NCBI RefSeq assembly: GCF_900116715.1
Contig: NZ_FPBM01000013.1
Location: 1 to 64,000, forward strand
DNA length: 64,000 nucleotides
Direction of reading: 5' to 3'
From: Polaromonas sp. YR568
Lineage (GTDB): Bacteria; Pseudomonadota; Gammaproteobacteria; Burkholderiales; Burkholderiaceae_C
The stretch's first letter is position 1, and each line of letters starts with the position of its first letter. Made by a program: the position numbers and the translations under genes. Positions 1 through 64,000 of this stretch are shown here, one piece after another. A model generated the notes under the pieces. That model worked only from the letters and a program-made list of their open reading frames with translations. It was not told the origin of the DNA and did no database searches.

Positions 1-33
1 TGCCCGCAGCGAAGCGGAGGGACGCAGACAGTA

Positions 34-101
34 GGGTCGCCTTTTCTTTGCTTACTTTCTTTTGGCGAAGCAAAAGAAAGTGAGTCGCCGCCGGGCGACC
101 C
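34..101. repeat. Nested palindromic intergenic repeat downstream of pyrF
   Basis: An inner hairpin pairs 51-64 (CTTACTTTCTTTTG) with 71-84 (CAAAAGAAAGTGAG) around a 6-base loop, with one G-T pair. An outer arm, GGGTCGCC at 34-41, pairs with GGCGACCC at 94-101. The element lies 3' of pyrF, so it could shape the transcript end. From memory, similar CTTTCTTTTG/CAAAAGAAAG palindromes are dispersed in many proteobacterial genomes; I cannot check this here. The flanking bases 1-33 and 102-154 hold no gene I can support. Confidence 0.6.
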
Positions 102-154
102 CGGCCAGCAGCCTCAACAAAGGGCAAGAGCGCGCAAGCCGGAGCAAGACCCGG

Positions 155-994
155 CTACAACTTCAACGCTTCACCCCGAGCCGACTCCAACACATCCCGA
201 GTCCGCACAGCCTCACGACGCGCGGCTTCAGCGAAGTCGTCACCAGCCGACGCATAAATAATCGCACGGGAAGAATTCACGATGATGGGCGCCCCGGCAC
301 GCCAGCCGGCCTTGACGGTGGCGACGGCATCACCACCCTGCGCCCCCACGCCGGGAATCAACAGCGGCAAAGTCGGTGCAACTGCCCGCACACGCTCAAT
401 CTCCGCCGGATAAGTCGCCCCCACCACCAGCCCAAGCTGACCGTTGAGGTTCCACGGCCCTTGCGCCAGGCGCGCCACGTGTTCATACAGCAGCGGCTCG
501 CCTTCAATGGAGGCAAAGCGCTGGTTCTGCAGGTCGTCGCCGCCGGGGTTGGAGGTGCGGCACAGCAGGAACGCACCCTTGCCTTCGTACTTCAAATACG
601 GTGCGACCGAATCAAAACCCATGAAGGGCGAGAGCGTGACCGCGTCGGCGCCGTAGCGCTCAAAGGCTTCCTTGGCGTACTGCTCGGCGGTGGAGCCGAT
701 GTCGCCGCGTTTGGCGTCCAGGATGATGGGCACTTGCGGCGCGACGCGGCGCATGTGCTCCATCAGGCGTTCGAGCTGGCCTTCGGCGCGGTGGGCGGCG
801 AAGTAGGCGATCTGCGGCTTGAAGGAAATCACCAGGTCGGCGGTGGCATCGACGATCGCGGCGCAAAAATCGTAGATCTTGTTGGCGTCGCCCTTAAGCT
901 TGCCGGGGAATTTGGTCGGTTCCGGGTCCAGGCCGACGCAGAGCATGGAGTGGTTCTGGCGTTCTGCGGCGCCCAGCATGTCGAGGAAATTCAT
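155..994 (-). CDS. pyrF: Orotidine 5'-phosphate decarboxylase
   Basis: This enzyme converts OMP to UMP, the last step of de novo pyrimidine synthesis, in the cytoplasm. The catalytic motif DAKRGDIG is at residues 93-100 (Asp93, Lys95, Asp98), preceded by an FKP segment near residue 59 and followed by LSPFMGFDS and the phosphate-binding PGVGAQGG. Length is 279 residues, matching the longer PyrF subfamily seen in betaproteobacteria and mycobacteria. An upstream in-frame start at 1063 would add 23 residues unlike the family, so the ATG at 994 giving MNFLDML was chosen. It is divergent from the DMT permease with about 83 bases between them. Confidence 0.95.
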
Positions 995-1077
995 GCTTCC
1001 TATTGTAAGAAGGTCGCTCCCCAGCGGATTTCGCCCCAAAACGGGACAATCGACGCAAACCACCGACCTACCCTCTC

Positions 1078-1965
1078 ATGCAACTCTCCCAACGCCAACT
1101 TGTCCTGCTCGTTCTGCTCACGCTGGTCTGGGGTCTGAACTGGCCGGTGATGAAGATCGGGATTGCGGACTTTCCGCCGCTGACGTTCCGGGCGATCTCG
1201 ATCTGGCTGGGCATTCCGGTGCTGGGGCTGGCGATGGTGCTGTTGAAGGTGCCGTTCTTCATTCCGCGCGACAAATGGCGTGAGCTCTTCTGGCTGGCGG
1301 CGGCCAACATGTTTGTCTGGCATGCGCTCATCATCCTGGCGGTGAAAAACCTGAGCAGCGGGCGCGCGGCCATATTGGGTTACACCATGCCGATTTTTTC
1401 GGCGCTACTGGGCGCCTGGTTTTTTGGCGCAAAGCTCAAGCCCCGCAACTGGCTGGGTGTGGCGGCTGCGGCTGCGGGCGTGGCGCTGCTGCTCTGGTAT
1501 GAGTTGACCAACCTGTCGGGCCGGCCGCTGGGTGTGCTGTGCGCGCTGATCGCCGCCGCCGTGTGGGCGCTGGGCACGCAGATGCTGCGCAAGACCACGA
1601 TACCGGCCGCCACGCTGACGCTGTCGTTCTGGATGACGGTGATGACGGCCGTGATGCTGACGGTGCTGGGCACGGTGTTTGAGATGCCGCAGTGGAAGGC
1701 GCCTTCACCTACGACCTGGGCGGCGATTCTTTATAACGCGGTGCTGATTTTTGGTTTTGCGCACGCGGCCTGGTTCACGCTGGCGCGCGCGCTGCCGCCG
1801 GTGGCCTCGACGCTGAGCGTGATGATGATTCCCATCCTGGGCGTGTTCTCAGGCGCGCTGGGCCTAGGCGAAGTGCTGCACTGGCAGGACTGGGCTGCGG
1901 TGGTGTTGATGGTGGTGGCGATTGCCTCGGTGCTGGCGCCCAGCCGGGACGCCGCCAAGACTTGA
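1078..1965 (+). CDS. EamA/DMT-superfamily permease
   Basis: This is a 295-residue integral membrane protein with about ten hydrophobic segments arranged as two EamA-like halves (roughly residues 8-140 and 150-288). The first half starts with the family-typical LVWGLNWPVMKIG. Such permeases export or import small metabolites such as amino acids or nucleoside-like compounds; the substrate cannot be read from the sequence. It is convergent with the UDG-like gene, whose stop lies only 6 bases away. The family call is secure; the substrate is unknown. Confidence 0.85.
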   Translation: MQLSQRQLVLLVLLTLVWGLNWPVMKIGIADFPPLTFRAISIWLGIPVLGLAMVLLKVPFFIPRDKWRELFWLAAANMFVWHALIILAVKNLSSGRAAILGYTMPIFSALLGAWFFGAKLKPRNWLGVAAAAAGVALLLWYELTNLSGRPLGVLCALIAAAVWALGTQMLRKTTIPAATLTLSFWMTVMTAVMLTVLGTVFEMPQWKAPSPTTWAAILYNAVLIFGFAHAAWFTLARALPPVASTLSVMMIPILGVFSGALGLGEVLHWQDWAAVVLMVVAIASVLAPSRDAAKT

Positions 1966-1971
1966 GAAAAA

Positions 1972-2766
1972 TCAGCTGGGCGTACTGGTGACCAGGCTCA
2001 CGGCCAGGCACAGGTCGTCCCACGCCTTGGCCTTGTCGATGGGGTTGCGCAGCAAATAGGTGGCGTCGTAAGTCAACACGGTTTTGGCGCCGTGCAGGCC
2101 ATGCACCTGGCCGCGCAGCTTGCCAAAGGGCTCGCTGGACTGCAGCAGGGCTTGTGCGGCCAGGCGGCCCATGACCAGCACCACGTCGGGCTTTGCGGCC
2201 GCCACCAGCGCCGGCAAGGCCTCGGGCAGGCTGGCACCCACGCCGGCCGCAGCCCCGCGAGCCAGCGGCGCGAGCAACACCACACCGGCCTTGTTCAAAC
2301 GCGCGGCGCGCAGCATGTTGTCGAGCAGTTTGCCGGCCTCGCCTTCAAACGGATTGAAGGGTCCGCGCTGCAGCGCGGCGGCCGGCGTTTCAGCCAGCAC
2401 CAGCCAGCGTGAGCCCTCGCCATGCGCGGCATCGGCGTACAACGCCTGGGCTTCACCCATGCTCCAGGCGCCGGTGGCGGCGGCCTCACGCACAGGGGCC
2501 TGCGGTACGGCCGTTACGGGGGCCGCAGGTGCGCGAGCGGGGATGGTCCGCGCAGGAGCGGCTTCACGGGGCGCAGACGCAGGCGGCGCAGCGGGCGCAG
2601 GCCTCACTTCAGGCACAAATTCGGCTGCAACGCCCGCAGGACGAGCGTAACCCGCTCCTGAATCAATAGCAGGCGCCGCATCAGGCACAGGCGATGCAGG
2701 CTGCCACACACGCACGCCCATCTCGCGCAACATGGCGCGCTGGCGTTTGTCGAGGACGAGGCTCAT
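1972..2766 (-). CDS. Divergent uracil-DNA glycosylase-like protein (family 4 fold)
   Basis: A 264-residue protein with a Pro/Ala-rich, probably disordered segment at about residues 22-98 and a UDG-like C-terminal domain from about 100. PFNPFEGEAGKLLDNML (136-152) corresponds to the family's G-x-PFVGRAGQLL segment, and TYDATYLLRNPIDKAKAW (232-249) to the region around the HPS motif. The GEAPG loop reads AETPA, HPS reads YDA, and the only cysteine is Cys253, so the four iron-sulfur cysteines of family 4 are absent. It may be a cluster-free or non-catalytic relative. It is the last gene of tsaB-rimI-udg. Residues 33-50 are encoded by a 54-bp dispersed repeat. Confidence 0.7.
   Translation of the reverse strand: MSLVLDKRQRAMLREMGVRVWQPASPVPDAAPAIDSGAGYARPAGVAAEFVPEVRPAPAAPPASAPREAAPARTIPARAPAAPVTAVPQAPVREAAATGAWSMGEAQALYADAAHGEGSRWLVLAETPAAALQRGPFNPFEGEAGKLLDNMLRAARLNKAGVVLLAPLARGAAAGVGASLPEALPALVAAAKPDVVLVMGRLAAQALLQSSEPFGKLRGQVHGLHGAKTVLTYDATYLLRNPIDKAKAWDDLCLAVSLVTSTPS
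2617..2670 (-). repeat. 54-bp dispersed element, copy D (in frame in UDG-like gene)
   Basis: The copy starts GCTATTGATT and ends GCAGCCGAATTT on the minus strand, exactly 54 bases, and aligns without gaps to the copies at 4016-4069, 8933-8986 and 10959-11012. It is read in frame as 18 residues (AIDSGAGYARPAGVAAEF) in the disordered linker of the UDG-like protein. The frame is the same one used by the copy in cnoX. Confidence 0.75.
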
Positions 2767-2776
2767 GGGGTGGACC

Positions 2777-3256
2777 TCACAGCGCCAGGCTCATGACCAC
2801 GGCGTCTTCGCGCGCGGAAGGGCCGTTGGGGTAGTAGTTGCGGCGCGTGCCGACATGGCGAAAGCCGTAGGTCTCATACACCGCCTTGGCGCGCACATTG
2901 CTCACGCGCACTTCCAGCCACAGCCACTGCGCGCCCTGGCCGCGCGCCCACAGGGCCAGCCCGTCCAGCATGACGCGGGCCCAGCCCTGGCGCTGGTGTT
3001 CGGGTGCCACGGTGATGTTGAGCAGGTGCACTTCGTCAACGCCCTTCATGGCGACGAAGTAGCCCAACAACACGGCATTGGGTGCGTTGCCGGCGGTGAG
3101 CAGCTGTGCCTGGTAGCCGGCGTTGAGCGAATCGGTGAAGTTGCCTTGTGTCCAGGGGTGGTCGTAGGCGGTTTTTTCCACGCGCACCACCTCGCCCAGC
3201 CATTGCGGAGTCATGGCTTCGAACTGGGCTTCGAGGGGCTTGAGGATGGCGTTCAT
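2777..3256 (-). CDS. rimI: Ribosomal protein S18 alanine N-acetyltransferase
   Basis: A GNAT-fold enzyme that acetylates the N-terminal alanine of ribosomal protein S18. The 159 residues show the beta-4 strand and acetyl-CoA loop LLNITVAPEHQRQGWARVML at about 79-97 and the C-terminal YETYGF segment typical of RimI. The start overlaps the end of tsaB by 4 bases, indicating translational coupling, and tsaB-rimI is a widely conserved pair. The pairing makes RimI more likely than a generic GNAT acetyltransferase. Confidence 0.9.
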   Translation of the reverse strand: MNAILKPLEAQFEAMTPQWLGEVVRVEKTAYDHPWTQGNFTDSLNAGYQAQLLTAGNAPNAVLLGYFVAMKGVDEVHLLNITVAPEHQRQGWARVMLDGLALWARGQGAQWLWLEVRVSNVRAKAVYETYGFRHVGTRRNYYPNGPSAREDAVVMSLAL

Positions 3257-4014
3257 GAAGAAAGGGGCGGGGCCTCGGCAAGGAGCTTGGCGGCCTTGAC
3301 CCGCTCGCGCTCTTCGGTGGTGAGCGCTACTTTATCGCGAACGTAAAGCGGCAGGGCGAGGTCAGCGCTTACGCACTGGCCGGCGGCTGCCAGTTGGGGC
3401 GCCAGGCGCAGCAGCGCGGTGGCGGTGGGCAGGGCCTCGGCCTGCGCAAAAGCGGCGAGCCCGGCAGGCAGCCGGCCGGCGTACACCGCAAAGACATTGC
3501 CCGCCAGCAGGCCGGCTGATGCATCGGGCACGCAATCTTCAGGCCGCACCAGCTCGCATTCGCCAAGCGCGCGCCACTGCGCCCCGCTGAAGTCAAAGCC
3601 CTGCACATACATCTCGTCTATGCGGGCGTCGAGCAGCGCCGTCACGCGCAAAGACTTTTTCTCAGCGCCATCACCCTGAAAGCGCGCCTCTTCGGCCACA
3701 GCCATCAGCGTGTCAATCGGCAGCACGGGAATGCCGGCACCTTGGTTGGCGCCCAGCGCCAGACCCTGCGCCACGGCGCAGGCAGTGCGCAGTCCGGTGA
3801 AGGAGCCCGGGCCGCGGCCAAAGGCGATTGCGTCCAGCTCGCCCAGCGCCAGCCCCGCCTCGGCCAGCAGCGCCAGCACCGCCGGGATCAGCGTGGTCGA
3901 GGCCTGCGCGCCGCCGGGGCCGCTGTGCTGCCAGATGCGCACGCCGTCGGTCACCGCGACCGACATGCGGTCGGTGCTGGTGTCAAAGGCGAGGAATTTC
4001 GAGAATTGGGGCAT
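3253..4014 (-). CDS. tsaB: tRNA threonylcarbamoyladenosine biosynthesis protein TsaB
   Basis: TsaB partners with TsaD and TsaE to transfer the threonylcarbamoyl group to A37 of ANN-decoding tRNAs. The N-terminus LAFDTSTDRMSVAV is the ASKHA-fold phosphate-1 region and GRGPGSFTGLR at 66-76 is the family signature. Length, 253 residues, is normal. It leads a minus-strand operon with rimI and the UDG-like gene. A 54-bp dispersed repeat ends one base upstream of the ATG, so the leader and ribosome binding region lie within or beside that element. The enzyme making the TsaB/D/E substrate, Sua5, is also encoded in this window (7484-8479). Confidence 0.93.
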   Translation of the reverse strand: MPQFSKFLAFDTSTDRMSVAVTDGVRIWQHSGPGGAQASTTLIPAVLALLAEAGLALGELDAIAFGRGPGSFTGLRTACAVAQGLALGANQGAGIPVLPIDTLMAVAEEARFQGDGAEKKSLRVTALLDARIDEMYVQGFDFSGAQWRALGECELVRPEDCVPDASAGLLAGNVFAVYAGRLPAGLAAFAQAEALPTATALLRLAPQLAAAGQCVSADLALPLYVRDKVALTTEERERVKAAKLLAEAPPLSS

Positions 4015-4015
4015 T

Positions 4016-4069
4016 AAATCGGGCTCCAGCCCTTGTAAATCGAGCGTGAACGGCTACCAAATTAATAGC
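4016..4069 (-). repeat. 54-bp dispersed element, copy A (tsaB leader)
   Basis: The minus strand reads GCTATTAATTTGGTAGCC through to GGAGCCCGATTT, 54 bases, gapless against the other three copies. It ends a single base before the tsaB ATG, so the element would form the last part of the tsaB 5' leader. No separate Shine-Dalgarno is visible other than the GGAG inside the element, at 4026-4029. Confidence 0.7.
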
Positions 4070-4169
4070 GTGTTACATATCCACCGGGAAGAGGTCCGGC
4101 GGGCAATCCCCTGATTATCCGCGCCAACGCCTCGCCGAGGCTCAGACGGCCAGCCGCGATAATCCACAC

Positions 4170-5675
4170 ATGACCCAAGACCCGCAGCGCCCACGCACGC
4201 CGCACCTGATTGCGCTGAGCGTGCTGGCCGCCGCGCTGGCCCTTTTCCAGACCGCCGCCTTCGCGCAAGCGCCGCGCCTGCCGGCTCCAATCGAAAAAGC
4301 CCTGTCACGCGCCAAGGTGCCGCGCGATGCGGTGTCCATGCTGGTGGTGGAAGCCGCCACAGGCAAACCAGTGCCGCGCCTGAGCTGGCGCATCGACACG
4401 CCGATGAACCCGGCTTCCGTCATGAAGCTGGTGACCACCTACTCGGCACTGGACGCACTGGGCCGCGACTTCACCTGGAAGACGAAGGTGATCCTGGACG
4501 GCAGCACCTCGGGCGGGCTGCTCAATGGCAACCTGGTGGTGCAGGGCGGTGGCGACCCCAAGCTGGTGGTCGAGCGCCTGCAGGCCATGCTGGCCGAGGT
4601 GCAGGCCGGCGGCGCGCGCGTGATTCGCGGCGACATCGTGCTGGACCGCAGCGCTTTCAGCGTGCCGCCCACCGACCCGGGCGAGTTTGACGGCGAGCCG
4701 CTGCGGCCCTACAACGCGCGGCCCGACGCGCTGCTCATCAACTTCAAGTCCATCGTGATGACCTTCACGCCGGATGCGACCAACAGCCGCGCGCTGGTGC
4801 GCTACGAGCCGCCGCTGGCCGGCGTGCAGGTGGGCGCCAGCGTGCCCATGGTGCGCGTGGCGCGCTGCGGCGACTGGCGCAGCGAGCTGCGCGCCAGCGT
4901 TGAGAACCCGGTCAACATTGAATTCCTGGGCACCTATTCGTCGGCTTGCGGTGAAAAAATCTGGCCCAGCGCCTATGCCGACCCGGCAAGCTTTGCCGCG
5001 CGCGCCATCGAGGGCTCGTGGCGGCAGCTGGGCGGCCTGCTGACCGGCGTGGCGCGCGACGCCACGCCGCAAGAACTCGCCATGCTGCGCAGCACCGGCA
5101 CCATCTCGGGCCAGAAAGCCGCCATCCGGTTTGAGCACCAGTCGCCGCCCATGCTGGAGGTGGTGCGTGACGTCAACAAGTACTCCAACAACGTGATGGC
5201 CCAGCACATCTTTTTGACGCTGGGCCTGCATGCCAACCTGGGCCAGCCCAAAGCCGGCACGCTTGAGTCGGCCCACGCCGCGCTGGCCGCCTGGTGGAAA
5301 AAAACCCTGCCGGGCACAGCGCCGCCCCTGATGGACAACGGCTCGGGCCTGAGCCGCAATGAGCGCGTGACGGCTGCCGGCCTGGGCGCCCTGCTGCTGC
5401 ACGCCGCCAAAAGCCCGCTGGCCGCCGACCTGGCCGATTCGCTGCCCGTGGCGGGCGTGGACGGCACGCTGCGCGAACGCGGCAAGAGTGTGGCGGGGCA
5501 GGCCTTCCTGAAGACCGGCTCGCTGCGCGATGTGACCGCGATTGCGGGCTACGCCAACGGCAACAGCGGCACGCGCTACATCGTGGTGGGCCTCATCAAC
5601 CACCCGAACGCCGGCGCTGCGCGCCCGGCGCTGGATGCCTTGCTGGAATGGACCGTCAAAGAGGCCGCCCGATAG
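4170..5675 (+). CDS. dacB: D-alanyl-D-alanine carboxypeptidase/endopeptidase (PBP4, DacB)
   Basis: A periplasmic class C penicillin-binding protein that trims peptidoglycan stem peptides and cleaves cross-links. A signal peptide covers about residues 10-33, ending AFAQA. The three active-site motifs are present: SVMK (Ser83, Lys86), SNN (339-341) and KTG (448-450). The 501 residues include the large insertion between the first two motifs that is typical of PBP4. It is divergent from tsaB with 155 bases between, part of which is a 54-bp repeat. Confidence 0.93.
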   Translation: MTQDPQRPRTPHLIALSVLAAALALFQTAAFAQAPRLPAPIEKALSRAKVPRDAVSMLVVEAATGKPVPRLSWRIDTPMNPASVMKLVTTYSALDALGRDFTWKTKVILDGSTSGGLLNGNLVVQGGGDPKLVVERLQAMLAEVQAGGARVIRGDIVLDRSAFSVPPTDPGEFDGEPLRPYNARPDALLINFKSIVMTFTPDATNSRALVRYEPPLAGVQVGASVPMVRVARCGDWRSELRASVENPVNIEFLGTYSSACGEKIWPSAYADPASFAARAIEGSWRQLGGLLTGVARDATPQELAMLRSTGTISGQKAAIRFEHQSPPMLEVVRDVNKYSNNVMAQHIFLTLGLHANLGQPKAGTLESAHAALAAWWKKTLPGTAPPLMDNGSGLSRNERVTAAGLGALLLHAAKSPLAADLADSLPVAGVDGTLRERGKSVAGQAFLKTGSLRDVTAIAGYANGNSGTRYIVVGLINHPNAGAARPALDALLEWTVKEAAR

Positions 5676-5841
5676 CCTCAGGCTAAGTACACGGCTGCAA
5701 GTTATCCCTGCCGGGTGTGGACAAAGCTGTTGATGACCGCGCGGCTTGCGGGGCAAAACACCATTTGGCGCGGCCTGCGCCACAATGCCTCAAATTTGGG
5801 CAGTTGCCTGCCCGGCAAGACAGGCTGAACGGAGCACCACG

Positions 5842-6186
5842 ATGCAAGCACCCCCTCCCCTCGAAGGTAACAAGGCGTACTGCGTGGTGCAGACCGCCAC
5901 GGCCACGGAAGAAGAAGCCCAAAGCCTGGCGCGCGGCATTGTGGAAGCCCGGCTGGGCGCCTGCGTGCAGATTCAGGCCATCCAGAGCATTTACCGCTGG
6001 CAGGGCGCGCTGTGCAACGAAGCTGAATTTCGCCTGTCGATCAAGACACGGCAGGCGCAGTTTGCGGCGCTGGGGCGCTTCATTCGCGCGCACCACAGCT
6101 ATGAGACGCCGGAGATTGTGCAGATACCGATCACCGCCGGCTCCGCGGCGTATCTGCAGTGGATTGATGAAGCAACTCAGGGCTGA
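5842..6186 (+). CDS. cutA: CutA family divalent-cation tolerance protein
   Basis: A small cytoplasmic protein (114 residues) of the trimeric CutA1 family, linked to copper and divalent metal tolerance, with a PII-like fold. Recognisable elements are VEARLGACVQI, the IYRWQG segment and the C-terminal SYETPEIVQIPI stretch. The ATG at 5842 was chosen because GGAG at 5831-5834 lies at good spacing and the family begins near here; an upstream in-frame ATG at 5746 would add 32 non-conserved residues. The molecular role of the family remains debated. Confidence 0.92.
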   Translation: MQAPPPLEGNKAYCVVQTATATEEEAQSLARGIVEARLGACVQIQAIQSIYRWQGALCNEAEFRLSIKTRQAQFAALGRFIRAHHSYETPEIVQIPITAGSAAYLQWIDEATQG

Positions 6187-6261
6187 TCGCCCAAGGCATC
6201 TTATTGAAGCGAAGAAGACCGGTCACGTGTTCTGCATGATGCAGGCCCGCCTGCGCAGCCG

Positions 6262-6753
6262 CTATTTCCGGACGGCAAAAATCGCGTCATACGCAGGCTC
6301 TGAAAAACCCTGCACACGCTGCTCACCCGCGACCAGAAGCGGAACTCCCTTGCCACCGCCGGCCTGGACCAACGCGGCAATTCCAGCCTTCGTGTCGACG
6401 TCGATCTCCTGGTAAGGAACACCCTTGCGGGCCAAATAGGTTTTAGCCAGCTTGCAATAGCCGCACCAAACGGCGGAATACAAGACCACGCCGCTGACGG
6501 CCACCGGTGCGGGCGAAGCAGCCCGCATCCTGCGCAACTGCTCGACGTAAGAGGTGCTGACTGCGGGCAGCGCGCTAGTGGGCAGGTTTTCAAACTTCAG
6601 GGTTTTCTGGACGCGCCCGTCCGGCGGCGGGCGGTCGCTGTAAACCGTTTTTCCGTCGGGTCCCACGGATTTGTAGAGCGTCTGGGCGTGTGCCGCCATG
6701 ACCGACAGCCACCCTGAAAGCAGGAGGATGCCAAGCTGCGCGAGGAATCTCAT
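6262..6753 (-). CDS. Exported DUF4124-glutaredoxin fusion protein
   Basis: A 163-residue protein with a signal peptide at residues 1-23 (ending AHAQ), a DUF4124 module at about 24-46 (LYKSVGPDGKTVYSDRPPP) and a glutaredoxin-like domain from about 86 with the redox motif CGYC at 97-100. An exported glutaredoxin would act on periplasmic disulfides or thiols, although glutathione and an electron source there are uncertain. The start at 6753 was preferred over the ATG at 6801 because it gives a clean signal peptide. It lies 3' of the LysE-type gene on the same strand. Confidence 0.8.
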   Translation of the reverse strand: MRFLAQLGILLLSGWLSVMAAHAQTLYKSVGPDGKTVYSDRPPPDGRVQKTLKFENLPTSALPAVSTSYVEQLRRMRAASPAPVAVSGVVLYSAVWCGYCKLAKTYLARKGVPYQEIDVDTKAGIAALVQAGGGKGVPLLVAGEQRVQGFSEPAYDAIFAVRK

Positions 6754-6800
6754 GGAAACACCCCAGCGGCACGCACCGCGCAATTTTGGCGTGGCACGCA

Positions 6801-7424
6801 CTAAGACCGCGCCTCGCGCAGTGACGCCGCCAGCAGCCCCAGGCCCAATGCGCCCACGGCCACCGAGGCGATGCGGTCAGCCGTGCCGCGCGTGCGCGCA
6901 TAGGCGGCCCGAACCCGCTCGCGCGAGAACAAATATGCCAGCAATGTGTGCCAGCACAGCGCGTTGGCCACAATCATGGCCACTGCCGCGACCTGCAAGG
7001 CCGGGCTGGGTGAAGCCGGAAACGAGGCCGCAAACACGCTGCCGAAAAAGAGCGCCGACTTCGGGTTGGTGATATTGGTGAGAAAGCCCAGGCGGAACGC
7101 GGCGGCCGATGACACCGAAGGACCGCCATCACCGAGTGCCAGCCCACCCGACCGCCAGAGCCGGCTGGCCACATAGAGCAGGTAAAGGCCGCCGGCCACC
7201 TGCAGCACCAGGCGCAGACCCGGAAAGATCTGGAACACGGCATTGACGCCCAGCACCGCGCACAGCGCCCAGATGGCCGCACCCACCGTCACGCCCAGTG
7301 CCGCGAACACCGCGCTGCGCGCGCGGTCGCTGGCCGCGAGTTGCGAGACCAGCAACACGTTGGCGCCGGGGCTCATCATGGCCGCGACGTGGAGAAACCA
7401 GATGGTGAGGAGGATGGAGAGCAT
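6801..7424 (-). CDS. LysE/RhtB family amino-acid exporter
   Basis: A 207-residue inner-membrane protein with about six hydrophobic segments. The N-terminal MMSPGANVLLVSQ and the central GFLTNITNPKSALFFGS are hallmark LysE/RhtB motifs. Members export amino acids such as lysine, threonine or homoserine lactone; the substrate here is not determinable. It sits between sua5 and the exported glutaredoxin on the same strand. Confidence 0.88.
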   Translation of the reverse strand: MLSILLTIWFLHVAAMMSPGANVLLVSQLAASDRARSAVFAALGVTVGAAIWALCAVLGVNAVFQIFPGLRLVLQVAGGLYLLYVASRLWRSGGLALGDGGPSVSSAAAFRLGFLTNITNPKSALFFGSVFAASFPASPSPALQVAAVAMIVANALCWHTLLAYLFSRERVRAAYARTRGTADRIASVAVGALGLGLLAASLREARS

Positions 7425-7483
7425 GGGGTCACCTTGAGATGCGGGGTGTCAGCCCATGATAGCGGCCCCGCCAAAAATGCGCT

Positions 7484-8479
7484 TCAGCTCGCGGCAGCGC
7501 GCCCCAGCCGGTCGCGTACGCCGTCCCACTCGGCATCCACCGGCGGGTTTTCGATCCAGATCAGCTTGACGCCTTTGGCGTCGAAGTCGCGCAGCACGGC
7601 AAAGAGTTGCTGCGCGGTGGCGAGGGCATCGTCAGGCATGCGGCGGTACAGCACACGCTCCGACTTGATGCGCACAATGCTGCGCGCATACACCGCGATG
7701 TGGGCTGCGTCGGCGCCCAGCAGGTCGAGCGCGGTCTGAATTTGCCGTGCATCCATCAGGCGCACCTTGGCGTCGGGCGCGTAATGCGCCTCCAGCGTGC
7801 CGGAGGCGCGCGGTGTGTCGCCTACATCCGCATCGCTCTCTTCGAATTCGTCTTTGCCCAGCACGGCCTCACCGCACGCGGCCTCGAGCTGCGCGCGGGT
7901 GAGGATGCCCGGGCGCAGCAGCACGGGCCGCCCGCGCGTGCAGTCGACGATGCTGGACTCGATGCCGACATCGCAGGGCCCGCCGTCTAGCACGAGCAGG
8001 CTGTCGCCAAACTCCTGCTGCACGTGCTGAGCGGTGGTGGGGCTGACCCGGCCAAAGCGATTGGCGCTGGGGCCGGCCACGCCCGTGTCGCAGGCTTTCA
8101 GAAAAGCCAGCGCAACGGGGTGCGACGGGCAGCGCAGGCCAATCGAATCCTGGCCACCGGCAGCAGCTGCCGCCACGCCCGGCTTGCGCGGCAGGATCAC
8201 GGTGAGCGGCCCAGGCCAGAAGGCTTTCATCAGGCGCGCGGCAAAGGGCGGCACGCTGCTGGCGTAAGCCTCTACATGCGCCGCGTCGGCCACATGCACG
8301 ATGAGCGGGTGGTCTGAAGGCCGGCCCTTGGCTTCAAAAATGCCGGCCACAGCCTTGTCGCTGGAGGCATCGGCGCCCAGGCCGTAGACCGTCTCGGTCG
8401 GGAAGCCGACAAGGCCGCCTGCCTGGATGCGGCGCGCAGCCTCGAGAATCGCTTCAGCGTCCGTGCCGGGAAGAATCAT
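7484..8479 (-). CDS. tsaC: L-threonylcarbamoyladenylate synthase (Sua5 type)
   Basis: This enzyme makes threonylcarbamoyl-AMP from threonine, bicarbonate and ATP for tRNA t6A37. The N-terminal YrdC domain has GLVGFPTETVYGLGADAS near residues 22-39, the KGRPSDHPL loop and STVD-like IESSIVDC. A C-terminal Sua5 domain makes the 331-residue protein the long Sua5 form rather than the short TsaC form. Its ATG overlaps the purK stop by one base (ATGA), so it is translationally coupled to purE-purK. Confidence 0.93.
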   Translation of the reverse strand: MILPGTDAEAILEAARRIQAGGLVGFPTETVYGLGADASSDKAVAGIFEAKGRPSDHPLIVHVADAAHVEAYASSVPPFAARLMKAFWPGPLTVILPRKPGVAAAAAGGQDSIGLRCPSHPVALAFLKACDTGVAGPSANRFGRVSPTTAQHVQQEFGDSLLVLDGGPCDVGIESSIVDCTRGRPVLLRPGILTRAQLEAACGEAVLGKDEFEESDADVGDTPRASGTLEAHYAPDAKVRLMDARQIQTALDLLGADAAHIAVYARSIVRIKSERVLYRRMPDDALATAQQLFAVLRDFDAKGVKLIWIENPPVDAEWDGVRDRLGRAAAS

Positions 8480-9729
8480 CAGAGGTGGCCCAGGCCCGGC
8501 AGGCCGAGGATGGCCGCGGCCTTGCGCGCGGTGGCTTTGACGCCGGCGATGTCGGCGCCGGTGATGTTGAGGTGGCCCATCTTGCGGCCGGCGCGTGCTT
8601 CGGTTTTTCCGTAGAGGTGCAGATGCGCACCGGGCAAAGCCAGCACGGCCTGCCAGTCAGGCGTGCGGGCTTTGCCCTGGGCATCAAACCACACATCGCC
8701 CAGCAGGTTGAGCATGATGGCCGGCGAATGCTGGCGCGGCTGCGGCAACGGCAGCCCCGCCATGGCGTGCACCTGCAAATCAAACTGCGAGACGTCGCAG
8801 GCGTCCATGGTGTAGTGGCCGCTGTTGTGCGGTCGCGGCGCCATTTCATTGACGATCAGCGCGCCGTCGGCACTGCCGTCGTCGACCAGGAAAAACTCGA
8901 CGCACAACACGCCGACGTAGCCCACATGATTTGCTATGGTTTTGGTAGCCGCCTGCGCCCGCTCGGCGAGGGCTACAGGCATATTTCCTTCATAAGCCTC
9001 GGTCACAGCAAGGATGCCGTCCACATGCACGTTGCGCTGCGGCGCAAAGCCGACGATGTCGCCGTTCCAGCCGCGCGCCACGATGACGGAGCACTCGGCT
9101 TTCAGCGGCAGCATTTTTTCGAGCACGCAGGGTACGCGTTGAAGGTCAGCCCAGGCGGCGGCGAGTTCGGTTGCATTCTTGACGCGAACCTGGCCTTTGC
9201 CGTCGTAGCCCATGCGGGCGGTTTTGAGGATGCCGGGCAGCAAGTTGGCTGGCACGGCTTCGAGCTGCGCCTGCGTTTCGATCACTGCGTAGGGCGCGCA
9301 AGTCACGCCGGCCAGCACACCCGATTCGGCAGCGCTGGCGGTGAAGTGCGATTTTTCTTCGATACGGTTTTGCGCGATGCCCACGGCGGCGGCGCCCGGC
9401 GCGACGGGCAGGCTGGCGGCCAGTGCCTTCAGCGCGCCGGCCGGCACGTTTTCAAACTCGGTGGTGACGGCGGCGCAGAGAGACGCCAGCCTGGCCAGGC
9501 CCGCTTCGTCGCTGTAGTCGCTCTCGATATGGTGATGGCTGACCAGGCCTGCGGGGCTTTGTGCGTCCGGGTCCAGCACCGCGGTGAAGTAGCCCAGGCG
9601 CTGCGCGGCGTGCACAAACATGCGGCCCAGCTGGCCGCCGCCCATCACGCCCAGCGTGGCGGGCTGGCCGGAGGCGGAAACGGTGCCGGGAAAAACAGGA
9701 AGGCCCGTGGGAAGGCTTGGAAGGCTCAT
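8479..9729 (-). CDS. purK: 5-(carboxyamino)imidazole ribonucleotide synthase
   Basis: This ATP-grasp enzyme carboxylates AIR to N5-CAIR in purine synthesis. The 416 residues show the nucleotide-fold start [12 protein letters not shown], the ATP-grasp lid region [10 protein letters not shown] and the metal-binding [11 protein letters not shown]. It overlaps purE by 4 bases upstream and sua5 by 1 base downstream. Residues about 248-265 are encoded across an antisense copy of the 54-bp dispersed element. That stretch uses codons rare for this genome (ATA, GTA), yet the protein keeps family-like sequence there. Confidence 0.95.
8933..8986 (+). repeat. 54-bp dispersed element, copy C (antisense inside purK)
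   Basis: The plus strand reads GCTATGGTTTTGGTAGCC through to GGCTACAGGCATATTT, 54 bases. It shares GGTAGCCG, the central CGC and the GGGCT-ACAG segment with the other copies, again without gaps. It is opposite in orientation to purK. It is the most diverged copy, and the purK protein is not visibly lengthened here. Confidence 0.6.
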
Positions 9730-10235
9730 GCGGGGGGCAATGTCATGGCGTGGGCGGCGGCGGTTTGCTCGGCGCGGAAGGCCTGCAGTTGGGTGGCCAG
9801 CGCCTTGTCGTGCAGGGCCAGCATGGCCACCGCAAACAGGGCGGCGTTGGCCGCGCCGGCGTTGCCGATGGCAAAAGTGGCGACGGGAATGCCTTTGGGC
9901 ATTTGCACGATGCTGTGCAGCGAATCGACGCCTTGCAGGTGTTTGCTGGCCACGGGCACGCCCAGCACCGGTACGGCGGTTTTGGCGGCCAGCATACCGG
10001 GCAGGTGGGCTGCGCCGCCGGCGCCGGCAATGATGGCCTGCAGGCCGCGGCCCTGGGCGCCTTCGGCATAGGCGAACAGCTCATCAGGCATGCGGTGGGC
10101 CGACACCACGCGGGCCTCGTGCGCCACGCCGAACTGCGTGAGGATCTGCACGGCGTGCTGCATGGTCTCCCAGTCGCTGCTGGAGCCCATCACCACGCCC
10201 ACCAGGGGTTTTGCCGAATTGTTGCTTGTTGTCAT
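9726..10235 (-). CDS. purE: N5-carboxyaminoimidazole ribonucleotide mutase
   Basis: PurE class I moves the carboxylate of N5-CAIR to give CAIR. The 169 residues contain the active-site segments [10 protein letters not shown] (13-22) and SAHRMPDE (45-52, His47) and the glycine-rich [13 protein letters not shown]. The ATG at 10235 gives the standard family start; an open frame continues upstream to 10982 but runs antisense to cnoX and lacks homology. purE leads the purE-purK-sua5 operon with a 4-base overlap into purK. It is divergent from cnoX with about 156 bases between. Confidence 0.95.
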
Positions 10236-10391
10236 GCGGGGACCTTCAAGGCCGGGGTTGCAGGCTGCTTGCCCGTAACCCCTGATTTTAAGGGCAGGCC
10301 ACCGGTAGGCCGGGCCCTGCGTGCTACGCTCTTGCCTCCCAGGAGACTCACCGGTTGAAACCGGCCCCTGACACCCCAACTCTGCAAGATC

Positions 10392-11291
10392 ATGATCGAC
10401 GTCACCATTGCCAATTTTGAAGCGGAAGTCGTTACGGCTTCCATGACCACGCCGGTGCTGATCGACTTCTGGGCGCCGTGGTGCGGCCCCTGCAAGTCGC
10501 TGGGCCCGATTCTTGAGAAGGTCGAGGTGGAATACGCCGGCCGCTTCAAGCTGGTCAAGATCGACTCCGATCAGGAGCAGCAGCTGGGCGCAGCCTTCGG
10601 CATCCGCAGCATCCCGACCTGCATCCTGATGGTCAACGGCCAGCCGGTGGACGGCTTTGCCGGCGCACTGCCCGAGGGCAAGGTCAAGGAATTCCTCGAC
10701 AAGCACCTGCCGCCGGCCGATGAACTGCCTGGAGAGCCCGAACTGACGCTCGAAGAAGAGCCCACCGACCCCGCCGCCGTGCTCGAGAAGCTGCAGCACG
10801 CCGTCGCCGCCAACCCGGCCGACGACAACGCCCGCTTTGACTATGTGAAGCTGCTGTTGCAACTGGGCCGCGAAGACGACGCCAAGGTGGCGTTTGCGCC
10901 GGTGATCGCACAGACCACGGTGGTGCGGCGGTTTGACTCGCTCAAGCGCTGGATGGACGCTATTGATTTTGTAGCTGTTCACGCAAATGATGCGGGGGCT
11001 GCAGCTGGATTTGATGCCAAGATTGCGGCCAACAAGCGTGATTTTGACGCCCGCTTCGGCAAGGCCCGCTGGCTGATGGCGCAGCAGCGCTGGACCGACG
11101 CGCTCGATGAGCTGCTGGACATCTTGATGCGCGACAAGGCATGGAGCGAAGACCTGGCACGCAAGACTTACATCGCCGTGCTCGACATCATGGAAGCGCC
11201 CAAACCCAAGGTGGCTGACGGGCAGATTCCGCCGGAAGACCCCGTCGTGGCGACTTATCGCCGGCGCCTCAGCAGCGTCGTGTTGAGCTGA
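10392..11291 (+). CDS. cnoX: Thioredoxin-TPR co-chaperone (chaperedoxin, CnoX/YbbN-like)
   Basis: A 299-residue protein with an N-terminal thioredoxin domain (about 1-108, active site WCGPC with Cys31 and Cys34) and a C-terminal TPR-like helical domain (about 125-299). CnoX proteins protect unfolded substrates from oxidation and hand them to chaperones. The CGPC motif, absent in E. coli YbbN, suggests real thiol-disulfide activity, as reported for other CnoX proteins. Residues 190-207 are encoded exactly by a 54-bp dispersed repeat read in frame ([18 protein letters not shown]), with AT-richer codons than their surroundings. Confidence 0.9.
10959..11012 (+). repeat. 54-bp dispersed element, copy B (in frame in cnoX)
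   Basis: The copy begins GCTATTGATTTTGTAGCTG and ends GCAGCTGGATTT, exactly 54 bases, gapless against copies A, C and D. It coincides with codons 190-207 of cnoX and is read in the same frame as copy D in the UDG-like gene. The two peptides share the pattern AID-x2-A-x2-A-x2-AG-x-AA-x-F. Confidence 0.75.
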
Positions 11292-11321
11292 GGCGTCGCC
11301 AGGGCCGGCTTGCCGCGGGCT

Positions 11322-11708
11322 TTAGTGCCCAAACAAAAGCCGGCTGAGGTTAAACGCCATGCCGGCCATAAAGGCCTGAAACACAATGGCGCGCCCGGAC
11401 CATGGCGCCGCGCCCGGCGCAATGGATCTGGGCCTGTTTCTTCGCCACAGCAGAATCAACAGCGCGGCCAGCAGCGGGCTGAGCAAAGCGTTGAGCCATT
11501 GAAGAACAGGTTCACGCAGGGCCAGCAGCGGGATGAAATAGACGCTGGCAAGTCCCAATGCAAAACCGAGCGCCGTTCCCACCAGAAGGTCACCCAATGG
11601 ATTTGCCTCTGGGCGTGTGCGCAGCGATTTGCGCAACCCAAGGTCAAACAACTCTGAGAAAAGAGTCAGTACACCCTCAATCAGGATCTCGGCGATGAAC
11701 TCAAACAT
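11322..11708 (-). CDS. Small integral membrane protein of unknown function
   Basis: I do not recognise a named family. The 128 residues hold three or four hydrophobic stretches (about 38-58, 68-88 and 108-125) separated by short charged loops such as LRKSLRTRPE and WRRNRP, typical of an inner-membrane protein. It is convergent with cnoX (30 bases between) and lies upstream of nothing obvious on its strand except purC ends. A start with an amphipathic N-terminal helix (MFEFIAEILIEG) looks natural. Confidence 0.6.
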   Translation of the reverse strand: MFEFIAEILIEGVLTLFSELFDLGLRKSLRTRPEANPLGDLLVGTALGFALGLASVYFIPLLALREPVLQWLNALLSPLLAALLILLWRRNRPRSIAPGAAPWSGRAIVFQAFMAGMAFNLSRLLFGH

Positions 11709-11741
11709 TGGCAGCCGTCCTGCGCCGAGCTTAGCGGCAGT

Positions 11742-12650
11742 TCAACCCTTCAAGCGCGTCAGGGCTTCCTGATATTTCGCAGCAGTCTTTTCCACAACGT
11801 CGGCCGGCAGGCGCGGCGCAGGTGGGGTTTTATCCCAGGGTTTGCCGTTGATGCGCACGGCCTCCAGCCAGTCACGCACAAACTGCTTGTCGTAGCTGGG
11901 CGGGTTCTGGCCGGCTGCGTAGGCGGCTTCATAACCCTCAATCGGCCAATAGCGTGAGGAATCGGGCGTCAGCACCTCGTCCATCAGCGTGAGCGTGCCG
12001 TCTTCGTCGAGGCCGAATTCGAACTTGGTGTCGGCAATGATGATGCCCTTGGTGAGCGCGAAGGCGGCGGCGGTGCTGTAGATCTCGATGCTGATCTTTT
12101 TAATCTGCGCGGCGAGTTCGGGGCCGACGACCTTCACCACCTGCTCGTAGCTGATGTTTTCGTCATGCTCGCCGGCTTCGGCCTTGGCGGCCGGCGTGAA
12201 GATGGGTTCGGGCAGTTTGCCGGCGTTTTTGAGGCCCGCGGGCAGCGGCACGCCGCACACGGCCTGGCTGTCCTGGTATTCCTTCCAGCCGCTGCCGGCC
12301 AGGTAGCCGCGCACCACGGCCTCGACCGGGATGGGCTTGAGGCGCTTGACCAGCATGGAGCGGTTCACGACCTGCGGCACTTCAGCCGGGGTGACCACGC
12401 TTTCGGGCGACTCACCCGTGAGGTGGTTGGGGCAGATGTGGCCGAGCTTGCCGAACCAGAACAGCGCCATTTGCGTGAGCAGCGCGCCCTTGCCGGGAAT
12501 CGGCTCGCCCAGGATGACATCGAAGGCGCTCAAACGGTCGCTGGCCACCATCAGCAGCCTGTCTTTGCCCACGGCGTAGTTGTCGCGCACCTTGCCGCGC
12601 GCCAACAGGGGCAGGGAGGTGAGGGCTGAGGTATGGAGTGCTTGGGTCAT
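11742..12650 (-). CDS. purC: Phosphoribosylaminoimidazole-succinocarboxamide synthase
   Basis: SAICAR synthase condenses CAIR with aspartate using ATP. The 302 residues carry [13 protein letters not shown] at about 16-28, SDRLSAFD, the signature [17 protein letters not shown] and [10 protein letters not shown] with [12 protein letters not shown]. The length is that of the longer SAICAR synthases common in betaproteobacteria and yeast rather than the 237-residue E. coli type. It follows fba, from which it is separated by a strong terminator, so it probably has its own promoter. Confidence 0.95.
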
Positions 12651-12684
12651 GGTGGGGGCAGCGTAACGGGGGGAGTCAAAGTAA

Positions 12685-12716
12685 AAAGCCCGCGACTCGC
12701 AAGAGTCGCGGGCTTT
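12685..12716 (-). terminator. Intrinsic terminator of fba
   Basis: A 14-bp perfect stem (AAAGCCCGCGACTC at 12685-12698, GAGTCGCGGGCTTT at 12703-12716) with a 4-base loop, 50 bases after the fba stop. On the minus strand it runs straight into a T run (TTTTTAC). It separates fba from purC. The symmetric A/T ends would also let it work on the plus strand. Confidence 0.9.
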
Positions 12717-12765
12717 GAATTATCGCCAATCCGCGCGGGCGGTTGGCGGGTTTATTCACGCCGTC

Positions 12766-13830
12766 TTAATGGACGACCTGGGCCAACTCGCCCTTGGCGT
12801 ACTTGGCGGCCACGACCTGCAGGTTGTCGCCCTTGATCTTGGCGCCCTGGCCTTCACAGCCGAACTGGATGTAGCGCTGCTTGCAGATCTGCTTGGCGGC
12901 TTCACGGGCGGGCTTGAGCCATTCGCGGGCGTCGAATTTCTCGGGGTTTTCGGCCAGGAATTTGCGCACGGCGGCCGTCATCGCCAGGCGGATGTCGGTG
13001 TCGATGTTGATCTTGCGCACGCCGTGCTTGATGGCTTCCTGGATTTCCTCGACGGGCACGCCGTAGGTTTCCTTCATGTTGCCGCCGTATTGGCGAATGA
13101 TGGCCAGCAACTCTTGCGGCACGGAGGAGGAACCGTGCATCACCAGGTGGGTGCTGGGGATGCGTTTGTGGATTTCCTTGATGCGGTCGATCGCCAGGAT
13201 GTCGCCGGTGGGCTTGCGGGTGAATTTGTAGGCGCCGTGGCTGGTGCCGATGGCGATCGCCAGCGCGTCGATCTGCGTCTGCTTGACGAAGTCGGCGGCC
13301 TGCTCGGGGTCGGTCAGCAGCTGCTCGCGCGTCATGGTGGCGTCGGTGCCGTGGCCGTCTTCCTTGTCGCCCTTCATGGTTTCCAGCGAGCCCAGGCAGC
13401 CGAGTTCGCCTTCGACCGTCACGCCGTATTTGTGGGCCAGTTGCGAGACTTTCTTCGTCACGTCGACGTTGTATTCATAGCTGGCGATGGTCTTGCCATC
13501 GGCTTCGAGCGAGCCGTCCATCATCACCGACGAAAAGCCGAGATCGATGGCGCCCTGGCAGACAGCGGGGTTCTGGCCATGGTCCTGGTGCATGACCAGG
13601 GGGATGTTGGGATACATCTCGATGGCCGCTTCGATCAGGTGCTTGATGAAGGGCTCACCGGCGTACTTGCGGGCGCCAGCGCTGGCTTGCAGGATGACGG
13701 GCGCGCCGGTTTCCTTGGCCGCTTCCATGACGGCTTGCACCTGCTCGAGGTTGTTGACGTTAAAAGCCGGAATGCCGTAGCCGTTGACTGCTGCATGGTC
13801 CAGCAGCTCGCGCATCGAAACGAGTGCCAT
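12766..13830 (-). CDS. fba: Class II fructose-1,6-bisphosphate aldolase
   Basis: A zinc-dependent aldolase interconverting fructose 1,6-bisphosphate with DHAP and glyceraldehyde 3-phosphate. The 354 residues show HQDHG at 81-85 (catalytic Asp83, zinc ligand His84), [18 protein letters not shown] and MHGSSSVP with the phosphate-binding region. The sequence is of the CbbA or Calvin-subtype class II aldolases. It belongs to a glycolytic set in this window with pyk and pgk on the same strand and ends at a strong terminator. Confidence 0.95.
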
Positions 13831-14029
13831 GATCAGATCCCCAGAAAGTTAAAAACGCTGCCAGAAAAGGCGGGTTACCGGCGGAAGGCCGTGCAGCGCA
13901 AGGGCTGCCTGATGGGCCGTAACCGCGAAGTAACCGAAGCATTGATTCTAACGGCTGCGCAAACCGGGGTTATTGGCAGAACTTGTGCCGCACTTGCCTC
14001 CAAATACGCGGGGTAACCGCCTGTAAACG

Positions 14030-14917
14030 CTAGGAGGACGCAGGCAGCCGGCGCGGCGACCGCACAAATGCCGTGACGCGCTCCAGCACCGGCGCCCGCC
14101 CCCTGAGCACCGACGCCATGGACGCGATCAGGGTCACGTGGCTGACGCCGCCAAACAGCTCCGACTCCACCGGCACGCCCTGGCTCTTGAGCCGCTGGGC
14201 CATGGCCACGGTGTTGCGCTGCGGGTTGACGGTCCGGTCATCCGCAGCGGCCAGCAGCAAGGCCGGCGGGGACGCTCGGGAAGCATGCGCGAGCGGCTGG
14301 CTGTCGGCGGGCGTGCCGGGCCATTCAAAGGCCACTTGTGTCTGCGGGTCGGCAATTGGCAAAAAATCGTAAGGGCCGGCCAAACCCATCCAGCCGGCCA
14401 GTTGTGAGGGCTTCATGCCTTCGGCCGCCAGCCAGCGCGCGTCCAGCGCGACCATGGCGGCGTTGTACGCGCCGGCGCTGTGGCCCATCACAAACAGCCG
14501 GGCCGGGTCAGCGCCGTACTCGGCCGCATGGTCCCTCGCCCAGTGCACGGCACGCGCGCTGTCTTGCACAAAAGCGGGGTAACGCACCGCCGGGCTCAGG
14601 CGGTAATCAGCGACCACGGCGACGATGCCTTGCGAAGCCAGCGCCTCGCCGACAAAGCGGTAGTCGGCACGCTCCCCTTTTGACCAACTGCCGCCGTAAA
14701 AAAACACGACCACAGGCGCATTGCGAAGCTCGCCCTGCGGCTGGTAGACATCCAGCCGCTGGCGCGGGTCAGGCCCGTAAGCGATGCCCCCGGTGCGCCG
14801 GTAGGTGTCCGTCGCCACCGTGGCATTAAGAAGATCCGCACCCGAACACGCCGTGAGCAGCGCGGGCAACATGGCGAAGAAAGAGCGTCTTGGCAAGGAG
14901 GAGTCACTGTTGTGCAT
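14030..14917 (-). CDS. Alpha/beta hydrolase lipoprotein (esterase/lipase-like)
   Basis: A 295-residue serine hydrolase. The N-terminus combines a twin-arginine pattern (PRRSFF, Arg10-Arg11) with a lipobox (LTAC, Cys24), so it looks like a Tat-exported lipoprotein. The oxyanion segment is FYGGSW (73-78), the nucleophile motif GHSAGA (Ser147), and the Asp and His of the triad are probably in AADDRTV and GVSHVTL. This is the BD-FAE/carboxylesterase type; the substrate is unknown. It lies alone between fba and pyk on the minus strand. AAGGAG is unusually close to the ATG. Confidence 0.8.
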   Translation of the reverse strand: MHNSDSSLPRRSFFAMLPALLTACSGADLLNATVATDTYRRTGGIAYGPDPRQRLDVYQPQGELRNAPVVVFFYGGSWSKGERADYRFVGEALASQGIVAVVADYRLSPAVRYPAFVQDSARAVHWARDHAAEYGADPARLFVMGHSAGAYNAAMVALDARWLAAEGMKPSQLAGWMGLAGPYDFLPIADPQTQVAFEWPGTPADSQPLAHASRASPPALLLAAADDRTVNPQRNTVAMAQRLKSQGVPVESELFGGVSHVTLIASMASVLRGRAPVLERVTAFVRSPRRLPASS

Positions 14918-15000
14918 GACTCCTTGGTACGCATGCCAAGCGACGATGGATTCAATCGATGCCGTCAGCGAGACTCTTCATGCCAGCTTGCGCCGCGGAA

Positions 15001-15074
15001 CCGGCTTTGCCGGGCCGCAGGCGCTGTCCCCTGCAAGGGGAAAAGGGCTACACGAAGTGAGCCCGATAGGGGTG
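15001..15074. repeat. GC-rich dispersed repeat, copy 1
   Basis: Reads CCGGCTTTGCCGGGCCGCAGG, a variable middle, then GGGCTACACGAAGTGAG and GATAGGGGTG. Shared landmarks with copies at 15086 and 18063 are GGCTTTGCC, an ACACGAAGTGA box about 40 bases on, and a final GGGG tract. It lies between the esterase lipoprotein gene and pyk, in a 240-base region that has no gene I can support. Confidence 0.65.
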
Positions 15075-15085
15075 TGCCAATTTTT

Positions 15086-15159
15086 CGGCTTTGCCGGGCC
15101 GAAGGGCGGGCGGCCCCCTCGGGGGGCAGCGCATTACACGAAGTGAAAAGCGTGGGGGC
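15086..15159. repeat. GC-rich dispersed repeat, copy 2
   Basis: Reads CGGCTTTGCCGGGCCGAAGG, then GGCCCCCTCGGGGGGCAG, TACACGAAGTGA and CGTGGGGGCT, ending one base before the pyk stop codon. It is in tandem with copy 1 (11 bases apart) and nearly identical in the centre to copy 3. The CCCCC-TC-GGGGG core can form a small hairpin at the 3' end of the pyk transcript. Confidence 0.7.
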
Positions 15160-16599
15160 TCAACCTGCTCTGCAGATTTTCAGCATATTCGTGCCGCCCG
15201 GCGCCCCCATGGGTTCGCCGCAAGTGATGGCATAAATATCGCCGCTGTCGACGATCCCGCGTTTTTTCAGGTGCGCCTCGGCATCACCGAGTGCGGTGTC
15301 ACGGTCGGCGCTGGTGTCCATGAGCAGTGGCCGCACATTGCGGTACAGCGCCATCTTGCGCTGGGTTGCCAGTTTGGGCGTCAGTGCGTAGATGGGAATA
15401 TGGATGCGGTGGCGGCTCATCCACAGCGCAGTGGAGCCCGAGTCGGTCAGCGCCACAATGGCTTTGCAACCCAGGTGATGGGCCGTAAACAGGGCGCCCA
15501 TGGCGATGGACTGGTCGATGCGGTCAAAGGTCATGCCGGTGAAGTCGGCGTCCAGTTTCACGTCCTCGGCTTTTTCGGCTTCGGCGCAGATATTGGCCAT
15601 CTCGACAATGGTCTCCAGCGGATAACGGCCGGCGGCGGTCTCGGCAGAGGTCATGACGGCGTCGGTGCCGTCGAGCACCGCGTTGGCCACGTCGCTGACT
15701 TCGGCGCGCGTGGGCACCGGGTTGGTGATCATGGACTCCATCATGTGGGTCGCGGTGATGACCACCTTGTCCAGCTCACGGGCCATGCGGATCATGCGTT
15801 TTTGCAGCGCCGGCACAGCGGCATTGCCGACTTCGATGGCCAGGTCGCCGCGCGCGACCATGATGCCGTCGCTCGCCTTGCAGATGGCTTCCAGGTTGGG
15901 GATCGCCTCGGCGCGCTCGATCTTGGCGATCAAGCCCGGCTTGTGGCGGAACTCGGCGCCGGCCACATTGCACAACTGGCGCGCCATTTCCATGTCGCTG
16001 GCGTTCTGCGGAAAGCTCACCGCCACATAGTCGGCCTGGAAGCTCATGGCAGTCTTGATGTCTTCCATGTCCTTGGCCGTCAGCGCCGGCGCCGTCAGGC
16101 CGCCGCCCTGCTTGTTGATGCCCTTGTTGTTGGACAGCACGCCGCCAACTTTGACCGTCGCATGGACCTGTTCGCCCTTGACCTTATCGACCGTCATGAC
16201 GATCAGGCCGTCGTTGAGCAGCAGGGTGTCGCCGGCCTTGACGTCGCGCGGCAGCTCCTTGTAGTCCAGGCCCACGCCGTTGATGTCGCCGGGCTCGGTG
16301 CGGGACGCGTCGAGCACAAACTTCATGCCTTGCTCAAGCTGTACCTTGCCTTCGGCAAATTTGCCGACGCGGATTTTCGGGCCCTGCAGGTCGGCCATGA
16401 TGGCGACTTCGCGGCCGGCGCGGGTGGCGGCCTCACGCACCAGTCTGGCGCGGTCTATGTGGTCTTGGGCCGTGCCGTGGCTGAAGTTCAGCCGCACGCA
16501 ATTGACGCCAGCGCGGATCATTTGCTCAAGCAAGGCCGGATCGCTGGAAGCGGGGCCAAGGGTGGCAACGATTTTGGTGCCGCGGCGCTGCATCTTCAT
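15160..16599 (-). CDS. pyk: Pyruvate kinase
   Basis: Converts phosphoenolpyruvate and ADP to pyruvate and ATP. The 479 residues start TKIVATLGPASS, then have RLNFSHG, the substrate/metal segment LIAKIERAEAI with DGIMVARGDLAIEV, and the MMESM region; the C-terminal allosteric domain ends MLKICRAG. AGGAG 7 bases before the ATG at 16599 supports this start, although a second Met is two codons on. It lies downstream of pgk on the same strand with a hairpin between. A 16-base palindrome sits just upstream. Confidence 0.95.
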   Translation of the reverse strand: MKMQRRGTKIVATLGPASSDPALLEQMIRAGVNCVRLNFSHGTAQDHIDRARLVREAATRAGREVAIMADLQGPKIRVGKFAEGKVQLEQGMKFVLDASRTEPGDINGVGLDYKELPRDVKAGDTLLLNDGLIVMTVDKVKGEQVHATVKVGGVLSNNKGINKQGGGLTAPALTAKDMEDIKTAMSFQADYVAVSFPQNASDMEMARQLCNVAGAEFRHKPGLIAKIERAEAIPNLEAICKASDGIMVARGDLAIEVGNAAVPALQKRMIRMARELDKVVITATHMMESMITNPVPTRAEVSDVANAVLDGTDAVMTSAETAAGRYPLETIVEMANICAEAEKAEDVKLDADFTGMTFDRIDQSIAMGALFTAHHLGCKAIVALTDSGSTALWMSRHRIHIPIYALTPKLATQRKMALYRNVRPLLMDTSADRDTALGDAEAHLKKRGIVDSGDIYAITCGEPMGAPGGTNMLKICRAG

Positions 16600-16625
16600 G
16601 TCTGTCTCCTGTAATTTAGTTTCCT

Positions 16626-16641
16626 ATTTTCACATGAAAAT
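16626..16641. promoter_or_regulatory. Palindrome upstream of pyk (candidate operator)
   Basis: ATTTTCA and TGAAAAT arms flank two bases, a 16-base inverted repeat centred about 34 bases upstream of the pyk ATG. Its AT-rich dyad stands out in a GC-rich genome, and the position suits a repressor site. No regulator is assigned. Confidence 0.4.
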
Positions 16642-16668
16642 GGTTACAAGGACGTTACGAAAATGGGA

Positions 16669-16699
16669 CTTGCGGCACCGGCTGTCGCCGTGCCGCAAG
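16669..16699 (-). terminator. Hairpin downstream of pgk
   Basis: CTTGCGGCAC (16669-16678) pairs with GTGCCGCAAG (16690-16699), a perfect 10-bp stem with an 11-base loop, 43 bases 3' of the pgk stop. On the minus strand it is followed by TCCCATTTTCG, a weak T-tract, so termination may be partial and allow some pgk-pyk readthrough. Confidence 0.55.
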
Positions 16700-16741
16700 C
16701 GTGACGGGCACAAACCGCTCCTGATAAAGGAGCAAGCCACC

Positions 16742-17935
16742 TCAGCCCGCCGAGCGCTTTTGCAGGATGTCGAAGGCCGGCAGCGTCTTGCCTTCCAGCA
16801 CTTCCAGAAAGGCGCCGCCGCCGGTCGAGATGTAATCGACCTGCTTTTCAATGCCGTATTTGGCGATGGCGGCCAGGGTGTCGCCGCCGCCGGCGATCGA
16901 AAACGCGCTGCTGTCGGCAATTGCGCGGGCAATGCCTTCAGTGCCCTTGGCGAAGGCGTCGAACTCAAACACGCCGACCGGGCCGTTCCAGACGATGGTG
17001 CCGGCCGCCTTGAGCTGGGCCGCCAGGCGGGCGGTGGTTTGCGGGCCGATGTCCAGGATCAGGTCGTCATCGGCGACGTCGGTAGCCGCTTTGACGGTGG
17101 CCGGCGCATCGGGGGCAAAGGTTTTGGCGGTAACCACATCGGTCGGGATAGGCACCTCGGCGCCGCGCGCCTTCATGGCGTCGATCACGGCCTTGGCTTC
17201 GGCCAGCAAGTCGGCTTCGGCCAGGCTTTTGCCGATTTTCAAACCGGCAGCCAGCATGAAGGTATTGGCGATGCCGCCGCCCACGATGAGCTGGTCGACG
17301 TTGTCGGCCAGTGATTTGAGGATGGTGAGCTTGGTCGAGACCTTGCTGCCGGCCACGATGGCGACCAGCGGCCTGCGCGGGCTGGAGAGGGCTTTGGAGA
17401 TGGCGTCCATCTCGGCGGCCAGCAGCGGGCCGGCGCTGGCCACGGGCGCGTATTGCGCAATGCCGTAGGTGGAGGCTTCGGCGCGGTGCGCGGTGCCGAA
17501 AGCATCGTGCACAAAAATGTCGCACAGCGCGGCCATCTTGCGGGCGAGTTCTTCGCTGTTTTTCTTCTCGCCCTTGTTGAGGCGGCAGTTCTCCAGCATC
17601 ACCACCTGGCCGGGCTTCACGTCCACGCCGTCGACCCAGCCGGAGGCCAGCGGGATGTCGCGCTTCATCAGCTCACCCAGGCGCCTGGCCACTGGCGCCA
17701 GCGAATCCGCCGGCTTGAACTCACCCTCCACAGGCCGCCCGAGGTGGGAAGTCACCATCACCGCCGCACCGGCGTCCAGCGCCATCTGGATGCAGGGAAT
17801 CGACGCACGGATGCGCGTGTCTTCGGTGATGTTGCCCTTGTCGTCTTGCGGCACGTTGAGGTCGGCACGGATAAAAACGCGCTGGCCGGCAGCCTTGCCG
17901 CTGGCACACAGGTCGGAGAAACGGATGAAGTTCAT
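16742..17935 (-). CDS. pgk: Phosphoglycerate kinase
   Basis: Transfers the acyl phosphate of 1,3-bisphosphoglycerate to ADP. The 397 residues include [14 protein letters not shown] near the N-terminus, the substrate-binding HLGRP, the nucleotide-binding [10 protein letters not shown] and the C-terminal GGGDTLAA loop. The ATG at 17935 (MNFIRFSDL) gives the family start; the open frame extends to 18025 but the extra 30 residues are unlike Pgk and would cross the hairpin at 17959-17984. pyk follows downstream on the same strand. Confidence 0.95.
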
Positions 17936-17952
17936 GAAGGGGCTCGCAGAAT

Positions 17953-17984
17953 GAAAAAGGCTTTGGGCTAAAGCGCCCAAAGCC
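17953..17984 (-). terminator. Terminator-like hairpin in the pgk leader
   Basis: On the minus strand GGCTTTGGGC and GCCCAAAGCC (10 bp, 6-base loop) are followed directly by TTTTTC. It lies only 18 bases upstream of the pgk ATG. It could end transcripts arriving from azlCD, or act as a leader attenuator, because a good -10 box sits just upstream of it. Confidence 0.7.
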
Positions 17985-17988
17985 CTAA

Positions 17989-17994
17989 ATTGTA
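17989..17994 (-). promoter_or_regulatory. Candidate -10 box for pgk
   Basis: The minus strand reads TACAAT, five of six matches to TATAAT. No convincing -35 hexamer is seen at 16-18 bases. If used, transcription would begin about at the first G of the terminator-like hairpin, so the pgk mRNA would open with that stem. Confidence 0.35.
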
Positions 17995-18062
17995 GGTGGC
18001 TGGAAACACCCGACTCGTCAGACAAGGCCGGGGGTGCGCCCCAATTTCAGCATGAGCCGCGG

Positions 18063-18140
18063 GACTGGCTTTGCCAGACCGCAGGCGGGCGGCCCCCTCG
18101 GGGGGCAGGGAGCTACACGAAGTGAGCGACCGTGGGGGCC
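18063..18140. repeat. GC-rich dispersed repeat, copy 3
   Basis: Reads GACTGGCTTTGCCAGACCGC, then GGGCGGCCCCCTCGGGGGGC, then CTACACGAAGTGAG and CCGTGGGGGCC. The centre matches copy 2 over about 24 bases and the CTACACGAAGTGAG box matches copy 1. It ends 4 bases before the azlD stop codon, so, like copy 2, it sits exactly at the 3' end of a minus-strand gene. Confidence 0.7.
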
Positions 18141-18144
18141 ATAT

Positions 18145-18480
18145 TCACCAGCCAAGCCCCATATGCAGCGGCAAATACACCGCCATCCCAGCCAGAATGG
18201 TGCCCAGCACGCCGTGCCGCCAGTAATACCAGGCCGTGCCGGCGAGCACGGCAAAGAGCCGCGCGTCTTTCCAGGTCGCAATGAAATGGCCCTGCGTCAT
18301 GACCATTTCCGGCACGATCACGGCGGCCAGTGCCGCGATGGGCGCGTAGTGCAGGCCGCGCTGCGCCCAGCCGGGCAGCGTCCAGGGTTTGCTGGAGAGG
18401 AAAAAGAAGGAGCGTGTGATGACGGTCATCAGCGTCATGCCGATGATGGTGACCACCGTCCAGAGATCGGTCTGGTTCAT
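18145..18480 (-). CDS. azlD: AzlD family branched-chain amino-acid export subunit
   Basis: A 111-residue membrane protein with about four hydrophobic segments, the small partner of AzlC. TVITRSFFF and the central ALAAVIVPEM are typical of AzlD. The ATG at 18480 overlaps the azlC stop by 4 bases, so the two subunits are translationally coupled. AzlCD (YgaZH in E. coli) exports valine and related amino acids; the substrate here is inferred. A GC-rich repeat begins directly after the stop. Confidence 0.9.
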   Translation of the reverse strand: MNQTDLWTVVTIIGMTLMTVITRSFFFLSSKPWTLPGWAQRGLHYAPIAALAAVIVPEMVMTQGHFIATWKDARLFAVLAGTAWYYWRHGVLGTILAGMAVYLPLHMGLGW

Positions 18481-19220
18481 GCGGCGTCTCCGGTGCCGGG
18501 GGCGGGCGCGGCAGGTTTGGCCGGCGCTTTTTCGAGCAGCAGGCAGACCGCGACGGCGGCGGCGATAGCCACCAGGATGTTGAGCTTGAGCGGCAGCGCG
18601 AAAGTAGCCACAGCGGCCGCACCGGCGATGCCGGCCGACACCGCGCGCAGTCGGGTGGTGGCCAGTGAGCACATGATGCCCAGCAGGGCCAGGATACCGG
18701 CAAAGCCCAGGCCCCAGGACAGCGGGATGGAATTGGCCAGCGCAATTCCCACCAGCGTGGCACCCACCCAGCTGACCCAGCTCATGCCGCAGCTGCCGAC
18801 CCAATAGGCGTCTTGCGCTTCGATGCCGGCGGCGTCGGTGGCCGGGTGCGGGTAGCGTTTGGTAAACAGCACGTAGTTCAGGTCGGCCATGCCGTAGCCG
18901 CTGGCCATGCGCCGCCACAGGCTTTGGTGCATCACATAAGGACGCAGGTGGGCGCTGAACACCATAAAGCGCAGGTTGACGCAAAAGGAGGTGGCCAGAA
19001 TCACCCACATGGGCGCGCCGGCCACGATGAGCGGCAGGGCCGCCAGCTGCGAGCTGCCCGCAAACACCAGGATGGCCATCAGCAAGACTTCGGTAAGGCT
19101 CATGCCCGACTTGACCATGGCCACACCCGTCATCAGGCCCCAGGCGGCAATGCCCGGCGCGACGGCGGCGAGCTCACTCACCCCCACGCGGAAGTCGGGG
19201 TGCTTGAACAATGCTTTCAC
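18477..19220 (-). CDS. azlC: AzlC family branched-chain amino-acid export subunit
   Basis: A 247-residue inner-membrane protein, the large subunit of the AzlCD exporter. It shows the family segments GVAMVKSGMSLTEVLLM, FAGSSQLAALPL and the NLRFMVFSAHLRP stretch, with about seven membrane spans and an Ala/Pro-rich cytoplasmic tail. It precedes azlD with a 4-base overlap and follows fmt by 16 bases on the same strand. Confidence 0.9.
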   Translation of the reverse strand: MKALFKHPDFRVGVSELAAVAPGIAAWGLMTGVAMVKSGMSLTEVLLMAILVFAGSSQLAALPLIVAGAPMWVILATSFCVNLRFMVFSAHLRPYVMHQSLWRRMASGYGMADLNYVLFTKRYPHPATDAAGIEAQDAYWVGSCGMSWVSWVGATLVGIALANSIPLSWGLGFAGILALLGIMCSLATTRLRAVSAGIAGAAAVATFALPLKLNILVAIAAAVAVCLLLEKAPAKPAAPAPGTGDAA

Positions 19221-19236
19221 AAAACCTTCTTTCTAC

Positions 19237-20223
19237 TCATACCGATTGGCGGGCCTGCGGCTGGCTGAATATCATGCCGGGCCGGATATCAAAGCCCCGC
19301 AGAAAATCAGCCGCATCCAGCGCCTTGCCCCCGGCTTTTTGCAGGCGTCTCACGCGCAGCACGCCATCGGCCGCAGCAATGTCCACGCCTTCGGCGCCGG
19401 CGGCCAGCACCTGGCCCGGCTGCGCACCTGCCGGCAGCGCCGCGCCGGCTAACACTTCAGCCTGCCAGAACTTGAGCGTCTGCCCTTCCAGCACGCCGGC
19501 GGCGCCCGGGAAGGGGTTGAAAGCGCGGATGCGGCGCTCAATCGCGGCCACGCTTTGCGTCCAGTCGGTCAGGGCTTCGTGTTTTTCAATTTTGTGGGCG
19601 TAGGTGACGCCCTCTGCCGGCTGGACGGCCGGCTTGAAGCCACCGCAAGCGGCGAGTTCCAGCGCCTCGACGATAAGGCGTCCGCCCAGATCGGACAACC
19701 GGTCGTGCAGCGTGCCTGTGGTGTCTTGCGGCACGATCCGGAGTTTCTCGCCGAGCAGCATGTCGCCGGTGTCCAGCCCGGCATCCATCTGCATGATGGT
19801 GACGCCGGTTTCGGTGTCGCCGGCTTCGATGGCGCGGTGAATCGGCGCGGCGCCGCGCCAGCGCGGCAGCAGCGAGGCGTGGATATTCAAGCAGCCCAGC
19901 CTGGGCGCATCCAGAACCCACTGAGGAAGAATCAGGCCATAAGCCGCGACCACCATCACGTCAGCCTGCGCGGCAGCAATGGCCTCGCGGGCTGCGGCGG
20001 CGTCATCAGGGAATTTGCCATCGAGCCGCAAGCTGCGGGGCTGTGCGACGGCGACGTGGGCGCTTTCAGCCCATTGCTTGACGGGCGACGCCTGCAGCTT
20101 CATGCCGCGGCCGGCGGGGCGGTCGGGCTGGGTCAGGACAAGAGGGATGTCAAAACCGGCTGCATGCAGTTTTTCCAGGGCCACACGGGCAAACTCTGGG
20201 GTACCTGCAAAAATAACGCGCAT
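19237..20223 (-). CDS. fmt: Methionyl-tRNA formyltransferase
   Basis: Formylates initiator Met-tRNA using 10-formyltetrahydrofolate. The 328 residues start [12 protein letters not shown] and carry the folate/catalytic segment [16 protein letters not shown] with Asn and His of the N-H-D triad, and [17 protein letters not shown]-terminal OB-like domain for tRNA binding completes normal length. It follows def on the same strand after 114 bases, the common def-fmt arrangement that couples addition and removal of the formyl group. Confidence 0.95.
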
Positions 20224-20337
20224 GGGGTCCGATTCTAAGGACTCTCAGGGAAATCCCGCGGCGCAGGCCGCAAAGCCCCGCATCCCCGAACGCATCCCGC
20301 ATGCATGGCCGGCAGCCCCGGCACGCGGGGCTGGCAC

Positions 20338-20859
20338 TTAACGAACAGCGTCGCGCTCTTCGTCCTTTTTCTGCTTGATCATCTTGGTCTTGATGCGGTT
20401 GCGCTTGAGCGGCGACAGGTATTCGACAAACACCTTGCCCATCAAATGATCCATTTCATGCTGGATGCAGACAGCCAGCATGCCTTCGGCTTCATGCACC
20501 TGGAGCTTTCCGTCCAGGTTGAGCGCCTGCACCTTGATGGCGATGGAGCGCTCCACGCCGTCATAAATGCCGGGCACCGAGAGGCAGCCTTCGTCGCCCA
20601 CACGGGTTTCTTCGCTGGCCCAGGTGATTTCGGGGTTGATCAGCACCAAGGGCTGGTCGCGGGTTTCGCTCACGTCGATGACGATCAGGCGCTCATGCAC
20701 GTTCACCTGGGTGGCCGCCAGGCCTATGCCCTCCGCGCCGTACATGGTCTCAAGCATGTCGTCGACCAGCTTGCGCAGGCGTGCGTCCACAGCCGCCACG
20801 GGTTTGGCCACCGTGTGCAGGCGGGGGTCTGGATAACGAAGAATGGTCAGCTGGCTCAT
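20338..20859 (-). CDS. def: Peptide deformylase
   Basis: A metalloenzyme that removes formyl from nascent proteins. All three motifs are present in 173 residues: GIGLAATQV (about 44-52), EGCLSVP (about 88-94, metal-binding Cys) and QHEMDHLMG (about 132-140, two His ligands and catalytic Glu). A basic C-terminal tail ([14 protein letters not shown]) may help bind the ribosome. It is divergent from the LysM gene. Confidence 0.96.
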
Positions 20860-20952
20860 GGGGAAGGCAAGGGCAAAGGGAGGGATGTGGGAGAGATGTC
20901 GCTATTTTCGCCACTTTTCCCGGTTTTTCAGCATCCCAATATTCCCAGAATC

Positions 20953-20971
20953 GCTTAATCGTTGCTTAATC
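20953..20971. repeat. GCTTAATC direct repeat in def/LysM intergenic region
   Basis: GCTTAATC occurs at 20953-20960 and 20964-20971, an 11-base period, about one helical turn, in the AT-rich 228-base divergent region between def and the LysM gene. This could be a tandem protein-binding site or chance. I see nothing else firm in this intergenic stretch. Confidence 0.35.
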
Positions 20972-21087
20972 AAGGGCTTAGGTACAAAATCGTTAGTGAT
21001 TTATCAAGATATAGACGCGGCTTTTTCTGCCCGGTTTCACCCGGGTAGTGTCTGCCAGCCTCATAAAAGCGCCGAGGGCTTACAAAG

Positions 21088-22314
21088 ATGCAAACAATTT
21101 TTGGTCGTTTCAGTCAAATTTCAATAGCCACCGCCGCCCTCCTGGGCGTGACAGCCGGCCTGCATGCCCAGAATTTCCCCATTACCCCCGCCCAGAAGGC
21201 CACGGCCAACCAGGTCGCCCAGGCGGGCGTCCCCCTGAGCGAGCTGGCGCCGAACGCGCCGGACAACTACACCGTCAAGCGGGGCGACACGCTGTGGGCG
21301 ATTTCCGGCATCTTCCTCAAAAGCCCCTGGCGCTGGCCCGAGCTGTGGGGCATGAACCTGCAGGACATCAGCAACCCGCACCGTATTTACCCCGGCCAGC
21401 AGCTCTACCTCGACAAGACCGGCGGTCGCGCCGTCTTGCGCACGCAGCAGGCCAGCTCCAGCGAGGGCCCGCCCTCAGACACCATCCGGGTGTCGCCGCG
21501 CACCCGCTATGAAACACTGGCGGACACGTCCATCCCCGCGCTGTCCCCCAACGCCATCGAGCCATTCCTGGCGGAAGCCATCATTGTTGACGGCGCCGCT
21601 TTCGCCCGCGCACCCCGTATCGTGGCGGCCCAGGAAGGGCGCGTACTGCTCAGCCGTGGCGACCGGGCCTATGCCCGCGGCGAATATGTCGGAGGCGTCC
21701 CTACCGGCAAACCGCTGAGTGATGCCAAGGGCCAGCCCCTCGACTACCGTGTTTACCGCGACGCCACGGCCCTGAAGGACCCGACGACCAACGAAATCCT
21801 CGGTTACGAGGCCCAGTACATCGGCAAGGCCGAATTGATGCGCGGCGAATCCGTCGCGCAAGTGACGGGCAAAGACGGCAAAGCACAAACAGAAATTGTT
21901 CCCGCCACCATTGACATCACTGCCACCAAAGAAGAAATGAGAATCGGCGACCGCCTGGCCCCCGAACCTCCCAGGGAATTGGTGGGCTATGTGCCGCACG
22001 CGCCAGCAACCCCGATTACCGGCCAGATTGTGTCAATTTACGGCAATGCAGTGGCGAGCGCATCGGAAAATCAGGTCGTGGTGATCAACCGCGGCGCCAG
22101 AGACGGGCTCGAACGCGGCCACGTGATGGCGATCCTCAAAGACGGCGAAAGGCTTGCCGACAAAACCGACAGCGCGCGGCCGCAGATCAAGCTGCCGAAT
22201 GAACGCAACGGCCTGATGATGGTGTTCCGCACCTTCGACAGGCTGTCGTATGCGCTGGTTCTGCAGATCACCGACGGTGTGAAAGTCGGCGACCGGTTTA
22301 GCAATCCCAACTGA
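21088..22314 (+). CDS. Exported LysM-domain protein
   Basis: A 408-residue protein with a signal peptide (about 1-27, ending LHAQ), a LysM peptidoglycan-binding domain at about 56-108 (YTVKRGDTLWAISGIFL, PHRIYPGQQLYL) and a long C-terminal region with a QVVVINRGARDGLERGHV segment similar in style to the C-terminal fold seen in FlgT-like envelope proteins. It precedes dprA and smg, an arrangement common in beta- and gammaproteobacteria. It probably anchors to the cell wall; no enzymatic motif is seen. Confidence 0.85.
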   Translation: MQTIFGRFSQISIATAALLGVTAGLHAQNFPITPAQKATANQVAQAGVPLSELAPNAPDNYTVKRGDTLWAISGIFLKSPWRWPELWGMNLQDISNPHRIYPGQQLYLDKTGGRAVLRTQQASSSEGPPSDTIRVSPRTRYETLADTSIPALSPNAIEPFLAEAIIVDGAAFARAPRIVAAQEGRVLLSRGDRAYARGEYVGGVPTGKPLSDAKGQPLDYRVYRDATALKDPTTNEILGYEAQYIGKAELMRGESVAQVTGKDGKAQTEIVPATIDITATKEEMRIGDRLAPEPPRELVGYVPHAPATPITGQIVSIYGNAVASASENQVVVINRGARDGLERGHVMAILKDGERLADKTDSARPQIKLPNERNGLMMVFRTFDRLSYALVLQITDGVKVGDRFSNPN

Positions 22315-22437
22315 CGTCGCCGGTAGCGGTGCGCCCGGGGCGACGCTTGCACAGGGCAAGGCGCGCGGTGCTTGGGCTGGCCGGTCCCTTTTGGCCGGCC
22401 GCACACTTTGCCGACGCTTCACACAGAAACCACTGAC

Positions 22438-23586
22438 TTGGATACGCAAGAGCTTAGGGCCTGGCTACGCCTGACCCTGTCTCCCGGAATCGGGAACAAC
22501 ACCGCACGCAAACTGCTGGCCACCTTCGGGTCGGCGCAGGCCATTTTTGCGCAGAGCGCCGATGCCTTGGGGCAGATGGGCACTGGCAAGCTCGTCAAGG
22601 CGGTTCAGACCGAACCACCCGGTTTGGAGGCCTTGCTGACAACCACCCTGGAATGGCTGCACGCCGAAGATGACCGCCTGATTGCCACACTGGGCGATGC
22701 GGCGTATCCCGCGGACCTGCTCAATATCGAAGATCCGCCCCTGATGCTTTACATGCTGGGCGCGCGTGCAAAGAAAGTGCTCACCGCCGGCCACAACACG
22801 GCGCCTCACATTGCCATCGTCGGAAGCCGCAATCCGACGCCGCAAGGAGAAACCAATGCACGGCAGTTCGCCAGGGCTTTCGGCAGTGCCGGCCTGTGCG
22901 TGGTGTCCGGCCTGGCCCTGGGCATTGATGGTGCGGCGCACGACGGCGCGCTGCTGGGAGGCGGGGACACCATCGCGGTGGTCGGCACCGGCCTGGACCG
23001 GGTGTATCCCAAAAAGCACCTGGCGCTGGCTCACCGGATTGCCCAGCAGGGCATGATCATCAGCGAGTTTCCCCTCGGCACCCCTCCGCTCACGGCAAAT
23101 TTTCCGAAGCGAAACCGCATCATCTCCGGCTTGTCTCTGGGCACGCTGGTCGTCGAGGCGGCGCTGCAGTCCGGCTCGCTGATCACGGCTCGCCTGGCGG
23201 CGGATCAGGGCAAGGAGGTTTTTGCCATCCCCGGCTCCATTCACTCGCCGCAGTCACGCGGTTGCCATGCGCTTCTCAAGCAAGGTGCAAAGCTCGTGGA
23301 AGTGGCGCAGGACGTGCTCGAGGAATTGAATCTCATGGCCACCGCCACAAGGCCTCTTGCAACCGGCACACAAGATGATGGCGATGACGAGGCAGAGGCA
23401 GAAGAGACCTGCGCCGAAACGCCTCTATTGCAGGCATTGGGGTTTGATGCCGTGAGCCTGGACGCACTGCAGGCGCGAACCGGTCTTGATACGGCGCGGC
23501 TGCAGGCGCAATTGCTGGAGCTTGAACTCGAGGGGCGGCTTGCGCGCCTGCCCGGCGGCTTGTTCCAGCGCCTGGCCGCCGGCTGA
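22438..23586 (+). CDS. dprA: DNA-processing protein DprA/Smf
   Basis: DprA binds incoming single-stranded DNA and loads RecA during natural transformation. The Rossmann-like core shows HIAIVGSRNPTP, VVSGLALGIDGAAH, AVVGTGLDRVYP and FPKRNRIISGLSLG; a C-terminal winged-helix-like domain follows. No in-frame ATG precedes the conserved region, so a TTG at 22438 (then DTQELRAWL) was chosen, giving 382 residues. Another TTG at 22372 is possible. No clear Shine-Dalgarno is seen. Presence of dprA is compatible with competence but does not prove it. Confidence 0.9.
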   Translation: MDTQELRAWLRLTLSPGIGNNTARKLLATFGSAQAIFAQSADALGQMGTGKLVKAVQTEPPGLEALLTTTLEWLHAEDDRLIATLGDAAYPADLLNIEDPPLMLYMLGARAKKVLTAGHNTAPHIAIVGSRNPTPQGETNARQFARAFGSAGLCVVSGLALGIDGAAHDGALLGGGDTIAVVGTGLDRVYPKKHLALAHRIAQQGMIISEFPLGTPPLTANFPKRNRIISGLSLGTLVVEAALQSGSLITARLAADQGKEVFAIPGSIHSPQSRGCHALLKQGAKLVEVAQDVLEELNLMATATRPLATGTQDDGDDEAEAEETCAETPLLQALGFDAVSLDALQARTGLDTARLQAQLLELELEGRLARLPGGLFQRLAAG

Positions 23587-23628
23587 TACCGCCGCGCTTC
23601 GCGTCTGGCAAAGGTCTGGCAAGTGCGC

Positions 23629-23659
23629 TTGACACACCGGCCTGCATCTGCGTTATATT
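23629..23659 (+). promoter_or_regulatory. Candidate sigma-70 promoter for smg
   Basis: TTGACA at 23629-23634 is a perfect -35 box. TATATT at 23654-23659 is a good -10 with 19 bases between, or TTATAT with 18. The expected start site is within a base or two of the smg ATG at 23666, which would make a leaderless mRNA. Confidence 0.6.
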
Positions 23660-23665
23660 GGGTAC

Positions 23666-24187
23666 ATGTTTGAAGTACTGGTGTACGTCTACGAGAACTA
23701 CTGGCAAGGTGACGCTTGCCCCGAACTTCAGCGACTCAGCCGCAAACTCACGGCGGCGGGATTTGACGCCGAAGAAATACAAGCCGCCCTTGTGTGGCTT
23801 GACGGCCTGAATGTCGCGGCCCAGGGCACACAAATCAGCCTTCCCGCCAAGACACCGGAGGGCCCGGAACCTGCCACCTCCAATGTTCTTGCCCACCCGA
23901 TTCAAGCGCAATCCGCAGGCAGCCTGCGCGTCTATTCGGTGGCAGAACAAGTGCACCTGGGTGCGCAAAGCCTGGGATTTGTGAGTTTTCTCGAATCATC
24001 AGGCGTGCTGCCGCCCCATATGCGTGAGATCGTGATTGACCGTGCCATGGCGGCGCCGGGCGACCCGGTCACGCTGGACGACCTGAAGATCATCGTCCTC
24101 ATGGTGTACTGGAGTTTCGGCGAAGAACCCGACGCACTCGTGCTGGACGAGCTTTGCGACGACACGGAATTTCGCCTGGCGCACTGA
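23666..24187 (+). CDS. smg: Smg family protein (DUF494)
   Basis: A 173-residue cytoplasmic protein of the Smg/DUF494 family, found next to dprA in many beta- and gammaproteobacteria; its molecular function is not established. Recognisable segments are MFEVLVYVYENYW at the start, LTAAGFDAEEIQAALVWL, and the C-terminal LKIIVLMVYWSFG. No Shine-Dalgarno is obvious before the ATG. It is convergent with the DUF1631 gene. Confidence 0.88.
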   Translation: MFEVLVYVYENYWQGDACPELQRLSRKLTAAGFDAEEIQAALVWLDGLNVAAQGTQISLPAKTPEGPEPATSNVLAHPIQAQSAGSLRVYSVAEQVHLGAQSLGFVSFLESSGVLPPHMREIVIDRAMAAPGDPVTLDDLKIIVLMVYWSFGEEPDALVLDELCDDTEFRLAH

Positions 24188-24218
24188 GCATTGGCCTTGC
24201 GCCATTCGGGGCCAATGC
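24188..24218. terminator. Hairpin between convergent smg and DUF1631 genes
   Basis: GCATTGGCC (24188-24196) pairs with GGCCAATGC (24210-24218), a perfect 9-bp stem with a 13-base loop starting directly after the smg stop. There is no T run on either strand, so it may be a 3'-end stabiliser or a weak bidirectional terminator. Confidence 0.45.
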
Positions 24219-24243
24219 GCCCCACCTCAACCTCTGAATAGAC

Positions 24244-26967
24244 CTACCCGAGCAGGCGCTCGGGATTGGCATCCAGCTTGGCCAACGCATCGCGCGTAGC
24301 GCGTACGGTCAGCGCTTCTTCCTCTGTCGGCACCAGCAAACCAGCCTGCAAGTAGGCCGCCAGCCGGCGGGCCTGGATCAGGAAATGGCGGCCGTCGGTG
24401 GACGCGAACAGGTGCAACTGTTTGCGGTCGCTGCACCAGGCAAATTGCACGTGGCTGACTTTGCCGTTGTGGTCCAGGCTGAACCAGGTACCCAGCTGAA
24501 GCTCTTTGGCCCACGCGCGCATCGCTTCGGTCGGGTGGCTGCCTCCGTCGGCAATCACCTCGATGTCCGCGGCATCGATGCCGATCATGGTCACCAGGCT
24601 GTCGGTATCCAGCGGCAGATCACCGACATCCTCGTCGGACAGGTAATCTTCCAGGTTCGTCAGCCGCTTGGCCATGGCCTCGACCTTCTCCATTGAAATG
24701 GAATCTGTCTTGGACATAAAGGCATCGGCCAGGGTGTCGCTGATGATCTTCAGGTGGGCGTCCTGCTCGGGCGTTCCCAGACCCAGCATGCCCATGCCCA
24801 TGCGCAGCAGTTGCAACAGTTTGGGCAGGTCGGCGATGACGCGGGCGCGGTCATTGCGATTGGGCTTGGCGCTTGCCGCCCACACCAGGTCGGCGGCGGC
24901 CCGCTTGAGCGTCAAGGTTTCCTCATGCTGCGGGCCGTTTTTCATGCCTGCAATGGCCAGCACCTCGGCCCACACCTTGAACAGGAACTCGCGGATTTCA
25001 TCGCGCACCGGCATGTCATTGAGCATGTTGCGCATCTCAATGGTGTACTGGATGGTCATGGTCTCTTTTTGCTCGACCTGCTGGGCCACGCTCACCACAC
25101 GGGCCGCGCTGCCGTGCTGTGAAAGAAACCTGGAGAGGAATTTGTCAAACTCGTCGTACACCAGCTGAAACACCCTGCGCCCGGTCTCAGGGTACTGCTC
25201 GATCACCTGAACCACGCGCTTGATTTCGGACTCCAGGGCGCCGCCCGAAATCGTGACGTCGAACCCGAGCACGCAGGAACCCATGCGGTCAATCAGGCGG
25301 CGCGCGGGGTGTTGCAAGGATTCGAAAAACTCGGGCTCGGAAATCGCCACGCGCAACACCGGCATCTGCAATCTCGCAAACCATACACGAACCACGGGCG
25401 GAATGCGGTCCTCCGCCAGAATGCTCTGGAACATCAGGGCCACAATCTCAATCGTCGCCTTCTCGGAGGAGGTGGACGCCGCCTCTTTGAGTTTGCTGGC
25501 ACGCTCGCGCAGCACACCCACCGCCTGGTCGACCTGCACCTGGCCATAGACCTGGCCCTGCGGGTCTGCAAGCAGTGTGCGCTCGACCTCGCTGTGCTGT
25601 GCGCGCTCCGCGCTGGCCATGGCCTGCGCGAGCGGCGGTGATGCCTGGCTGGGTCGCGTGTCATCAAATCCCGCCACCTGGTTCGACAACAGCCGCTTGA
25701 GATGCCCCATGACACCTTGCGCGCGCATGCGGGCCCTGGCCAGCGGCGTGGTGGCGGTCTGCATGCGGGTTTCGTCGTAAACAGGATTGCCCGTGCCGGA
25801 GGCCTGCGGGCCTGTCGCTCCATCTGTTTTTTCGTGGTTTTCGGCCTGGCTGCCGGAGCCCGAACCGCCTGGGCGGCCCGTCCCACCGGAGAAGCCTGAT
25901 CCCCCACCACCTCCCGGGCCAGCCTGACCTGCCGCGCCGCCAGAGCCGCTTGCACCGCCCGTGGAACGGCCACCGCCCGAACCTGTTGCACCACCGGCGC
26001 CGGCCGGCCCGCTGCCGCCGCGCCCTCCGCCCTGGTACCCGGATTGCGCACCGTTTCCTGAAGCGCCGCGGCCGCCGCCCGGGCCTGTGGCACCGCCGCC
26101 GCCCCGGCCAACACCGCCTCCAGCACCACGCCCGGAATGACCGGAAAAATCGGATGCACCGCCGCCTCCGGTTTCACCGCCGTAGGCCGAGCCACCTCCG
26201 CCCATCCGCGAATCAGCCGCAGAAGCGTCCCCGCTTCCGGTGGCGCCTCGGGGCTTGGAGGCTTCCTGGGAATTTTCGGGGACCTGCGGCTTGCCGGCAG
26301 CACCGGAAGTGACGGCAGACGGTGTGCGTTTGACGAGCGGCCTGAGGTCAATCTCGGCCATCACACCCTGCTGCACCAAAAACTCATTGGTCGCGTGGTA
26401 GGTCTCAAGAAGGTGCTCACCCATTTCCTTCTGAACCTGGCTCTGAACCGTGAGCCAGACTTCGCGAGGCAGCGACGCAAGGCTCCATTGCTCAACCAGG
26501 TGCTGGGCCAGCACTTCGGGCCGGAGGATGTCCTGCTTGTGGAGCTCGGCAATCGACTCCAGGCTCTGGATGCGCAGCCTGAGGTCGTTGAGTTCCCAGC
26601 TGGCGAAATCCAGCAACCGCAAGGCCAGACGGGAGGCAAGAATCTTGTCCTCCATCACGTCGTTGCCCATGAGTTCAAATTTGCCGCTGTCCAGGAACCT
26701 GGCGGGCGAGTTAGCGGCGGAAATCGTACGGGCCCCAGCCCAGGCGGCCGTGGTGCCGCGCACCCAGGCGTCGCCGCTTTTCTGGAACGCCAGCCAGGCA
26801 TCCCGGCGGTCCTGCATGTCGCGGGCGCTGCCCGGCTCATCGACCAGTGCGGAGAGCCGGTCCTGAATGCTTTTTGCCAGTGCGGGCAGTATCCGTGCGG
26901 CACGCTCCGTGAACAGCGCACGTGCCTGCTCTACCAGAAGACCGCTATTTTTGTTACTTGGAGCCAC
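24244..26967 (-). CDS. DUF1631 family protein with long glycine-rich insert
   Basis: A 907-residue protein of the DUF1631 family, whose role is unknown. Residues 1-220 and about 400-907 are helical and well conserved in style. Between them, residues about 241-372 (genomic 25852-26247) are an extreme Gly/Ser/Ala tract with runs such as SGRGAGGGVGRGGGG. No signal peptide or membrane span is seen, so it is probably cytoplasmic, and the tract would be disordered. It lies downstream of secF on the same strand (27 bases) and is convergent with smg. The C-terminal portion (AWAKELQLGTWFSL) resembles a PilZ-like beta domain, but I am not sure. Confidence 0.75.
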   Translation of the reverse strand: MAPSNKNSGLLVEQARALFTERAARILPALAKSIQDRLSALVDEPGSARDMQDRRDAWLAFQKSGDAWVRGTTAAWAGARTISAANSPARFLDSGKFELMGNDVMEDKILASRLALRLLDFASWELNDLRLRIQSLESIAELHKQDILRPEVLAQHLVEQWSLASLPREVWLTVQSQVQKEMGEHLLETYHATNEFLVQQGVMAEIDLRPLVKRTPSAVTSGAAGKPQVPENSQEASKPRGATGSGDASAADSRMGGGGSAYGGETGGGGASDFSGHSGRGAGGGVGRGGGGATGPGGGRGASGNGAQSGYQGGGRGGSGPAGAGGATGSGGGRSTGGASGSGGAAGQAGPGGGGGSGFSGGTGRPGGSGSGSQAENHEKTDGATGPQASGTGNPVYDETRMQTATTPLARARMRAQGVMGHLKRLLSNQVAGFDDTRPSQASPPLAQAMASAERAQHSEVERTLLADPQGQVYGQVQVDQAVGVLRERASKLKEAASTSSEKATIEIVALMFQSILAEDRIPPVVRVWFARLQMPVLRVAISEPEFFESLQHPARRLIDRMGSCVLGFDVTISGGALESEIKRVVQVIEQYPETGRRVFQLVYDEFDKFLSRFLSQHGSAARVVSVAQQVEQKETMTIQYTIEMRNMLNDMPVRDEIREFLFKVWAEVLAIAGMKNGPQHEETLTLKRAAADLVWAASAKPNRNDRARVIADLPKLLQLLRMGMGMLGLGTPEQDAHLKIISDTLADAFMSKTDSISMEKVEAMAKRLTNLEDYLSDEDVGDLPLDTDSLVTMIGIDAADIEVIADGGSHPTEAMRAWAKELQLGTWFSLDHNGKVSHVQFAWCSDRKQLHLFASTDGRHFLIQARRLAAYLQAGLLVPTEEEALTVRATRDALAKLDANPERLLG

Positions 26968-26994
26968 AACCGCCCTGGATGATTAGCCTATAGC

Positions 26995-27948
26995 TTACAC
27001 CGTGGCACCTGCATTCGGGTCGTTAGGGTCCTCATCTTTTTTGGTGTTTGCCTTGATGAGATCTTCTCGTTTGATGCCCAGCCACATCGCAATCGCCGCA
27101 GCCACAAAGACGGACGAGTAGATGCCGAACAAAATACCGATGGTTAAGGCCAGGGCGAAGTAAAACAAGGTGGGGCCGCCAAAAAGCAACATGGACAAGA
27201 CCATGATCTGGGTCGAGCCGTGGGTAATGATGGTCCGGCTGATGGTCGAGGTGATCGCGTTGTCGATGATCTCGACCGTGGTCATCTTGCGGTAGCGGCG
27301 GAAGTTTTCGCGGATCCGGTCAAAGATCACCACCGATTCGTTGACGGAGTAGCCCAGCACCGCCAGCACGGCCGCCAGCACCGCCAGCGAAAACTCCCAC
27401 TGGAAGAATGCGAAGAAGCCCAGAATGATGACGACGTCGTGCAAGTTGGCGATGATGGCCGCCACCGCGTACTTCCACTCAAACCGGAAGGCGAGGTACA
27501 CCATGATGCCGAATACCACCATGCCGAGCGCCTTCAGGCCGTCATGGGCCAGCTCTTCGCCGACCTGCGGGCCGACAAACTCGGTGCGGCGAAGCGTCAC
27601 ATCCGGGTTGGCGGCCTTCAGCGCGGCCAGGACCTTGTCGCTTTGCTGCGCGGTGCTCACGCCCTTCTGGGCCGGCAGGCGGATCATCACATCACGCGAA
27701 GTTCCGAAATTCTGGACCTGCACATCGGTCAGGCCCAGGCCGGCCACGGTATCCCGGATTTTCCCGACATCGGCCGCCTGGGTGTAATTCACCTCCATCA
27801 GGGTGCCGCCCGTGAACTCCACCGACAGATGCAGGCCGCGGGTGAACAGGAAAAAAACCGCCAGCGCAAAGGTCGCAAAGCTGATGACGTTGAAGATCAG
27901 CGCATTGCGCATGAACGGGATATCACGTCGGATTTTGAAGAATTCCAT
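26995..27948 (-). CDS. secF: Protein translocase subunit SecF
   Basis: With SecD, SecF uses the proton motive force to pull preproteins through SecYEG. The 317 residues show the first span at about 15-36, the periplasmic LSVEFTGGTLMEV signature, and a C-terminal block of five spans with YSVNESVVIFDRIRENFR. It follows secD after 37 bases in the yajC-secD-secF operon. Confidence 0.96.
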   Translation of the reverse strand: MEFFKIRRDIPFMRNALIFNVISFATFALAVFFLFTRGLHLSVEFTGGTLMEVNYTQAADVGKIRDTVAGLGLTDVQVQNFGTSRDVMIRLPAQKGVSTAQQSDKVLAALKAANPDVTLRRTEFVGPQVGEELAHDGLKALGMVVFGIMVYLAFRFEWKYAVAAIIANLHDVVIILGFFAFFQWEFSLAVLAAVLAVLGYSVNESVVIFDRIRENFRRYRKMTTVEIIDNAITSTISRTIITHGSTQIMVLSMLLFGGPTLFYFALALTIGILFGIYSSVFVAAAIAMWLGIKREDLIKANTKKDEDPNDPNAGATV

Positions 27949-27985
27949 CTGGGGTCCTTGGGAAACTCAGGAAAAAAGGCCGTGA

Positions 27986-29860
27986 TTACTTCGTTGCCAC
28001 CGTGCCGGACGTGGCAGGCCGCCACACGGTACCGATGGAAACCGACTTGAGTTTTTTCTGCCGGCCATACCAGAGGTTGACCAGGCCGCGCGAGAAAAAC
28101 ACCGCCGAGAACATGCTGGTCAGGATGCCGATGCAATGCACCACGGCAAAACCCCGCACCGGGCCAGAGCCAAAAGCCAGCAGCGCCAGGCCGGCAATCA
28201 GCGTAGAGATGTTGGAGTCGAGGATGGTCGCCCAGGCCCGCTCGTACCCCGCATGGATGGCCGCTTGCGGAGAAGCCCCGTTGCGCAGCTCTTCCCGCAC
28301 CCGCTCATTGATCAGCACGTTCGAGTCGATGGCCATACCGAGCGCCAGCGCCATGGCCGCCATGCCCGGCAAGGTCAACGTGGCCTGCAGCATGGACAGC
28401 ACGGCGACCAGCAGCAGCAAATTGACAGCGAGCGCCAGGCCGGAGAAAAGGCCGAACAGCATGTAGTAGGCGGCCATGAACGCCACGATCACCACAAAGC
28501 CCCAGGACACACTGTGAAAGCCCTTGGAGATGTTGTCTGCGCCCAGCGTGGGGCCGATCGTGCGTTCTTCGATGATTTCCATGGGCGCGGCCAGCGAACC
28601 TGCGCGCAGCAGCAAGGCCAGGTCATTGGCCGCATTGATGTTCATGGCGCCGGAAATGCTGAAACGCGTGCCCAGCTCTCCGCGGATGGTGGCCACCGAA
28701 ATCGCCTGGCCCTTGCCCTTTTCAAACAGCAGGATCGCCATCGGCTTGTTCAGGTTTTCGCGGCTCACATCGCGCATCACGCGGCCGCCCTTGGCATCCA
28801 GGGTCAGGGAGACGTTGGGTTCCTGTTTCTGCGATTCGAAGCCGGCCTGGGCGTCCGTCAGGCTTTCGCCGGTGACCAGAATCTGCTTTTTCACGATCAC
28901 CGGGATGCCGTTGGTGTCGAGGAATTTTTCCGAGCCGAACGGCACCATGCCGCCGGCGGCCGCCGCCTGCCCTTCGGCACTGGCGTCGACCAGCCGCATT
29001 TCCAGTGTCGCGGTGCGGCCCAGGATTTCCTTGGCCTTGGCCGTGTCCTGCACACCGGGCAACTGAACCACGATGCGGTCTATGCCCTGCTGCTGGATCA
29101 CCGGCTCGGCCACGCCGAGCTCATTGATACGGTTGTGCAGGGTCACCATGTTCTGCTTGAGCGCCTGGTCCTGCACGCGGCGCGCCGCCTCGGGCTTGAT
29201 GGTGGCGGTCAGCTTGTACTCGGTGCCGTCCGGTGTATCCACGGCCTGCAGGTCCGGGAACTGGTCTTGAATCAGGGCCTTGGTGGACGCCAGCGTGGCG
29301 GAATCGCGAACCTTGATCTCGATGGTCTGGGCGTTGCGGCTGATGCCGCCGTGCCGGATGTTCTTTTCCCGCAGGGATGAGCGGATATCGCCGGCCAGGG
29401 ATTCAGCGCGCTTGGTGAGCGCAGCCTCCATATCCACCTGGAGCATGAAGTGAACACCGCCGCGCAAGTCCAGCCCCAGGTACATCGGGAAGGCGTGAAG
29501 CGAGGTCAGCCAGGCCGGCGAACGCGACAACAGGTTGAGCGCGATCACGTAGGAAGGATCCTTCGGGTCGGGAATCAGGGCCTTTTCGACGGCGTCCTTG
29601 GCCTTGAGCTGCGTGTCGGTGTCGCCGAAACGCGCCTTGATCGAGCTGCCTTCGAGCGTGATCGCATCGGCCGTGATGCTGGCGTCCTTCAGGGCCTGCT
29701 CCACTCTGGCCATGGTCGTGCTGTCGACCTTGACGATGGTCTTGCCGCTGGAAACCTGGACGGCAGGCGCCTCGCCAAAAAAATTGGGCAGTGTGTACAA
29801 GGCCGCGATCAACAGCGCGACCACAATAATGGCGTACTTCCAGGCCGGATAACGATTCAT
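27986..29860 (-). CDS. secD: Protein translocase subunit SecD
   Basis: The 624-residue partner of SecF. It has an N-terminal span (about 7-26), a large periplasmic domain containing LGLDLRGGVHFMLQVD, and six C-terminal hydrophobic segments with MALALGMAIDSNVLINERVR. The ATG at 29860 (MNRYPAWKY) was chosen because the usual SecD starts this way; the open frame extends 26 residues upstream without family similarity. It lies between yajC and secF. Confidence 0.96.
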   Translation of the reverse strand: MNRYPAWKYAIIVVALLIAALYTLPNFFGEAPAVQVSSGKTIVKVDSTTMARVEQALKDASITADAITLEGSSIKARFGDTDTQLKAKDAVEKALIPDPKDPSYVIALNLLSRSPAWLTSLHAFPMYLGLDLRGGVHFMLQVDMEAALTKRAESLAGDIRSSLREKNIRHGGISRNAQTIEIKVRDSATLASTKALIQDQFPDLQAVDTPDGTEYKLTATIKPEAARRVQDQALKQNMVTLHNRINELGVAEPVIQQQGIDRIVVQLPGVQDTAKAKEILGRTATLEMRLVDASAEGQAAAAGGMVPFGSEKFLDTNGIPVIVKKQILVTGESLTDAQAGFESQKQEPNVSLTLDAKGGRVMRDVSRENLNKPMAILLFEKGKGQAISVATIRGELGTRFSISGAMNINAANDLALLLRAGSLAAPMEIIEERTIGPTLGADNISKGFHSVSWGFVVIVAFMAAYYMLFGLFSGLALAVNLLLLVAVLSMLQATLTLPGMAAMALALGMAIDSNVLINERVREELRNGASPQAAIHAGYERAWATILDSNISTLIAGLALLAFGSGPVRGFAVVHCIGILTSMFSAVFFSRGLVNLWYGRQKKLKSVSIGTVWRPATSGTVATK

Positions 29861-29974
29861 GAGAGGGCTGTTCCTGGTGACAAACGAACAAAAAGCACAA
29901 AAAAGGGCGCCTGGCTTGAAGTCCGCCCTGCATCGCAAGGCCGCTCGGCCTTTCGACGCTTTTGGGTTCTTTAA

Positions 29975-30316
29975 TTACTTGGCCGGGCTGATCGCGCCCT
30001 TGGGCAGGACCTGGATGATGGCGCTGCGCTGCAACTGCACTTCAACGCCTGGCGCGAGTTCGAGCGTCAGGTAGACGTCGCCCAGCTTGGTGACCTTGCC
30101 CAGCAGGCCGCCGGCGGTGGCGACTTCATCGCCCTTGGCCAGGGCGTCGATCATGGCGCGGTGCTCTTTCTGTTTTTTCATCTGCGGACGGATCATCACG
30201 AAATACAGCACCACAAACATCAGCACCAGCGGCAGCATGCCCGTGAGCGAGGACATCATGTCGCCGCCGGCAGCAGCGGCAGGGGCGGTTTGGGCAAAGG
30301 CAGAAGAAATGAACAC
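29975..30316 (-). CDS. yajC: Preprotein translocase subunit YajC
   Basis: A 113-residue single-span protein of the SecDF-YajC complex. The membrane segment is at about 30-48 (LPLVLMFVVLYFVMIRP) followed by QMKKQKEHRAMI and GDEVATAGGLLGKV. A GTG start at 30316, giving VFISSAFAQT, is favoured because GGAG lies 6 bases upstream; a GTG four codons earlier at 30328 would overlap that site. It heads the yajC-secD-secF operon. Confidence 0.93.
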   Translation of the reverse strand: MFISSAFAQTAPAAAAGGDMMSSLTGMLPLVLMFVVLYFVMIRPQMKKQKEHRAMIDALAKGDEVATAGGLLGKVTKLGDVYLTLELAPGVEVQLQRSAIIQVLPKGAISPAK

Positions 30317-30471
30317 GGCTAACTCCACAACGTTTTAAAACAAACTGGCGAGCGCCGTCCGGACTCGGACGGGGCGCAGAGCCCACGATTGTATGCGGCG
30401 GCCTGCCGCACGAAGGAGGTAACTGGCGCGCGCCAAGGGCTTTTCAAGCCGGGTTTACGCGCAAATGTCGG

Positions 30472-30532
30472 GCGCAGCCCACGCCGGGCTGCGCTTTGGG
30501 GTGCGGCACCGTCCCGATATGCGGGTATCGGG
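30472..30532. other. Hairpin-rich intergenic region between yajC and indolepyruvate oxidoreductase
   Basis: GCGCAGCCC (30472-30480) pairs with GGGCTGCGC (30486-30494), a perfect 9-bp stem with a 5-base loop. CCCGATA (30513-30519) pairs with TATCGGG (30526-30532). Both lie 3' of the oxidoreductase gene and 5' of yajC, in a 260-base region with no gene I can support. Neither has a T run of four or more, so the role in termination is unsure. Confidence 0.45.
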
Positions 30533-30577
30533 CCGCTATTGGCCCGGCGTCAGGCCGGTGCCGCCCCGGATTGAGCC

Positions 30578-33500
30578 TTAAGCAGCCTGCCGCTGGCCGG
30601 TTGCCTGGGGCTGACGAAAGGACGCCATCAGCGCCGCCCATTGCGGGCGCGCGGCGGCCAGGTGGCGCGCCTTGACATGGCCGTAACCCTTGATCATTTC
30701 CGGGATCCGGGCGATTTCGACCGCAACGGCATGGTTTTCAGCGCTCAGCCCCGCCAGCACCTCTTCCATGCTGGCGCGGTATTCCTCAATCAATGCCCGC
30801 TCCGTGCGGCGCTCTTCGGTGCGGCCGAAAACGTCCAGCGGCGTGCCGCGCAGGCCTTTGAGGCGGGCCAGCACCTTGAAGGCGCCCAGCATCCAGGGGC
30901 CGAATTGCTGCTTTTGCAGCTCGCCCTTGTCGTTGGTGGACGCGATCATCGGAGGCGCCAGGTGGTAATTGAGCTTGAAGTCGCCTTCAAACATGCCGTT
31001 GACCTTGTCCAGGAAGCCGGTGTCGGTGTGCAGGCGCGCCACCTCGTACTCGTCTTTGTAGGCCATGAGTTTGAAGAGGTAACGGGCCACCGCCTCGGTC
31101 AGCAGCGTTTTGCCCAGCGGGGCTTCTGCGGCGCGCACCTTCTCGACAAAGGCCTGGTAGGTCTGCGCATAAGCCGCATTCTGGTAGGCCATCAGGAAGT
31201 CGACCCGCTTGGCCAGCATGTCGGCCAGCGCGGGGCGCTTGACGAACTCGATCACCTGGGCCGCCTTGAACAAAGCCTGCACCGCGGCCAGGTCGTGCGC
31301 ACAGCGACGGCCCCACTCAAAAGCGGCCTTGTTGTTGTCGACCTGCACACCGTTGAGCTCCATCGCGCGCATGAGCGCGGCGTGCGACAGCGGCACCCGG
31401 CCTTTTTGCCAGGCAAAGCCCAGCATCAGCGGGTTGGTATAGATTGAATCGCCCACCAGTTGCACCGCCACCTGCTCGGCATCGAAGCTGCCGAGCAAGT
31501 CAGCGCCCACTGCGGAAGTCACCGCCGACTCGCAATTGCCACCGGGGAATTGCCAGGCCGGGTTTTTCACAAAGGCTGCCGTCGGCGTGCCGTGCGAGTT
31601 CATCGCCACGTAAGTGCGGCCGGGCTGCATGACCGTCAGCGTGTACTTGCTGGCCGCCACGATGGGGTCGCAGCCGATCACCAGGTCGGCTTTTGCGGTG
31701 TCGACTTTGGTGGTGTAGATGGCTTCCGGCCGGTTGGCGATCTGGATATGGCTCCAGGTCGCGCCGCCTTTTTGCGCCAGGCCACCGGCGTCCTGCGTAA
31801 CCACGCCTTTGCCTTCGATATGCGCCGCCATGCCCAGCAACTGGCCGATGGTGATGACGCCGGTGCCGCCCACGCCACCGACCACGATGCCCCAGGCGTT
31901 TTCAGCCACCGGCAGCACGGGTTCCGGAATCGCGAACAGGCTGCTCGGGGCACCCTTCTTGTCCTTCTTGGGCTTCTTCAGTTGCCCGCCTTCGACGGTG
32001 ACAAAGCTGGGGCAAAAGCCTTTCACACAGGAGTAATCCTTGTTGCAGGTGTTCTGGTTGATGCGGCGTTTGCGGCCGAATTCAGTCTCCAGCGGTTCCA
32101 CCGAGAGGCAGTTGGACTGCACCGAGCAGTCACCACAGCCTTCGCACACCAGCTCGTTGATGACCACGCGCTTTTCCGGGTCGGCCAGGGTGCCGCGTTT
32201 GCGGCGGCGGCGTTTTTCCGTCGCGCAGGTCTGGTCGTAAATGATGGCGGTCGTGCCCTTGAGTTCGCGGAACTCGCGCTGGATGCGGTCCAACTCGTCG
32301 CGGTGGTGCACTGTCACGCCGTCCAGCAGCGGCGCGCCGTCGTACTTTTTCGGCTCGTCGGTCACGATGACCAGCTTGGCCACGCCTTCGGCGCGCAGGC
32401 TTTGCATGATCTGCAACACCGAATGGCCTTCGGGCCGCTCGCCGACCTGCTGGCCGCCCGTCATGGCAACCGCGTCGTTGTAGAGGATCTTGTAGGTGAT
32501 GTTCACACCCGAGGCGATGGCCTGGCGGATCGCCAGCAGCCCGCTGTGAAAGTAGGTGCCGTCGCCCAGGTTGGCAAAGATGTGTTCGTCGGTCGTGAAA
32601 GCCGCCTGGCCCACCCAGGTCACGCCTTCGCCGCCCATCTGGGTGAAGGTGGAGGTGGAGCGGTCCATCCAGGTCGCCATGTAATGGCAGCCGATGCCGG
32701 CCACGGCGCGCGAGCCTTCAGGCACGCGCGTGCTGGTGTTGTGCGGGCAGCCGCTGCAAAACCAGGGTGCGCGCTCGCCGGTATCTGATTTACCTTCAGC
32801 CAGCGCGCGTTCGCGCCCCTCGATCACGGCCAGCCGCTCATCCATGCGCGAAATGATGTCGGCGGGCACGCCCAGCTTTTTGAGGCGCTTGGCAATCGCC
32901 TTGGCGATGATGGCCGGCGTGAGGTCGGCCTTGGCGCGCAGCAGCCAGTTGTCGCTCGGGTTGGAGCGGCCCCATTCGCCGCCGGACTGGTCGCCTTCGG
33001 GCTCATCAAACTTGCCCAGCACATTGGGGCGCACGTCGGCGCGCCAGTTATAGAGCTCTTCCTTGATCTGGTACTCGATGACCTGGCGTTTTTCCTCCAC
33101 CACCAGGATCTCTTGCAGGCCTTGGGCGAAGTCACGCGTGATTGTGGCTTCCAGCGGCCAGACCACGTTGACCTTGTGCAGGCGAATGCCCAGCTGGTGG
33201 CAGGTTTCTTCGTCCAGGCCAAGGTCGGCCAGTGCCTGGCGCGTGTCGTTGAAGGCCTTGCCGCTGGCGATCAGGCCGAAGCGGTCTTTGGGACCGGCGA
33301 TGACGTTGTAGTTGAGCTTGTTGGCGCGGATGTACGCGAGCGCCGCATACCACTTGTAGTCCATCAGCCGGGCTTCCTGCTCCAGCGGGGGATCAGGCCA
33401 GCGGATGTGCAGGCCGCCGGGCGGCATTTCAAAGTCTTCAGGGATGACGATCTTCACGCGGTCCGGGTCGACCAGGATGGAGCTGGACGACTCCACGACC

Positions 33501-34144
33501 TCCTGGATGGTTTTCATGCCCGACCAGACGCCGGAAAAACGGCTCATGGCAAACGCATGCAGCCCCATATCCAGGATGTCCTGCACGTTGGACGGGAAGA
33601 ACACCGGCAGGCCGCAGGCCTTGAAGATGTGGTCGCTCTGGTGGGCAGCGGTGGAGCTCTTGGAGACATGGTCGTCGCCGGCAATGGCGATCACGCCGCC
33701 GTGTTTGGCGGTGCCGGCCATGTTGGCGTGCTTGAAGACGTCGGAGCAGCGGTCCACGCCCGGGCCCTTGCCGTACCAGATGCCGAACACACCGTCGAAT
33801 TTTTTGCTTTGCGGATACAGGTCGAGCTGCTGCGTGCCCCAGACGGCGGTGGCGCCCAGCTCTTCATTGACGCCGGGCTGGAACACGATGTTTTGCGCAG
33901 CCAGGTGCTTTTTGGCGGCCCACAGGGCCTGGTCATAGCCCCCCAGCGGCGAGCCGCGGTAGCCGCTGACAAAACCCGCTGTATTCAGGCCTTCGATGGC
34001 ATCGCGCGCACGCTGCAGCATGGGCAGGCGGACCAGCGCCTGGACGCCGCTCATAAAGGCGCGGCCGTGGTCAAGCGAATATTTATCGTCGAGAGTGACG
34101 GTTTCGAGGGCCTTGCGGATGTGCTCAGGTAGGGGCGCGTTCAT
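30578..34144 (-). CDS. Indolepyruvate ferredoxin oxidoreductase, fused subunits
   Basis: A 1188-residue TPP- and Fe-S-dependent 2-oxoacid oxidoreductase that oxidatively decarboxylates aryl- or branched-chain 2-oxoacids. The N-terminal half carries pyrimidine-binding (GYRGSPLGGYD) and TPP domains (GDGTYFHSG, NDAVAMTGGQQ). A cysteine-rich part (CEGCGDCSVQSNC, then CNKDYSCVKGFCPSF) is the likely Fe-S region. The gamma-type domain GVGGTGVITIGQLLGMAA follows. This single-gene fusion differs from the two-gene IorAB of archaea and is common in Betaproteobacteria. An Lrp-type regulator is divergent 188 bases upstream and is the likely controller. Confidence 0.9.
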   Translation of the reverse strand: MNAPLPEHIRKALETVTLDDKYSLDHGRAFMSGVQALVRLPMLQRARDAIEGLNTAGFVSGYRGSPLGGYDQALWAAKKHLAAQNIVFQPGVNEELGATAVWGTQQLDLYPQSKKFDGVFGIWYGKGPGVDRCSDVFKHANMAGTAKHGGVIAIAGDDHVSKSSTAAHQSDHIFKACGLPVFFPSNVQDILDMGLHAFAMSRFSGVWSGMKTIQEVVESSSSILVDPDRVKIVIPEDFEMPPGGLHIRWPDPPLEQEARLMDYKWYAALAYIRANKLNYNVIAGPKDRFGLIASGKAFNDTRQALADLGLDEETCHQLGIRLHKVNVVWPLEATITRDFAQGLQEILVVEEKRQVIEYQIKEELYNWRADVRPNVLGKFDEPEGDQSGGEWGRSNPSDNWLLRAKADLTPAIIAKAIAKRLKKLGVPADIISRMDERLAVIEGRERALAEGKSDTGERAPWFCSGCPHNTSTRVPEGSRAVAGIGCHYMATWMDRSTSTFTQMGGEGVTWVGQAAFTTDEHIFANLGDGTYFHSGLLAIRQAIASGVNITYKILYNDAVAMTGGQQVGERPEGHSVLQIMQSLRAEGVAKLVIVTDEPKKYDGAPLLDGVTVHHRDELDRIQREFRELKGTTAIIYDQTCATEKRRRRKRGTLADPEKRVVINELVCEGCGDCSVQSNCLSVEPLETEFGRKRRINQNTCNKDYSCVKGFCPSFVTVEGGQLKKPKKDKKGAPSSLFAIPEPVLPVAENAWGIVVGGVGGTGVITIGQLLGMAAHIEGKGVVTQDAGGLAQKGGATWSHIQIANRPEAIYTTKVDTAKADLVIGCDPIVAASKYTLTVMQPGRTYVAMNSHGTPTAAFVKNPAWQFPGGNCESAVTSAVGADLLGSFDAEQVAVQLVGDSIYTNPLMLGFAWQKGRVPLSHAALMRAMELNGVQVDNNKAAFEWGRRCAHDLAAVQALFKAAQVIEFVKRPALADMLAKRVDFLMAYQNAAYAQTYQAFVEKVRAAEAPLGKTLLTEAVARYLFKLMAYKDEYEVARLHTDTGFLDKVNGMFEGDFKLNYHLAPPMIASTNDKGELQKQQFGPWMLGAFKVLARLKGLRGTPLDVFGRTEERRTERALIEEYRASMEEVLAGLSAENHAVAVEIARIPEMIKGYGHVKARHLAAARPQWAALMASFRQPQATGQRQAA

Positions 34145-34331
34145 ATTCGTGGGTCTCCAAAACTGTTTTTTAGTACCGCCTTGTGGGCAGCGTCAGCAGA
34201 AGGGTCAAAACCCGGTTAGGGCCAGCCCTCTATGTGCATGCAAAGTGTATGCCGCAAGCCCTGATATGTCTTTGCTTTGTTTGCCTGATTTAGCCCACTT
34301 TCAGAAAGAATCTTGCTGTAAAGTGCCATAT

Positions 34332-34820
34332 ATGGAAACATTAGACAAGTTTGACATCGCCATCCTGAATGAGTTGCAACTCGACGCACGGTTGACGAAT
34401 ACGGAACTGGCGTCCCGCGTGGGACTGTCGGCCGCGCCCTGCTGGCGGCGGGTGCGGGCGCTGGAGGAGTCTGGCTTTATCACCGGCTACCGGGCCGAGA
34501 TCAACCGCCACAAGATCGGGCTGGGCGTGCTGGCTTTTGTGCGGCTGGACGCCGACCGCAACAGCGGCGACGCCACACGCCAGCTGGAAGAAGCCATCAA
34601 GAAGCTGCCTGAGATCGTCTCTTGCCACTACATCAGCGGCACCGGCACCTTCGAGCTGCAGGTGGTGGCGCAAGACCTGGAGGCCTTCAGCAAGTTCGCG
34701 CTGCAAAACCTGATCAACCTGCCGAACGTCAAAGACCTGCACACCAGTTTTTCGCTCGGCGAGGTCAAGGCCAGCAGCGCCCTGCCGCTGGGGCATCTGG
34801 CGCGCAACGGATCGTCGTGA
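34332..34820 (+). CDS. Lrp/AsnC family transcriptional regulator
   Basis: A 162-residue regulator with an N-terminal winged HTH (about 4-62, DKFDIAILNELQLDARLTN) and a C-terminal RAM/AsnC effector domain (about 68-150). The ATG at 34332 matches the family start; the frame is open further upstream but only by chance. It is divergent from the indolepyruvate oxidoreductase gene. It probably senses an amino acid and controls that gene and itself; this is inference from layout. Confidence 0.92.
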   Translation: METLDKFDIAILNELQLDARLTNTELASRVGLSAAPCWRRVRALEESGFITGYRAEINRHKIGLGVLAFVRLDADRNSGDATRQLEEAIKKLPEIVSCHYISGTGTFELQVVAQDLEAFSKFALQNLINLPNVKDLHTSFSLGEVKASSALPLGHLARNGSS

Positions 34821-34929
34821 GGAATAGAAATGACCGTTTTCCTCAATCAAAATCTAAATCCTTGACTATCATTTTCATAGCGTGAAGTTTTCTTTACTCC
34901 CTCTTCCGCCACATCATCTGGAGCCCGAC

Positions 34930-35589
34930 ATGCCGAAATCCCGTTACGCCGCCTCAGCGATTTTTTCAATGCTTCTGATGGCGCTGGCCCCAGTGACATT
35001 TGCGCAGCCAGCGATGAATTCAACAGCAACACCGGAACCGCTGCCCATGCGCAACCTGCAGATCGAAGTGCGCCAGGTGCGAAACAACGCCCTGTCCCAA
35101 AGTGCGCTGGGCGCGCAGGGCGGCGTTACCTTGCAACCCGGCCGCTCGGGCGCCAACGTCAACATCACGGCGCAGGACAACCAGCGCAGCGATTCGCGCG
35201 ACCTGGTCCAGCGCGTGCTGGTGCTCAACGGCCGCAACGTCAACATCAACCTGGGCAACAGCCAGCCGCTGCGGCTGGTGCAGGCGCGTCAGGCGAGCAC
35301 CGTGTTCATCGATGCCAACAGCGGCTTTGCGGCCAGGCCGACCTGGTACGGCGGCGACAGCGCGGAGCTGGAACTGGCCGCGGGGCAGGCCAGCCGCACA
35401 GGCTCGTCACCGATGGCGCCCTTGTCCTCGTCATCGACCAACACTTCGCTGAGCGTGCGTCTCGGGGAATGGGTCACCGTGGCCGAATCGGACGACGCCG
35501 GCGCCGGCAGCAGCAGCGGCATCGCCGACAGCCGGCAGTCCACACGGCGCGAGGGGATGCGCGTAGAAGTCCGCCTCTCCGTGCGTTAA
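34930..35589 (+). CDS. Exported protein of unknown function
   Basis: I do not recognise a named family. The 219 residues have a signal peptide (about 1-25, ending TFAQ). The mature part is polar, with NLQIEVRQVRNN, NVNITAQDNQ and LVLNGRNVNINLGNSQPLRL, a pattern like beta-rich secretin or pilus-associated short domains, then a Ser/Thr/Ala-rich stretch (SSSSTNTS) and a basic tail. ATG at 34930 has GGAG 6 bases upstream and yields the clean signal peptide. It is convergent with the MliC-like gene, 5 bases between the stops. Confidence 0.7.
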   Translation: MPKSRYAASAIFSMLLMALAPVTFAQPAMNSTATPEPLPMRNLQIEVRQVRNNALSQSALGAQGGVTLQPGRSGANVNITAQDNQRSDSRDLVQRVLVLNGRNVNINLGNSQPLRLVQARQASTVFIDANSGFAARPTWYGGDSAELELAAGQASRTGSSPMAPLSSSSTNTSLSVRLGEWVTVAESDDAGAGSSSGIADSRQSTRREGMRVEVRLSVR

Positions 35590-35594
35590 AAAAT

Positions 35595-35927
35595 TCAGTC
35601 GCGCACGCAGCGGGCCGACAACGGCAGCATCGGGTAATGCAACCGGGCCTCGCGGCCACTGGCGCCCAGGCCAAACTCGGCGCGCATGCGCGGGTTGCTG
35701 TAAACCGTCTGTTGCGGCCCCTGCCCGCCGGCGTCACGGTTCAGGATGTCGTGGCCGCCGGGGCCGTCCAGCACCGCCGTGTCGTCGATGAACTTGACCC
35801 GGAACTCGATGCCGTGCTCGCAGCGGTACAGCGGGCCGCCACCCCCACCCTGCCAGTTGCCGCCGCCGGCGCAGCCGCCCAATGCCGCCGCCAGCAGCGC
35901 TGCAGAGATGTTCCATGGTTTGTTCAT
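35595..35927 (-). CDS. Small lipoprotein, MliC-like (lysozyme inhibitor type)
   Basis: A 110-residue lipoprotein with lipobox LGGC (Cys19) and a Gly-rich spacer (GGGNWQGGGGGP). The mature domain has two cysteines (LYRC and SARC) that could form the disulfide of the MliC fold, plus a beta-rich pattern YRCEHGIEFRVKF and REARLHY. This resembles inhibitors of c-type lysozyme but the match is loose. AGGAG 5 bases before the ATG at 35927 fixes the start. It follows mltA by 20 bases on the same strand. Confidence 0.65.
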   Translation of the reverse strand: MNKPWNISAALLAAALGGCAGGGNWQGGGGGPLYRCEHGIEFRVKFIDDTAVLDGPGGHDILNRDAGGQGPQQTVYSNPRMRAEFGLGASGREARLHYPMLPLSARCVRD

Positions 35928-35947
35928 GATGACTCCTGGGGAGTGGT

Positions 35948-37093
35948 TCAGCGCGGCCAAAGCACCCAGAGCCTGAGCGGCTGGTTCATGCGCGCGGCGA
36001 ACTGGCCGGCCTCCGGCCCGGTGCCGGCAAAGTAGTCGGCCCGCACCGCGCCGGTGATGGCGCTGCCCGTGTCTTGCGCCAGCACCAGTTTCTGCAGGCT
36101 GCCCGCACCGCCGCGCGAAGCCAGCCACACCGGCGTGCCGTAAGGGATGCTGCCCGGATCCACCGCGATAGAGCGCCCCGGCGTCAGCGCCACGCCCTGT
36201 GCGCCCTTGGGGCCGAAGGCGGCGTCCAGCTCGCTCAACGGCTGCTCCTGGAAGAAGGTGTAGCGCGGATTGCTCCAGAGCATCTGCTGCACACGCTGGG
36301 GCGGGTTTCTGGCGGCCCAGGCCTTGGTGGACTCCACCCAGGGCGTGGTCATGCGGCCTTCGCCCTGGTCCAGCAGCCACTGGGTGACGCTGCGAAACGG
36401 CTGCTCGTTGGAGCCGGCATAGGCCACGCGGATCATGCGCTGCGCGCCGTCAGGCTCGGTGATGCTCAAGCGGCCGGAGCCCTGAATGTGCAGCGACATC
36501 GCCTCGACCGGGTCCGCCAGCCAGGCGATTTCGCGGCCCTTCAGCGCAGCCCGGGCCTCGGGCAAGGTATCAATTTCCTGCCGTGAAAACCAGGGCTTGC
36601 GGCTGCCCAGCGAGGCCGGCGTGCGGTACAGCGGCACATCAAACCCCGCGCCGGGCTGGCGACTGGCCTTGAGGACGGGTTCGAAATAACTGGTCAGCAG
36701 CCCGTCGGCCGCGCCTTGCGGGCTTTCGACCCGGTAAGGCTGAAGGCGGCTCACCATCCAGTTGCGCTGCTCTTCGGCGGAGGCAATGCTCAGGCGGCGG
36801 ACCTCGGCGCACAAGGGCGCAAATACCGGGCCGGGGCGCTCGCAGCTTTTGAGCCAGGCATTCCAGGCCTCGAACAGCTGGTCTTCTTCAAACCCGGGCA
36901 GTTCCGCCCAGCGAACCGGCACCCAGCGGCTTTTGCCCTGGACGATGGACGCGGGCAAGGGGCCCGAGTCGCCGGGACGGCTGCCCGCGGCCGGCGGCGC
37001 CCCGGAAGAGGTCGGCGAAGGCGGCAAGGGCGGACTGGCGCAGGAGGCCAGCAGCACGGTGGCGATAATCGGCACAAGCCGCGTCAGCCGCAT
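35948..37093 (-). CDS. mltA: Membrane-bound lytic murein transglycosylase A
   Basis: A lipoprotein (lipobox LASC, Cys18) that cleaves glycan strands of peptidoglycan to 1,6-anhydro products. The 381 residues show LTSYFEPVLKASRQ, the MSLHIQGSGRL segment and the C-terminal 3D domain with QDTGSAITGAVRADYFAG, whose aspartates are the conserved catalytic set. The ATG at 37093 gives the proper lipoprotein signal; two in-frame upstream Mets would not. The MliC-like gene follows in the same operon. Confidence 0.92.
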   Translation of the reverse strand: MRLTRLVPIIATVLLASCASPPLPPSPTSSGAPPAAGSRPGDSGPLPASIVQGKSRWVPVRWAELPGFEEDQLFEAWNAWLKSCERPGPVFAPLCAEVRRLSIASAEEQRNWMVSRLQPYRVESPQGAADGLLTSYFEPVLKASRQPGAGFDVPLYRTPASLGSRKPWFSRQEIDTLPEARAALKGREIAWLADPVEAMSLHIQGSGRLSITEPDGAQRMIRVAYAGSNEQPFRSVTQWLLDQGEGRMTTPWVESTKAWAARNPPQRVQQMLWSNPRYTFFQEQPLSELDAAFGPKGAQGVALTPGRSIAVDPGSIPYGTPVWLASRGGAGSLQKLVLAQDTGSAITGAVRADYFAGTGPEAGQFAARMNQPLRLWVLWPR

Positions 37094-37133
37094 GGAGCGC
37101 CCGGCGCGTATGGATGGAATCCAGGGAAATATC

Positions 37134-37277
37134 ATGGCCTTACTTTTGCTCGAAGCCCTAGGGGCGTTGCTGCTGCTGGTGTTCATTGTGTGGTGGACGA
37201 TGTTTTCAGGCCGCAAGAACGGCGAACTGAAGGACCCGGAGCAACCAGCGCCCGGTGCGGAATCCGACAAGAAATAA
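37134..37277 (+). CDS. 47-residue single-span membrane protein
   Basis: A small open frame starting ATG at 37134 with AGGGA 6-7 bases upstream. It encodes a hydrophobic N-terminal segment (ALLLLEALGALLLLVFIVWW) followed by MFSGRKNGELKDPEQPAP and a charged tail ESDKK. It sits divergent from mltA (40 bases) and convergent with the response regulator. The regular span plus charged tail favours a real gene; function is unknown and it could be missed by annotation. Confidence 0.6.
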   Translation: MALLLLEALGALLLLVFIVWWTMFSGRKNGELKDPEQPAPGAESDKK

Positions 37278-37300
37278 AACCGGAAATCGGCGAGAAGCGG

Positions 37301-37927
37301 CTACAGGCTGCGCAGCAGGTTGGCCAGCTCCACCGCCGACTTGACGCCCATTTTGTCAAAGACGCGTGCGCGGTGGACTTCTACCGTCCGCACGCTGATG
37401 TCGAGCTGGTCGGCCACGAGCTTGTTGGGCAGGCCGCCCACCACCAGCCGCATCACGTCACGCTCGCGGTCTGTGAGGCCGTCAAGCCGGGCCTGCAGGC
37501 TGGTGGACTCGCTGTGCTGGGACAGCGCCGCCGCGGACAGGTTGAGCGCCTGCTCGATGCGGTCCACCAGGGCGTTGTCTGAAAAAGGCTTTTCGCAGAA
37601 ATCAAAAGCGCCGCGTTTGACCGCGTCGACAGCGGTGGGCACGTCGGCGTGGCCGGTCAGGAAAATCACCGGCAGGGTCGGCAGCAGGCCGTAGCCGATC
37701 AGTTTTTCGAACATGGCCAGGCCGCTGAGCCCCGCCATGCGCACATCGAGCAGCAGGCAGGAAGGCGCCTTGACCTTGAACCCGTCAGACACCCGTGCAT
37801 CGAACGCTTCGGCGCTGTCAAAGGTCTCGCTCAGCAGCCGCCGCGAGCGCAGCAGCCAGGCGAGCGCATCGCGCACGCTGGCATCGTCATCGACGATATA
37901 AACCGTGGCGTCGTAAATAGGTTCCAT
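37301..37927 (-). CDS. Response regulator, FixJ/NarL type
   Basis: A 208-residue regulator with a receiver domain (DDD at 13-15, phosphoacceptor Asp61 in LLLDVRMAG, Lys in the EKPF motif) and a LuxR-type HTH at about 148-205 (LTDRERDVMRLVVGG, RTVEVHRARVFDKMGV). It is paired with the histidine kinase gene immediately upstream (9 bases). The receiver style, HADVPTAVDAVKRGAFDF, is that of FixJ/TodT regulators. Confidence 0.92.
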   Translation of the reverse strand: MEPIYDATVYIVDDDASVRDALAWLLRSRRLLSETFDSAEAFDARVSDGFKVKAPSCLLLDVRMAGLSGLAMFEKLIGYGLLPTLPVIFLTGHADVPTAVDAVKRGAFDFCEKPFSDNALVDRIEQALNLSAAALSQHSESTSLQARLDGLTDRERDVMRLVVGGLPNKLVADQLDISVRTVEVHRARVFDKMGVKSAVELANLLRSL

Positions 37928-37936
37928 GCAAATCCT

Positions 37937-40021
37937 TCAGGGTCGCTCTGATCCGGCATCCTGAGCCAGCGCCGCGGGCAGGGTAAAACTGAAAATCGTA
38001 CCCTGAGGCTCGGCCGCCTCGAACCCGAGGAAGCCGCCGTGCTGTTCTATCACGGTTCGGCACAGACTCAGCCCCAGGCCCATGCCTTCTTCCTTGGTGG
38101 TGAAGAAAGGCGTGAAAAGCCGCTCGGCCACATCCTCGGCAATGCCCTGGCCGCAATCGATCACCGCAAATTCGACCCAGCGGCTGTGCGCATTGGAGGC
38201 CGCGGGGCGGATGCGCAGTGTCAGCACCTTCCCTGGCTGCGGCGCCGCGCCGCCGGGCGGTGCGCCTTCAGGCAAATTCTGCATGGCCTGCATGCCGTTG
38301 CGCGACAGGTTGAGCAGCACCTGCTCGACCATGGTGCGGTCGCACAGCACCGGCTCGCAGCTTTCATCGACTTCAATCACCACACGCACGCCGAGCTTGC
38401 GCGCCTGCAGGCTGACCAGCGGCATGATGGCGTCGAGCAGGGCGCGCGGCTGCACCGCCTCGCGCACCTGGTCGCGCCGGCGGACAAAGTCATGCACGCT
38501 TTTGATGACCTTGCCGGCGCGCTCGGCTTGCTCGGCAATGCGGCGCATGGCCAGCTGCAGGTCTTCAGACAGCGGCGGCGTGGGCGCCGCGGCGGGTTTC
38601 TCGGCGGCCGTCTCACCTTGCAGCAGATTGAGCGAGCCGGTGGCGTAGCTGGAAATCGCGGCCAGCGGCTGGTTGAGTTCGTGGCTGAGCAGCGACGCCA
38701 TCTCGCCCACCATCGCAAGCCGCGCGGTGGCCTGCAGGCGGTCCTGGCTGGCGCGCGAGAGTTCCTCGACCCGGCGCTGCTCGCTCACGTCCAGGATGGC
38801 GCTCATCCAGCCGGTGTGTTTGCCCACGGCGTTGATCAGCGGGGCCTCCATGATCAGCACGGGGAAACGCGTGCCGTCGCGCCGCATGAACACCGACTCG
38901 TGGCCTTCGCGCGGCAGGTTGTTGCCGGCCAGGCGGATTTCCTGGCGCTGCTGGTACATGCTGGCCAGCTCCGGCGGCCAGTACGGGGACGGAAAGCTGT
39001 GGTTGAGCAACTCCTTGGCCTCCACGCCCACCATCTTGCAAAACGCCGGGTTCACATAGGTGATGCGCCCCTGCAGGTCGCGGGCGCGCAGGCCTGTCAG
39101 CACCGAGTCTTCCATGGCCTTGCGAAAGGCCAGGGCCTCGCCCAGGTCGTTTTCGACCCTCAGCCTGCGCCGCATGTCCCGGGCGAACAGGAAAAGCACC
39201 GCGATCAGCGCCAGCGACATGGCGGTCACCAGCGCGGTCAGCACGTTGGGGAAAAGGGCGGGCGTGCCCAGGCGGCTTTCCATGCGCACGACCATGGTGT
39301 TGCCGGGCAGGTCCAGCAGCTGCTGCGCAATGTAGATGCGGCTGCCCTTCGCGGGAACGCCATGCAGGGCCAGGCGCGTGCCGTCGGCCTCGGTGAAGGA
39401 CAGGCCGACGCCGCGGGACAGCTGCTTGCCCACCAGCTCGCTCAGGATGTCCTGCAGTGAATACGTGGCGATCGTAAAACCGGTGATGCGCCCCGCCGCC
39501 ACGATGGGCAGGCACATGTCCATCACCTCCAGGCCCAGGCCGTTGGGCTGCGGCATGAAGTAGCTGGTGGAATAGGCCGAGCCGCTCAGGCGCCGGGCCG
39601 TGGTGCAGGTCAGGCTCACATCGGCCTGCATGCTGCTGCGGCCCAGCCGCTCAAACACGGACGTGCGGTAAGGCGTTTCAGCAAAGGCCTGCACCTCGAG
39701 GGCTTCATTGCGCCATTCGAGCCGCATGATCTCGCGGTGCTCACGAAGCAACTCGATCGCGGACTGATGCCAGGACGAGGGCGTGCGCTCGCTGGACTGC
39801 AGGGCCTGGAAGGTCTGGATGTTGCGCGTGAGCTCCGAGCGGATGTCCGTGACGGTTTCGCTCGCGTCGTGCTCCAGCCTGCTTTGCACCATGCTGGACT
39901 CGTAACGCCCCGCCAGCCAGACCAGTATGCCCAGCAAGGCCACCACCAGGGTGACCATCAGGACCCAGAGCGACCATCGGCGGCTGTCCCTGCTGACGCC
40001 CCGCGCAAACGAAAACTTCAC
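37937..40021 (-). CDS. Membrane PAS-domain sensor histidine kinase
   Basis: A 694-residue kinase with a first span near 13-35, a periplasmic sensor of about 240 residues, a second span around 280-305 (TALVTAMSLALIAVLFLF), a PAS/PAC unit (about 320-435), the HisKA box LLSHELNQPL with His447, and a HATPase domain (VLLNLSRNGMQAM, DCGQGI, GMGLGLSLC). HELNQPL places it with FixL/DctB-like kinases. A GTG at 40021 avoids overlap with the nitrilase gene and gives a clean membrane N-terminus; a start at 40090 would be cysteine-rich and unnatural. The response regulator is cotranscribed. The signal is unknown. Confidence 0.9.
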   Translation of the reverse strand: MKFSFARGVSRDSRRWSLWVLMVTLVVALLGILVWLAGRYESSMVQSRLEHDASETVTDIRSELTRNIQTFQALQSSERTPSSWHQSAIELLREHREIMRLEWRNEALEVQAFAETPYRTSVFERLGRSSMQADVSLTCTTARRLSGSAYSTSYFMPQPNGLGLEVMDMCLPIVAAGRITGFTIATYSLQDILSELVGKQLSRGVGLSFTEADGTRLALHGVPAKGSRIYIAQQLLDLPGNTMVVRMESRLGTPALFPNVLTALVTAMSLALIAVLFLFARDMRRRLRVENDLGEALAFRKAMEDSVLTGLRARDLQGRITYVNPAFCKMVGVEAKELLNHSFPSPYWPPELASMYQQRQEIRLAGNNLPREGHESVFMRRDGTRFPVLIMEAPLINAVGKHTGWMSAILDVSEQRRVEELSRASQDRLQATARLAMVGEMASLLSHELNQPLAAISSYATGSLNLLQGETAAEKPAAAPTPPLSEDLQLAMRRIAEQAERAGKVIKSVHDFVRRRDQVREAVQPRALLDAIMPLVSLQARKLGVRVVIEVDESCEPVLCDRTMVEQVLLNLSRNGMQAMQNLPEGAPPGGAAPQPGKVLTLRIRPAASNAHSRWVEFAVIDCGQGIAEDVAERLFTPFFTTKEEGMGLGLSLCRTVIEQHGGFLGFEAAEPQGTIFSFTLPAALAQDAGSERP

Positions 40022-40031
40022 GGGGACTGCC

Positions 40032-40838
40032 TCACAGCACGCAATGCGACAGGGCGGGCAGGCGGCCCCGCACGCCCTGCAGGTTGGCACTCTGGACTTC
40101 TGCCATCACCACGCCCGCCTCTTCGGCGCGCTCCGCCAGGATCTGGCCCCAGGGGTCGACCACCATGCTGTGGCCCCAGGTGCGGCGGCCATTTTCGTGG
40201 GTGCCGCCCTGGGCCGACGCCAGCACATAAGCCAGGTTTTCGATGGCGCGTGCGCGCAGCAAAACTTCCCAATGCGCCTGGCCGGTGGTGTAAGTGAAGG
40301 CGCTGGGCACCAGCAGCACATCGGCCTTCAGGGCGCGGTACAGTTCGGGAAAGCGCAGGTCGTAGCAAACGCTCATGCCGACGGTGTAGCTGTGGCCGTC
40401 GCGCGAAGGCAGATCGAAGCGAACGGGTTGCGCTCCGGGCTCCAGCACGCGCCTTTCGTCGTAGTCTTCCTGGCCCTGCGCGAAGCGAAAGAGGTGGATC
40501 TTGTCGTAGCGGGCCACACATTCGCCGGAAGGCGCATAGGCCAGCGAGCAGTTGCGGGCACGCGCGGGGTCGGCCGTCGCCATCGGCAGCGTGCCGCCCA
40601 CGATCCAGAGCCCCAGTTCGCGCGCCGACCGGCTCAGGAAATCCTGGATCAGGCCTTTGCCGGGCGTCTCCTGGAACTGAAGCTTGTCGGTGTCTTTGCG
40701 GCCCATGATGCAGAAGTACTCGGGCAGCACGGCCAGCTCCGCGCCTTGCGCCGCGGCCTGGCCCAGCAGCTGGTGAGCCACCTGCAGGTTGTCCTCGATC
40801 CGGGTGCCCGACACCATCTGAATGGCAGCTATTTTCAT
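40032..40838 (-). CDS. Carbon-nitrogen hydrolase (Nit-type amidase)
   Basis: A 268-residue nitrilase-superfamily amidase with the complete catalytic set: Glu40 (LPEYF), Lys113 (YDKIHLF) and Cys158 (SVCYDLRFPELYR). The DLRFPELYR context is that of Nit1/omega-amidase enzymes that repair deaminated glutathione or hydrolyse 2-oxoglutaramate. It lies 2 bases after yhdP and 10 bases before the kinase gene, so it is cotranscribed with both. Confidence 0.9.
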   Translation of the reverse strand: MKIAAIQMVSGTRIEDNLQVAHQLLGQAAAQGAELAVLPEYFCIMGRKDTDKLQFQETPGKGLIQDFLSRSARELGLWIVGGTLPMATADPARARNCSLAYAPSGECVARYDKIHLFRFAQGQEDYDERRVLEPGAQPVRFDLPSRDGHSYTVGMSVCYDLRFPELYRALKADVLLVPSAFTYTTGQAHWEVLLRARAIENLAYVLASAQGGTHENGRRTWGHSMVVDPWGQILAERAEEAGVVMAEVQSANLQGVRGRLPALSHCVL

Positions 40839-40840
40839 GA

Positions 40841-43800
40841 TCAGCGCGTCTCCGTAGATGCTTCGCCCGGCTTGCCTTCCGCCTGGGCCTTGCGGTCCAG
40901 CTTGGTGACTTTCGGGTCGGACCAGGCGCCGTCGATATGGAACTCCTGGGTGGCCGCCTGCATCAGCGGGCGGCGCAAAAACATCTGCGCCAGGAAGCTG
41001 CCCAGGCCGATGGCCGGGTTGATCGCGGTCGCGATCAGGGAGGCTGTGCCGGCGTTGATTTCCGGCACCACCACCACCTTGATATTTTGCGTTTCCTTGG
41101 CAATGTCGGCGCTGCCCTCCATCAGGACGGCGGCATTGACGCCGCGCATCTGCAGGTTGTTGGTATAGGCCACACCCTGGTTGATGTTGACGTCGCCGCG
41201 GACAAAGTCAAACGCGAATCCTTCGGAAAAAACATCCCTGAAATCGAGCGCCAGCCGCCGCGGCAGGGACTGCAGGCTCAGCACGCCCAGCAGCTTGGCG
41301 ATGCCCGGGTCGGCCTTGACGAACTGCCCGGACTCGACGTTGATGTTGAACTGCCCGCTCATGGTCGGGTAGTCCAGGCTGAGGGGCGAACCGACCCAGG
41401 CCACCTGGCCCTCCAGCTTGCCCTTGCCGCGGCGAATCACATCGCCCATGCCGAAGCGCTTGAGCAATGCGCCTGAATCGGCGATGTCGAGCTTGAAGTT
41501 CATCACGGTGCGCCGCCGCTCCGACGGCGCGCGCGCCCCGCGCGCACCACCGGCGGCTGCAGCCGCGCCGGCCTGCGCATTCAGGGCCACCCAGTTGCCG
41601 GTGGCGGTCAACACGGCCTCGGGAAGCGTCACATTAAATTTGTTCAGCCGCCATTCACGGACACCTTCGCGCGCCGCTACCGACGCGCCGCGGTTGACGG
41701 CATCGATCTCGACGCGACCCAGCTTTTTGCCGCGCAGCTCGAGGTCTTCCACCACGACGTCAAGGGCCGGAATGCTGGCGGGCTGCTCATTCAGGATGGC
41801 CTCGACGTCGCTGGCGGTTCCGGTCTCCAGGCTCAGGCGCGACAGCCGTGCGTACACGCGCCCCGCGCCAATGCCGCCGGCCTGGCGAAACTCGACATAG
41901 CCATTGAGTTCGGAGGCGTCGATATTCGCCCGCCAGGTGAGGCCTTCGCGAGACCCCCCGACCACGACATTGTTGAGCTTGCGCCCTTCAATCACGAGCT
42001 CTTTCGCGCGTATGGCCATCACGGTCGGCATGTAAGTCAGCGCGGCAACCGCCGCTGCGCGGTTGGTGGCCGCGGTGGCCGCCGCCGGCGGCGGCGCGGC
42101 AAGCGCGCTGCTGCCGGAGGAGTCTGTCAGCAAGCGCTGCCAGGCGTCCAGGTCGACATGGGCCAGGTTGATGTTGGCCGCGACACCCGCTTCCTGCATG
42201 GGCGCCGTCTCGCCCGGCTCCAGCCCAACGCCGATTCCGCCCCGTATCACCCGCGGCTCAGCGCCGCTCACGTCGCGCACATAGCTGACGGTCGCCACGC
42301 GCCCGAGGGTGACCGAGAGCTGGTCCTCCAGTTTTTGCCCCGGCGCCAGGGAGGCCTGCAGCAGCGTATTCTCAAATCGCAGCGGCAGCGCCGATTCAGC
42401 GGTTTTGACCAGGGGCGCGGGCAGGTTCAAAGCCATGCCTTGCAGGCTGCTGGAGATGGTGACCTCAGGCTGGCCGCGGCGAAAACCCAGGGTGGCCGTA
42501 TAGGGTGCGCTGCCGCTGGCGTTTTGGGCCATGCGAGCCAGCGGCCCCAGCTCTTTGGCCTGGCGCAAGCCTTCGGCGGTGACGGTTCCCTGGCCTTTGA
42601 AGGACGCGACGGTTTCGGTCTCTACGCTGCCCGGCGCACGCGGCTGCGAGCGCATGCCGCCGTCAAAACGGATGTCGCCGCCCAGCAGCCGCGCCTGGCC
42701 CCCCGCAACGGAGAACCCGCGCTCGCTCACGGTCACCACGCCCCGCAGCCGCGCCAGCGTGGGAACGGCAGGTGCAAACTGCACGTCGTTGCCGGACAGC
42801 GTGACGGTGCCGTCCACATTGGATTTATCAATGGAATGGATGGGAAGCTTCAGGCGAAAGCGGTAATCGCCCGTGCCGGTCGCCACGGCCTTGGCCAGCA
42901 CATGGTTGGTCATGTTGCCCACCGGCGACTGGTTGACGAAGCCCAGCGCGTCGGACAGCGCGCCCTTGATGTCCACATTGACCTCCACCGTGGAGTCGTG
43001 GGTCAAATCCGGGATGCGGGCGTCCGCCTTGACCAGCTGCAGGCCCGGCAGGCCGGCGACCTTGCCCGTGGCGCCGTTGATCTCCAGCGCCGCGCGGTTG
43101 AACACCAGCTCGCCGGTGAGTTCGGTCAGAGCAGGCCAGGCGGCCGCGCCGGCCGGCTGTATGGTCTTGGGCACGTAGGCAAAGTGCCCGTTGCGCACCT
43201 TGGCCGACACCCGGAACTCGCCGTGCGCCGGGTTCTTGAAGGGCAACTCTTCGACTGGCCCCTTGACCTTGAATTTCACGTCGCTGACCTGACCCTGCAC
43301 CACGGCGTCCCGCACGTAATGGCGCACGGGGTCAGGCAACACCAGCGGCAAATAGCGGTGAACCCGGTCGCCGTCACCCCGGCTCAAGGCGCCCTGCAAA
43401 TCCAGCACGCCGGGAAAGCGGTGATCCGGCGCGCCTGCGGCAGGCGCGGGGCCGGCGCCCACATCGGCCGTGTGCCAGCTGATCTGGGCGTCACCCTGCG
43501 CGTCGGCATTGGAAAACTGCAGGTTGCGCAGCTGGGCTTCTATCTTTCGCCCCGAAAACTTCCACTGGGCGTCCGTCGACAACTGGTCGAACGGCACCAC
43601 CGGGTCTTCAAAAACGCCCGGCAAGGCCAGCGCACCATTGGTGATTTTGACTTTGGCCTGCCCGCCGTCCTGCGTCAAATCGAAATCAATCGCCGCGCCG
43701 CTGATACCGGGCCGGCCGGGCCGGGGGTGCGCCGGCGCCGGGCCGGCAGCGGCCGGCTGGGTCGACTGGGCCGGCGCTGGCAGCGCGGCCACATTCAGGC

Positions 43801-45103
43801 CGACCACACGCCCTTTGGCCGCATAGGTGGAGGGCGCGTCCATTGGCCCCTGCCAGCGGGCCTCGACGGTTTCGACCAGGCCCTTGGGAGCGAAAGAAGC
43901 AATGAGCGCGTGCGTAGGCGCATCCAGCGGCAGGCGGTTGGCGATCTGTGCCAGCGCGGCGAGGTCTAGCCTGTCGGCCTTGAATTCGGTGTGCTGCGGC
44001 GCGCCGGCCTCGTCGCCGGTATGCACCAGCGCCACATTGCCGCCTGGCCACTGCAGGCCGTCGCGCGTGCGAAAGCGCAAGCCTTCGGTGTTGAAGTCAA
44101 AGCCGTTGGCGCGTTGCCCGCCGCCAATGCGCCCGGCGACCGATTCAAACGCCAGCGGCTGGAGCTTGGCGCCCAGCCTGGCGTCCACGTCCTGCAAGGC
44201 CACGTCGGCCGTGCCGCCGATGATCTGCCCCTTGCTGACGTCCGCCCAGGCGCGCAGCGCGCCATTGCCGCGAATCAGCTCCACGCCCAGCGTGTCCACG
44301 CTGACGTATTGCCTGACGCGGGAGGCATCGACACGGCCGAAGTCGGCAAACATCTGGCCGCTCCAGCCCTCGAAATTGCCCGCATCGGTGGACAGCAGCG
44401 ATTGCCGGAATATGCCCCTGAAGCTGAAGCGGTCACCCCACTCCGGCGGCGGCGTGGCGTCCAGCCGCATCAGGTGGCGGCGGCGCGCATTGCGCATCAC
44501 CCAGTCGACCTGCGTCAGAGCCAGCGTGGGCGCCTTCTGCAATTCGTCGGTCCAGCGCACGGTGCCGCCCTTGATCACGAATTCGGTCTGGGAGAAAAAC
44601 CAGTCGGCCGCGGCGCTCTGGCCGCCGGCGCGATTCTGCGACACGTCCAGCCCGCCGACATAGATTTTCCCGTCGGCGGCGCGGCGGATATCGAGTTCAG
44701 GCTTGTCGATATACAGCTGCTCAAAACCCAGGCTCCAGATGGACGACGGAGACAGCGCACCCAGCAGGCGCGGCAGGCGCAAGGCTTCGCGGCCCTGGGG
44801 GTCCAGCAGCGTCACATCACGCAGCTCGAAGGAGGGGATCATTCCCTGGGAATGGGCGGTGATTTCACCGATGCGTACAGGCACCCCCAGGGCCTTGCTG
44901 GCCTCTATTTCAAGGCGCGGACGGAATTCCCCGATTCGCGGCACAATCCAGCCATGCAGCACGATCCAGCTCAGGCCAAAGAGCACCCAGGCCCCTGCGA
45001 CGAGCCATAGCAAAATGCGCACGGCGAAAGCCAGCCATTGCAGGCGCCGGGGCAGCAAGGCTGGCATAGGGATAGTGCTGGGAATCGTTGGCTCCATTGA
45101 CAT
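40841..45103 (-). CDS. yhdP: YhdP family AsmA-like envelope protein
   Basis: A very large (1420-residue) protein with one N-terminal span (about 20-45) and an otherwise long beta-rich periplasmic body of the DUF3971/AsmA-like type. Such proteins form bridge-like conduits that move phospholipid between inner and outer membranes in Gram-negative bacteria. The C-terminal FLAQMFLRRPL segment and VVVPEINAGTASL are typical. The ATG at 45103 gives the membrane N-terminus; another Met is two codons on. It is divergent from glnE by 67 bases and begins the run with the amidase and two-component genes. Confidence 0.88.
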   Translation of the reverse strand: MSMEPTIPSTIPMPALLPRRLQWLAFAVRILLWLVAGAWVLFGLSWIVLHGWIVPRIGEFRPRLEIEASKALGVPVRIGEITAHSQGMIPSFELRDVTLLDPQGREALRLPRLLGALSPSSIWSLGFEQLYIDKPELDIRRAADGKIYVGGLDVSQNRAGGQSAAADWFFSQTEFVIKGGTVRWTDELQKAPTLALTQVDWVMRNARRRHLMRLDATPPPEWGDRFSFRGIFRQSLLSTDAGNFEGWSGQMFADFGRVDASRVRQYVSVDTLGVELIRGNGALRAWADVSKGQIIGGTADVALQDVDARLGAKLQPLAFESVAGRIGGGQRANGFDFNTEGLRFRTRDGLQWPGGNVALVHTGDEAGAPQHTEFKADRLDLAALAQIANRLPLDAPTHALIASFAPKGLVETVEARWQGPMDAPSTYAAKGRVVGLNVAALPAPAQSTQPAAAGPAPAHPRPGRPGISGAAIDFDLTQDGGQAKVKITNGALALPGVFEDPVVPFDQLSTDAQWKFSGRKIEAQLRNLQFSNADAQGDAQISWHTADVGAGPAPAAGAPDHRFPGVLDLQGALSRGDGDRVHRYLPLVLPDPVRHYVRDAVVQGQVSDVKFKVKGPVEELPFKNPAHGEFRVSAKVRNGHFAYVPKTIQPAGAAAWPALTELTGELVFNRAALEINGATGKVAGLPGLQLVKADARIPDLTHDSTVEVNVDIKGALSDALGFVNQSPVGNMTNHVLAKAVATGTGDYRFRLKLPIHSIDKSNVDGTVTLSGNDVQFAPAVPTLARLRGVVTVSERGFSVAGGQARLLGGDIRFDGGMRSQPRAPGSVETETVASFKGQGTVTAEGLRQAKELGPLARMAQNASGSAPYTATLGFRRGQPEVTISSSLQGMALNLPAPLVKTAESALPLRFENTLLQASLAPGQKLEDQLSVTLGRVATVSYVRDVSGAEPRVIRGGIGVGLEPGETAPMQEAGVAANINLAHVDLDAWQRLLTDSSGSSALAAPPPAAATAATNRAAAVAALTYMPTVMAIRAKELVIEGRKLNNVVVGGSREGLTWRANIDASELNGYVEFRQAGGIGAGRVYARLSRLSLETGTASDVEAILNEQPASIPALDVVVEDLELRGKKLGRVEIDAVNRGASVAAREGVREWRLNKFNVTLPEAVLTATGNWVALNAQAGAAAAAGGARGARAPSERRRTVMNFKLDIADSGALLKRFGMGDVIRRGKGKLEGQVAWVGSPLSLDYPTMSGQFNINVESGQFVKADPGIAKLLGVLSLQSLPRRLALDFRDVFSEGFAFDFVRGDVNINQGVAYTNNLQMRGVNAAVLMEGSADIAKETQNIKVVVVPEINAGTASLIATAINPAIGLGSFLAQMFLRRPLMQAATQEFHIDGAWSDPKVTKLDRKAQAEGKPGEASTETR

Positions 45104-45170
45104 GAGAATTATGACCGCCGGGGCCAGTGTCCGCCCGGCGGGAGACCATGAAGTTTTGTGAAGTAGTGTG

Positions 45171-47984
45171 ATGACAGTCGTCCCAACCGCCCGCCTTGAG
45201 ACCCTACCCGCCACCGGGCCGGCCGCATCGGACTATTCACGGTTCGTCCAGCGGGTACGCCGCCGCTATGCTGGCGAGCTCCCACTCCTGCCTGCCGGCG
45301 CGCCTGTGCGTGCGGGCATGCAAGTCACCCTCGACGCACTGCTGGGCCAAGGCCTGGAAATCGGGGCCGCGCTGCGGGTGCTGCGCCAGCTCGTGATGGA
45401 GCGGCTGGTGGTGCTTGATTGCGACGGCGCCTGCGAGCACCAGGCCCCCCTGGTGGTGGTGACACGGGCCATGACCGAGCTGGCGGAGCTGGCGCTGGAT
45501 GCCGCCATGCGCGACTCCAGCCAAAAGCTCGATGCGCTGTACGGCCCGCCGCAGGCCCCCGACGGCTCGCGTGCCCGGATGTGGGTGGTAGGCATGGGCA
45601 AGCTCGGTGCGCGCGAGCTCAATGTCTCCAGCGATATCGACCTGATCTACGTCTATGACCACGATGGCGAGACTGCGGGGCGCAGCGATGGCCGCGGGCA
45701 GATTTCAAACCACGAGTATTTTTCACACCAGGTCAAATCCGTCTTCAGCCTGATCGGCGACGCCACCGAACATGGTTTTGTGTTCCGGGTGGATCTGGCG
45801 CTGCGGCCCAATGGCAATTCCGGGCCTGCCGCTGTTTCGCTCAGTGCGCTGGAGGAATACTTCCAGGCCCAGGGCCGGGAGTGGGAACGCTTTGCCTGGC
45901 TCAAGAGCCGGGTGGTCGCACCACTCGAATGCGTGCAAAGCGGCGCCGCGCAGGCCCTGCGCGGGCCGGTGCTGCCCTTCGTGTTCAGAAAGTACCTGGA
46001 CTACAACGTGTTTGACGCGCTGCGCATCCTGCACAAGCAGATTCGCGAGCATGCGGCCAAGCGCTGCGCGGGACACCCGGAGCGCGCCAACGACGTCAAG
46101 ATGTCCCGCGGCGGCATACGCGAGATCGAGTTCACCGTGCAGTTGCTGCAAGTGGTGCGCGGCGGGCAATTCCCGGAACTGCGCACCCGCCCCACGGTGG
46201 ATGCCCTGCAGCGCGTGGCCCGCGCGGGCCTGATGCCGCAAGAGACCGCCGACGCGCTGGCGCGTGCCTACGATTTCCTGCGCAAGGTGGAGCACCGCAT
46301 CCAGTACCTGGACGACCAGCAGACGCATGTGCTGCCCACACGCGACGACGACCTGGCGTGGATTGCCGAGACGCTGGGCTATGGCAACTGCTGCCCCTTC
46401 CTCAGTGAACTCGATGCCCACCGCGAGCTGGTCGCCGGTGAATTTGACAAGCTGCTGGGCGGCAAGGCGGACTGCAAAGGCTGCGGCGGCAAGACAGCCA
46501 AGGCCGCGCCGCAGCAGCTTGACGACCTGTTGGCGCAGTTGTCGGAACAATGGCCTGAGAAGTTCCGCGAACGGCTCACGCTGTGGCGCCAGCACCCGCG
46601 CGTGCTGGCCCTGAGAGAGGATTCACGCGCGCGCCTGACACGGCTGGTGCAACGCACCGCCAGCTGGCTGGCCGAAGGCGCGGTGACTGAAGAAGCGGCC
46701 ATACGGATCATCGACTGGATTGAGCCGCTGCTGCGGCGCGAAAGCTACCTCGCATTGCTGCTGGAGCGGCCCGCCGTGCACGAGCGCCTGCTGCGCCTGC
46801 TGGGCGCCGCCAGGTGGCCCGCACGCTACCTGCTGCAACACCCCGGCGTGATCGACGAGCTGGCCAGCGACGAACTGCTTAAGGAGCGCTTTGAAGCAAC
46901 GGCTTTCGCGCGCGACTTGCGCCAGCGCCTGGCCGCACTCAAAAGCACCGGCGAAGACGATGAGGAAACCTGCCTGAACCTGCTGCGCCGCGCGCACCAT
47001 GCCGAGGTGTTTCGCACGCTGGCACGCGATCTGGAAGGCGTGCTCACCGTCGAGCAGGTGGCCGACGACCTCAGCGCACTGGCCGAAGCCGTGCTGTGCG
47101 TGACCACCGACTGGTGCTGGCAGCGCCTGAAGAACCGCCACCGCGAGACGCCGCAGTTCGCCATCATTGCCTACGGCAAACTGGGTGGCAAGGAGCTGGG
47201 CTACGGCAGCGACCTCGACATCGTGTTTGTCTATGAGGACGAGGACGAGCGGGCGCCCGAGGTCTATGCCGCCTTTGTGCGCAAGCTGATCAACTGGCTG
47301 ACCATCAAGACCGGCGAAGGCGACCTGTTCGAGATCGACACGGCCCTGCGGCCCAACGGCAACTCAGGCCTGCTGGTCACGAGCTTTGACGCCTACACCC
47401 GCTACCAGCAGCAGCGCGGCAGCAACACCGCCTGGACCTGGGAACACCAGGCCATGACGCGCGCCCGCTGCGTGCTGGGCGATGACGCCCTGCGCAAACG
47501 TTTTGACGAGGTGCGGGAATCGGTCATCACCGCGCCGCGCGACACGGCGGCGCTGCGCGGCGAAATCGTCGCCATGCGCGAGAAAGTGCGCAATGCCCAC
47601 CCCATCAAGCGCGCCCACACTCCGCATCTGTCAGACGGAGAGCCCACCGCCCCCGAGCCCGAGAAGTTCGATGTCAAGCACAGCCCCGGCGGCATGGTGG
47701 ACGCTGAATTTGCCGTGCAGTTCCTGGTGCTGTCGCAGTCCGCGCAGCACCCGGAGCTGATCGCCAACGTCGGCAATATCTCGCTGCTGCAACGCGCCGA
47801 GGTTGCCGGCTTGCTGCCGCCCGGCGTGGGCCAGCGCGCGGCGGCCGCCTACCGCGAACTGCGGCGGGTCCAGCACCGGGCGCGCCTGAACGAAGAACCC
47901 ACCCAGGTCACCCCGCCCACCTTGCAGGCCGAGTGCGACGCCATCCAGGCCCTGTGGGTTGCCACTTTTAAGTCAATCAACTGA
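45171..47984 (+). CDS. glnE: Glutamine synthetase adenylyltransferase/deadenylylase
   Basis: A 937-residue bifunctional enzyme that adenylylates and deadenylylates glutamine synthetase in response to nitrogen status, via PII. Two nucleotidyltransferase domains are seen: GMGKLGARELNVSSDIDL (N-terminal, deadenylylase) and AYGKLGGKELGYGSDLDI (C-terminal, adenylylase), each with the D-x-D metal motif, with helical regions between. GTG at 45168 directly precedes the ATG at 45171; the ATG was chosen. It is divergent from yhdP. Confidence 0.94.
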   Translation: MTVVPTARLETLPATGPAASDYSRFVQRVRRRYAGELPLLPAGAPVRAGMQVTLDALLGQGLEIGAALRVLRQLVMERLVVLDCDGACEHQAPLVVVTRAMTELAELALDAAMRDSSQKLDALYGPPQAPDGSRARMWVVGMGKLGARELNVSSDIDLIYVYDHDGETAGRSDGRGQISNHEYFSHQVKSVFSLIGDATEHGFVFRVDLALRPNGNSGPAAVSLSALEEYFQAQGREWERFAWLKSRVVAPLECVQSGAAQALRGPVLPFVFRKYLDYNVFDALRILHKQIREHAAKRCAGHPERANDVKMSRGGIREIEFTVQLLQVVRGGQFPELRTRPTVDALQRVARAGLMPQETADALARAYDFLRKVEHRIQYLDDQQTHVLPTRDDDLAWIAETLGYGNCCPFLSELDAHRELVAGEFDKLLGGKADCKGCGGKTAKAAPQQLDDLLAQLSEQWPEKFRERLTLWRQHPRVLALREDSRARLTRLVQRTASWLAEGAVTEEAAIRIIDWIEPLLRRESYLALLLERPAVHERLLRLLGAARWPARYLLQHPGVIDELASDELLKERFEATAFARDLRQRLAALKSTGEDDEETCLNLLRRAHHAEVFRTLARDLEGVLTVEQVADDLSALAEAVLCVTTDWCWQRLKNRHRETPQFAIIAYGKLGGKELGYGSDLDIVFVYEDEDERAPEVYAAFVRKLINWLTIKTGEGDLFEIDTALRPNGNSGLLVTSFDAYTRYQQQRGSNTAWTWEHQAMTRARCVLGDDALRKRFDEVRESVITAPRDTAALRGEIVAMREKVRNAHPIKRAHTPHLSDGEPTAPEPEKFDVKHSPGGMVDAEFAVQFLVLSQSAQHPELIANVGNISLLQRAEVAGLLPPGVGQRAAAAYRELRRVQHRARLNEEPTQVTPPTLQAECDAIQALWVATFKSIN

Positions 47985-47990
47985 TTTAAT

Positions 47991-48010
47991 TCAATCATTT
48001 GTTTGATTCA
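47991..48010. promoter_or_regulatory. Candidate operator for the TetR regulator
   Basis: TCAATCA at 47991-47997 and TGATTCA at 48004-48010 form an imperfect inverted repeat (one mismatch, 6-base spacer), 20 bases upstream of the TetR gene start. AT-rich sequence here stands out. A site of this size suits autoregulation by a TetR protein, but no footprint is known. Confidence 0.4.
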
Positions 48011-48029
48011 TGTGCTTTAATGCGGGCAC

Positions 48030-48782
48030 ATGAATGCCGACGTCCGCCCCAAAACTCCCTTGCGCGCCGCAGGCGCCGAAGGCGAAACCCGCAAGCAGCG
48101 CTCCGATGGCGCCCACGCCCGGGCCCACCTGCTGCACACGGCACTGCGCCTGTTTTCTGAAAAAGGGTTTGCCAAAACCTCCATCCGCGACATCGCCCAG
48201 GCAGCGGGCGCCAACGTGGCGGCGATCAGCTACTACTTCGGCGACAAGGCCGGGCTGTACCGCGCCGTGTTCACCGAGCCCCTGGGCAGCGCACGCGACG
48301 ACATCGCGCTGTACAACCAGCCCCACTTCACCTTGCGCCAGTCCCTGGAAGGTTTTTTCTCGGGTTTCCTGGAGCCCCTGCGCCAGGGCGAGCTGGTGCA
48401 GTTGTGCACCAAGCTGCACTTTCGCGAGATGCTGGAGCCCACGGGTTTGTGGGCCGAGGAAATCGACCAGGGCATCAAGCCCGCGCATGCGGCCCTGGTG
48501 AAAGTGCTCTGCCGCCACCTGGGCCTGACCAAAGCCGACGACGACGTGCACCGGCTGGCCTTTTCCATCACCGGGCTGGCGATTCATATGTTCATCAGCC
48601 GCGAGGTGGTGGACGCGATCCGGCCCCAGCTCTTCGGCGCGCCTGACGCCGTGGAACAGTGGGCCGCCAGCCTGGTCGCCTACGCGGAGGCGATGGTCGC
48701 CGTCGATGAAGCGCGGCGCAAACATTCTCTTGACCACCCAGCGGCTGGCAAGCCGCGCCTGAAAACTGCACACCATGAATAA
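48030..48782 (+). CDS. TetR/AcrR family regulator of the efflux operon (CecR-like)
   Basis: A 250-residue repressor with an N-terminal HTH (about 28-75, LFSEKGFAKTSIRDIA and ISYYFGDKAGLYRAVF) and a C-terminal domain (QGELVQLCTKLHFREMLEPTG) of the DUF1956 type seen in CecR/YbiH. It heads a four-gene RND efflux operon: its end overlaps the outer-membrane gene by 8 bases. It probably represses that operon in the absence of a ligand. Confidence 0.88.
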   Translation: MNADVRPKTPLRAAGAEGETRKQRSDGAHARAHLLHTALRLFSEKGFAKTSIRDIAQAAGANVAAISYYFGDKAGLYRAVFTEPLGSARDDIALYNQPHFTLRQSLEGFFSGFLEPLRQGELVQLCTKLHFREMLEPTGLWAEEIDQGIKPAHAALVKVLCRHLGLTKADDDVHRLAFSITGLAIHMFISREVVDAIRPQLFGAPDAVEQWAASLVAYAEAMVAVDEARRKHSLDHPAAGKPRLKTAHHE

Positions 48783-50313
48783 GCCTGACCTCCGTCGCAA
48801 GCCTTTTCGCCTGCTCTCGCCGGGGCCGCTGGGGTCATTGGCGGTCGCGTGCACACTGCTGCTCGCCGGCTGCGCGGTGGACCTTCCCCACCACACGCCG
48901 GCCGCGCCTGTCCCCACACAGTGGCAAGCGCCCTTGCCGGCCAGCGGCACCACCGCAGCATTGCCCCACGGCGGCAGCCTGACAGGGTTGTCCCAATGGT
49001 GGCAGCAGCAAAACGATCCCTTGCTGGTTGAGCTGATCATGGCCGGCGAAGCGGTGAACCCGGATGTTTCGACGGCACGCTCCAATATCGAGCAGGCGCG
49101 GGCGTCGCGCGTGGCCTCTGCGGCGGCCATGCTGCCCACGCTGGACGCTAGCGCCAGCGCCAGCCGCGGGCGATCGGCGCCCATAAATCGAGCGGCAGCG
49201 CCGCCGATTGCCACGACACTGGAGGCAGGCTTGCAAACGGCCTGGGAAATCGACCTGTTTGGCCAGTACGCGGCCAGCCGCGACGCCGACCAGCACCGTT
49301 TTGAAGGCGCGGAGGCGATGTGGCATGCCGCGCGTGTATCGGTCGCCGCCGAAATCGCGACGCAGTACTACAGCTATCGCGCCTGCGAAAAACTGCTGGA
49401 CGTGGCACGCTCCGACGCGGCCTCGCGCGCCGAAACCGCGCGGCTGTCGGACCTCAGCACCAAGGCCGGCTTCCAGGCGCCCGCCACGGCGGCGCTGGCC
49501 CGGGCCAGTGCCGCGGAGGGCCACGGCAACGCCATCCAGCAGCGCACCTTGTGCGACCTGGACATCAAGGCGCTGGTGGCGCTCACCGCCGTCGAAGAAC
49601 CGGCCTTGCGGCAAAAGCTGGCCAGCGCGCCGGTTGACCTGACGCAGGAATCCATGGCGCCCGTCATCAGCGTGCCTGCCGAAGTGCTTGCCCAGCGGCC
49701 CGATATCTTCAATGCGGCACGCGAAGTGGACGCGGCCCGGCTGGAAGTGGGCAGCGCGCGGGCACAGCGTTTCCCCCGGCTGACGCTGAACGGCTCGATC
49801 TACACCACCAAAAGCCGCACCAGCGCTTCCACGCAGCGCTTTGACACCTGGACGGTCGGGCCGCTCCAGCTGACGATTCCGCTGTTTGACGGCGGCGCCA
49901 GCGAAGCCAATGTGGAAGCCGCCAAGGCACGCTATGAAGATGCCGCGACGCAGTACCGGGCCAGCGTGCGAAAAGCCGTGCGCGAAGTTGAGGAGGCGCT
50001 GGTGAACCTGCAAAGCACCGCCGAGCGTACCGACGATGCCGCCATCGCCGCGCAAGGCTACCGCGCCTCGTTCACCGGCACCGAAGCCCGCTACAAAAGC
50101 GGGCTGGCCAGCCTGGTCGAGCTTGAAGACGCCCGCCGCACCCTGCTGGCGGCCCAAAGCGCCGTGGTCACCTTGCAGCGTGACCGCCGCAGCGCCTGGG
50201 TGTCGCTGTACCGCGCGCTGGGCGGCGGCTGGACCACTGCCGAGCCGCCGGTGCCGCCCGTGGTTTCAGATGTACCCGCTCCCTTCACTCCCGCCGCCAT
50301 CACCGCGCCCTGA
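48775..50313 (+). CDS. Efflux outer-membrane lipoprotein (NodT/OprM type)
   Basis: The TolC-like channel of the tripartite pump. The 512 residues have a lipobox LLAGC (Cys33), then paired outer-membrane efflux repeats with long coiled segments (about 80-290 and 295-490), including EVLAQRPDIFNAAREVDAA. It overlaps the TetR gene and is followed after 29 bases by the adaptor gene. Confidence 0.92.
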   Translation: MNKPDLRRKPFRLLSPGPLGSLAVACTLLLAGCAVDLPHHTPAAPVPTQWQAPLPASGTTAALPHGGSLTGLSQWWQQQNDPLLVELIMAGEAVNPDVSTARSNIEQARASRVASAAAMLPTLDASASASRGRSAPINRAAAPPIATTLEAGLQTAWEIDLFGQYAASRDADQHRFEGAEAMWHAARVSVAAEIATQYYSYRACEKLLDVARSDAASRAETARLSDLSTKAGFQAPATAALARASAAEGHGNAIQQRTLCDLDIKALVALTAVEEPALRQKLASAPVDLTQESMAPVISVPAEVLAQRPDIFNAAREVDAARLEVGSARAQRFPRLTLNGSIYTTKSRTSASTQRFDTWTVGPLQLTIPLFDGGASEANVEAAKARYEDAATQYRASVRKAVREVEEALVNLQSTAERTDDAAIAAQGYRASFTGTEARYKSGLASLVELEDARRTLLAAQSAVVTLQRDRRSAWVSLYRALGGGWTTAEPPVPPVVSDVPAPFTPAAITAP

Positions 50314-50342
50314 CGCCGCGGCCTGATGACCCTGCCACCTCC

Positions 50343-51533
50343 ATGACAGACCCCTTGCACACCATGCCCAACTTCAAACTCAAACCCGTTGCGATTGCCT
50401 TGATAGCTGCCGTCGTAGTGATTGCCGGGGCGGCTGCCCTGTTTATCCCGAAATCCGATGCCAAGCCGGACCCCAAGGCCGCGACTTCCAAGCCGGCCCT
50501 GACCGTCGCCACCGCGCTGCCGGTTCAGGTGAACCTGCCGGTCAAGCTCAGCGCCAACGGCAACATCACCGCCTGGCAGGAAGCCGTGATCGGCTCCGAG
50601 TCCAACGGCCTCAGGCTGGTGCAGGTGCAGGCCAACGTGGGCGACCAGGTCAAGGCCGGGCAGGTGCTGGCGGTGTTCTCGGGCGACAGCGTGCAGGCCG
50701 ACACGGCCCAGGCCCGCGCCAGCCTGATCGAGGCCCAGGCCAATGCCTCGGACGCCGCCGACAACGCCGCGCGCGCCCGCACGCTGGCAAGCTCCGGCGC
50801 CTTGAGCGAGCAGCAGATCAACCAGTACAACACGGCCGAGCAAACCGCCAAGGCGCGTGTCGAAGCGGCCAAAGCCGTGCTGGACGCCCAGCAGCTGCGC
50901 GGCAAGAACACACAGGTGCTGGCGCCCGACAGCGGCGTGATTTCAGCACGCACCGCGACCGTCGGCTCTGTCGTGCCCCAGGGCACCGAGCTCTTCCGGC
51001 TGATTCGCGGCGGACGCCTGGAATGGCGCGCGGAAGTCACCTCCGCCGAGCTGGGCCGCATCAAGGCGGGCACCATGGCCACGGTTGTCGCCGCCAGCGG
51101 CGCCGAGCTCAAAGGCAAGGTGCGCATGATCGCCCCGAGTGTCGACCCGCAAACGCGCGCCGCACTGGTCTACGTGGATTTGCCGGTCTCTGCCGGCATG
51201 GCGTCGCCGGCCAAGGCCGGCATGTTCGCCCGCGGGGAGTTTGACCTGGGCACAACGCCGGCGCTGACCGTGCCGCAACCCGCGCTGGTGGTGCGCGACG
51301 GTTTTAACTATGTGTTCAAGCTCAACCCCGACAACCGCATCAGCCAGCTGAAGGTGCAGACCGGCCGCCTGGCCGGCGACCGGCTGGAGATCACCTCCGG
51401 CCTCGCAGCCGATGCACGCGTCATCGTGAGTGGCGCTGGCTTTCTGAACGACGGGGACCTGGTCCGCGTCAATGATGAGGCACCCAGCAAGCCCGCAGCG
51501 CCTGCCAGCCGGGCGCAAGCCGCTACCAAATAA
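50343..51533 (+). CDS. RND efflux periplasmic adaptor subunit
   Basis: A 396-residue membrane-fusion protein with an N-terminal anchor span (about 14-36), a lipoyl-like barrel (LRLVQVQANVGDQVKAGQVL), a helical hairpin with A-rich coiled coil (about 118-175), a second barrel half (VLAPDSGVISARTATVG) and beta-barrel domains. It links the inner-membrane pump to the outer-membrane channel. An alternative Met is 7 codons downstream. Confidence 0.92.
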   Translation: MTDPLHTMPNFKLKPVAIALIAAVVVIAGAAALFIPKSDAKPDPKAATSKPALTVATALPVQVNLPVKLSANGNITAWQEAVIGSESNGLRLVQVQANVGDQVKAGQVLAVFSGDSVQADTAQARASLIEAQANASDAADNAARARTLASSGALSEQQINQYNTAEQTAKARVEAAKAVLDAQQLRGKNTQVLAPDSGVISARTATVGSVVPQGTELFRLIRGGRLEWRAEVTSAELGRIKAGTMATVVAASGAELKGKVRMIAPSVDPQTRAALVYVDLPVSAGMASPAKAGMFARGEFDLGTTPALTVPQPALVVRDGFNYVFKLNPDNRISQLKVQTGRLAGDRLEITSGLAADARVIVSGAGFLNDGDLVRVNDEAPSKPAAPASRAQAATK

Positions 51534-51545
51534 GGAGCACTCCAG

Positions 51546-54500
51546 ATGAATGTCTCCTCATGGTCGATCAAGAATCCGATCCCCGCGGTCATGCTGTTCG
51601 TGCTGCTGACCTTTGCCGGCATGCTGTCGTTCAAGGCCATGAAGGTGCAGAACTTCCCGGACATCGACCTGCCCACCGTGACGGTGTCGGCCTCGCTGCC
51701 GGGCGCGGCGCCCGCCCAGCTTGAAACCGAAGTCGCGCGCAAGCTGGAAAACTCGATCGCGACGGTACAGGGCCTCAAGCACATCTACACCAAGGTGCAG
51801 GACGGCGGGGCCACCATCACCGCCGAGTTCCGGCTTGAAAAGCCGGTGCAGGAGGCAGTCGACGATGTGCGCGCCGCCGTGGCCAAGGTGCGCGGTGAGC
51901 TGCCCGCCGATGTGCGCGACCCGGTCGTGACCAAGATGGACCTGGCCGGACAGCCGGTGCTGGCCTTCACCATCCGCTCGCCGCGCATGGACGAAGAGGC
52001 CCTCTCCTGGTTTGTCGATAACGATATTTCCCGCAAGCTGCTGTCCGTGCGCGGCGTGGGCGCCGTCAACCGCGTGGGCGGTGTGTCGCGCGAAGTGCGC
52101 ATTGCGCTGGACCCGTCTCGCCTGCAAGCCCTGGGCGCGACGGCGGCCGATGTGTCACGCCAGTTGCGCCAGGTGCAGACCGAGAGCGCAGGCGGGCGCG
52201 CCGACCTGGGCGGCAGCGAGCAACCCATTCGCACGCTGGCCACGGTCAAATCCGCCGCCGAGCTGGGCAGCATGGAGCTGGCGCTGAGCGACGGCCGGCG
52301 CATACGGCTTGACCAGGTGGCCACCGTGAGCGACACCACCGCCGAGCCGCGCGCCGCCGCCCTGCTGGACGGCAAGCCTGTTGTGGGCTTTGAGGTCTCG
52401 CGCAGCCGTGGCGAGAGTGAAGTGGCTGTGGGCGCCGCCGTGCAGGCAGCACTGGCCGACCTCAAGCTGCAGCATCCCGACGTCGAGCTCACGGAAGCGT
52501 TCAACTTCGTGCAGCCCGTGCAGGAGGAATACGACGGCTCCATGCACCTGCTCTATGAGGGCGGCATCCTGGCGGTGCTGGTGGTATGGCTCTTCTTGCG
52601 CGACTGGCGCGCGACCTTTGTGTCTGCCGTGGCGCTGCCGCTGTCGGTGATCCCGGCGTTTATCGGCATGCATATGCTGGGCTTTTCCATCAACGTGATC
52701 ACGCTGCTGGCGCTGTCGCTAGTCATCGGCATTTTGGTGGACGACGCCATCGTGGAAGTCGAGAACATCGTGCGCCACTTGCGCATGGGGAAAACGCCTT
52801 ATGAAGCCGCCATGGAAGCGGCCGATGAAATCGGCCTGGCGGTGGTAGCCACCACCTTCACGCTGATCGCCGTGTTTTTGCCGACCGCCTTCATGAGTGG
52901 CGTGGCCGGAAAGTTCTTCAAGCAATTCGGCTGGACGGCGTCGCTGGCGGTGTTCGCCTCGCTGGTGGTGGCGCGGGTGCTGACGCCCATGATGGCGGCC
53001 TACATCCTCAAACCGGTAGTGGGCACGCACAGCGACCCGGCCTGGATGAGGTGGTACATGCGGGCGGCCACCTGGTGTATGCAGCACCGTGTGAAGACCA
53101 TGATCATGGCGACGCTGTTTTTCTTCGGCTCGGTGGCACTGGTGCCGCTGCTGCCCACGGGCTTTATCCCGGCCGACGACAACTCGCAGACCCAGGTCTA
53201 CCTGGAACTGCCCCCGGGCACCACGCTGACCCAGACCAAGGCCTCCGCCGAACATGCGCGCCAGCTCATCAGCAAGGTCGAGCACGTCAAGAGCGTCTAC
53301 ACCACCATAGGCGGCGGCTCCGCGGGCGGCGACCCGTTTGCCATGCAGGGCGCGGCGGAAACCCGCAAAGCCACGCTGACGGTGCTGCTGGACGAACGCA
53401 GTCAGCGGCCGCGCAAGCAGGGCATCGAGAACAAGATGCGGGCCGCACTCGAGGCGCTGCCCGGCGTGCGCAGCAAGGTGGGCCTGGGCGGCTCGGGCGA
53501 GGCCTACATCCTGATGCTGACGGCCGAGGACTCCAACGCACTGCTGGCAGCGGCGCTTGCCGTCGAGAAAGACCTGCGCACCATACCGGGCCTGGGCAAC
53601 ATCTCGTCGAGCGCCAGCCTGGTCAGGCCTGAGATCGCCATCAAGCCGGACTTCGCCCGCGCCGCCGACCTGGGCGTGACCAGCGCGGCCATGGGCGAGA
53701 CGCTTCGTATTGCCACGGTGGGCGACTATGAGGAGTCATTGCCCAAGCTGAACCTGTCGCAGCGCCAGGTGCCCATCGTCGTGCGGCTGGACGATGCCGC
53801 GCGCAAGGACCTGAGCGTGCTCGAGCGCCTGGCGGTGCCCAGCGTGAAGCCGGGCGTGGGGCCGGTGATGCTGGGCCAGGTGGCCACCCTGGAAGTGACT
53901 GGCGGGCCGGCCATCATCGACCGCTATGACCGCTCGCGAAACGTGAAGTTTGAAATCGAACTCTCGGGGCGCGCGCTGGGCGACATCACCGAAGAGGTCA
54001 AGCTGCTGCCGACCATCAAAAACCTGCCGGCAGGCGTGAAAGTAGTGGAGGTTGGCGACGCCGAAGTGATGGGCGAGCTGTTTGCCAGCTTTGGCCTGGC
54101 CATGCTGACCGGCGTGCTGTGCATCTACATCGTGCTGGTGCTGCTGTTCAAGGATTTCCTGCACCCGGTGACCATTCTTGCCGCTTTACCCTTGTCCCTG
54201 GGCGGCGCCTTTGTCGGCCTGCTGATCGCGCAGAAGAGTTTTTCCATGCCCTCGCTTATCGGCCTGATCATGCTGATGGGCATTGCCACCAAAAACTCCA
54301 TCCTGCTGGTGGAATACGCCATCGTCGCGCGGCGGGACCACAACCTGTCACGCTGGGACGCCTTGCTTGACGCCTGCCACAAACGTGCGCGGCCCATCAT
54401 CATGACCACACTGGCCATGGGCGCCGGCATGATGCCGATTGCACTGGGCTTTGGCGCGGCGGACCCGAGCTTTCGCTCGCCGATGTCGATTGCGGTAATT

Positions 54501-54668
54501 GGCGGCCTGATCACCTCCACCGTGCTCAGCCTGCTGGTGGTGCCCGCGGTATTTACCTACATCGATGACCTGGAACACCTGATCAAACGCATGACGGCAC
54601 GGCTGCGCGGCAAGCAGGGTGACGGAAAAACCCCGGAAAACCCGGCTGTAGAGGCCTCCTCCAAATAG
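51546..54668 (+). CDS. RND family efflux pump, inner-membrane subunit
   Basis: The proton-driven pump, 1040 residues, with 12 hydrophobic segments and two large periplasmic loops. SIKNPIPAVMLFVLLTFAG starts the first span. The proton-relay aspartates lie in VIGILVDDAIVEVENIVRH. GMHMLGFSINVITLL and the C-terminal GIATKNSILLVEYA are typical. The style is of the HAE/AcrB-like group with metal- or organic-substrate pumps equally possible; I do not assign a substrate. It ends the TetR operon before a GC hairpin. Confidence 0.92.
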   Translation: MNVSSWSIKNPIPAVMLFVLLTFAGMLSFKAMKVQNFPDIDLPTVTVSASLPGAAPAQLETEVARKLENSIATVQGLKHIYTKVQDGGATITAEFRLEKPVQEAVDDVRAAVAKVRGELPADVRDPVVTKMDLAGQPVLAFTIRSPRMDEEALSWFVDNDISRKLLSVRGVGAVNRVGGVSREVRIALDPSRLQALGATAADVSRQLRQVQTESAGGRADLGGSEQPIRTLATVKSAAELGSMELALSDGRRIRLDQVATVSDTTAEPRAAALLDGKPVVGFEVSRSRGESEVAVGAAVQAALADLKLQHPDVELTEAFNFVQPVQEEYDGSMHLLYEGGILAVLVVWLFLRDWRATFVSAVALPLSVIPAFIGMHMLGFSINVITLLALSLVIGILVDDAIVEVENIVRHLRMGKTPYEAAMEAADEIGLAVVATTFTLIAVFLPTAFMSGVAGKFFKQFGWTASLAVFASLVVARVLTPMMAAYILKPVVGTHSDPAWMRWYMRAATWCMQHRVKTMIMATLFFFGSVALVPLLPTGFIPADDNSQTQVYLELPPGTTLTQTKASAEHARQLISKVEHVKSVYTTIGGGSAGGDPFAMQGAAETRKATLTVLLDERSQRPRKQGIENKMRAALEALPGVRSKVGLGGSGEAYILMLTAEDSNALLAAALAVEKDLRTIPGLGNISSSASLVRPEIAIKPDFARAADLGVTSAAMGETLRIATVGDYEESLPKLNLSQRQVPIVVRLDDAARKDLSVLERLAVPSVKPGVGPVMLGQVATLEVTGGPAIIDRYDRSRNVKFEIELSGRALGDITEEVKLLPTIKNLPAGVKVVEVGDAEVMGELFASFGLAMLTGVLCIYIVLVLLFKDFLHPVTILAALPLSLGGAFVGLLIAQKSFSMPSLIGLIMLMGIATKNSILLVEYAIVARRDHNLSRWDALLDACHKRARPIIMTTLAMGAGMMPIALGFGAADPSFRSPMSIAVIGGLITSTVLSLLVVPAVFTYIDDLEHLIKRMTARLRGKQGDGKTPENPAVEASSK

Positions 54669-54679
54669 AGGAGACACGG

Positions 54680-54714
54680 GCGGCGCCAAAAAAAGCGCCG
54701 CAACGTGCGGTTTT
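54680..54714 (+). terminator. Candidate terminator of the RND operon
   Basis: GCGGCGC (54680-54686) pairs with GCGCCGC (54695-54701) around an A-rich loop. CCGCA (54698-54702) can alternatively pair with TGCGG (54706-54710), directly followed by TTTTA. It starts 12 bases after the pump stop codon. Confidence 0.5.
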
Positions 54715-54760
54715 ACGGGAATTCGAAGGCATTTAGACGCCTGCGCCCACCGGGGTTTTG

Positions 54761-54789
54761 TTGGCCGGCCCCTCTGGCTGGCTTATACT
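54761..54789 (+). promoter_or_regulatory. Candidate sigma-70 promoter for the reductase-ACP-ketosynthase genes
   Basis: TTGGCC (54761-54766) and TATACT (54784-54789) are separated by 17 bases. The -10 is strong, the -35 modest. Transcription would begin near 54796, about 20 bases before the reductase ATG. Confidence 0.5.
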
Positions 54790-54816
54790 CGTGGGTTCAG
54801 CTTTACATTTCTTCAC

Positions 54817-55863
54817 ATGTCAAAACGCGTACTGCTTTCGGGCGCAACTGGCCTGATTGGCGGCGAGTTGATGCTTCTTCTGGCCGCGCGCGGCGTCTAC
54901 AGCACTGCTGTGGTGCGCGCCGCCGATTCGAACCAGGCCCGCACCCGCCTCCTGGAGCGCCTTCAAAAGAGCGTTTTGTGGAAACCCGAATTTGCCGACA
55001 TGGTGTCGGCCGAGGCGGGCGACGTCATTGAACCCAATTTCGGCCTCAGCACGGCGGTCCTGCAATCGGCCGACGTGATCCTGCATTCGGCGGCCAGCAC
55101 CTCGTTCAAGCCCGGCGCTGGGGTTTACCCTATCAATATCAAGGCGGCCGAGCACTTTTCGGTCATCCTCAAGAACCTCGCCCCCTCCCAGCGCGGCTTT
55201 TTTGTCGGCACGGCGGCGGTTACCACCGAGCCGCGCGGCGTGATCACCGAAGACATGCCCTTTGCCGGCTATGCCAACGACTACATCCGCTCCAAACGCG
55301 ACGCCGAAACGCTGCTGCGCGCCGGCGGCAGCCCCTTTGTGAGCCTGCGCCCCGGCATCGTGCTGTCGCGCGGCATTGACGACGCCAAGCTGGCGCGCAA
55401 CATGTTGTGGTCGATTCCAGTGATGGCCGAACTGGGCGATGTGCCCCTGGACCCGCTGGCCAGGCTCGACTTCGCGCCCGTGGACTTCATTGCCGGCGCC
55501 TTTGCCGAAATGCTGCTCAAGGACACGCTGGCGCACGACTGCTACCACGTGTCAACCGGCGAAGACTCCATGACGTTTAAAGCGCTGGCCGATGAGTTGA
55601 CGGCCACGATGCCGGGCATCGGCAAGCTGGTGATGCGGGGGCGCGACTACGTGCCGACACCCAAATTTGCCCGCCAGCGATGGATGTTCGACGCACTGCA
55701 GCCTTACCTGCCTTTTTTGACAGCCGACGCGGTGTTCAGCAACGCCCGTTTGCGCGCCGAAATCGGTGCGGCAGCCGTTGCGCCCGCACCGGTCAGCTAT
55801 CTGGGGGAGCTATTGGGAACGTTCAGCCTGTCGGACGCCGTCCGGCAGATGTACACCCCTTGA
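54817..55863 (+). CDS. NAD(P)-dependent extended SDR, thioester-reductase-like
   Basis: A 348-residue Rossmann protein with GATGLIGGELM at residues 8-18 and a catalytic YIRSK (Y-x3-K). The overall plan, with HSAASTSFKPGAG and the NIKAAEHF region, resembles thioester-reductase (TER) domains that release acyl chains from carrier proteins, but an epimerase-like sugar role cannot be excluded. The next genes are an ACP and a ketosynthase on the same strand, which favours an acyl substrate. A plain sigma-70 promoter is visible upstream. Confidence 0.75.
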   Translation: MSKRVLLSGATGLIGGELMLLLAARGVYSTAVVRAADSNQARTRLLERLQKSVLWKPEFADMVSAEAGDVIEPNFGLSTAVLQSADVILHSAASTSFKPGAGVYPINIKAAEHFSVILKNLAPSQRGFFVGTAAVTTEPRGVITEDMPFAGYANDYIRSKRDAETLLRAGGSPFVSLRPGIVLSRGIDDAKLARNMLWSIPVMAELGDVPLDPLARLDFAPVDFIAGAFAEMLLKDTLAHDCYHVSTGEDSMTFKALADELTATMPGIGKLVMRGRDYVPTPKFARQRWMFDALQPYLPFLTADAVFSNARLRAEIGAAAVAPAPVSYLGELLGTFSLSDAVRQMYTP

Positions 55864-55979
55864 GGCACAAAAACAACGCCATCGCTTTTGTAGAATGACT
55901 TTGAGGCTCGAGCAATCGTCAGCTTGTCATGGCGATGGTGGGACAATGACGCTTTGTATACACATGTACTGGTTGGGTG

Positions 55980-56219
55980 ATGAATTCTGATTTGATCAAT
56001 CTTTTTGCCGAGACGTTTGGCATCAGCGAAGAAAAACTGCTGCCGGATGCCACGCTGGAGAGCCTCGGGCTGGACTCGCTGGCCGTCATCGAATTCCTGT
56101 TCCAGATCGAAGACCAGTTCGGCATCCAGATCCCTGACCAGGCCAACCCGCCTCGCACGCTTGCCGAAATGGTCCAGCTGATCGAGCCTTTGCTGCCAGC
56201 GGGCAAACCTGCCGCCTGA
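55980..56219 (+). CDS. Acyl carrier protein
   Basis: A 79-residue carrier protein with the phosphopantetheine site LGLDSLAVIEF (Ser33). It is acidic and helical, as expected. ATG at 55980 was chosen over the GTG immediately before it. It lies 117 bases after the reductase and 28 bases before the ketosynthase, so it is a dedicated carrier rather than the housekeeping AcpP, which normally sits with fabD-fabG-fabF. Confidence 0.9.
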   Translation: MNSDLINLFAETFGISEEKLLPDATLESLGLDSLAVIEFLFQIEDQFGIQIPDQANPPRTLAEMVQLIEPLLPAGKPAA

Positions 56220-56247
56220 GCCCTGACGGGGCCCTTTCAGGATACCC

Positions 56248-57495
56248 ATGCGTCGCGTTGCCATTACGGGTCTGGGCGTCATCTCCGCCGTCGGGACCGG
56301 CACCTCCGCATTCTTTCAAGCCCTGCTGTCGGCACAGTCCGGCATCCGGGCCGTAGACATCCCTTTTCCCACCGGCACCGAAAGCGTGCTCGCCGGTGCG
56401 ATCGACTTTGATCCCGACCCTCACTTTCCGCGCGCGCGCCTGCTGACCATGGACCGCGTCAGCCAGTTCGCGCTGGTGGCGGGCCGCGAGGCCATGGCGC
56501 AAGCCGGGCTGGGGACAGAACCCGGCTCCTTGCCCAATGGCCTCACACCGGAACGTTTTGGCGTATCGCTCGGTACGGGTAGCGGCGGCGCCGGCTCCAC
56601 CGAGGCGGCGTACACAGCCTTGCTTGAGCAAAAAGTGGCGCGCCTGCGCCCCATGACGGTCGTGCTGGCGATGAACAACGCGATTGCCGCCCATGTCTCC
56701 ATGGAGTTCGGCCTCAAAGGGCCGAGCAGCACAGTCTCCAACGCCTGCGCTTCCTCGGCCACCTCCATCGGCGAAGCCTTCCGCCAGATTCGCCACGGTT
56801 ATGCCGATGCCATGCTGGCAGGCGGCTCCGAGGCGCTGCTAAACCGCGGCACCATCAAAGCCTGGCAGGCCATGCATACGCTGGCCAGGCCCCACGCCGG
56901 CGGCGCCGAAACGTCATGCCGCCCGTTTTCCGTCGACCGGACCGGGCTGGTGCTGGCCGAAGGCGCGGCCATGCTGGTACTGGAAGAGTGGGAAAGCGCC
57001 AAACGGCGCGGCGCCAACATCCTGGCAGAGCTTTGCGGCTACGCCTCGACCACGGACGCCCACCACCTGACGCAGCCCGACGCCCAGGGCCAGGCGCGCG
57101 CCATGACGCTCGCGTTGGAAGACGCGAAACTGCAGGCATCCGACATCGGCTACCTCAATGCCCATGGCACGGCGACCGACGTGGGTGATGTGATTGAAAC
57201 CAGCGCCATCAAGCTGGCCTTCCAGGACCTGGCCGCGCGCCTGCCCATCAGCTCCAGCAAAGGGGTGCACGGGCATGCAATGGGTGCGGCGGGCGCCATG
57301 GAATTCATCGCCAGCGTGCTGGCCCTGCGCGCCGGGCAATTGCCGCCCACGGCATTTCTTGAGAACCCGGACCCGCGCTGCGATCTCGACTACGTGCCGC
57401 TCACGCCCCGGTACGCCAAAGGCCTGCGCGCGGTGATGTCGAATTCCTTCGCCTTCGGCGGCTCCAATGCCGTGCTGATCGCCAAGTCGGCCTGA
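56248..57495 (+). CDS. Beta-ketoacyl-ACP synthase, FabF-like
   Basis: A 415-residue KAS II-type condensing enzyme. The catalytic triad is complete: Cys167 (SNACASSAT), His306 (NAHGTATD) and His343 (GHAMGAAGA); Lys338 is present although the usual KS motif reads KG. It probably elongates acyl-ACP on the adjacent carrier. Because the set is separate from the main fab genes it may serve a specialised lipid or secondary metabolite. Confidence 0.88.
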   Translation: MRRVAITGLGVISAVGTGTSAFFQALLSAQSGIRAVDIPFPTGTESVLAGAIDFDPDPHFPRARLLTMDRVSQFALVAGREAMAQAGLGTEPGSLPNGLTPERFGVSLGTGSGGAGSTEAAYTALLEQKVARLRPMTVVLAMNNAIAAHVSMEFGLKGPSSTVSNACASSATSIGEAFRQIRHGYADAMLAGGSEALLNRGTIKAWQAMHTLARPHAGGAETSCRPFSVDRTGLVLAEGAAMLVLEEWESAKRRGANILAELCGYASTTDAHHLTQPDAQGQARAMTLALEDAKLQASDIGYLNAHGTATDVGDVIETSAIKLAFQDLAARLPISSSKGVHGHAMGAAGAMEFIASVLALRAGQLPPTAFLENPDPRCDLDYVPLTPRYAKGLRAVMSNSFAFGGSNAVLIAKSA

Positions 57496-57546
57496 CGCCT
57501 GCAGCCATCCCGGCACAAGGGATGTCAGCTGCGATACAACCCGGCT

Positions 57547-58050
57547 CTACGTCGACCGGATTTTCTTCACCAAGGCCGTTGTTGAATACCCGTCCACAAA
57601 TGGAATCGCCTGCGCCTTGCCGCCGTAGGCTTTGACCACAGCGGTTTCGGCGAGCTTGTCCATGTCGTAATCACCGCCCTTGACCAGCAGGTCGGGCTGC
57701 AATTCAGAGATCAACTCAAGCGGTGTGTTCTCGTCAAACCAGGTGACCAGGCTCACCGACTCCAGCGCCGCCATCATGACGGCGCGGTCCTGCTCGTTAT
57801 TGAGCGGCCGGTCTGGCCCCTTGCCCAGGCGGCGGGCCGATGCGTCGGTGTTCAGCGCCACCACCAGGCTGCCGCCCAGCGCACGGGCATGGGCCAGATA
57901 GGTAGCATGCCCCCTGTGCAAAACATCAAAGACGCCGTTGGTAAAAACAATGGGCCGGGGCAGCTCGGCCAGGCGCTGCGGCGCCTCCTCGCGGGACACG
58001 ATTTTTTGCAGGAATTGGGGCGGCTGGGGAAGTAGGGGCTCGCTGGGCAT
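57547..58050 (-). CDS. rfaE2: D-glycero-beta-D-manno-heptose 1-phosphate adenylyltransferase
   Basis: A 167-residue nucleotidyltransferase of the RfaE domain II/HldE C-terminal type, which activates heptose 1-phosphate with ATP to ADP-heptose for the LPS core. The signature FTNGVFDVLHRGHATYL is at 37-53 (HxGH motif), and LVKGGDYDMDKL follows. ATG at 58050 follows a GTG; the ATG was chosen. It is convergent with the ketosynthase gene (51 bases) and lies 9 bases after the RidA-like gene. Confidence 0.9.
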   Translation of the reverse strand: MPSEPLLPQPPQFLQKIVSREEAPQRLAELPRPIVFTNGVFDVLHRGHATYLAHARALGGSLVVALNTDASARRLGKGPDRPLNNEQDRAVMMAALESVSLVTWFDENTPLELISELQPDLLVKGGDYDMDKLAETAVVKAYGGKAQAIPFVDGYSTTALVKKIRST

Positions 58051-58059
58051 CACGCCACT

Positions 58060-58410
58060 TTACCGGAAGGCCTGGGCCACGATCTCGACCAGCAGCCCGC
58101 CGTCGAGCTGCGCGCCCACCACCGCACGCTGCGGCCAGGCGGCGCTGTCATCGCCGACCCATTGCCGCCAGACGGCATCCAGCTGCTTTTTGTCTTGAAG
58201 GTCCGCCAGGAAAATCTGCACGCTCAGCAAGCCCGCGCGCGATGCGCCGGCATAGGCCAGATGCTCGTCGAGCATGAACAGCGTCTGCGCCAATTGCCCG
58301 GCGAAATCCAGCGAAGCATCGCTGGCGTTGGCTACCGCAAACACCTGCGCGCCGCGGGCCACCACCCGGCTGCGCCCGCCCGAGGCGCTCGGCCAGCGGA
58401 CGTCCTGCAT
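58060..58410 (-). CDS. RidA/YjgF family protein
   Basis: A 116-residue member of the RidA superfamily (enamine/imine deaminases or related small trimeric proteins). RAVVGAQLDGGLLVEIVAQA contains the conserved Arg-x-x-V and Glu near the C-terminus. The ATG overlaps the diiron gene stop by one base (TGATG), so they are coupled. It may remove a reactive enamine or imine made nearby, or simply be a housekeeping RidA paralogue. Confidence 0.8.
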   Translation of the reverse strand: MQDVRWPSASGGRSRVVARGAQVFAVANASDASLDFAGQLAQTLFMLDEHLAYAGASRAGLLSVQIFLADLQDKKQLDAVWRQWVGDDSAAWPQRAVVGAQLDGGLLVEIVAQAFR

Positions 58411-59279
58411 CAAGCCCCTGCGGCTGCGGGCTTGGTGGCGATGGACTCTGCAAGCTCCTTGCCGAGTTCCTTGCGGTAGCGGTTCAACTCCTGCACGGTC
58501 TTGAAGCTCTGGTTCATGAGCAGGCTCATGTTGTGCAAGATGCGCTCGACCACTTTGCCTTCCCAGACCGCATCAAATTTGATCTGGGTGTCGAGCCAGT
58601 GCTCCAGCCACTCGGGGTTGGGCAGGCGGCTCTGGATGGTGTCGCGCGGAAAGAGGCTTTTGTTCACATGCAGGTTGGTCGGGTGCAGGGCCTGCGCCGT
58701 GCGGCGCGCGCTGGCCATCAGCACGCCCACCTTGGTGAAAGCGGATTTGGCTTCATTGCCGAAGTTGTTGATGGCCCGCTTCATGTAGCGCAGGTAGGCG
58801 CCGCCGTGGCGCGCTTCGTCCTGGCTGAGCTGGGTGTAAATCTGCTTGATGACCGGCTCGGTATGCCATTCGCTGGCGCGGCGGTACCAGTGGTTCAGGC
58901 GAATCTCGCCGCAAAAATGCAGCATCAGGGTCTCCAGCGCGGGCGCCGGCTCAAATTCAAAGCGCACCTCGTGCAGTTCTTTTTCCGTGGGGGCCAGGTC
59001 CGGGCGGAAGCGCTTGAGGTACTCCATCAGCACCAGCGAGTGTTTTTGCTCTTCGAAGAACCAGATGGACATGAAGGCCGAGAAATCGCTGTCGTCCTTG
59101 TTGTCGCGCAGGAACATCTCGGTGGCCGGCAGCGCGGACCATTCGGTGATCGCGTTCATCTTGATGGTCTGGGCCTGCTCGTCCGTCAGCTTGGCCGGGT
59201 CAAAACTGGCCCATGGAATGTCCTTGTCCATGTCCCAGCGGACGGATTCAAGTTGTTTGAACAGTTCGGGGTAAAGCAT
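58410..59279 (-). CDS. Ferritin-like diiron protein, acyl-ACP-desaturase-like
   Basis: A 289-residue helical protein with a full four-helix-bundle diiron set: Glu46, E77-x-x-H80, Glu125 and E155-x-x-H158. The motif order and spacing match the class II (R2/acyl-ACP desaturase) plan. GGAG 6 bases before the ATG at 59279 fixes the start. RidA-like and heptose adenylyltransferase genes follow on the same strand. No signal peptide or span is seen. Whether it desaturates an acyl-ACP, hydroxylates or stores iron cannot be told. Confidence 0.75.
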   Translation of the reverse strand: MLYPELFKQLESVRWDMDKDIPWASFDPAKLTDEQAQTIKMNAITEWSALPATEMFLRDNKDDSDFSAFMSIWFFEEQKHSLVLMEYLKRFRPDLAPTEKELHEVRFEFEPAPALETLMLHFCGEIRLNHWYRRASEWHTEPVIKQIYTQLSQDEARHGGAYLRYMKRAINNFGNEAKSAFTKVGVLMASARRTAQALHPTNLHVNKSLFPRDTIQSRLPNPEWLEHWLDTQIKFDAVWEGKVVERILHNMSLLMNQSFKTVQELNRYRKELGKELAESIATKPAAAGA

Positions 59280-59303
59280 ATGAGCTCCTTCGCAATCGAA
59301 TAC

Positions 59304-59317
59304 GCAGATAAATCTGC
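59304..59317. promoter_or_regulatory. Palindrome GCAGAT-AA-ATCTGC before the diiron gene
   Basis: Two perfect 6-base arms with a 2-base spacer, 25-38 bases upstream of the diiron-protein ATG on its own strand. The position is suitable for an operator overlapping the transcript start. Confidence 0.4.
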
Positions 59318-59372
59318 CTTGGATGCCCTCCCGGCGCATCCTGGGTACTAGGGTGATTTTAGGCGGCTAATG

Positions 59373-59392
59373 TGACAACTTGCGACTTGTCA
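59373..59392. promoter_or_regulatory. Perfect dyad TGACAA-N8-TTGTCA
   Basis: Two perfect 6-base arms around an 8-base spacer, 94 bases upstream of the diiron gene and 218 bases upstream of the peroxidase gene. It resembles a dimeric repressor or activator site. The regulator is unknown. Confidence 0.45.
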
Positions 59393-59609
59393 GCAATTTA
59401 CCGGCAAATCAGGTGATTTCGACCCCCATTCCGGCGTGTTCGCCTACCCAGGCCGCTGTTTCAAGCCCCATGCTGCCCTCGAACCAGGCTGAATCCAGCC
59501 GCTGCCGGGCTGCGTATTCCCAGGGCGGCGCCTACCCCGCGCCGCGCCAGCTTGTGCCACGGCCCCAAGAACGACAAAATGAAATACGCCTTCCACCTAA
59601 CTGTCCACG

Positions 59610-60248
59610 ATGTCCGCGAGTCCCATCATGCCTGCCTGCACGCCCAAAAACCTCCTGCTGAGCACGCTGTGCTGCGGCGCCCTGCTGGCAGCCCACCCGG
59701 GCGCGATGGCCGCCCCGTCCGGGCCGGCCACGCCAGCCGCCACCCCGGCGCCTGCGGCCTGCCCCAGCCTGCTGCAACAGGACTTTTTGCGCCTGCAGGA
59801 CGAAAAACCCCAGTCGCTCTGCCAATACAGCGGCAAAGTGGTGGTCGTGATCAATACCGCCAGCTTTTGCGGCTTCACGCACCAGTACAAGGGGCTGGAA
59901 GCGCTTCACGCCAAATACAAAGACCAGGGCCTGGTGGTGCTGGGCTTTCCCTCCAACGACTTTTCGCAGGAAACCGGCAGCAACAAGGAGATTGCCGATT
60001 TCTGCGAAAGCACCTTTGGGGTGAAATTCCCCATGTTCACCAAGACCAGCGTGACCGGCAAGGACGCCAATCCGCTCTTCAAACAGCTGACGGCCAAGAC
60101 AGGCACCACGCCCCGCTGGAACTTCTACAAATACGTCATCGCGCGCGACGGTGTGAGCGTCACCAGCTTCAATTCCATGGCCGACCCGGCCAGCGGCGCC
60201 TTGCTCAAAGAGATCGAGAAACAGCTGGCCGCCAAGCCGCCCCGTTAA
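59610..60248 (+). CDS. Exported glutathione peroxidase-like protein
   Basis: A 212-residue peroxidase with an N-terminal signal peptide (about 12-35, ending AMAAP) and a thioredoxin-fold GPx domain from about 50. The catalytic Cys87 lies in NTASFCGFT and WNFYKY carries the Trp and Asn. The usual NQF Gln is replaced in FPSNDFSQE, a variant also seen in other bacterial GPx. It probably reduces hydro- or lipid peroxides in the periplasm. A second start at 59628 (MPAC) would also give a signal peptide. Confidence 0.85.
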   Translation: MSASPIMPACTPKNLLLSTLCCGALLAAHPGAMAAPSGPATPAATPAPAACPSLLQQDFLRLQDEKPQSLCQYSGKVVVVINTASFCGFTHQYKGLEALHAKYKDQGLVVLGFPSNDFSQETGSNKEIADFCESTFGVKFPMFTKTSVTGKDANPLFKQLTAKTGTTPRWNFYKYVIARDGVSVTSFNSMADPASGALLKEIEKQLAAKPPR

Positions 60249-60264
60249 CGACAAAGCCGTTAAC
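60244..60264. repeat. Paired GTTAAC palindromes after the peroxidase gene
   Basis: GTTAACG at 60244-60250 and CGTTAAC at 60258-60264 form a 7-bp inverted repeat with a 7-base spacer; the peroxidase stop codon lies inside the first. It is followed by AAAAATTT rather than a T run, so it is more like an operator or weak 3' hairpin than a terminator. Confidence 0.45.
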
Positions 60265-60295
60265 AAAAATTTACCTGGGGGACCTTTTATTTCAG

Positions 60296-60322
60296 GGAAC
60301 TACCCCGCAGTTGTGCTCTCAT
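60296..60322 (+). promoter_or_regulatory. Candidate ECF-type promoter before the FAD/DUF1365/Cfa operon
   Basis: GGAACT at 60296-60301 and TCTCAT at 60317-60322 are separated by 15 bases, the pattern of an extracytoplasmic-function sigma promoter (GGAAC -35). Similar FAD-DUF1365-Cfa gene sets are under ECF/ChrR singlet-oxygen control in some bacteria, which fits. No sigma factor gene is in this window. Confidence 0.35.
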
Positions 60323-60427
60323 ACTTCTGCAAGCGCAATCTGCTTACACAGGCTGCGCGGGCAAGAAAACAGTTTCATTGTTGCGAAGCCTTCTGAGCCG
60401 ATCCGGTTCAGCTGCAATCCCGGGGCG

Positions 60428-60451
60428 CTCCTCCTCCTCCCTCCCTCCCTC
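60428..60451. repeat. 24-base polypyrimidine tract, G-quadruplex-capable on the minus strand
   Basis: CTCC and CTCCC units form 24 pure pyrimidines in the leader of the FAD oxidoreductase gene. The minus strand carries three GGG and three GG runs. Short tandem units could slip and vary in length, or form a quadruplex on the template strand. Confidence 0.5.
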
Positions 60452-60507
60452 GTTCGCGCCGGGGCGCTTCGCAGCATTTTTATATTCCAGCCGGCAGGGC
60501 CCCGCCA

Positions 60508-61830
60508 ATGAGCGGCGCGCCCTTGCGTGTGGCGGTCATCGGCTCCGGCATCTCCGGGCTCGCCGCGGCCCACAGCCTGCACGGCCTGGCCCATGTCACC
60601 CTGTTTGAAGCGGGCAGCTATTTCGGCGGCCACACCCACACGGTAGATATCACCCTGCCCACCCCCAGCGGGCCGGTCACGCACGGCGTGGACACCGGCT
60701 TCCTGGTGTTCAACGAACGCACCTACCCGCAGCTGATCAAGCTCTTTGCCGGGCTAGGCGTGGAAACCGCACATTCGGACATGTCGTTCTCCGTCAAAGT
60801 GCCCGGCGCGGGCCACAACGGAACGAGCCTGGAATGGAGCGGCTCCAGCCTGAACAGCGTTTTTGCCCAGCGCGGCAACCTGGCCCGCTGGAAATTCCTG
60901 CGCATGCTGGCCGACATCGTGCGCTTTAACCGCATCACCACCCGGCTGGCTGAATCAGGCGCCGATGCCGCCATGGCGCAGCCGCTGGGCGATTTTCTGC
61001 AGGCCCAGAAATTCTCGGCCGAGTTCCGTGACTGGTATTTCCTGCCCATGATGGGCTGCATCTGGTCCTGCCCGACCGACCAGATGCTGCGCTTCCCGGT
61101 GGCCACCATGATCCGGTTTTGCCACAACCACGGCCTGCTCCAGATCACCGACCGGCCCCAGTGGTGGACCGTGCAGGGCGGCGCCCGGCACTACGTTGAA
61201 AAAATCATCGCCCGGATTGCCGACAAGCGGCTGAACACCCCCGTGCGCCGCATCGAACGCGACGCAACCGGCGTGCAAATCGTCACCGACAGCGGCACCG
61301 AGCGCTTTGACAAGGTCGTGCTGGCCGCCCATTCCGACGAATCGCTGGCCCTGCTGGGCGAGCCGAGCGATGCCGAACGCAGCGTACTGGGAGCCATTCG
61401 CTACCAGCCCAACCACGCCGTGCTGCACACCGATGCCTCGGTGCTGCCCAGCCAAAAGCTGGCCTGGGCCGCCTGGAACTACGAACGTGCCCCCCAAAAC
61501 CCCCCAGGCCACGGCCAGGAATCCCCCCGCGTCTGCCTGCACTACCTGCTGAACATGCTTCAGCCCCTGCCGTATTCGCAGCCTGTGCTGGTGTCGCTGA
61601 ATCCGGTGCGGGAGATAGTCCGTACCCACATCATGGGTGAATTCGACTACGCGCATCCGGTGTTTGACCTGGCGGCAATCCGCGCGCAGCGGGATGTGCC
61701 TGCCCTGCAGGGCCAGCGCCACACCTATTTCTGCGGCGCCTGGACGGGCTACGGCTTTCACGAAGACGGCCTGAAGTCGGGCCTGCAGGCCGCAAACCTG
61801 CTGCTGCAGGGCGCCGGGGAGGCTGTATGA
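60508..61830 (+). CDS. FAD-dependent oxidoreductase (amine-oxidase-like, COG2907 type)
   Basis: A 440-residue flavoprotein with the dinucleotide-binding motif IGSGISGLAAAH near residues 11-22 and EAGSYFGGHTHTVDI. It is the first gene of a three-gene operon with DUF1365 and a Cfa-type methyltransferase, each joined by a 4-base overlap. In Rhodobacter the comparable set makes furan or methylated fatty acids, where a flavoprotein of this type is a fatty-acyl desaturase. This role is inferred from family and layout. Confidence 0.85.
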   Translation: MSGAPLRVAVIGSGISGLAAAHSLHGLAHVTLFEAGSYFGGHTHTVDITLPTPSGPVTHGVDTGFLVFNERTYPQLIKLFAGLGVETAHSDMSFSVKVPGAGHNGTSLEWSGSSLNSVFAQRGNLARWKFLRMLADIVRFNRITTRLAESGADAAMAQPLGDFLQAQKFSAEFRDWYFLPMMGCIWSCPTDQMLRFPVATMIRFCHNHGLLQITDRPQWWTVQGGARHYVEKIIARIADKRLNTPVRRIERDATGVQIVTDSGTERFDKVVLAAHSDESLALLGEPSDAERSVLGAIRYQPNHAVLHTDASVLPSQKLAWAAWNYERAPQNPPGHGQESPRVCLHYLLNMLQPLPYSQPVLVSLNPVREIVRTHIMGEFDYAHPVFDLAAIRAQRDVPALQGQRHTYFCGAWTGYGFHEDGLKSGLQAANLLLQGAGEAV

Positions 61831-62594
61831 ATACGGATGCAACGCAGGCCATGATCGGCTTCGGCCAGGTTCGCCACACGCGGCTGCGCCCTGCGCGCAA
61901 CGCTTTTGAATACCCGACCTGCTTTCTCATGCTGCCGATGCGCAGCCTGAAGCAGCACGGCAGCGGCGCGCTGGCGCACAACCGCCGGGCCGCCATCAGC
62001 TTTTTTGACGCGGACCACGGCGACGGCGGCAATGACGCCCTGGCCTGGCTGGACGCCATGCTGCTGCGCGAAGGCGTGGAAGACGCAACCGGCGAGGTCT
62101 GGCTGCACGCTTACCCGCGCGTGCTGGGGTATGCCTTCAAGCCGGTGAGCTTCTGGTACTGCCACCGGGCCGATGGCGCCCTGCGCGCCATCGTGGTCGA
62201 GGTCAACAACACCTTTGGCGAACGCCACTGCTACCTGCTCGATTCGCCGCAGTACGGACAGGAGCTCAAGGCTGACAAGGTGTTTCACGTCTCGCCGTTT
62301 TGCACCCTCGAAGGCGGCTACCGCTTTCGCTTTCTGCACATCGACAACGACGGCCTGAAAAAAACCATTGCCCGCATCGACTACGACGACGGGGCCGGCC
62401 CGCTGCTGGAGACCAGCGTGAGCGGCACGCTGGAGCCCGTCACCGCCGCCAGCCTGCGCAAGGCGCTGTGGGGCCATCCCGCGATGACGCTCGCTGTCAT
62501 CGCGCGCATTCACTGGCAGGCCTTGAGGCTGTGGCTCAAGCGCGTGCCCTTTGTCCGCAAACCCAAACCCCCTGAAACCTTTGTGACGCGATGA
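61827..62594 (+). CDS. DUF1365 family protein
   Basis: A 255-residue cytoplasmic protein of DUF1365, almost always found between the FAD oxidoreductase and Cfa methyltransferase genes. RHTRLRPARNAFEYP and VLGYAFKPVSFWYCH are conserved segments. Its biochemical role is not established. Its 4-base overlaps with both neighbours indicate tight coupling. Confidence 0.88.
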   Translation: MNTDATQAMIGFGQVRHTRLRPARNAFEYPTCFLMLPMRSLKQHGSGALAHNRRAAISFFDADHGDGGNDALAWLDAMLLREGVEDATGEVWLHAYPRVLGYAFKPVSFWYCHRADGALRAIVVEVNNTFGERHCYLLDSPQYGQELKADKVFHVSPFCTLEGGYRFRFLHIDNDGLKKTIARIDYDDGAGPLLETSVSGTLEPVTAASLRKALWGHPAMTLAVIARIHWQALRLWLKRVPFVRKPKPPETFVTR

Positions 62595-63829
62595 ACACAC
62601 TCAATACTTCCTCCGCCGCGCAAACCTTCGCCATGCCTGGCGATGCGCCCAGTGCCGCCCGCACCGCCCTGAAGATGCTGCTGCGCCTGAAGCACGGCAC
62701 GCTCACCGTGCGCCTGCCCGACGGCTCGCTACAGCGCTTTGGCTCGGGCAGCGCTCCCACGGCCAGCCTGCACCTGCACAACTGGAACCCCTGCAGCGCG
62801 GCCCTGCGCTCTGGCGACATCGGCTTTGCCGAAAGTTATATCGCCGGCGACTGGACCACGCCGCACCTCACCGAGCTGCTGCAGGTCTTTATCCTCAACC
62901 GCAAGGAAGTGGAAGACGCGATCTACGGCAGCTGGCTGGGCCGCCTGGCCTACCGCATCAAGCACCTGCTCAACCGCAATACCAAAACCAACAGCCAGAA
63001 AAACATCCACGCCCACTACGACCTGGGCAATGCGTTTTACGAGTTGTGGCTGGACGGCACGATGAACTATTCATCGGCCATTTTTGCCACCCCCGACACC
63101 ACGATGAAAGACGCCCAGCACGCCAAGGTTCGCCGGGCACTCAGCATGGCGCGCGTCAAGCCCGGTGACCGCGTGCTGGAGATCGGCTGCGGCTGGGGCG
63201 CACTGGCCGAGATGGCGACGGCCGGGTTCAACGCATCCCTCGTGGGCGTCACCTTGAGCACCGAGCAGCTGGCCTGGGCCCGGCAGCGACTGGCGCGCCT
63301 GGGCACCGCGTCGCAAGCGGACCTGCGCCTGCAGGACTACCGAGACATCGGCAAAACCACGCCTGACGCACCTTTCGACGCCATCTGCTCCATCGAGATG
63401 GTGGAAGCCGTGGGCCGCGAATACTGGCCGGAATATTTCCGCACCGTTCACCGCCTGCTCAAGCCCGGCGGCCATGCCTGCATCCAGAGCATCGTGATGG
63501 CTGATGAATTGTGGGAGCGCTATATCGCCTCCACCGACTTCATCCAGCAGTACATCTTTCCGGGCGGCTGCCTGCCTTGCCCGCGAGAGTTTCGCGCGCA
63601 GGCCGAAGCGGCCGGTTTCGACGTGGTGGACGAGTTTGCTTTCGGCCAGGACTACGCGCGCACACTCAAGCTCTGGCGCGACGACTTCATGGCGCAGGAG
63701 TCTCGCGTTCTGCAGCTGGGTTTTGACAAAAGGTTTATACGCATATGGGAGTTCTACCTGTGCTACTGCGAGGCCGCTTTCGCGGAGGCCAACACCAGCG
63801 TGGTGCAGTTCACGCTGCGCAAGCGCTGA
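62591..63829 (+). CDS. Cyclopropane-fatty-acid-synthase-like SAM methyltransferase
   Basis: A 412-residue methyltransferase of the Cfa family, acting on unsaturated chains of membrane phospholipids. The N-terminal lipid-binding domain (about 1-120) precedes YDLGNAFYELWLDGTMNYSS, the SAM motif VLEIGCGWG (195-203) and the active-site region EMVEAVGREYWPEYF. In the FAD-DUF1365-Cfa context it may add a methyl group to a double bond instead of forming a cyclopropane ring. Confidence 0.9.
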   Translation: MNTLNTSSAAQTFAMPGDAPSAARTALKMLLRLKHGTLTVRLPDGSLQRFGSGSAPTASLHLHNWNPCSAALRSGDIGFAESYIAGDWTTPHLTELLQVFILNRKEVEDAIYGSWLGRLAYRIKHLLNRNTKTNSQKNIHAHYDLGNAFYELWLDGTMNYSSAIFATPDTTMKDAQHAKVRRALSMARVKPGDRVLEIGCGWGALAEMATAGFNASLVGVTLSTEQLAWARQRLARLGTASQADLRLQDYRDIGKTTPDAPFDAICSIEMVEAVGREYWPEYFRTVHRLLKPGGHACIQSIVMADELWERYIASTDFIQQYIFPGGCLPCPREFRAQAEAAGFDVVDEFAFGQDYARTLKLWRDDFMAQESRVLQLGFDKRFIRIWEFYLCYCEAAFAEANTSVVQFTLRKR

Positions 63830-64000
63830 GGCGCCTGGCCCGCGCGGCCACGTCAGCCGGCTTGCTGCTGGCGCTCTGCACGGGTGCGGCGCTGGCGCAG
63901 TCGCCCGCGCCGGGTGGCAACACGCCTGCCGCAACTCCTAGCTCTAGCTCCACCGATGCGGATCCGGCCGACTACCGGCCCGAACTGAAAGAAGCGCTGC
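63745..64000 (+). CDS. Exported protein, 5' end only (cut by window edge)
   Basis: A reading frame open to the window edge encodes a basic segment, a hydrophobic core LLLALCTGAALAQS and a Ser/Thr/Pro-rich linker (TPSSSSTDAD), then DYRPELKEAL. This is a convincing signal peptide plus mature start. The start codon is uncertain: ATG at 63745 and GTG at 63760 both overlap the Cfa gene by 70-85 bases. Operons of this type often continue with chalcone-isomerase-like or DUF3833/DUF2878 proteins; the first is possible here. Confidence 0.5.
   Translation, partial: MGVLPVLLRGRFRGGQHQRGAVHAAQALRRLARAATSAGLLLALCTGAALAQSPAPGGNTPAATPSSSSTDADPADYRPELKEAL

What the first reader, a model, noticed from the sequence alone, without database searches (positions are those of the whole stretch)
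2617..11012. A 54-bp dispersed element in four gapless copies within 8.4 kb
Copies at 2617-2670(-), 4016-4069(-), 8933-8986(+) and 10959-11012(+) are all exactly 54 bases, start GCTAT and end ATTT, and align with no gap. Conserved columns include GTAGC near position 13, CACGC/TACGC near 22 and a GGGCT-GCAG block near 38-46. Exactly 54 bases is 18 codons, so insertion or exchange preserves frame. From memory, related sequences are scattered in Comamonadaceae genomes, but I know of no functional account.
Basis: partly seen in the sequence, partly recalled or inferred. Interest (0 to 1): 0.75.

Follow-up and report, generated by a model that had tools for sequence, protein, structure and literature searches.

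The report
Genome-wide two-box DNA recognition sites
The four matching 54-base stretches belong to a set of hundreds of two-part DNA sites scattered through the genomes of many relatives of this bacterium; they behave like recognition marks that can form inside existing sequence, change 'dialect' between sister species and can be lost almost completely, rather than like pieces of jumping DNA, and what reads them is unknown.

Summary
The four copies belong to a large family: 32 sites in 400 kb here, 473 in sister genome G149 and 425 in Polaromonas sp. P2-4, against 0-1 in controls. The unit is longer than 54 bp (about 65) and has two boxes, GCTAT-N3-TT-N3-TAGC and GGGCTNNAGCC, exactly 20 bp apart (79 of 82 matches read, 31 spacings allowed). 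It is not an inserted 54-bp cassette. In purK, 27 genomes with and 8 without the site align without a gap, and the tree suggests one gain and separate losses. Where present it overrides codon choice (GC3 0.36 against 0.83). Sister genomes 90% identical keep sites at the same places but differ together in the middle 17 bp (12 of 12 pairs). G048/G363, 84-85% identical, keep 6-7 sites. No near-identical copies; no helix supported by covariation; no Rfam match on a site. Best reading: recognition sites for an unidentified DNA-binding or DNA-uptake factor, evolving in place as DNA uptake sequences do; uptake itself is untested. Two published 'novel motifs' (PMC5217627) appear to be parts of it.

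The parts
   Evidence: gene named by Pfam (NCBIfam family-4 match is below its cut-off); site in the same place in G149
4006..4070 (-). site 2 (54 bp = 4016-4069), directly upstream of the tsaB start (4014) in the divergent gap between tsaB and a D-Ala-D-Ala carboxypeptidase (S13) gene; 0 mismatches to the two-box pattern
   Evidence: sites in the same place in G149 and in G006 and G004
8932..8996 (+). site 3 (54 bp = 8933-8986), inside purK (8482-9729, minus strand), in the ATP-grasp domain; 1 mismatch to the two-box pattern
10958..11022 (+). site 4 (54 bp = 10959-11012), inside the thioredoxin-TPR (ybbN-like) gene 10392-11291, same strand, frame 0; 1 mismatch to the two-box pattern
2654..2670 (-). 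Box A of site 1 (positions 1-17)
4053..4069 (-). Box A of site 2
8933..8949 (+). Box A of site 3
10959..10975 (+). Box A of site 4
2623..2633 (-). Box B of site 1 (positions 38-48)
4022..4032 (-). Box B of site 2
8970..8980 (+). Box B of site 3
10996..11006 (+). Box B of site 4
51485..51538 (-). weak, possibly decayed or incipient copy (25.8 bits)
34974..35027 (-). weak copy (17.7 bits)
16680..16733 (-). very weak copy (12.2 bits)

Best explanation
SHOWN: a genome-wide family of DNA sites of one fixed architecture, Box A (17 bp, palindromic), 20-bp spacer, Box B (11 bp, palindromic), with weaker ATTT and AAA signals out to about position 64. In purK genomes with and without the site align without a gap; where present, the site runs against the genome's codon preference; the tree suggests it was gained inside an existing reading frame and lost again by substitution. 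Sites stay at the same places between sister species while the middle takes a species-specific 'dialect'. INFERRED: each site is read as double-stranded DNA by a sequence-specific factor that contacts two dyads about 34 bp apart and whose specificity for the middle drifts. Alleles closer to the consensus spread at each locus by selection or, more likely given the hundreds of loci, by a drive of the DNA-uptake-sequence type (biased uptake or recombination of site-bearing DNA). When a lineage loses the factor, sites erode by substitution in genes and by deletion between genes. The in-place, dialect-forming recognition-site part I hold at about 0.75; the uptake or self-recognition drive as the cause at about 0.3 to 0.4.
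For: Fixed spacing: 79 of 82 matches in the 80 loci read have a 20-bp spacer although 5-35 was allowed; in 400 kb of G149, 51 box pairs lie at spacer 20 and at most 3 at any other spacing from 0 to 60; G000 10 and 3. Numbers: G149 473 (control 1), P2-4 425 (control 0). In-place gain and loss: purK has no gap around the site in any of 35 same-genus genomes, 27 with and 8 without; by parsimony the tree gives one gain after basal site-less lineages and separate losses in G048+G363 and in G003. DNA-level constraint: purK site codons GC3 0.36 against 0.83 in the rest of the gene (all 119 other windows at least 0.69), codon ATA in 27 of 27 with and ATT/ATC in 8 of 8 without; ybbN, 24 with, 0.25 against 0.81 (all 81 windows at least 0.62), 8 without, 0.84. 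Dialect: in 12 of 12 orthologous intergenic pairs the G149 copy is more G149-like in positions 18-34 (5 of the 12 pairs had a member in a training stretch; one, #24, is nearly the same in both genomes). No strand or spacing regularity: strands 19/13 and 29/37, spacing compatible with exponential; 13 same, 16 opposite to co-directional genes. No recent copies: maximum pairwise identity 0.82 among 92 copies, permuted mean 0.77, range 0.73-0.83.
Against: No factor is identified and no uptake was measured. The ComEC family (PF03772) is present in 18 of 18 genomes tested, including all seven site-poor ones tested, so loss of sites does not track loss of this gene. Known uptake sequences are 9-10 bp cores in H. 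influenzae and N. gonorrhoeae (PMC1939737 passages) in thousands of copies (PMC3630211 abstract); this is 48-65 bp with hundreds. Two thirds of sites are intergenic, close to gene ends, and few lie in divergent gaps, which also suits a role at transcription ends. At 14 of 20 coding sites the G048 orthologue is 1-22 residues shorter, G048 and G363 are two residues shorter in ybbN, and at 9 of 10 intergenic sites with both flanks matched G048 is 52-147 bp shorter, so insertion or deletion also plays a part there. Pairwise identities vary more than permuted columns (0 of 200 permutations reach the observed spread in any of three sets) and their maxima lie in the upper tail (3, 5 and 1 of 200 reach them), so some shared ancestry or unequal site quality is present. 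Within the site, codon identity between purK genes is not raised (0.62 against 0.66). My estimate, not a test: loss in G048/G363 is more complete than slow neutral decay would give.
Confidence: 0.5

Rival explanations
1. Ordinary binding sites of an intracellular chromosome-organising or transcription-boundary protein (two dimers on two dyads), kept by selection at each place and not by an uptake-type drive.
For: Rigid two-dyad architecture; intergenic sites lie just downstream of genes, median 32 bp from a 3' end, and 19 of 44 intergenic sites in G149 are in convergent gaps against 2 in divergent gaps; at least three (#4, #7, #8) sit between a stop codon and a terminator-like hairpin, seen by eye in the sequence.
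Against: Hundreds of sites would each need enough selection to override codon choice and build a 48-65 bp motif; near-complete loss in G048/G363 suggests that they are dispensable; no even spacing or strand bias.
Confidence: 0.3
2. A short mobile repeat (REP, MITE or Rickettsia-palindromic-element type) that spread by insertion and is now old and decayed.
For: High copy number, dispersed, mostly intergenic; positions 13-16 read mainly GTAG, ATAG or GGAG, like the head of REPs (recalled); at 9 of 10 intergenic sites G048 is 52-147 bp shorter and at 14 of 20 coding sites 1-22 residues shorter; a Y1 transposase-family gene is in 18 of 18 genomes; identities among copies vary slightly more than permuted columns.
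Against: Gapless purK with and without the site, 27 and 8 genomes, and gapless ybbN in 6 of 8 site-less genomes; no recent copies; Y1 gene equally present in genomes without sites; dialect difference at fixed places; no covarying helix.
Confidence: 0.12
3. Short patches copied from one site to another by microhomology-directed replacement or ectopic conversion, giving gapless replacement.
For: Replacement without length change at 6 of 20 coding sites; a common dialect within a genome.
Against: No near-identical pairs: maxima of 0.82, 0.73 and 0.80 in three sets; purK and ybbN site scores grade from about 20 to 71 bits between species.
Confidence: 0.08

Closest known systems
DNA uptake sequences of Neisseriaceae (DUS) and Pasteurellaceae (USS)
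   Same: Very many dispersed sites in genes and between genes, no orientation bias, and an origin by point mutation in existing sequence and not by insertion (passages of PMC1939737); species dialects (abstract of PMC3630211)
   Different: Here the site is bipartite, 48 bp between the outer box ends and about 65 bp in all, in hundreds of copies; uptake effect unknown; no paper in the library holds both 'DNA uptake sequence' and 'Comamonadaceae'
Motif pairs ATAGCT(N)22CAAAAG (P. naphthalenivorans CJ2, 125 copies) and GCTTAT(N)5AAGCG (A. ebreus, 114 copies), PMC5217627
   Same: Both patterns fit in register at positions 13-46 and 25-40 of this site; the one CJ2-type match found in 82 held loci (L151) has Box A in register; mostly intergenic, near gene ends, often between convergent genes
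   Different: Reported as two separate statistical motifs, without the full unit, its origin, dialects or a functional account; the A. ebreus pattern had no match in the held loci and was not tested on A. ebreus sequence
Beta-proteobacterial repeat element BRE, PMC3110155
   Same: Repeat in Bordetella and Comamonadaceae, some copies inside genes (passages)
   Different: Full-length Bordetella units of 75-91 bp, 69% GC on average, some in tandem; here about 65 bp, 45-48% GC. Sequences not compared (supplement not readable here)
REP elements with RAYT transposases
   Same: Dispersed, mostly intergenic, a GTAG/GGAG tetranucleotide (recalled)
   Different: Gapless site-free orthologues, fixed two-box spacing, no covarying helix, Y1-family gene equally present without sites
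Rickettsia palindromic elements (recalled)
   Same: Copies inside reading frames; opposite-strand copies prefer one frame, 12 of 17
   Different: RPEs are in-frame insertions (recalled); here 6 of 20 coding sites are gapless against G048 and none is longer by exactly 18 codons

Membership tests
DNA uptake sequence (DUS/USS) | very many dispersed copies far above chance | tested here: met
   473 and 425 sites against 1 and 0 controls; fewer than the thousands of DUS
DNA uptake sequence (DUS/USS) | arises by substitution in existing sequence, not insertion | tested here: inconclusive
   fits purK (27 with, 8 without, all gapless; tree), ybbN in 6 of 8 site-less genomes and 5 further coding sites against G048; but 14 of 20 coding sites and 9 of 10 intergenic sites differ in length from G048
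DNA uptake sequence (DUS/USS) | no orientation bias | tested here: met
   strands 19/13 and 29/37 in two 400-kb stretches; 118 hits split 61/57
DNA uptake sequence (DUS/USS) | species dialects | tested here: met
   12 of 12 orthologous pairs, G000 against G149; only two species compared this way
DNA uptake sequence (DUS/USS) | short core of about 9-12 bp | tested here: not met
   fixed two-box unit of 48 bp and more
DNA uptake sequence (DUS/USS) | occurrence follows competence genes | tested here: inconclusive
   ComEC in 18 of 18 genomes with and without sites; no other competence gene tested
DNA uptake sequence (DUS/USS) | the site raises DNA uptake or transformation | not testable with these tools
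   needs a bench assay
REP/RAYT element | copies spread by a RAYT (Y1) transposase | tested here: inconclusive
   PF01797 in 18 of 18 genomes, site-rich and site-poor alike
REP/RAYT element | conserved imperfect hairpin | tested here: not met
   no helix with pairing clearly above column composition among 92 copies; fold z-scores between -1.73 and 0.33 in ten sequences
insertion-type mobile repeat (MITE, RPE) | clean insertion of a unit of constant length | tested here: not met
   net coding differences of 0 to 22 residues (20 sites) and intergenic differences of 52 to 147 bp (9 sites) against G048
insertion-type mobile repeat (MITE, RPE) | target-site duplication and terminal inverted repeats | not tested
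   no dedicated test run
structured RNA element | matches an Rfam family or shows covarying pairs | tested here: not met
   two sub-threshold matches in window 1-12000, neither on a site

The most novel reading that the evidence does not exclude
Comamonadaceae carry an undescribed genome-marking system: hundreds of rigid two-dyad 65-bp DNA sites per genome, spread in place by a drive and read by an unknown factor whose specificity changes between sister species, so that the genome re-writes hundreds of sites in concert, including inside metabolic genes, and erases them when the factor is lost.
Probability: 0.4. Interest if true: 0.9.

Novelty: new variant of a known kind. Interest (0 to 1): 0.8.

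Why it matters
If right, a large bacterial family has a self-marking DNA code that has been seen only as unexplained statistical motifs. It would be a case of many loci changing a recognition 'dialect' together between species about 10% apart, and of DNA-level constraint strong enough to set codons in enzymes such as PurK. The genus holds natural knock-outs (G048, G363, G003) next to site-rich sisters, so the factor can be sought by comparing gene contents, and the uptake question can be tested directly.

Tried and rejected
Chance similarity: rejected. Constant 18-codon insertion: rejected by gapless orthologues and variable differences. RNA hairpin, sRNA or riboswitch: no covarying helix, weak folds, no Rfam family on a site, no orientation preference. 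RAYT-driven REP and ComEC-linked competence as explanations of presence and absence: neither family separates site-rich from site-poor genomes. Base composition as cause of loss: genomes with and without overlap in GC and GC3. Phage origin: 4 viral contigs match, all with the 48-bp unit; few, not followed. Published explanation: literal-sequence and keyword searches found none; one search listed three papers that I read in passages and two more (passages; abstract). The Rhodoferax ferrireducens paper speaks only of CRISPR repeats. Not resolved: the trans-acting factor; whether loop and intergenic sites began as insertions; replication-strand bias, because the site list is truncated and was not used for strand or position statistics.

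Corrections made on checking: genome G002 was counted as lacking the ybbN site only because its short locus did not span it; one search repeats both genes with longer loci (ybbN 24 with, 8 without; G020, G011 and G008 not spanned). The reading frames of minus-strand sites were off by one base; one search recomputes them.

Of 22 coding copies, #34 had a G048 match but no locus was fetched for it, and #82 had no G048 match; both are outside the 20.
Full report
Observation. The four copies are as described, apart from small consensus differences. They belong to a genome-wide family. In the window's genome (G000, 4.83 Mb) the 17-bp left part with up to two mismatches occurs 118 times against 7 for the reversed pattern, and a sequence-only model built from 22 copies matches at all 150 places that the tool scored. 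I fetched the top 92 with flanks; read in register without gaps they define a unit of about 65 bp, not 54. With a matrix trained only on another genome, the window copies score 23-47 bits while 20 shuffled windows reach at most -5.1.

Architecture. The unit has two palindromic boxes, GCTAT-N3-TT-N3-TAGC and GGGCTNNAGCC, followed by ATTT near 51-54 and AAA near 62-64. The records are mostly Polaromonas and Rhodoferax, with Xenophilus, Simplicispira, Xylophilus, Ramlibacter, Variovorax and Comamonas and some unclassified bins; the 42-bp match in a Berkelbacteria record looks like chance. In 400 kb of G149, box pairs pile up at spacer 20 (51) and never exceed 3 at any other spacing from 0 to 60; in 400 kb of G000 the figures are 10 and 3. 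No helix shows pairing clearly above column composition among 92 copies, folds are unremarkable and Rfam has nothing on a site. The strongest couplings are between neighbouring positions and between positions 11 and 14. So the unit looks like double-stranded DNA read by a protein, not an RNA.

Numbers and distribution. Matrix searches of unselected stretches give 32 sites in 400 kb of G000 and 66 in 400 kb of G149, none in shuffled sequence; by simple extrapolation about 390 and 740 per genome. The stricter two-box pattern (up to 3 mismatches) counts 473 in G149 (control 1), 425 in Polaromonas sp. P2-4 (control 0), and only 6 and 7 in G048 and G363 (controls 0). With model R1, 28 of 37 same-genus genomes and none of 24 from other families of the order had matches at E 0.001, and 98 of 299 genomes, 50 of 126 genera, of the family at E 0.0001. 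The genus is probably Polaromonas: G362 has a 5,200,264-bp contig and G024 a 4,410,291-bp contig, which I recall as the chromosome sizes of JS666 and P. naphthalenivorans CJ2.

Where the sites lie. Of the 92 top copies, 22 lie inside called genes, 8 overlap a gene end and 62 are intergenic (genes by my own codon-usage caller; the uracil-DNA glycosylase copy counts there as intergenic because the caller trimmed the start, although the frame is open through it). In the unselected stretches 22 of 32 and 44 of 66 are intergenic, where only 16% and 12% of bases are non-coding. They sit near gene ends (median 32 bp from a 3' end), often between convergent genes (19 of 44 in G149, 5 of 22 in G000) and rarely between divergent ones (2 of 44 and 2 of 22), have no strand bias and are spaced at random. 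Inside genes, opposite-strand copies prefer one frame (12 of 17; 4 of 5 and 8 of 11), while same-strand copies were in frame 0 in 5 of 5 but in 1 of 3 and 1 of 5 in the unselected stretches.

Not an inserted cassette. In purK the site is present in 27 and absent in 8 of 35 same-genus genomes, and none of the 35 has a gap within 14 residues of it; purK of eight genomes of other families differs there by at most one residue. The site-free purK of G048 encodes nearly the same peptide ([13 protein letters not shown] against [13 protein letters not shown]) with GC-ending codons. In ybbN, 24 genomes with the site and 6 of 8 without are gapless; G048 and G363 are two residues shorter. Across 20 coding sites examined against G048, 6 are gapless (purK; and genes of the thiamine-phosphate kinase, NAD synthase, SpoU methylase, AddA/UvrD-type helicase and branched-chain transporter permease families) and 14 are 1-22 residues longer in G000, none by 18. 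Between genes it is otherwise: of 10 sites with both flanks matched in G048, 9 are 52-147 bp shorter there and one (#24) is gapless; none of 11 aligned loci has a site.

DNA-level constraint and history. In the 27 purK genes with the site, its codons have GC3 0.36 against 0.83 in the rest of the gene, below all 119 other windows; the codon ATA is used in 27 of 27, ATT or ATC in 8 of 8 without. In ybbN the values are 0.25 against 0.81, below all 81 windows, and 0.84 in the 8 without. Codon identity between genomes is not raised in the purK site (0.62 against 0.66), so the signal lies in composition and in particular codons, not in frozen sequence. A tree of four neighbouring genes with the site masked puts site-less lineages at the base; by parsimony, within this genus, there was one gain and later losses in G048+G363 and in G003. 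Some inner supports are low, but the grouping of G048/G363 with G000/G149/G374 has support 0.99-1.00. Base composition does not separate the groups.

Dialects. G149 (90% identical over purK-ybbN) has sites at all four window places and at 12 of 13 intergenic places with a locus, of 14 tried. In the same syntenic stretch G048 and G363 have none with up to five mismatches (the G363 stretch ends before the uracil-DNA glycosylase gene). Boxes are kept but positions 18-34 differ: in 12 of 12 pairs the G149 copy fits the G149 matrix better than its G000 partner does (5 pairs had a member in a training stretch; #24 differs little). The copies within a genome are not recent duplicates: the closest of 92 are 82% identical, against 73-83% in column-permuted sets (3 of 200 reach it). 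The spread of identities is larger than in all 200 permuted sets, as expected if strong and weak sites are mixed, but also if some ancestry is shared.

Mechanism. I conclude that these are recognition sites that can evolve in place under a DNA-level force supplied by a lineage-specific factor. [quoted passage not shown] Architecture and size differ, and ComEC presence does not follow the sites (18 of 18), so membership is not claimed. A chromosomal binding protein acting at gene ends is the main rival. The Y1 transposase family is also present in 18 of 18 genomes, which gives the REP/RAYT reading no support.

What is in print. PMC5217627 (passages and section 13 read) lists ATAGCT(N)22CAAAAG in P. 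naphthalenivorans CJ2 (125 copies, 101 intergenic) and GCTTAT(N)5AAGCG in Acidovorax ebreus (114 copies, 107 intergenic) as unexplained novel motifs. Both fit this unit in register; in 82 held loci one CJ2-type match was found, with Box A in place, and no A. ebreus-type match, so the latter fit rests on the pattern alone. PMC3110155 (passages) describes a different-looking GC-rich repeat, BRE. My other searches for a functional account returned nothing relevant.

Noticed in passing
window 30-110: A strong inverted repeat (ACTTTCTTTTGGCGAAGCAAAAGAAAGT) in a gene-end region; looks like another dispersed repeat of this bacterial group (recalled).
   Followed up: no
window 15105-15146 and 18084-18125 (also 15028-15062): Another dispersed repeat, GGCGGGCGGCCCCCTCGGGGGGCAG...TACACGAAGTGA, two copies 90% identical.
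   Followed up: no
L426 (G360) 11483-/11514+ and L430 (G049) 9969-/10000+: Pairs of weak sites head to head that share one palindromic Box A, which may show how sites arise or how the factor is arranged.
   Followed up: no
G000 C14:175902-175955(+) and 176039-176092(-), loci L055 and L038: Two full sites in one convergent gap, inverted, about 80 bp apart.
   Followed up: no
L471-L474 (viral contigs): Four viral contigs carry the two-box site at the same 48-bp length; prophage, host flank or phage copies not distinguished.
   Followed up: no
all 18 genomes, for example G000 C19:371459-371758: At least one divergent Y1-transposase-family gene (open frame about 235-310 aa) is found in every genome tested, site-rich or not; its own target repeat is unknown.
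   Followed up: no
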